21,264 nucleotides of DNA, taken from the IMG/VR virus record IMGVR_UViG_3300024346_000611, positions 1 to 21,264 of that record; one strand, 5' to 3'. The position numbers and the translations under genes are program-made. The stretch's first letter is position 1; each line of letters begins with the position of its first letter. Positions 1-21,264 of this stretch are shown here, one piece after another. The DNA comes from a virus. The notes under the pieces were generated by a model. The model searched no databases. It had not been told where the DNA came from and saw only the letters and a program-made list of their open reading frames with translations.

Positions 1-1063
1 CAACATTTGAATCATAATATAATTTTTTAAAATTACTACCACCCTTGTCTAAAGCGTTAGAGGTAGAACCCATCATACACTTACCTATTATTGTACCACC
101 TAGTCTTAATGTTGTTTTTGTAACTCTCCAGTTATTGAGTATATTGTTTGGTTTCTCCCATTTACCTGATTCATCATGTACAAGGAGTTTAAGTTTTTCT
201 CCATCATAGGAGTTGTCGCCTGTGTTTTTCCAATCGATAGTGGTGTCGAGCCCTGTGATTTCTGCAATGGCTTCATTGGTTTCAAGTTTTCTTCTTGTAA
301 ATTTAGATGCGGGTACTCTGTACGCAAGTTCGGTTTTTGGCCTGTCCATACCGTCCTGGATTGGTTTGAAGAAGAAGGGATAGTTAACGGAAATTGGTAC
401 AACCTTATCTGTGAACATCTTTTTAGCATCGGGACCAGATTTGGACAATATGCCGAACCGTGAATCCGTAGATATTGTCGCAAGGTTGACCGACTCAGCT
501 GAGGACATAAATGAGAATCCGCTTCTACGGTTCTTAAGATAACACATTCCATAACACCTGTCATCTGCTTTGCAAGCTTCCCAGAATATGTAGAATAATC
601 TGTTTGACTCCCTAAAGTCTGGTTGCCCAACGTCAATTTTGCTCCACTGCAAGTACATATAGTGAGTACCAGTAATGTAAGTAGCCACGTCTTTATTATT
701 GAACCAAAAACCTTGTTCTCTTTTATTAAACTCATTATCGATGTAATCATACCATTTTTCTTTAAAATTAACAGAATACTCTTCCCAATCAAAAACAGAT
801 TTAATCTTTTTTAATTCTTTAGGATATTCAGTGTATTCCCATTTATTAGAAACAAACCCGTGAGGTTTTTCTGGTTTTTTAGGTAAAGCTATTTTTAAAT
901 TTTGTATTTCATATACTTCACCTACAGTTCCATCTTTACTTATTACAATTATATCATGCTCTTCATTGTATCCATACTTCCATTTATTGTACCTATTCAT
1001 TCTATTAAGAACTTTTGGTTTAATGTGGTTTTTTAATACTTTATATAAACTTTGAATATACAT
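1..1063 (-). CDS. terL: Large terminase subunit, N-terminal ATPase part (3' end outside window)
   Basis: Open from the ATG at 1063-1061 to the window edge without a stop (354 codons); the C-terminal nuclease domain would lie outside. It is the ATPase motor that packages DNA into the prohead. Visible motifs: a Walker A-like KNRRSGFS at residues 177-184, a hydrophobic strand ending in Asp297-Glu298 (LKLLVHDE, Walker B plus catalytic Glu), and a coupling-type GSTSN at 332-336. The stretch HYMYLQWSKIDVG (134-146) just before the ATPase core is typical, from memory, of terminases in marine phages. The start overlaps the stop of the upstream gene in a TAATG junction, which supports translational coupling with the probable small terminase. 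The longer open frames on both strands in the first 800 bases are shadows of this gene. By hand count, bases 181-660 are near 42% GC against about 26% in 721-1020, which is odd for one gene. Assignment is confident; exact family is not. Confidence 0.87.
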   Translation of the reverse strand, partial: MYIQSLYKVLKNHIKPKVLNRMNRYNKWKYGYNEEHDIIVISKDGTVGEVYEIQNLKIALPKKPEKPHGFVSNKWEYTEYPKELKKIKSVFDWEEYSVNFKEKWYDYIDNEFNKREQGFWFNNKDVATYITGTHYMYLQWSKIDVGQPDFRESNRLFYIFWEACKADDRCYGMCYLKNRRSGFSFMSSAESVNLATISTDSRFGILSKSGPDAKKMFTDKVVPISVNYPFFFKPIQDGMDRPKTELAYRVPASKFTRRKLETNEAIAEITGLDTTIDWKNTGDNSYDGEKLKLLVHDESGKWEKPNNILNNWRVTKTTLRLGGTIIGKCMMGSTSNALDKGGSNFKKLYYDSNV

Positions 1064-1338
1064 TACTTAGATCTACCTTCAGCAAAACCTTTAAAAGCTC
1101 TTTCTTCTTTAACTTCTTTTGGTTTATTATTTAATAAATTCTCTTCTTCCTCAATGCGGTTTAATATTTCAAATGCATCAAATATAGCTAATTTTTTAGT
1201 TGCAGCTGCGTTTTTTAATCTATCAGCAGATATGTCATCGTCTGAATCAACAATAGCTTCCTTAGCAACTTTTATTAACTCCTCAACCGCTACGTGCCCA
1301 GCTTGGATTATATTCTTTTTCGTTTCCTTGGTATTCAT
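1063..1338 (-). CDS. Probable terminase small subunit or terminase-associated protein
   Basis: 91 residues, acidic and helical, with a central segment (ADRLKNAAATKKLAIFDAF, residues 39-57) that I associate from memory with small proteins just upstream of large terminases in marine phages. Position is the main argument: its stop TAA shares one base with the terL start (TAATG). A small terminase would bind viral DNA and load it on the large subunit. No helix-turn-helix can be called with certainty. Its start at 1338 lies 56 bases inside the preceding gene, an unusually long overlap for this compact genome, and there is no later in-frame ATG that keeps most of the protein, so I keep this start. 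It could equally be another conserved packaging or head protein. Confidence 0.62.
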   Translation of the reverse strand: MNTKETKKNIIQAGHVAVEELIKVAKEAIVDSDDDISADRLKNAAATKKLAIFDAFEILNRIEEEENLLNNKPKEVKEERAFKGFAEGRSK

Positions 1339-1888
1339 ATTTAATTACAATATCATTAGATTTCATACAATAAAGTCTTTGCCCTTCTATTAAAAACTCC
1401 CACTCACTATTTGGTGTGTAGCCAACAAGATCTCCAGATGTTATTTTTAGCGCATTTAAAGAGCTATTGTCGTATTTTAATACACCAACAAGGTCTTTTT
1501 CTTTTTTGTTGCTAAACTGATCGTTATTAACTATAGGCATAACAAAACATCTGTCACCGACAGGTTTCCATGTTGAGTTATTTTTATATAGATATATTTG
1601 ATCTAAAGCACAAAAATATAAATCTTCTTTAAAAAAAGATCTACTTTTTTTCTTAATACCTTTACTGTTATAAAAAGTTCTAAAAACATTTTGATGTATA
1701 ACAACGGTATCACCTTTTTTTATACCAATATCAAATGCTAAAGGGGTTTCTACAACAATAGCAAGTCTATTAACAAATTTCCAACCTTCTATCTTAGTAT
1801 TTAAATATAACTCTTTATCTTTTATGTTTATTTTATTGTTATACTTATCACCTAAAGGCTTAACTATAAAGTCATATATGCTTTTCAT
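1283..1888 (-). CDS. Tandem GroES-like (two cpn10-type repeats) protein
   Basis: 201 residues. I see two repeats of the co-chaperonin pattern. Repeat 1: KPLGDKY at 10-16, IKKGDTVVIHQN at 56-67, LYFCALDQIYLYK at 90-102. Repeat 2: KPVGDRCFVMPI at 108-119, ITSGDLVGYTPN at 149-160, LYCMKSNDIVIKYE at 172-185. In GroES the matching elements are the N-terminal KPLGDRVLVKP strand, the GDxVLF turn and the C-terminal YLILxExDILAV strand. A GroES-like mobile loop with GG(I/L)(V/L)L is not evident, so it may not cap a GroEL ring in the normal way. The fold could serve in assembly or as a structural domain. The start ATG overlaps the stop of the upstream gene, and its 3' end overlaps the next gene by 56 bases. 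Similar proteins have, from memory, been labelled GroES-like in marine phages; the double-domain reading is mine. Confidence 0.65.
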   Translation of the reverse strand: MKSIYDFIVKPLGDKYNNKINIKDKELYLNTKIEGWKFVNRLAIVVETPLAFDIGIKKGDTVVIHQNVFRTFYNSKGIKKKSRSFFKEDLYFCALDQIYLYKNNSTWKPVGDRCFVMPIVNNDQFSNKKEKDLVGVLKYDNSSLNALKITSGDLVGYTPNSEWEFLIEGQRLYCMKSNDIVIKYEYQGNEKEYNPSWARSG

Positions 1889-2115
1889 TAATACTGTAGA
1901 TCATACTCAACTGATATAGCCATGTTAGAATTAAACTTCTTCCATGGCAATACCTCGTCTTTTTTCTTTATGTGTATATTATAAGAATTATCTTGCTCTT
2001 CAAATATTATATGCGATATTTCATGCCCGCCATAAACTTGTTGACCAATAGAATAATGCATAGCTTCGTTTTTGTAATCAGAACCTATGCTTATTTTTCT
2101 TATATTATTTTTCAT
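1888..2115 (-). CDS. Small conserved hypothetical protein
   Basis: 75 residues with no signal peptide or membrane segment. It is probably mainly beta-strand, with alternating hydrophobic residues in the second half (HIIFEEQDNSYNIHIKKKDE). It starts within the upstream gene (11-base overlap), and its stop shares one base with the next start, so it is embedded in the block leading to the terminase. I do not recognise a function. A HEISH sequence at residues 31-35 formally matches HExxH but sits in a predicted strand with no plausible third ligand, so I do not treat it as a metallopeptidase. Confidence 0.7.
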   Translation of the reverse strand: MKNNIRKISIGSDYKNEAMHYSIGQQVYGGHEISHIIFEEQDNSYNIHIKKKDEVLPWKKFNSNMAISVEYDLQY

Positions 2116-2365
2116 CTTCTTCTACAATATCTTCATATGTACCATCTTGTAAGTTGATATTTACTTGACCATACTCTTCCTCTAATTCTTTTTTAGTGGC
2201 TTCGATTACTTTAGATAATTCCGCTATTTGACCGTGAACATTTTGTTTTTGAACGTCTAATACTCCTAGTGTTCTTAAAGCCTCTTGTAATTTACCTTGT
2301 TGATCTTGAACAGTTTTAAGTTGTTCTTCTGTGATTTTTTTTGTTAATTCTTTTACTTCACTCAT
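2105..2365 (-). CDS. Small coiled-coil protein
   Basis: 86 residues. Residues 1-67 are highly charged and helical with spaced Leu/Val/Ile, a likely coiled coil (for example TVQDQQGKLQEALRTLGVL). The C-terminus switches to a short strand (VNINLQDGTYEDI) and an acidic tail. This two-part pattern recurs in small proteins of marine phages as I recall, without a known role. It is the first gene after a 50-base spacer that contains a possible late promoter, and it overlaps the following gene by 11 bases. It could be a small assembly or scaffold-type protein; that is not demonstrable here. Confidence 0.75.
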   Translation of the reverse strand: MSEVKELTKKITEEQLKTVQDQQGKLQEALRTLGVLDVQKQNVHGQIAELSKVIEATKKELEEEYGQVNINLQDGTYEDIVEEDEK

Positions 2366-2389
2366 AATTTGATTTTATTTGATTATTAA

Positions 2390-2397
2390 TATTTATA
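2390..2397 (-). promoter_or_regulatory. Possible T4-type late promoter (TATAAATA)
   Basis: TATAAATA read on the minus strand, about 25 bases before the start at 2365, in one of the few spacers longer than 40 bases. It matches the T4 late-promoter octamer. In DNA this AT-rich the octamer is expected by chance several times per window, so this is only a candidate. Confidence 0.28.
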
Positions 2398-2415
2398 TAT
2401 TTACTTGTTTTATTT

Positions 2416-2766
2416 TTATTTACCTACTATAAAATCAGCAACAGTTATACCAGTACCCGCGACAGCTGTAACGTAATCTACTGCTACTGGAAGTATTGAT
2501 CCAGACTGTAAACCTTTAAAAGTTATTGCTTGGTTTGGTACAGGTGGTGCTCCGTTTGAACCAACAACACTTGGTAATATAACAGAAATACTAGCGTCTG
2601 CAGGCATAACTCCACAGTATATTACAGAAGAGTCTAAGTTAGTGCCTAAGTTGCCTGATTGGTTTTGAAACTCCCAAGCTGGTCTAACATCTATACTAGC
2701 TATCATAGCTCCTGTTAAAGGCATTGCTTGACTTATAGTAGAGTCTTGTATTTTAAATTGTCCCAT
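2416..2766 (-). CDS. Small virion protein (head decoration/spike-type, putative)
   Basis: 116 residues, no Lys/Arg-rich tail, rich in Ser, Ala, Gly, Val and Pro, and predicted all-beta. The C-terminal segment (GSILPVAVDYVTAVAGTGI, residues 90-108) resembles the LPVxVxxV...AGTxAT ending of small head-associated proteins that are common in tailed phages; this is from memory of the pattern, not a search. It begins two bases after the stop of the holin-like gene, and a possible promoter follows it. A decoration or spike role is inferred from composition and placement just before the terminase block. Confidence 0.6.
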   Translation of the reverse strand: MGQFKIQDSTISQAMPLTGAMIASIDVRPAWEFQNQSGNLGTNLDSSVIYCGVMPADASISVILPSVVGSNGAPPVPNQAITFKGLQSGSILPVAVDYVTAVAGTGITVADFIVGK

Positions 2767-2768
2767 TT

Positions 2769-3170
2769 TTAATCTTTTTTATTTGTTATTTTTTTTGCTT
2801 TTTCCCAAGTTCTACCAACAAAATAAGCACCGTAAACAGTGACTAATAATGTTTGAAATATTGGTATATATTCTTCTGCTATTTTAAACTCTCCTACATT
2901 ACCGTGAAAAAAAGCGCAAGCAGTAAATATAACAGTTAAATATATAAGCACTAAAGGTCTTATATTTTTTGATAATACACTGTCTGACTGCATGTCTGAC
3001 TCCCATCTTTTAGTAACTTGCTCTTGAGCTTTATTATCTGCTTCTTCTAATATTTTTTGTATTTCTTTTTTTATTAAAAGTTTTTCTTCTTTGGTAGTAG
3101 TTAGTTTATCAATAACCTCACCAACCTCTTTTATAACGCTACTACTTAACCATTCCCAAATTTTTTTCAT
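2769..3170 (-). CDS. Holin-like membrane protein (GTA-type 3TM holin family, putative)
   Basis: 133 residues. An amphipathic charged N-terminal half (residues 1-60) is followed by two clear membrane segments at about 70-90 (NIRPLVLIYLTVIFTACAFF) and 102-119. The motif RWESDMQSDSVLSKNIRP (55-72) before the first segment is the signature I associate with the family 'Holin of 3TMs, for gene-transfer release'. A holin would permeabilise the inner membrane at the end of infection. No endolysin is visible beside it, but the next gene upstream encodes a lipoprotein, and the three zinc-peptidase-like genes are close by. Spacing to the upstream stop is four bases and to the downstream start two bases. 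Membrane topology is clear; the lysis role follows from the family. Confidence 0.68.
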   Translation of the reverse strand: MKKIWEWLSSSVIKEVGEVIDKLTTTKEEKLLIKKEIQKILEEADNKAQEQVTKRWESDMQSDSVLSKNIRPLVLIYLTVIFTACAFFHGNVGEFKIAEEYIPIFQTLLVTVYGAYFVGRTWEKAKKITNKKD

Positions 3171-3174
3171 ATAA

Positions 3175-3555
3175 TTATTTTATTTTTTTATAATATATAA
3201 TTAAATTTGTAGTTCCTTTTATATCTGCTTTTATTGTATTTAAATCAATTAATGAATACTTTATATTAGAATCATAATTAGATTCTTTAATTTTAAAATT
3301 GGTATTAAAGCTACCGTTTTCAAAACTTAAAAAAGTTTCATATCTTTTTTGTTTTTTATTTAAATTTAAAGTACAACTTTTAAAAGGATAGTAGTAATAA
3401 TTATATACTTCCATTTCGTTTTCACTATTTTTTATATTCATTAAAAAATTAGTGTTATCACTTTTCCAATCACCATTGTATATCGAATAGTCAAAACTAT
3501 TAATATTAGAGCAAGATGTTATTAATGTTATTAATCCTAAAAATATTGATTTCAT
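3175..3555 (-). CDS. Small secreted lipoprotein
   Basis: 126 residues beginning with a short signal peptide and a lipobox: MKSIFLGLITLITSC, with Cys15 as the predicted lipidated residue. The mature part begins SNINSFDYSIYNGDWKSD and has many Tyr, Asn and alternating hydrophobics, suggesting a small beta-barrel of lipocalin-like type (weak inference). It lies immediately before the holin-like gene. Phage lipoproteins in such places include outer-membrane spanins and superinfection-exclusion proteins; the length is large for an o-spanin and no i-spanin partner is visible. The gene is more AT-rich than its neighbours (poly-A/T runs throughout), which could mean later acquisition from a host. It shows that the host has lipoprotein sorting and probably two membranes. 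Confidence 0.72.
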   Translation of the reverse strand: MKSIFLGLITLITSCSNINSFDYSIYNGDWKSDNTNFLMNIKNSENEMEVYNYYYYPFKSCTLNLNKKQKRYETFLSFENGSFNTNFKIKESNYDSNIKYSLIDLNTIKADIKGTTNLIIYYKKIK

Positions 3556-3605
3556 ATAAATATATTTAATTGTTATATTAATATAATTACATGTTTTATA
3601 TTTAT

Positions 3606-5060
3606 TTACGCGTTCATAGTAAATTTACCACCTTGACCAGGGCTAAAAAGACTGTTTATGTTTTTATCTTTCATAATACTAGATTTTGATTGATCTTTAG
3701 TGCTAGCTATTGTATTTAATGCTTTTATTATTTTTTCTTTACCATATTTTTTAATAAAATTTCTACCATCATTTCCTAGTGTTTTGATTCTTTCATTTAG
3801 CTTTTTTAAATCAAATTGTTCTCCTGGAAACATATCCATATCAACTCTTAATTCATGAAAATTAGGGTAAAGTTCAGCTGGATCATCGTGATAACCAGTG
3901 CCTTTAGCCATTTTACCATCGTTTAAAATATTATTTAAAGAACTAAACATTGCAAGTCCTATGTCAGGATGCGTTAACTCGTGTTGAACTGTTGATCCAG
4001 ATGGTCCAGAATGTTTTCCATAACTAAAAGTCCCTGGATTAACTATAGCTCCAATTGGTCTACCAGAAGGAGTAGCTCCTTCGCTAAGCACAGCTGCTTC
4101 TGTTTCTCCTTGACCTGAGGTAGTGCTTCCAGAACCTACGAGACCTAATATATCTGACATCCAACCCATTGGTTTTTGAAGGGCAGGCATTACCGGTAAT
4201 TTAGACATTTGGTTTATTGACGCATCTAAATCAGCCTGAGAATAAGTATAGCCCGGCGCGTTGACATTTGATGATTTATAAAAGTTTTCTAAATTACCAG
4301 ATGTTTTATAATTGCTTCCAGTAAACTGCGCTTGACCTTTAGTATCACTGTTTCCTAACATCCTTTCTTGAGTTATAGGATTTGTAAACCAATCTATTGC
4401 TTTTTTCTTGTTTTCTGTAATTGAGTCAAAAATACCTTGTGCATTATCTTTTCTACCTTTATAAGTATCATTATTTTTTATATAGTCAATCGCATAATCT
4501 GCTCTTTTTTTGCCGTATTTTTTTAATAATGTATTATAACTAAGATCAGTTCCAGGTGTTAACATATCTTGCGCTAATTCCATTCCTTCCTGTCTTGATC
4601 CCATGCCACCAAAACCTAAATATTCATTTGTTGAAACTTGTTTATATTTTGCCTCGTCAATGTTTTTATAATAAAGTTCTAGTTTTTGTTCTGGAGTCAT
4701 GTTACTAAAATCAACTGGTTCTGGTCTTGCATAAGTAGCGCCGTAATTATTACCTACTACTTGATGAACCGCTTCACCAGCTTGATTTTCTGGTGTAGTA
4801 TACCCTGGAGCCACACCTAATCCGCGTCTAAAGTAAGGGTTTGTTTCATTGTTTACAGTATTGTTTAAAATACTTAAAAGATTATTAGATGCTTCGTTTT
4901 TATTAAAAAAAATTGTGTCTTTAGCAGTTCCAAACTGGGGTGGTGTAACAGCAGTTGATTCAACAATAACCTTTTTTTTGTTTAATTTTTCAGGATCAAT
5001 GTGATGAAGTTTAATTGGTGAATTTGTATGTTTTTTAAAATAATTTTTCTTTAATGCCAT
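3606..5060 (-). CDS. Putative zinc metallopeptidase (HELTH), SPxK-tagged, paralogue 2
   Basis: 484 residues. N-terminus MALKKNYFKKHTNSPIKLHH carries the MALKKN(F/Y)FK start and SP(I/L)K motif shared with the next gene upstream. A long low-complexity or extended region rich in Gly, Asn and Ser follows. Near the C-terminus QHELTHPDIG has the HExxH zinc signature (His360, Glu361, His364), and HELRVDMDM follows at 402-410, with Glu403 as a candidate third ligand. The last part (KKYGKEKIIKALNTI, residues 438-452) matches the end of the neighbouring gene closely. The peptidase-like domain is therefore at roughly 340-455. HExxH plus a downstream Glu is the gluzincin pattern, but activity is inference. 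The substrate is unknown: prohead proteins, host cell wall peptides or host proteins after injection are all possible. It starts two bases after the upstream stop, and a 50-base AT-rich spacer follows it. Confidence 0.7.
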   Translation of the reverse strand: MALKKNYFKKHTNSPIKLHHIDPEKLNKKKVIVESTAVTPPQFGTAKDTIFFNKNEASNNLLSILNNTVNNETNPYFRRGLGVAPGYTTPENQAGEAVHQVVGNNYGATYARPEPVDFSNMTPEQKLELYYKNIDEAKYKQVSTNEYLGFGGMGSRQEGMELAQDMLTPGTDLSYNTLLKKYGKKRADYAIDYIKNNDTYKGRKDNAQGIFDSITENKKKAIDWFTNPITQERMLGNSDTKGQAQFTGSNYKTSGNLENFYKSSNVNAPGYTYSQADLDASINQMSKLPVMPALQKPMGWMSDILGLVGSGSTTSGQGETEAAVLSEGATPSGRPIGAIVNPGTFSYGKHSGPSGSTVQHELTHPDIGLAMFSSLNNILNDGKMAKGTGYHDDPAELYPNFHELRVDMDMFPGEQFDLKKLNERIKTLGNDGRNFIKKYGKEKIIKALNTIASTKDQSKSSIMKDKNINSLFSPGQGGKFTMNA

Positions 5061-5062
5061 AA

Positions 5063-6115
5063 TTACGCTAATCTTTCGTTATTGTTTTTTCCTTTTATAA
5101 AGTCAAATTTCATTTTACCATCAGACTTTGGAGCATCACCTATAGTGTTTAATGCTTTTATTACATCTTCTTTTTTATATGCTTTTAAAAATCTATCTTG
5201 TTTTAGTTTTGGATTTGCGTCTATTAGTTTTTGTAAAGATTCTTCTGTATATTCATTGCCAAATTTATGATTTATATTTGATCTAAGTTCATTAAATAAA
5301 CCATAACTTTCGTGATCGTTTTGCATGTATTTTTTTTCATCTGAAGACAACCAACCGTCTCCAAACGTATTAATTGACTCTTCTTCGGTTGTGCTTGGTT
5401 CATTTCCAATAACCCCTCTTAATGGTCGTCCTTGTATTAAATCAAATTTTGAAAAATGTCCTATTTCGTGATCGTGAAGACCGTCATTTTTAGAAAACTC
5501 ATTCATGTATTCGTCTGGTTGTACGGTATAACCTGGATAAGTCACAAGACCGGTACTAGGGTCTCGATCCATGTCTACTTTTGCATTCCACGATTGCCCC
5601 GTGTTTTCGCTTGCGGTCCTATATGGAACATTGCTTACATTTGATATCATTTCTTTTATTACCTTTATATCAACAGGATTACCTTCAGCATCAACGGCTG
5701 TTTTTTCAATAAATTCTGCAGTCCCAGGTGTATTATAGTATCGTTCAGACCAAGTGTTTTCTCTGCTTTCAGGATATTTTTCTTTATCAATTTGATGATT
5801 ATCAACTAGTTGTGTGTAGGTAAGACCTCCTCCATTTCTCCAATTTGATTCTGGATTCTGACCTAGCGTACCAAATGGTATACCTTGCTCTGTTAATGGT
5901 TTGCCTACGTGTTCATATAACCAATCTGGAGCTCCTTTAGCGTCTACATAACTAGGTTGGTAAATTTCTTTAGGTTTTTCGGGTTTTAAACCTGCTATTA
6001 AGTTGGCTCTAGAGGGAGTTGATGCTTGAGGATGAGGTTTACCTTCGTGCATTTTAAGTGGACTATGATTTACACCACCTTGTAGTCCTTTAAAAAAATT
6101 CTTTTTTAATGCCAT
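5063..6115 (-). CDS. Putative zinc metallopeptidase (HEIGH), SPxK-tagged, paralogue 1
   Basis: 350 residues. N-terminus MALKKNFFKGLQGG followed by HSPLKMHEGK is the same tag as in the next gene downstream. The zinc signature HDHEIGHFSKF has His216, Glu217 and His220. FNELRSNINHKFG follows at 275-287, with Glu276 as the likely third ligand, sixty residues after the motif. The C-terminus (LKAYKKEDVIKALNTIGDA, residues 310-328) aligns with the end of the downstream paralogue. Between the tag and the motif, residues 50-200 are Pro/Gly/Asn-rich and contain many short polar segments; I do not recognise a second domain. It starts two bases after the stop of the HEMVH gene, so the three putative peptidases are one translational unit. 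No signal peptide is present, so export would have to be through the virion or after lysis. Confidence 0.7.
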   Translation of the reverse strand: MALKKNFFKGLQGGVNHSPLKMHEGKPHPQASTPSRANLIAGLKPEKPKEIYQPSYVDAKGAPDWLYEHVGKPLTEQGIPFGTLGQNPESNWRNGGGLTYTQLVDNHQIDKEKYPESRENTWSERYYNTPGTAEFIEKTAVDAEGNPVDIKVIKEMISNVSNVPYRTASENTGQSWNAKVDMDRDPSTGLVTYPGYTVQPDEYMNEFSKNDGLHDHEIGHFSKFDLIQGRPLRGVIGNEPSTTEEESINTFGDGWLSSDEKKYMQNDHESYGLFNELRSNINHKFGNEYTEESLQKLIDANPKLKQDRFLKAYKKEDVIKALNTIGDAPKSDGKMKFDFIKGKNNNERLA

Positions 6116-6117
6116 AT

Positions 6118-6585
6118 CTATGCGTTTTTAGCTTCGTTATAGGCTTCTTTTTCCCAAGGTAAATTCTTAGCGCCTTCATTCATGTCATCTCTTGAAAACT
6201 TTTTTCCTTCCCAATAAACGTTATCTTCATCGTAGCTTAACCTACCGTCTTTTATCTGTTTAACGTGTACCATCTCGTGGTCCACAACTTCTTGTTGTTG
6301 TTTTGGATCTTTAATGTCTTTATTTACAAGTATACTACCGTTATTAGTAGCCATACCTAATGTGCCTTCATCCATATCAACATGTAATATAGGTGTATTG
6401 CCTGATTCTTCATTATATGGAGATCCTTTCATCTTAAAACCCATTTTTAATGGAGATGTTCTTTTTTCCTTAGCAGCCTTAAAAGCAGCGTCATTACCGG
6501 TTCCAGAACCACTTCTACCACGCATTTTGCCCCATTCAGGGTTGTGCATCATAGAGCTCCAACAGTGTTTTATAGGTGAACTCAT
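6118..6585 (-). CDS. Putative small zinc metallopeptidase (HEMVH), SPxK-tagged
   Basis: 155 residues and the first gene after the hairpin terminator. It starts MSSPIKHCWSSMMHNPEWGK and carries a second copy of the tag, TSPLKMGFKMKGSPY, at 43-57, so the protein has two SP(I/L)K motifs. The zinc signature is VVDHEMVHVKQIKDG (His103, Glu104, His107). A later LPWEKEAYNEA (142-152) supplies Glu145 or Glu147 as a third ligand; HExxHxxQ followed by LPWExEAY is a pattern I have seen in compact zincin-like proteins. A short beta-hairpin region (GMATNNGSILVNKDI) precedes it, as in the minimal zincin fold. It is not an obvious copy of the two larger neighbours, so the three may share function more than recent origin. 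The final gene structure (155 residues) suggests a complete minimal domain. Confidence 0.68.
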   Translation of the reverse strand: MSSPIKHCWSSMMHNPEWGKMRGRSGSGTGNDAAFKAAKEKRTSPLKMGFKMKGSPYNEESGNTPILHVDMDEGTLGMATNNGSILVNKDIKDPKQQQEVVDHEMVHVKQIKDGRLSYDEDNVYWEGKKFSRDDMNEGAKNLPWEKEAYNEAKNA

Positions 6586-6606
6586 ATATTGATTTTTTTA
6601 AAATAA

Positions 6607-6632
6607 ACCCCGCAACTATTTAGTCACGGGGT
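6607..6632 (-). terminator. Rho-independent terminator after the 97-residue virion protein gene
   Basis: On the minus strand ACCCCGTGAC, loop TAAATA, GTTGCGGGGT: a ten-base-pair stem with two wobble pairs and six G/C pairs, about 15 bases after the stop at 6648. It is followed by TTTATTTTA in the minus direction. The other strand has an even better T-run, so it could work both ways. It is the only clear hairpin terminator in the window and splits the minus-strand genes into two blocks. Confidence 0.78.
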
Positions 6633-6647
6633 ATTTGTTTTTTTAAA

Positions 6648-6941
6648 TTATACTATAACTACTCCACTGACAACTATTGTTCCTAGTTGTACTTTAGATT
6701 TTATACCCCCTGGATTAGCAGTTAGTGCGCTTTGAATAACTTTAGCCAAAGCAGTTCCAGTTCCTGTTGAACAAGTAAATACAATGTGACTTGTTAGTCC
6801 GTTTTGAAAAATAGTAGCTTTTGTAGCTTTGCCACCTCCTACACCTCCGCCGTCTCCAGCTTGTACGTTTAAGATTTGATCCGCATTAACAAGTAAAGTT
6901 CCTGCGTCGCCAGTTGTTGAAATTTCGATAAATTTTGCCAT
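6648..6941 (-). CDS. Small virion structural protein (putative)
   Basis: 97 residues, beginning MAKFIEISTTGDAGTLLVNA. It is predicted all-beta with a Gly-rich loop (GDGGGVGGGKA, 29-39) and strands rich in Val, Ile and Thr; there is no membrane segment or signal peptide. This size and composition fit small virion proteins of marine phages, which I recall as starting MAKFI and carrying a LLVNAD-like strand. It has its own hexanucleotide-repeat leader upstream and a strong terminator directly after it, the arrangement expected of a gene expressed at high level. The exact role (decoration, tail tube or other) cannot be fixed from sequence alone. Confidence 0.62.
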   Translation of the reverse strand: MAKFIEISTTGDAGTLLVNADQILNVQAGDGGGVGGGKATKATIFQNGLTSHIVFTCSTGTGTALAKVIQSALTANPGGIKSKVQLGTIVVSGVVIV

Positions 6942-6944
6942 TTT

Positions 6945-6980
6945 GTTTGTGTTTGTGTTTGTGTTTGTGTTTATGTTTGA
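6945..6980 (-). repeat. Hexanucleotide tandem repeat in a leader (ACAAAC)
   Basis: On the plus strand GTTTGT occurs four times exactly (6945-6968), followed by two imperfect units (GTTTAT, GTTTGA). On the minus strand this reads (ACAAAC)n immediately upstream of the ATG at 6941, so it is the 5' leader of the virion-protein gene. It would give an unstructured A/C-rich leader without a Shine-Dalgarno sequence. The unit number may vary by slippage. Confidence 0.9.
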
Positions 6981-7006
6981 CTTGGGTTTTACAGTTCCCT
7001 ACTGTT

Positions 7007-7465
7007 TTATTTTTTCATACCGCACATTGATGCGATACCTTTTTTCATTAATATAGCTGGTTTAGCTAAAGCTTTCATCATAGCCGCGGGTGCTCCGTCT
7101 CCTGCATATCCCATGTCACCACCAACTATTGATTGTGAATCAGGTGTCATATCTTCAGTTAAAACGTTATGACCCATGTCACCAGACATTTTAATAGGCA
7201 TTGTTTCGTCACCAACCTGCATTGTAGTAGCTGAAGGATCTTTTTTTAAAGTTTCTGCTTTAATAAAACCTAAGTTTTTTGTTGCTGGTTCTCCATACAT
7301 TTTAGGTGCGTGGTCACTACCACACATCTTAGGAGCATGCTTATCGTGCTCACTGTTCTCTAGATAATGTAATCTAGCTTTGTCTGTTAAGTCTTTATTA
7401 TAAGCCTCTTTAGCATCGTATTTTTGTCCCGAGTATCTCGGGTGATTTCCTGAGTATTGTCCCAT
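7007..7465 (-). CDS. Hypothetical protein with HAPKM repeats
   Basis: 152 residues, no recognised domain. The N-terminus MGQYSGNHPRYSGQKYDAKE is polar. It contains two tandem copies of HAPKM(C/Y)G (43-49 and 52-58) and later a related MPIKMSGDMG, echoing the SPxK-type short motifs in nearby genes. The C-terminal 40 residues are Ala/Met/Lys-rich (AMMKALAKPAILMKKGIASM) and likely form an amphipathic helix. It is probably disordered overall. It is part of a run of small genes between the winged-helix gene and the virion-protein gene. A structural or internal virion protein is possible, but no function can be assigned. Confidence 0.65.
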   Translation of the reverse strand: MGQYSGNHPRYSGQKYDAKEAYNKDLTDKARLHYLENSEHDKHAPKMCGSDHAPKMYGEPATKNLGFIKAETLKKDPSATTMQVGDETMPIKMSGDMGHNVLTEDMTPDSQSIVGGDMGYAGDGAPAAMMKALAKPAILMKKGIASMCGMKK

Positions 7466-7473
7466 TTTTTTAT

Positions 7474-7770
7474 TTATTTAAATTTATCTAATATATTTGT
7501 TGCTTTTTTACCAATCATGTGTTTAGCTGTTTTTGCAAAAAGACTTACTTTTTCACTAAACGTCTTTGGCACAGTATTATCATGCTTCCAGTCTAACTTA
7601 TCATAAACATCCCTTCTTCCTTTACTACCAGGAGGATTATCTTTTAGCATTTGACTTTTAATTGCGTCTACTCCTTTGCTTTTAAGATCAGAGCTAGACA
7701 CTTGTATTGAAGAACCGTCGTCTTGCAATACATTTTTTTTATCGTGATGATTTTTAATTGGTGATGGCAT
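7474..7770 (-). CDS. Small SPxK-motif protein
   Basis: 98 residues starting MPSPIKNHHDKKN, that is, with the SP(I/L)K motif directly at the N-terminus as in the HEMVH protein. The rest is charged and mostly helical (KVSLFAKTAKHMIGKKATNI near the end), with a Ser-rich middle. No enzyme motif is present. It begins 13 bases after the upstream stop and ends nine bases before the next start. Its likely relevance is as another member of the motif-sharing set; function unknown. Confidence 0.65.
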   Translation of the reverse strand: MPSPIKNHHDKKNVLQDDGSSIQVSSSDLKSKGVDAIKSQMLKDNPPGSKGRRDVYDKLDWKHDNTVPKTFSEKVSLFAKTAKHMIGKKATNILDKFK

Positions 7771-7782
7771 TGTTATATTTTT

Positions 7783-8214
7783 TTAGCATTTCCAACGCTT
7801 ACGCGCTGCTTTACCTCTTTCGCCAGTCCAACCTTTGGACCTAGCACAAAATGATTTTCTTCTTTTAGCAGCTTTACTACCTGGTTTTACGTCACCTGTA
7901 ACTGCTGTCTTTAATTTACTACCCGGGTTTTTTCTTCTATACTCTTTAACGCCTTTACTAGTCATACCAGCGCCTTCTTCTTTTGTTCTAAAGTTTCTTC
8001 CTTTGCCCTTAGTAGTTTTTCTTATTTCCTTTTTTGCACGTTTTTTTTTTAATGGACCGTCTAAAACGTCACCTTCCATTTTTACAGGAACACAATTAGG
8101 AACTTTTCTACCTCCTTTTGTTTTCATACCTACCATTTCGTAGTTTTTCCAACAAGGGCCTTTTTTTTGCAAAGGACTTGTTTTAGCTGAGTGCTGAATT
8201 TTACCTATAAACAT
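7783..8214 (-). CDS. Basic phage protein with VPNCVP and KRRKSFCAR motifs
   Basis: 143 residues and strongly basic. The N-terminal part has AKTSPLQKKGPCWKNYEMVG and KVPNCVPVK (38-46), a Cys/Trp pattern I know from small phage proteins of marine cyanophages and pelagiphages. The C-terminal half, from about residue 80, has GAGMTSKGVKEYRRKNPGSK and SKAAKRRKSFCARSKGW, the signature of another widespread marine-phage family of unknown function. This gene therefore joins two motifs I know from separate proteins. The many Lys/Arg residues and the final RKRWKC suggest nucleic-acid contact, for example a DNA-associated internal head protein. The start at 8214 overlaps no stop and lies one base after the preceding stop. 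Function unproven. Confidence 0.7.
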   Translation of the reverse strand: MFIGKIQHSAKTSPLQKKGPCWKNYEMVGMKTKGGRKVPNCVPVKMEGDVLDGPLKKKRAKKEIRKTTKGKGRNFRTKEEGAGMTSKGVKEYRRKNPGSKLKTAVTGDVKPGSKAAKRRKSFCARSKGWTGERGKAARKRWKC

Positions 8215-8215
8215 A

Positions 8216-8437
8216 TTACCCTAATTTAGCGCGTTTAGTTATTGGTATTCCAGATTCGCATGTACGACAAGGAGCTTTTAGTATTTGCATACCGCTTATA
8301 CCTGAGCTTGAACCTTCTCCATGAGATCTTCCAGCTTGATCTAAAGGACCGTCCCAAACATGAGACTCACCAACTATACCAACCTTAGTTCCTGGTTTTA
8401 ATTTTTCCATTGCTGGATCGTATTTTGAATGATGCAT
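8216..8437 (-). CDS. Small CxxC hypothetical protein
   Basis: 73 residues with Gly/Ser-rich middle (GRSHGEGSSSGISG) and a C-terminal APCRTCESGIP with a CxxC pair that could bind a metal or form a disulphide. The DGPLDQAG segment resembles DGPLKKKR in the next gene, which may be a shared short motif or chance. No family recognised. The A-rich leader before its ATG has no Shine-Dalgarno sequence. Confidence 0.55.
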   Translation of the reverse strand: MHHSKYDPAMEKLKPGTKVGIVGESHVWDGPLDQAGRSHGEGSSSGISGMQILKAPCRTCESGIPITKRAKLG

Positions 8438-8448
8438 AATTTATGTTT

Positions 8449-9459
8449 TTATGTTGTTTTTTGTTTTTGTTTAAAAATACCTGCTATTTTATTTAAAGCA
8501 TGTCTTACCCTACTATCACCACCTCTCTTTGTAAATTTGTCGAATTTTTTTTGTATTCTAGCTGATTTGTTTATTTTACCAGCATCAAATGCTTCTTTTA
8601 TTCTAGCCTTGTAAGTTTGGTTATCTTTTTTATAAGCAGCAGTATATGGATTCATGTGTGGGTTTGTAACTTCTGTTTTAAGTTGATTTGACGGGCTGTC
8701 TAAAAAATTATATTTTTTTTCGCCATTTGGATTATTGTTTATAGTAACAGATGGTGTGCTAGAACTCCTAGACGGATTAGAATAAGAACCGGTTAAACCA
8801 GAACCTGTTGAGTCCGTTGGTAAAGGCGCTAATCCAGGCATAGTTTCATAAACACCTTTAGTATCTCTATTGTAATTTGTTTTACCTCCACTAGAAGCAA
8901 TGTCTCCTAAACTTTGCATAGAATTTTTTAAGTTTTCTAAAGCACTATAAGCAGATGTAGGAGGATTTTTAAGAGCTATAGGTGAGTTTGCTTGTTCTTG
9001 AATATAAGAAGGTACTATACCGTTATTTACAGCAGCATTTCTTTCCATGTTATTCCCATACATAGCATTAGCATTAGATACTTCGCTTTGGCTAAAAGTA
9101 CTAGGTACGTTTGATTGACTAGGTATTATATTAGGTGCACCTGTTGGTCCAAATTGGTTTAATTCTTGCTGTGATTTCATGTATTGTGATTGTTTTTGAT
9201 CCATAAACTGTTGCATTGTTAGTTGTCCAGAATGTAAAGAAGGTTTAGATGTTCCAAGAGGATCATATATATTTTGGTTATTACTTATATCAGCGCCATA
9301 TTTGTCAACGTTTTTTTGTTGAAAACTTGGATCATAATAAGCAGAACCAGGGACTGATTTTAATGAATCAATTCTAGCTTCATCTGCTATTTTTTTTTCT
9401 TCAACTTGATTTGCTAATTGAGTTCCGTGAGAATATAATCTATTTGATCTAAAGCCCAT
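8449..9459 (-). CDS. Large disordered Asn/Gln/Ser-rich protein
   Basis: 336 residues from the start MGFRSNRLYSHGTQ at 9459, whose ATG follows the upstream TAA by one base; a start at 9486 would add nine residues (MLIKIKIDK) and overlap by 26 bases, so I prefer 9459. Composition is rich in Asn, Gln, Ser, Pro and Tyr, with several coiled or extended segments and a Lys/Arg-rich C-terminus (about 260-336, ending KIAGIFKQKQKTT). It contains NSPIALKN, a weak version of the SPxK motif. No enzyme motif or membrane segment. It could be a virion-internal or tail-associated protein, or a scaffold. Confidence is high that it is a gene, low for role. Confidence 0.68.
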   Translation of the reverse strand: MGFRSNRLYSHGTQLANQVEEKKIADEARIDSLKSVPGSAYYDPSFQQKNVDKYGADISNNQNIYDPLGTSKPSLHSGQLTMQQFMDQKQSQYMKSQQELNQFGPTGAPNIIPSQSNVPSTFSQSEVSNANAMYGNNMERNAAVNNGIVPSYIQEQANSPIALKNPPTSAYSALENLKNSMQSLGDIASSGGKTNYNRDTKGVYETMPGLAPLPTDSTGSGLTGSYSNPSRSSSTPSVTINNNPNGEKKYNFLDSPSNQLKTEVTNPHMNPYTAAYKKDNQTYKARIKEAFDAGKINKSARIQKKFDKFTKRGGDSRVRHALNKIAGIFKQKQKTT

Positions 9460-9460
9460 T

Positions 9461-9907
9461 TTATCTATTTTTATCTTTATTAACATTATAAATAGCCTTT
9501 GTAAGTACCTTATCAGTATAACTTTTGCATTTTATAATATTGTTTCTTCTAATACTAGTAGGTATATCTTCTTCACCTAACATTATTTTGTATATTTTAT
9601 TAATAAGTTGCTTAAATTTAAAAGATACTTTATATATATTATATTTTTGAGTTGTTCTATTTCTATTTCTCCAAACAACAATCCAATCTTTATTTTTAAG
9701 CTTATTCCATCTTCTGTTATTCCAGCTGTACGAATAAGTACCTTTTATAAAATCTTTTTTAGTAAAGTAATCTATAGAATCTAAGTATATCAATAACTCA
9801 AGCTCAGCATCTGTTAAGTCGTTGTTTTTACAAGCCCATTTGCGTATTATACGGTAATGTTTTAGTAGGTTTAATTCTTTTAAATCACCTGCATCTAGCT
9901 TTCTCAT
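9461..9907 (-). CDS. Winged-helix (MarR-like) DNA-binding protein, putative
   Basis: 148 residues. The segment LLKHYRIIRKWACKNND, a helical stretch (LTDAELELLIYLDSIDYFTK), then DFIKGTYSYSWNNRRWNKLK and the wing-like IVVWRNRNRTTQKYNIYKVS together fit a MarR-type winged-helix. I recall close relatives in marine phages labelled as MarR-type regulators. It may regulate phage or host transcription. Its ATG overlaps the stop of groES in an ATGA junction, so it is coupled to the chaperonin genes. No ligand-binding pocket can be assessed from sequence. Confidence 0.65.
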   Translation of the reverse strand: MRKLDAGDLKELNLLKHYRIIRKWACKNNDLTDAELELLIYLDSIDYFTKKDFIKGTYSYSWNNRRWNKLKNKDWIVVWRNRNRTTQKYNIYKVSFKFKQLINKIYKIMLGEEDIPTSIRRNNIIKCKSYTDKVLTKAIYNVNKDKNR

Positions 9908-10164
9908 TTAACAACGACCACATCTTGTGATTTTATTATGTGGTATATTTTTTTATTAAATTCTATTTTATGACCAGCGTGCCTATCAAAAAATATTTCA
10001 TCTTTTTCTTTAACTCCCTCTACATCCAAGCCTACACTAATTACTTTAGCTTCTCTGTATCTTAAATCTTCTTTTTGATTTTCTGAAAGAAGTAAACCAC
10101 CTTTTGTGGTTGTTGTACCTTCTTTTTTTATATCTATAATTAAATTTCTACCTATTGCTTTCAT
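9904..10164 (-). CDS. groES: Co-chaperonin GroES
   Basis: 86 residues, the usual size for phage cpn10. MKAIGRNLIIDIKKEG matches the N-terminal strand, TTTTKGGLLLSENQKEDLRYR the mobile loop that contacts GroEL (GGLLL in place of GGIVL), and DEIFFDRHAGHKIEFNKKIY with IKSQDVVVVK the later barrel strands and C-terminus. The protein caps the GroEL ring to fold substrate proteins. Its start overlaps the end of groEL by 17 bases, and its stop overlaps the next start. The (R)YRxAKVIS-type segment is the variant I associate with phage GroES proteins rather than with host copies. Confidence 0.92.
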   Translation of the reverse strand: MKAIGRNLIIDIKKEGTTTTKGGLLLSENQKEDLRYREAKVISVGLDVEGVKEKDEIFFDRHAGHKIEFNKKIYHIIKSQDVVVVK

Positions 10165-11701
10165 CTATTCTTAAATTATTGATTACACAATTTGTAGATA
10201 AAATAGTTGTTGCCACAGAAGCCGCATTTTTTAAAGCGCTTTTAGTAACTAATAAGGGATCAATTATTCCTTGATTAGTCATATTTACCATATTTCCTGT
10301 AACCACATCTAAACCAAAACAATCATTTTTTGGATAATTTATTTTTAGTCCAGCGTTTGTTAGTATTGTTTCGTAAGGAGCTTTAATAGCTTTAGCTAAA
10401 ACCTTACCTGCAATAGTTTCTGCATTTATATGGTTAGAAGCATTTAACAAAGCTATACCACCTCCAGGAACAATACCTTCTTTAACAGCGGCTTTTGTAG
10501 CACAAATAGCATCTTCAACCCTATCCATCTTCTCTTTAAGTTCTATTTCAGAATTAGCACCTACTTTTACTACAGCTATCTTTGAAGATAACATTGCTAA
10601 TCTTTTTTCTAAACTTATTATTTGATCAGGTATCTTACATGTTAAAAGCTTTTTCTTTATGTCTTTAATTATTTCAAAGCACTCGTTGTTCTGAGATTCA
10701 AACTGAAGTATAGTATCTTGATCGCTAGTTATTGATTTAAAACATGCTCCTAAGTGTTCTATTTCAATTAAATCCATATCGTCACCTAAATCCTCGTTTA
10801 TTAAAGTAGCGCCAGTTAGAAGCGCTAGATCATCAAACATTTGTTTTCTGTTTACACCTAAAACTGGTGCTGATATAACGTTTACTTTTATGTTACCTTT
10901 AGTTTTATTCATTGCTAAAGCAGATAAAACCTCGGGGCTTAAGTCAGCTATAATTAATAATGGTTTATTATTTTTTATAACATATTCTAAGACACTTTGT
11001 ATTTGTCTTATGTTTTCAACGTTATTTTCTATCAACAAAACTAAAGGGTTGTTTAGTTCTGCTGTTTTTTTAATTTTATTAGTAACAAAGTGAGGGCTTA
11101 ATAATCCTTTAAAATACTGAGAGCCTTCTATTGTTTCTAACTCTGTTTTATCAGAGTCTGACTGCTCCATCATTACTACACCTGTATTATTTACAGATTT
11201 AAAAGCTTCACCTATTAAGTTACCTAGTTTTTTATCATTATTAGTAGATATAGTAGCTATTTGATTAACCATGTTATTCTTTATGGGTTTTGATATTTTA
11301 CATAAATACTCTATAACCTCATCAACAGCTTTGTTTATACCTTCTTTTAACTCTCTATTGTTTGTTTTTTCTTGTACTTTATAAGCCTCTTGCAGTATTG
11401 CGTAGGCTAAAACAGTGGCTGTGGTAGTGCCGTCTCCCGCTTCTTTTACAGTTTTTTTTGCAGCTTGCTTTAATAAGTTGCAACCTAAGTTTTCTACTGG
11501 GTTTCTTAACACTACGCTTTCAGCGACTGTAACTCCATCTTTTGTTATCATTGGGTTTCCAAACTGGTCTTCTAATAAAACGCAACTACCACCAGCTCCT
11601 AAAGTTGAGCGAACAGCGTTTGCTAGTTTTTCTATACCAATAAAAACCTCTTCCTTAGCTTGTTTTCCAAAACTAAGGTTTTTTACTATTTTGTCTGACA
11701 T
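10148..11701 (-). CDS. groEL: Chaperonin GroEL (cpn60)
   Basis: 517 residues, about 30 shorter than bacterial GroEL. The ATP site is intact: TKDGVTVA (53-60, with Asp55) and GDGTTTATVLA (89-99). RVEDAICATKAAVKEG carries the Asp equivalent to catalytic Asp398, and PGGGIALL at 412-419 is the nucleotide-contacting glycine segment. The TLGPxGRN segment is changed to TLGAGGSC (33-40). The C-terminus ends IDESNR without the Gly-Gly-Met tail, which accounts for much of the shorter length. The hydrophobic apical substrate-binding region is kept (LLSPHFVTNKIKKTAELNNP). It folds proteins in the cytoplasm with GroES, likely capsid or fibre proteins of this phage. It lies directly upstream of groES with a 17-base overlap. 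Leader has a repeated CAATTTAATT and no Shine-Dalgarno sequence. Confidence 0.96.
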   Translation of the reverse strand: MSDKIVKNLSFGKQAKEEVFIGIEKLANAVRSTLGAGGSCVLLEDQFGNPMITKDGVTVAESVVLRNPVENLGCNLLKQAAKKTVKEAGDGTTTATVLAYAILQEAYKVQEKTNNRELKEGINKAVDEVIEYLCKISKPIKNNMVNQIATISTNNDKKLGNLIGEAFKSVNNTGVVMMEQSDSDKTELETIEGSQYFKGLLSPHFVTNKIKKTAELNNPLVLLIENNVENIRQIQSVLEYVIKNNKPLLIIADLSPEVLSALAMNKTKGNIKVNVISAPVLGVNRKQMFDDLALLTGATLINEDLGDDMDLIEIEHLGACFKSITSDQDTILQFESQNNECFEIIKDIKKKLLTCKIPDQIISLEKRLAMLSSKIAVVKVGANSEIELKEKMDRVEDAICATKAAVKEGIVPGGGIALLNASNHINAETIAGKVLAKAIKAPYETILTNAGLKINYPKNDCFGLDVVTGNMVNMTNQGIIDPLLVTKSALKNAASVATTILSTNCVINNLRIDESNR

Positions 11702-11710
11702 TTTGAATTA

Positions 11711-11730
11711 AATTAAATTGAATTAAATTG
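11711..11730 (-). repeat. Short direct repeat in the groEL leader
   Basis: AATTAAATTG occurs twice in tandem on the plus strand, reading (CAATTTAATT)2 on the minus strand, then a partial third unit just before the groEL ATG. Low-complexity, unstructured leader; may be chance in AT-rich DNA, or an expression feature like the hexanucleotide leader at 6945-6980. Confidence 0.75.
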
Positions 11731-11733
11731 TTT

Positions 11734-12054
11734 TTATTTAAATGTTTTTACAACCTTTGGCCCTTTAGTATACTCTATTTTTTTAGAGTAATGACTTACA
11801 GAACTATCTATAGCTTGCTCGGCTCCTTCAATTGTTTCCCTTCTAGTAACATCTAGCCAGTTTTCACAGCACGTGTCTTTTTCAGGATCACAGTCACAAT
11901 TAAAATCTTTGTGCTCTGTTTGAAAGAATCCATTTGGTAGTTGAACAATTCTCCAGTTTTTCTTTTCTGAGAGATGTTTCCAAAGTTTTATTTGGTCTTC
12001 GGAGATTTGTGGTTGACTATTCCACGTATTAGTCTTGTAATAAAAATACGTCAT
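11734..12054 (-). CDS. Hypothetical protein with Cys cluster
   Basis: 106 residues. A Trp/Tyr-rich N-terminal part (MTYFYYKTNTWNSQP, later LSEKKNWRIVQLPNGFFQTE) is followed by FNCDCDPEKDTCCENWLDVT, with four Cys in eleven residues (a CxC and a CC), a possible metal site or disulphide cluster. A helical segment follows (VTRRETIEGAEQAIDSSVSH). No family recognised with certainty. It is the first gene after the 89-base spacer, and groEL follows after 32 bases, so the two may be transcribed together. Confidence 0.65.
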   Translation of the reverse strand: MTYFYYKTNTWNSQPQISEDQIKLWKHLSEKKNWRIVQLPNGFFQTEHKDFNCDCDPEKDTCCENWLDVTRRETIEGAEQAIDSSVSHYSKKIEYTKGPKVVKTFK

Positions 12055-12105
12055 CGGTATTGGTTTTAAATTAATTTTGGTTATTGCTCTATCCCGAGCA
12101 GGGTA

Positions 12106-12113
12106 TATTTATA
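12106..12113 (-). promoter_or_regulatory. Possible T4-type late promoter (TATAAATA)
   Basis: TATAAATA on the minus strand, in the longest intergenic gap of the window (12055-12143), about 52 bases upstream of the ATG at 12054 and ahead of the groEL/groES genes. A small hairpin (TGCTC, loop, GAGCA at 12085-12100) lies between it and the start. The octamer is short and AT-rich, so chance is not excluded. Confidence 0.32.
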
Positions 12114-12143
12114 TTATCACTGGTTTTTAGTAAAATTTACCTA

Positions 12144-12521
12144 CTATTCTTCTTCTTCAACACCTGGTGTTGGAGCTGGAGCTGGATTCATCCATGTAAA
12201 ATACAAGTCTTCGTTTACTGGTGTAATTTGAGATTGTATATTTGCAGCTATGCGAGCTTGCATTGTAGAAACATCTGCAGCATCTTCTAACCACCCAATA
12301 ACTACATTTTCAAAAGCTTCAGTATCTTCGTAAGGCACAAAAGGCTCACCTGCTACATAAACAAAATCTTGAAAACTTGTAACATTGTCTGCATAAGTAA
12401 CACCCCCGGATTCTTCGTAACCTACGTAATTATATTCCACTCTAAAAATTACATTGTCTTCGCCTTCTGATTGAATATGAGCATTCATTTGTGATATTTC
12501 CCACTTATAAGTAATTGCCAT
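12144..12521 (-). CDS. Conserved small protein downstream of the tail fibre
   Basis: 125 residues starting MAITYKWEISQMNAHIQSEG. A beta-rich part (DNVIFRVEYNYVGYEESG) and an acidic central part are followed by a helix (IGWLEDAADVSTMQARIAAN) and a Pro/Ala/Glu tail (NPAPAPTPGVEEEE). I recall proteins beginning MAxTYxWEI next to fibre genes in marine cyanophages and pelagiphages, with no settled function. It starts nine bases after the giant fibre gene, so it is probably made with it and may be a fibre-associated virion or assembly protein. Confidence 0.72.
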   Translation of the reverse strand: MAITYKWEISQMNAHIQSEGEDNVIFRVEYNYVGYEESGGVTYADNVTSFQDFVYVAGEPFVPYEDTEAFENVVIGWLEDAADVSTMQARIAANIQSQITPVNEDLYFTWMNPAPAPTPGVEEEE

Positions 12522-12530
12522 AATTTTATT

Positions 12531-15500
12531 TTATTTTTCTAATTGTTGCACTCTTGCCTTTAAATCTTCTATTATTTCTTGTTGCTCTTTTATTGCGTTT
12601 ATTAGCACAGCTGTTAATTCTGCATAAGCCACAGATTTAAGTCCTGTGTCAGAAGCTTCTAATATAAGCTCTGGTAAGACAGCTTCAACCTCTTGCGCTA
12701 TAACACCTACTTTTGTAACCTCTGTGTTAAAATCAGTTCTGTTATAGTAAACACCTCGCATTGCTTGTACCTTACTAATACAATTATCTATTTCAACTAC
12801 ATTTTCTTTAACTCTACTATCGGAGTTTTGAGTTAATGTACCATTGATGGTCATGTTAGCAGTTGAAGGATAAAAATAATACCTAGTTGAGGATCCTTCT
12901 CGCCAGTTAATTTGGCCGCAGTTCATGTCAAAATAAGTCTGATTATTATTAGTATGAAACCTAAAATACTTATTTGTTGCGTTATTACCTAAATACATAT
13001 CGCCAACTCCACCGCTACCTAAAACAAAGGTGCCGCCGTGCGCTGTTAAATTTCCACATGCAAATCTCTCATATGCATTTCCTGGGTTGTTTCTAACTGC
13101 TATTGTACCATTGTTTTCAATTGTCATGCTAGAAGCAACAACTCCACCCCAATGCCAGCTTATAAATGGGGGAGTTCCAGAAGAACCTGATAAATTAGAT
13201 TCTCTTAATTCTACGCCTGCATTGGTGTAGCTAGTACTAGTACTTGTAGCCGCAAATGTATTATTACCTTGACGTGTTTGACCACCTGTAGTTCTTATAA
13301 CTGTACTGTCATTTGACGACACAAATGGCAAGTTACTAAAAGTTGTTTCGAATACATTACCATTAGAAGCAGCCATTAGTAAAAAATCAGATGAAGCAAC
13401 AGCGGCACTTAATGTTGGCGCTGCTTTTATAATACTATCACTACCTAAATAATCAACATTTAAAGTTACACCTCCTGATGTACCACCGCCAGTTAATCCT
13501 GTGCCAGCGGTAACACCTGTTATGTCACCTGAATTATTAGTAAAAGGCAAATCGCCAACAGTAACATAACCAATTCTTCTATTAGTACTTGTTGAACCAG
13601 GGTTTGATATCATTATATAATCTCCTGATACTACAGTATCCCCAGTAAAATCAAAACCTGATTGTATTATGTTAGTAGGAACACCGTCGTATTCTACTTC
13701 TATTGTTCCGGTAGTTGTTATAGTTCCACCATCTAAGCCTCCACCAGTCGCAACAGATGTTACTGTACCTGTGTTACTTGTATGAGTATTCCATTGAGTT
13801 GAATTTCCTCCAGCAGCATATATGTTTCCTATGGTCTTAAAATTACCAGACGAGCTTGATAACTCAGCAACGACTGACTGACCTGTGGTTGCACCACTTG
13901 CTAATTCTTCCCATGTCCATCCATACCCTGAGACTGGTTCTACAACAGATCGAATTGCCCATGACGTAACATATGTTCCCGCAGGAGCAGTTAGGTTTCC
14001 ATTATACCCTACACTTGTTGCTCCAGCTGGCGACATATACGTTTGCCAACCATTAATTGTTTCATTATAATAATTATAACCACTTGCAGCATTACTGACT
14101 CTGTTTAAAGATGTTCTTGGAGATAATAGTTTACCTGTCATAGTCCCACCAGCAAGTGGTAAAAATGTGCCTGAGCCTGCGCCTGCCACAGCAGTATCTA
14201 CATAAGCTTTATTAGCTGCATCTGTTGAATCTGATACCGTATCAATCCCCTCTATACGGCCTGTACCATTTAGTTGTATGCCTCCGCCTCCTACAATTAT
14301 ACTACCACCTGTTGTTAATACGTTATATGTAGTTACTCCTCCAAAAGCGTCAATTTCTAAGCCACTAATTCCGGAAGCGGCAACTATAAAATTAATTCCA
14401 AGGCTAGATGTTATGTTAGCATCATTAGTACCTGTGTTACTAAAAATTAAATCTCTACCGCCAATTGTTACATCACCTGCAAAAGTTGAGTTGTTATTGC
14501 TGTCTAACGTTAAAACCACTGATGTTGCTGTATAAAATACCATAGAATCAGAACTATGAGTATAAATAATACGCCCAGAGTAATCTACATTAGGTTCCGC
14601 AAAATCAATATAACCACCAGCGGAACCGCTAAATTGAGCGTGGGCATAGTTTGACATTTGACCTAATCCAACTCCTGTTTCAGCGATTCCAGAACCTGTA
14701 GCTAAAGCGCCTAAAGCTTTGAAAGGTGCGTTACTTACATTAACAGTTGAAGCAGTTATTTCAAATCTTGCTGTACCGCCAGTAGCAACTCTAAAAATGT
14801 CATTACTTGGAAAACCAAAATAAGTATTACCATCCCCGGTGTGATAAATATATTCTGGTATAAAAATACCTCCAGTACCTCCAATAGTTAAGTCTCCACC
14901 AGTTGTTATAGTACCTGCGAAAGTTGCGTTTTGTGATTTGTCTAAAGTTAGAGCTTTAGTGTTTGTTCCAGAGGAATTATCAGTCCAAAACTCAATTTGG
15001 CCACCATGTAATGTATTGTCAGCTACAACAAATCTAATAGCTGATCCAAAACTAGAATCAACATTAGAATATTGAAAATCTATAGCTTTATAATTACCAG
15101 TACCCATACCACTAGCATTTCCTAATCCAGTTAAGAAAATACCATCACCATTAGTTCCAGACGCTATTGTTAATTTACTAGCAGCGTTACCGTTACTAGT
15201 TGCACCTAATATAACGCTTTCTGCAAAAGTTGCATCGCCAGTTGATGAGATAGTAAGTCTTTTAATAGGATTTCCTGATGCTCCAGTATAAAATTCCATA
15301 TCATCACCATCCCATCCATCAAAATAAATACCACTACTTGGTAATGCAGAATTATTATAAACAACATTACCAGAATTATTAAGTTTTGAATTTGCTCCTA
15401 TATATAAACCTGCTCCATTTTGATCTACTGTCGATAAACCTGAAGTTGCAGATGCTCCAGTGAAACCTATTTTAAAAGTATTATTTTCTTCTCCAGGTAA

Positions 15501-18500
15501 AGTAATATTCCCAGTCATTGTTCCACCAGCTAGTGGTAAGAAAACTCCAGCGCCTGGAGTAAGTGCGTCTACGTAGTTTTTTGTTGTAAGAGTTGTACCA
15601 CTATCAGTTGATACCGTAGAAGATGATGTAGCTTTTAAAGCTAATGACAAACCACCTGACATAGAAACGTTATTATTAGTTCTACTTAACGTGATTACAG
15701 GTGCTCCACTTTGACTATTATTATGTCTTTTTATTAATAATTCATTTGTACCGTTTCCTGTTTGTTCAAAAGAAAACCCATACGTCATGTTTCCACTAAC
15801 TAAAGTTTCAGCAAGCTCTAAAGCAGAACCTGAGTTACCAAAACCGCCACTTCTAATTATAGGCACATCTGTAGCTGAGCTTCCTTGTACGTGTAAATTC
15901 GCTGTAGGCGAAGTTACCCCAATTCCGACGTAGCCATTAGCTCTAACATTAAGTATATCGTCATTGGAATAAAAACCTAAGCCCATATAGTTATTTGTAG
16001 ATCCAGCGCCGTTGTACTTGAATCTAATTACGCCGCAGTTGTTTTGACTGTTGGCTGACCCTATAGTAAACGCATTAAAATTACTACTATCTACACCCAT
16101 CACAGATAAACCTATAGCTGAGTTAGCGTCTAAATCCATATTTATAGTTTGGGTTGCGCCTACTACGGTCATCTTACCTTGAGGGGCTAATATACCTACA
16201 CCAACATCTCCATATCTATCAATAGTAAATCTATTCGTCCAAGTACCAACATCTCCAATTTGTATATTAAAGAAATTATTACCATTCCCTTGATAATACA
16301 ATCTTGCTCCATAACCTTGATTACCTGATTCCTCACTTAATATTAAAGAGGCTTCATCTGCGTCATCACACGAAACATTAATTGTAGGATTTACACCTTG
16401 TACGGTACTAACTATATTTAAAAAAGATGTAAGATCAGATGCTGGTCCCGCTGAACCAATATTCATGTTGCCAGTGTTAATAGCTATTCCTGGGTTTGAA
16501 TTGTCAAATAGCGCAAAATTATTTCCTGCAGGGTATCTTACGCTGTAAGAGTCTCCACCGCCTAAATAAAGTTCGTCTCCTGAAGCAGCAAAAACCGCTG
16601 ACGCATTTGTACCCACACTTTTTATAACTACGGTATCGTCAGCATCCATATTAACGGTAAGAGGCCCTGTTATTGTTGTTGGGTTACCTATTGTTACCAC
16701 AGAACCTGTATCTGTAATAGAACTATCAGTTAAAGTTTCTGAATCTGCATTTGATGCTCCTGACCATTTGGCTAACTTTTGTCCTGTACCTGCGCCTGAT
16801 ATTACAGATGAGTTATCTATTCTTTGCCATAAATCTGTTCCTGCGCCCGGTGTTACATCTGAAAATATACACCAATCACCTACAGCCCAAGAATCTGGTT
16901 CTGTAGTTCCTCCATTCGGAGATGAGGTACCCGGAGTGTCAACTATATAATAATTACCTAAAATTTTGTTAGCCGGTAATGTTAAATCAGGCGAGTTTGT
17001 AGATGCATTCCATGTTCCTTTATATACTGGAACACCTGTTACAAGACCATCAACATAACTTTTGGTTGCAAGCGTGGTACCGCCGTCTGATGCAACTGTT
17101 GCTACAGAAGTTCCTTTGCCTGCTAAAGTTACGTTACCTGATCCATCAAAAGATTGTTTTACAACATTACCGTGTTTAAACTCTATAAAATCAGGAGTTG
17201 ATTCTCTATAAAATATACCATAAGTTGGGGCGTTAGCTAGTACAATCATCGGCACTGTTTGACCACCAAGATAATTAACTCCAAACCCACCTGCACTTGA
17301 AGTTACAGTACCTGCAAAAGTTGCAGCAGTAGAAGTAACAGATAAAGCAGCTGCGCCACCGGCTGGTTGCACTTGAAAAGTATTGCTAGAAGCAGAAAGC
17401 TCTACGTTACCCCCTGAATCTTGTAATTTTATTCCCGCTATGCCATCTGTACTTATAAAACTTGCTACAACATTACCTGTTCCTGAGTTAAAAGAAGCTG
17501 TTGTTCCAGTTAGCGCACCCGCAAAAGTTGCTGTTGTTGATGATAGTGAAAATTGGGCACCACTGACGTTACCAGCTGGATACATATTTATAACTGTACT
17601 GTTACCTGCTATAACAGGTTTGCCGCTACTGTAACCACCAGCCCACGCTACGTCACCACCATCTGGTAAAAATAATTGACCGCCGTTAACAGTTACATCA
17701 CCTGCAAAAGTTGCGTTACCGTTGTTATTTGCAATTTCTAGAGCACGACTGCTTGTGCCGCCGTATGTTATATAAAGATTATTACCATCATTGTCTATTC
17801 TATTAACAGCGCTTGTGCCAGAAGATGTTACGTAAAAATTCTGAGCATAAATATCATGACCAGAAACATATCCGGTGAAAATTCCATTAGTTGCCGATAT
17901 TGCCGCAAAAGTTGAACTACTTGCAACACTAAATGTTCCGCCTACTTTTGTATTACCATTAGTTGTGTTGTGCTCAAATTTTATATATGCAGTTCTTGCA
18001 TTACCAGAATTGTTATAAAAAGTTTTACTACCCATTCCACCAGCAGTTGAACCGCCTGTAAAATGTATTAAATTAGCACCGTTTTCAGTACTTATACCCC
18101 ATTCTACATGAGGTTCATAATCAGCAAATATGATAGTATCACCCTCTGAAGTTTTTTGTTGTATTGCAATGGACGCTTGGGTGTTTGCTGTTCCTGAGGC
18201 TACAACTTCTAAAGCAGGTGGATTAGCAGAAGAATTTCCTGCAGTTGGCCCAACTATTTTTCCGGTCATTGTTCCACCGGCAAGCGGTAAGTAGTTACCT
18301 ATAGGCACCGCTGCAACTGCGGCTGTAACAAAAGCAGTTGATGCAGCTCTTGTGGTATTATCACCAGCTGATCTTGTGCCTACATCTGGCGTTGAAGAAA
18401 ATGTAGCAAGACCTCCAGAGTTAATTGTTAATCTAGTTGTACTATTAGTTCTTAATGTTAATGAAGAATTACCTGTAGGACCAATAACCATTCCTCCAGT

Positions 18501-19595
18501 ACTAGCTCTTATATCATCTGTATATAAAACCTTAGCATTAGCCATTATTATGTCTCCTGCAAAAGTTGCATTACCAGTTCCACCGTCTAATATTAAAGAG
18601 TTTATTTGTGAAGTTTCATCTTTGAAATACATATCCCCATTAGAAACAAATTGACCCCAAGTTCTAGTTGGATCTTTGTAATATATGACAGGGGCACCAC
18701 CGCCTGAACTATCTATAGTAAGCGTGTTATTACCTGAGGTTTGTACCATTGCAATATCACCTGCAAAAGTTGCTGGTTTTGATATAGATATTGTGTCTGT
18801 TCCAAATTCTATAAAATTATCAGTATCGCCATTATGAATAATTTTTGTATCAACATAAACATCTCTACCATAAACTTGGTCTGCCCAAATATCCTCCCAT
18901 CTAACAGATGCTGAACCAATATCATATAAATTTTCTGCACTTGGCATTATATCTCCTGCAAAAGTTGCATTACCAGTTGCCCCATCAATAGTTAATCTTG
19001 TTGTTTGCCCTGCTCCTGTAGCGCCTGTGTCAAATGTTAAATCACCACCATCTAATAATCTTAAAACACCAACACCGTTAGAACCACTGTTTCTTTGTAA
19101 TGCCAAATAGGGTTCTGTGTTATTAGTTGTTCGTATTGTTTCTCCTGTGGAACCCGCTGCTGACAAAGTAACATCACCTGCAAAAGTTGCGTCACCAGAC
19201 GTAGCTATGGTTAAATATGGTGTTGCCCAACCCCCTGATGTATTAGGATGAAAACTTCTGTAGCCAATTACAAAATTATCACTTGCGCCACTTACACCTT
19301 GACCTATACTCCAGTTATTTGTAGTATGACCGTTTGAAAATAATATACTTGGTCTATCGCTTGCGGTACCTTCTGTTCTAAACTCAGCAACCGTACCATA
19401 ACTATGGTTACTAGCTGTATGTTTAAAAAGGGCTGCTGGAAAAAAAACACCCCCTGAGCTGTATGTGTTCTCTATATATAATAAAGACTCATTGTCATCA
19501 GCTGCTCCTTTTACGTGAAGACCAGTTTCTGGTGCCGCAATTCCTACGCCTACCCTACCAGCGAAATAACCGCTATTTAAAAATTGTATTGCCAT
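12531..19595 (-). CDS. Giant tail fibre with C-terminal peptidase S74 chaperone
   Basis: 2354 residues. The body is built from beta-strand repeats rich in Gly, Ser, Thr and Asn. About a dozen variants of (N/D)ATFAGD(V/I) are scattered through it, three exact LPLAGGTMTG segments end linkers of the (T/N)KxYVD type (DNA 18261-18290, 15510-15539, 14133-14162), and three VG(I/V)G...P...LHV-type motifs occur, one near the N-terminus. Such repeats form trimeric, elongated fibres. The C-terminus, from about residue 2257 (LTQNSDSRVKENV), is a peptidase S74/endosialidase-type intramolecular chaperone. The Ser2258-Asp2259 pair is the expected autocleavage point, followed by VGVIAQEVEAVLPEL and a final coiled coil (IKEQQEIIEDLKARVQQLEK). 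The domain trimerises the fibre and is then released. No receptor-binding or enzyme domain is recognised. Role: host adsorption. Not truncated at either end. Confidence 0.9.
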   Translation of the reverse strand: MAIQFLNSGYFAGRVGVGIAAPETGLHVKGAADDNESLLYIENTYSSGGVFFPAALFKHTASNHSYGTVAEFRTEGTASDRPSILFSNGHTTNNWSIGQGVSGASDNFVIGYRSFHPNTSGGWATPYLTIATSGDATFAGDVTLSAAGSTGETIRTTNNTEPYLALQRNSGSNGVGVLRLLDGGDLTFDTGATGAGQTTRLTIDGATGNATFAGDIMPSAENLYDIGSASVRWEDIWADQVYGRDVYVDTKIIHNGDTDNFIEFGTDTISISKPATFAGDIAMVQTSGNNTLTIDSSGGGAPVIYYKDPTRTWGQFVSNGDMYFKDETSQINSLILDGGTGNATFAGDIIMANAKVLYTDDIRASTGGMVIGPTGNSSLTLRTNSTTRLTINSGGLATFSSTPDVGTRSAGDNTTRAASTAFVTAAVAAVPIGNYLPLAGGTMTGKIVGPTAGNSSANPPALEVVASGTANTQASIAIQQKTSEGDTIIFADYEPHVEWGISTENGANLIHFTGGSTAGGMGSKTFYNNSGNARTAYIKFEHNTTNGNTKVGGTFSVASSSTFAAISATNGIFTGYVSGHDIYAQNFYVTSSGTSAVNRIDNDGNNLYITYGGTSSRALEIANNNGNATFAGDVTVNGGQLFLPDGGDVAWAGGYSSGKPVIAGNSTVINMYPAGNVSGAQFSLSSTTATFAGALTGTTASFNSGTGNVVASFISTDGIAGIKLQDSGGNVELSASSNTFQVQPAGGAAALSVTSTAATFAGTVTSSAGGFGVNYLGGQTVPMIVLANAPTYGIFYRESTPDFIEFKHGNVVKQSFDGSGNVTLAGKGTSVATVASDGGTTLATKSYVDGLVTGVPVYKGTWNASTNSPDLTLPANKILGNYYIVDTPGTSSPNGGTTEPDSWAVGDWCIFSDVTPGAGTDLWQRIDNSSVISGAGTGQKLAKWSGASNADSETLTDSSITDTGSVVTIGNPTTITGPLTVNMDADDTVVIKSVGTNASAVFAASGDELYLGGGDSYSVRYPAGNNFALFDNSNPGIAINTGNMNIGSAGPASDLTSFLNIVSTVQGVNPTINVSCDDADEASLILSEESGNQGYGARLYYQGNGNNFFNIQIGDVGTWTNRFTIDRYGDVGVGILAPQGKMTVVGATQTINMDLDANSAIGLSVMGVDSSNFNAFTIGSANSQNNCGVIRFKYNGAGSTNNYMGLGFYSNDDILNVRANGYVGIGVTSPTANLHVQGSSATDVPIIRSGGFGNSGSALELAETLVSGNMTYGFSFEQTGNGTNELLIKRHNNSQSGAPVITLSRTNNNVSMSGGLSLALKATSSSTVSTDSGTTLTTKNYVDALTPGAGVFLPLAGGTMTGNITLPGEENNTFKIGFTGASATSGLSTVDQNGAGLYIGANSKLNNSGNVVYNNSALPSSGIYFDGWDGDDMEFYTGASGNPIKRLTISSTGDATFAESVILGATSNGNAASKLTIASGTNGDGIFLTGLGNASGMGTGNYKAIDFQYSNVDSSFGSAIRFVVADNTLHGGQIEFWTDNSSGTNTKALTLDKSQNATFAGTITTGGDLTIGGTGGIFIPEYIYHTGDGNTYFGFPSNDIFRVATGGTARFEITASTVNVSNAPFKALGALATGSGIAETGVGLGQMSNYAHAQFSGSAGGYIDFAEPNVDYSGRIIYTHSSDSMVFYTATSVVLTLDSNNNSTFAGDVTIGGRDLIFSNTGTNDANITSSLGINFIVAASGISGLEIDAFGGVTTYNVLTTGGSIIVGGGGIQLNGTGRIEGIDTVSDSTDAANKAYVDTAVAGAGSGTFLPLAGGTMTGKLLSPRTSLNRVSNAASGYNYYNETINGWQTYMSPAGATSVGYNGNLTAPAGTYVTSWAIRSVVEPVSGYGWTWEELASGATTGQSVVAELSSSSGNFKTIGNIYAAGGNSTQWNTHTSNTGTVTSVATGGGLDGGTITTTGTIEVEYDGVPTNIIQSGFDFTGDTVVSGDYIMISNPGSTSTNRRIGYVTVGDLPFTNNSGDITGVTAGTGLTGGGTSGGVTLNVDYLGSDSIIKAAPTLSAAVASSDFLLMAASNGNVFETTFSNLPFVSSNDSTVIRTTGGQTRQGNNTFAATSTSTSYTNAGVELRESNLSGSSGTPPFISWHWGGVVASSMTIENNGTIAVRNNPGNAYERFACGNLTAHGGTFVLGSGGVGDMYLGNNATNKYFRFHTNNNQTYFDMNCGQINWREGSSTRYYFYPSTANMTINGTLTQNSDSRVKENVVEIDNCISKVQAMRGVYYNRTDFNTEVTKVGVIAQEVEAVLPELILEASDTGLKSVAYAELTAVLINAIKEQQEIIEDLKARVQQLEK
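14133..19190 (-). repeat. Dispersed repeats inside the giant fibre gene
   Basis: At DNA level the plus-strand string CCTGCAAAAGTTGC recurs with few or no changes near 19177, 18955, 18760, 18556, 17701, 17515 and 17311, and in altered form near 15210, 14915 and 14476; it encodes ATFAG. A 30-base segment encoding LPLAGGTMTG occurs at 18261-18290, 15510-15539 and 14133-14162. They are not a regular tandem array but offer many sites for recombination within and between fibre genes. Confidence 0.85.
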
Positions 19596-19619
19596 GTACT
19601 ATATTGGATTTAATTATTA

Positions 19620-21264
19620 TTATCCTACATATGTAAGAAGAGCTTCATAAGCACCATTTGCTACTGTTCCTGTAAACTTAACTGTTAGCACAGACCCTGA
19701 TCTTGTTACATCCGCATATACAGTTACGCCACCGGCGCTAATTATTTCAACCTTAACATCTAAAGCACTTGCTCCAGTAAAAGAGCTAGTTACGTTATAA
19801 TTAAAAGTTGTAATGCCTCCAGAAGTTGAACCACCTGTTAACGCAACTCTATCACCAAGTGCCATTAAAGGATTATCAGTACTTGTTATTGTAAGTGTGT
19901 CATTAGCTACTGCAGTAGTTATTCTACCAGCACCAACAACTGTTAAAGTATCGTTGTTGTTATCTGCAACCGCTGTACCTGAATCGGATGCAACATTTTT
20001 AAATATGTTTTGAGAAGAACCTTTATCTGTATTTGTTAAAACAGCTTGACCTGTTGATATGTTTGAAGTTATGCCACTTCCAGTTGGGTTTATAAACATT
20101 AAACCAGGCGTGGAGTTAGTCGCAAGATCTGTATCAGATTGCACAACTATAAAATCCGCTTCAGTGGCATTACCCGCTGTTTTAGCAGTTTGACATATAA
20201 CTGAATCACCAGGTGTTAAAGGTGTTGCTGTATTTCCAAAGAAGTTACCTGCAACTGTTACTACATAGTAATCACCTACTAATATAGGAACGTCTACATA
20301 TAAGTCCCCAGTAAGCGGAGAATCTAAATCCCCAGTGTTAGCATTGAACCCGCCTTTAAATTCTAGTAAACCAGTAAGAGCAGTTTGCACAAAAGATGTT
20401 GTAGCTATTTTATCTGTGCTATCTCCAGATGGAGGTGTTTGCACGTAACCATAACCACTACCGTCTCTAGCTACAAGTCTATAGGCTGTTTTAGCTTCAG
20501 TTCCTAAAGCATTAACCGTAGGGGTTGCTGTGTTTGGATCGTCTATAGATATGTAATTTCCAGCGTCAATGCCAGTAACATCTCCTTGAGGTGCTAATGC
20601 TAATAAATCTGATATAGCAATTTCGTATACAGTACTATCTGTAGCATCTTCATATAATATCTTATCTACAGTTTCTATAGTAGTACCATTAGTGGCAGCA
20701 TCAATAATATTGTTTGATCCAACGTAATCTACAGCTACATCATTAGCGTTAACCTGTATACCAGCACCTGCTCCTATATTGAAAGTAATTGTTTCATCAG
20801 CTGCTTGATTAAGCGTGAATGCGCCACCGGCATTTACTAAACCGCTACCACCTGTTAAAGTTATAGTTGCATCGCTAATTACTGGCGCCGTTCCACTTGA
20901 AGCTGCCGTTATTCTACCATATGCATCTACTGTAATAGAAGCACGTGTATAAGATGCAGCTGTTACACCTGTTGTAGGTAAGTTAATACTTGTACTTAAA
21001 CCGGAATTAGTTACATCGATAGTACTATTACCACTTGTAAATACAACTGTATCACTTGAAGTAACAGTTACCTTAGCGCCACCTCCGCTATCTGTTTGTA
21101 AAAACCATTCATATGTTCCAGGTATAGAAGCTACCGTAGCCCATTTATTTGATTTAGTTAAATACCTTTCTGAAGCAGCAGCTGCTCCATTAACAGCACT
21201 TAAGTTAGGAGCAAATACAGGATCTGCAGCTGTACCAGTTGAATTAGCGTTTATATAAATTCCG
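19620..21264 (-). CDS. Tail fibre/adhesin-like protein, 5' end outside window
   Basis: The frame is open from the window edge (21264) to the stop at 19620, about 547 residues, reading ...GIYINANSTGTAADPVFAP at the edge. A GTG at 20444 lies mid-frame and is not a start, since the upstream frame codes for equally coherent protein. The body is beta-rich and fibre-like: TSINLPTTGVTAASYTRASI, VDAYGRITAASSGTAPVI, LNQAADETITFNIGAGAGI, then a segment DKIATTSFVQTALTGLLEFK with GGFNANTGDLDSPLTGD that resembles a segment of the giant fibre (see findings). The C-terminus is GTVANGAYEALLTYVG. Probably a tail fibre or baseplate-associated adhesin encoded just upstream of the giant fibre (24-base gap). The N-terminal attachment domain is not visible. 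Confidence 0.82.
   Translation of the reverse strand, partial: GIYINANSTGTAADPVFAPNLSAVNGAAAASERYLTKSNKWATVASIPGTYEWFLQTDSGGGAKVTVTSSDTVVFTSGNSTIDVTNSGLSTSINLPTTGVTAASYTRASITVDAYGRITAASSGTAPVISDATITLTGGSGLVNAGGAFTLNQAADETITFNIGAGAGIQVNANDVAVDYVGSNNIIDAATNGTTIETVDKILYEDATDSTVYEIAISDLLALAPQGDVTGIDAGNYISIDDPNTATPTVNALGTEAKTAYRLVARDGSGYGYVQTPPSGDSTDKIATTSFVQTALTGLLEFKGGFNANTGDLDSPLTGDLYVDVPILVGDYYVVTVAGNFFGNTATPLTPGDSVICQTAKTAGNATEADFIVVQSDTDLATNSTPGLMFINPTGSGITSNISTGQAVLTNTDKGSSQNIFKNVASDSGTAVADNNNDTLTVVGAGRITTAVANDTLTITSTDNPLMALGDRVALTGGSTSGGITTFNYNVTSSFTGASALDVKVEIISAGGVTVYADVTRSGSVLTVKFTGTVANGAYEALLTYVG

Follow-up and report, generated by a model that had tools for sequence, protein, structure and literature searches.

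The three adjacent minus-strand genes for proteins of 155, 350 and 484 residues in a 21,264-base IMG/VR viral fragment (the window, that is, the whole stretch of DNA analysed here) represent two zincin-like families rather than three equal ones. A conserved small zincin gene is followed by a slot in which a constant leader is joined to swapped bodies. From sequence comparison we favour, with moderate confidence, the reading that these genes form a virion-cargo metallopeptidase module, in which the leader-tagged, swappable protein would act as an effector or ejection protein. According to this reading, the 155-aa protein would be a minimal zincin that the phages of this group conserve, and the gene or genes behind it would be an exchange slot, in which a swappable body follows a constant leader some 25 residues long. 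The body usually carries a predicted zinc-peptidase site, made up of HExxH or HExxxH and a Glu further downstream. The assembly machinery of the phage itself may recognise the leader and so bring the slot protein into the particle. Once delivered at infection, the slot protein might cleave host proteins that serve the envelope, regulation or defence or, alternatively, trim other ejected proteins. The features of the window are listed in Table 1.

Table 1. Features of the window bearing on the zincin genes, their neighbours and the phage group
Feature	Position	Strand	Remark
155-aa protein, conserved small zincin gene	6118..6585	-	core residues ~46-152
HEMVH of the 155-aa protein, residues 103-107	6265..6279	-	in predicted helix 94-113
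LPWEKEAY of the 155-aa protein, residues 142-149	6139..6162	-	predicted third-ligand helix
350-aa slot protein, type A	5063..6115	-	leader, variable linker and putative zincin domain
Leader of the 350-aa protein, MALKKNFFKGLQGGVNHSPLKMHEGKPH	6032..6115	-	common to unrelated bodies; pattern confined to slot
Putative zincin domain of the 350-aa protein	5138..5482	-	HEIGH 216-220, E269, R278, LNTI
484-aa slot protein, type A	3606..5060	-	second tandem copy
Leader of the 484-aa protein, MALKKNYFKKHTNSPIKLHHI	4998..5060	-	diverged form
Putative zincin domain of the 484-aa protein	3702..4013	-	HELTH 360-364, E396, R405, LNTIA
126-aa small secreted/lipoprotein-like gene	3175..3555	-	signal peptide with LITSC, by eye
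133-aa 3-TM holin-like protein	2769..3170	-	boundary of exchange region
75-aa gene with a fourth HExxH	1888-2115	-	YGGHEISHI
Large terminase	2-1063		
GroEL and GroES pair	9904-11701	-	
2354-aa tail-fibre-like protein	12531-19595	-	C-terminus S74-type intramolecular chaperone-like, by eye

Our analysis confirms the coordinates of the three genes, their HEMVH, HEIGH and HELTH motifs and the two-base gaps between neighbours, all of which had been described in a first-pass annotation of this DNA. Sequence shuffling gives a chance of an HExxH motif of P = 0.011 for the 155-aa, 0.022 for the 350-aa and 0.008 for the 484-aa protein, and a joint probability of about 2e-6 for all three. The motif is conserved in relatives, being invariant in 30 of 30 aligned relatives of the 155-aa protein and in 11 of 11 domains of the type (type A) to which the two larger proteins belong. 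Nevertheless, HExxH alone is insufficient as proof, because the 75-aa gene of the window carries a further HExxH that is conserved in the relatives compared, and its product, which shows no evident third ligand, is probably not a zincin. The 155-aa protein and the type-A proteins show no detectable homology beyond the motif (hhalign probability 1.2). The tandem set of three that had appeared unusual is thus better described as a conserved small zincin plus a slot that is usually filled once, although a tandem type-A pair is indeed present in the window, in its twin contig (L001/L010) and in L041.

Relatives of the 155-aa protein are encoded in 293 stretches of viral_contigs, within this and related phage groups. 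The family core reads MAFKMKG..NTPI..VDM..LG.A..NG.I..N, followed by HExxH and then LPWExEAY, which is likewise invariant in the 30 aligned relatives, and a 45-aa N-terminal extension with SPIK and SPLK motifs is found only in some of them. The AF2 model of this protein, with a pLDDT of 71-85 over most of residues 63-150, predicts three strands (66-69, 77-79 and 85-88), the HExxH helix (94-113), a hairpin and a C-terminal helix (143-154) that starts from LPWE. In a fold search with this model, zincin-type metallopeptidases made up the majority among the PDB matches listed, with IrrE (Z 6.6) at their head, ahead of SprT-like (5.3), CapP (4.7) and ArdC (4.7) structures. These Z scores are moderate, and we therefore place weight on the consistency of the family and on the position of the motif within a helix. 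The similarity is one of fold only, since the Pfam ImmA/IrrE (M78) model was unmatched by the 155-aa protein even at E up to 10. With HExxH, a downstream Glu and a zincin-like predicted fold all found together, the modelled assignment of this protein as a zincin is well supported. LPWEKEAY also stands as the proposed source of its third ligand, E145 and E147 being invariant in 30 of 30 relatives. A divergent small zincin (HEDHH, LPWEKEAY) with a long C-terminal extension is encoded in a Flavobacteriaceae metagenome bin (L159:1321-3336).

For the 350- and 484-aa proteins the evidence is of a different kind. Their domains were aligned with other type-A domains as segments; default alignment of the full-length slot proteins misplaced the motifs. 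The H, E and H of the motif and a downstream Glu (E269 in the 350-aa and E396 in the 484-aa protein) are invariant in the 11 aligned domains, and this Glu lies nine residues ahead of an Arg (R278 and R405) that is likewise conserved. A Glu is placed equally in related zincin units of the phages phi14:2 and phi17:2 and of Dulem virus 41. The Glu of NELRSN and HELRVD, which had been proposed as the third ligand, is probably not that ligand, because Gln occupies its position in L029, L034 and L143. Neither does the motif IKALNTI form a shared C-terminal tail as had been assumed; it is placed inside the zincin domain, at about residues 319-325 of 350 and 445-451 of 484. The two proteins are still to be regarded as paralogues, since both match the same zincin unit of a crassvirus-type cargo protein, as described below. 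Searches of Pfam, PHROGs, NCBIfam and PADLOC assigned neither protein to a family, and profile-based PDB sequence searches returned nothing relevant. The structure model of the 484-aa domain is poor (pLDDT 56), and a fold search with it gave helical-bundle noise only. The zincin nature claimed for all three proteins is therefore supported along two lines, by fold search for the 155-aa protein and by strict motif conservation together with domain homology for the 350/484 pair, for which such sequence evidence makes the assignment well supported.

In loci that carry a slot gene, this gene starts 2 nt behind the small zincin gene, and its product begins with a leader common to all, M[AG][LF]KK[NG][FY]F.., mostly continued by K.LQ.GVN.SP[LI][KR], over about 25 residues. 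Four types of body follow this leader. Type A (350, 484, 348, 527, 504, 508, 539, 556, 505, 475 and 499 aa) shows HExxH, ELY.NF.EfR and LNT[IV]A; type B (692, 678, 648 and 653 aa) shows HExxH in the form HE.QHG, with EP.AF.GELRQ; type C (680, 632, 642 and 641 aa) carries HEL[LV]GHGG, that is HExxxH; and type D (604 and 540 aa) is without HExxH. When type A is compared with types B and C, HE/H and E..E.R fall in register, but at an hhalign probability of only 5. In the closest pairs of different class, the small zincins are 94-99% and the leaders 79-92% identical, and the bodies only 13-22%. The lineage of the phages is tracked by leader distance (Mantel r 0.32, p 0.001) but not by body distance (Mantel r 0.08, p 0.15), and the pN/pS of the leader is 0.36 against saturated bodies. 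A scan of viral_contigs with a degenerate leader pattern found 26 stretches, every one in loci that belong to this group of phages. The idea of the leader as a genome-wide tag was rejected in that form, the pattern being confined to the slot. A shorter motif, SP[LIV]K or in wider form SP[LIVFM][KRQ], lies near the N-termini of several small neighbours as well as in the slot leader (window 5063-8214, minus strand, and the matching block of G001-G003); in three contigs the wider form occurs in 11 genes against 0.9 expected, all between groES and terminase.

The gene behind the slot changes with the body type, being a small secreted protein after types A and D and a GldL-like protein (the G001/L012 copy matches PF22827 at 9.5e-24) after types B and C, with no exceptions among the loci compared, and for this reason we conclude that body and next gene are exchanged together. 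The holin-like gene beyond the partner gene (PHROG 3427 holin, 3e-28; PF11351, 3.7e-5, just below the cut-off) is common to both exchange forms. The linkage of body and partner may be functional or may merely reflect recombination endpoints. The gene for the GldL N-terminal domain (L012:8628-9053, also in L018, L020, L031-L033, L037, L039 and L040) always comes immediately after a slot gene of type B or C. GldL is a component of the gliding/T9SS motor, and the phage protein could interfere with the motor of the host.

The link to virion cargo comes from homologues of the type-A domain. In BLASTP the 484-aa protein matches a zincin unit within an 863-aa protein of a 96.9-kb contig (L143) at 3e-16, with 38% identity over 114 aa, and the 350-aa protein matches the same unit at 7e-10; this 863-aa protein carries one such unit together with the crassvirus cargo-1 domain (PF25725, 9.6e-16). 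Searches of cultured phages by tblastn with the 350- and 484-aa proteins gave weak matches that converge on one Cellulophaga locus. On inspection, phi14:2 gp081, annotated as a virion protein by MS/MS, combines PF25725 (2.8e-10) with two zincin units bearing the same invariant residues, and phi17:2 gp042 combines a Phage_lysozyme2 domain (9e-32) with two units; phi4:1 gp041, of equal length and syntenic with phi17:2 gp042, is also MS/MS-annotated. A structural protein of Dulem virus 41 has one N-terminal unit. On these alignments, the zincin units of crassvirus cargo protein 1 and of MS/MS-detected virion proteins of Cellulophaga phages are homologues of the type-A domain. Cargo protein 1 of crAss001 has been reported from the capsid as well as the tail, and its ejection is expected (PMC10172136); peptidase, protease or zinc is not mentioned in the crassvirus literature consulted (PMC10172136, PMC10136315). 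Members of the type-A domain family also form part of the cargo proteins in virions of crAss-like phages, which makes it probable that the type-A slot proteins are packaged into the virion and transferred to the host. The virion evidence comes from relatives only, in which the zincins are fused to other cargo domains; the window proteins are stand-alone. Among the roles offered by the first-pass annotation, virion delivery fits best. Several observations stand against the cargo-module reading: the window proteins have no PF25725 cargo-1 domain at E up to 10, the leader is absent from other genes, the slot adjoins a holin-like gene, type D bodies have no HExxH, and the 484-aa domain is poorly modelled. 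A giant internal-protein-like gene (G001:C1:45576-52934, with relatives in G002, G003, G006 and G007; 2452-3215 aa) carries an HEFLH at about residue 900 that is conserved in 5 of 5 contigs compared, which makes its product a further candidate virion zincin.

A broader proposal, which we advance tentatively, is that marine phages of Flavobacteria-type hosts possess a delivery slot in which one leader loads exchangeable metallopeptidase effectors, and in which body and matching downstream gene are co-exchanged as an arms-race cassette. This cassette would be the functional counterpart of the targeting sequences and internal proteins of T4, though independent of them. Phage proteases delivered with the genome are widely predicted and seldom assigned. 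With alleles swapped at one slot between near-identical phages, a leader that stays constant and a defined partner gene, the module offers a ready comparative system, in which the leader could be used for a delivery-tag test and host-specific targets could be sought by comparing the bodies. The connection with cargo protein 1 of crassviruses would also place a peptidase domain inside some of these cargo proteins.

A different reading would make the zincins accessories of a lysis module, which act late at the envelope with their holin-like and secreted neighbours and break host envelope proteins. The block does end at the holin-like gene and a small secreted protein, and in slot-less relatives the small zincin is often directly followed by a secreted or holin-like gene. 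A lysis-related role keeps some probability because of this neighbour and because the elemo phage and MW202828 carry a D-Ala-D-Ala carboxypeptidase/M15-type gene in the corresponding interval, which also counts against the cargo module. We nevertheless consider it unlikely: the slot proteins have no signal peptide by eye, domains homologous to theirs occur in virion proteins (in two cases joined to cargo protein 1 and in one to a tail lysozyme), and the relative G001 has a separate endolysin. The role of an endolysin, or cell-wall attack as the first-pass annotation had it, fits poorly and was rejected as the main role of the slot proteins, because in the 59.5-kb relative G001 an Amidase_2 endolysin is encoded some 30 kb away from the slot, just ahead of a short TM protein; nor was any peptidoglycan-hydrolase domain found in the 350- and 484-aa proteins in searches that included Pfam and PHROGs. 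Slightly less likely still is a virion maturation or cargo-processing protease that cuts phage proteins, such as the giant internal protein, while particles are assembled or their contents ejected. In polyvalent proteins, zincins have been proposed to act in autoprocessing (Iyer et al., PMC5512222), and the giant protein of the relatives has a conserved HEFLH of its own. Such a protease would be expected to be conserved, yet the bodies swap between near-identical phages and those of type D have no motif, so that the conserved 155-aa zincin could be a candidate for this role and the slot proteins less so. That the proteins are non-catalytic variable virion decorations, keeping HExxH for metal-supported folding, seems very improbable, for although their activity is predicted only and type D bodies fill the same slot without the motif, its general-base Glu, needless for mere folding, is invariant in all aligned type-A domains, in types B and C and in the 155-aa family.

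The virion-cargo module that we favour resembles several known systems and differs from each. Its type-A domain is homologous to the embedded zincin units of some cargo proteins 1 of Crassvirales (PF25725 crAss_CARG1; phi14:2 gp081; crAss001 gp45). The window proteins, in contrast, are without the cargo-1 domain; they stand alone behind a short leader, in a group of phages outside the crass lineage. Zincin-like MPTase domains with HExxH or HExxxH plus Glu are also known, in diverse clades and including HEXXXH variants, from polyvalent proteins of phages, which are thought to be injected (Iyer et al. 2017, PMC5512222). In contrast to these large multi-domain proteins, defined by at least two effector domains, no second known domain was found in the 350- and 484-aa proteins, in which the putative zincin is the sole recognisable enzymatic domain, combined with a constant leader in a swappable slot. 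The slot shares with the internal proteins of T4, which bear a capsid targeting sequence (CTS) (PMC9026906), a short constant N-terminal leader and bodies diverged beyond recognition. However, its bodies are predicted peptidases and those of T4 small basic proteins, the parts are unrelated, and head targeting and leader cleavage by the prohead protease are features of T4. The 155-aa protein resembles IrrE/PprI, SprT, CapP and ArdC-type zincins in predicted fold and differs from them in being minimal, with a phage-specific LPWExEAY. An HExxH-bearing domain is also present in the virion RNA polymerase of N4, an ejected protein (PMC12633501). The module is best filed as a variant of phage-delivered metallopeptidases that appears new.

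The host of the window phage is inferred to belong to the Flavobacteriia, because the 87 phage records matched by its large terminase come nearly all from phages of Flavobacterium (68), Cellulophaga (15), Tenacibaculum (2) and Maribacter (1), with one unclassified member of the Caudoviricetes. A near-identical module in a Flavobacteriaceae metagenome bin (L152) lends weak support to this host. The nearest cultured relatives by TerL are Cellulophaga Pachyviridae and the Flavobacterium elemo phages. The window phage also encodes its own GroEL and GroES pair and a very long tail-fibre-like protein (Table 1).
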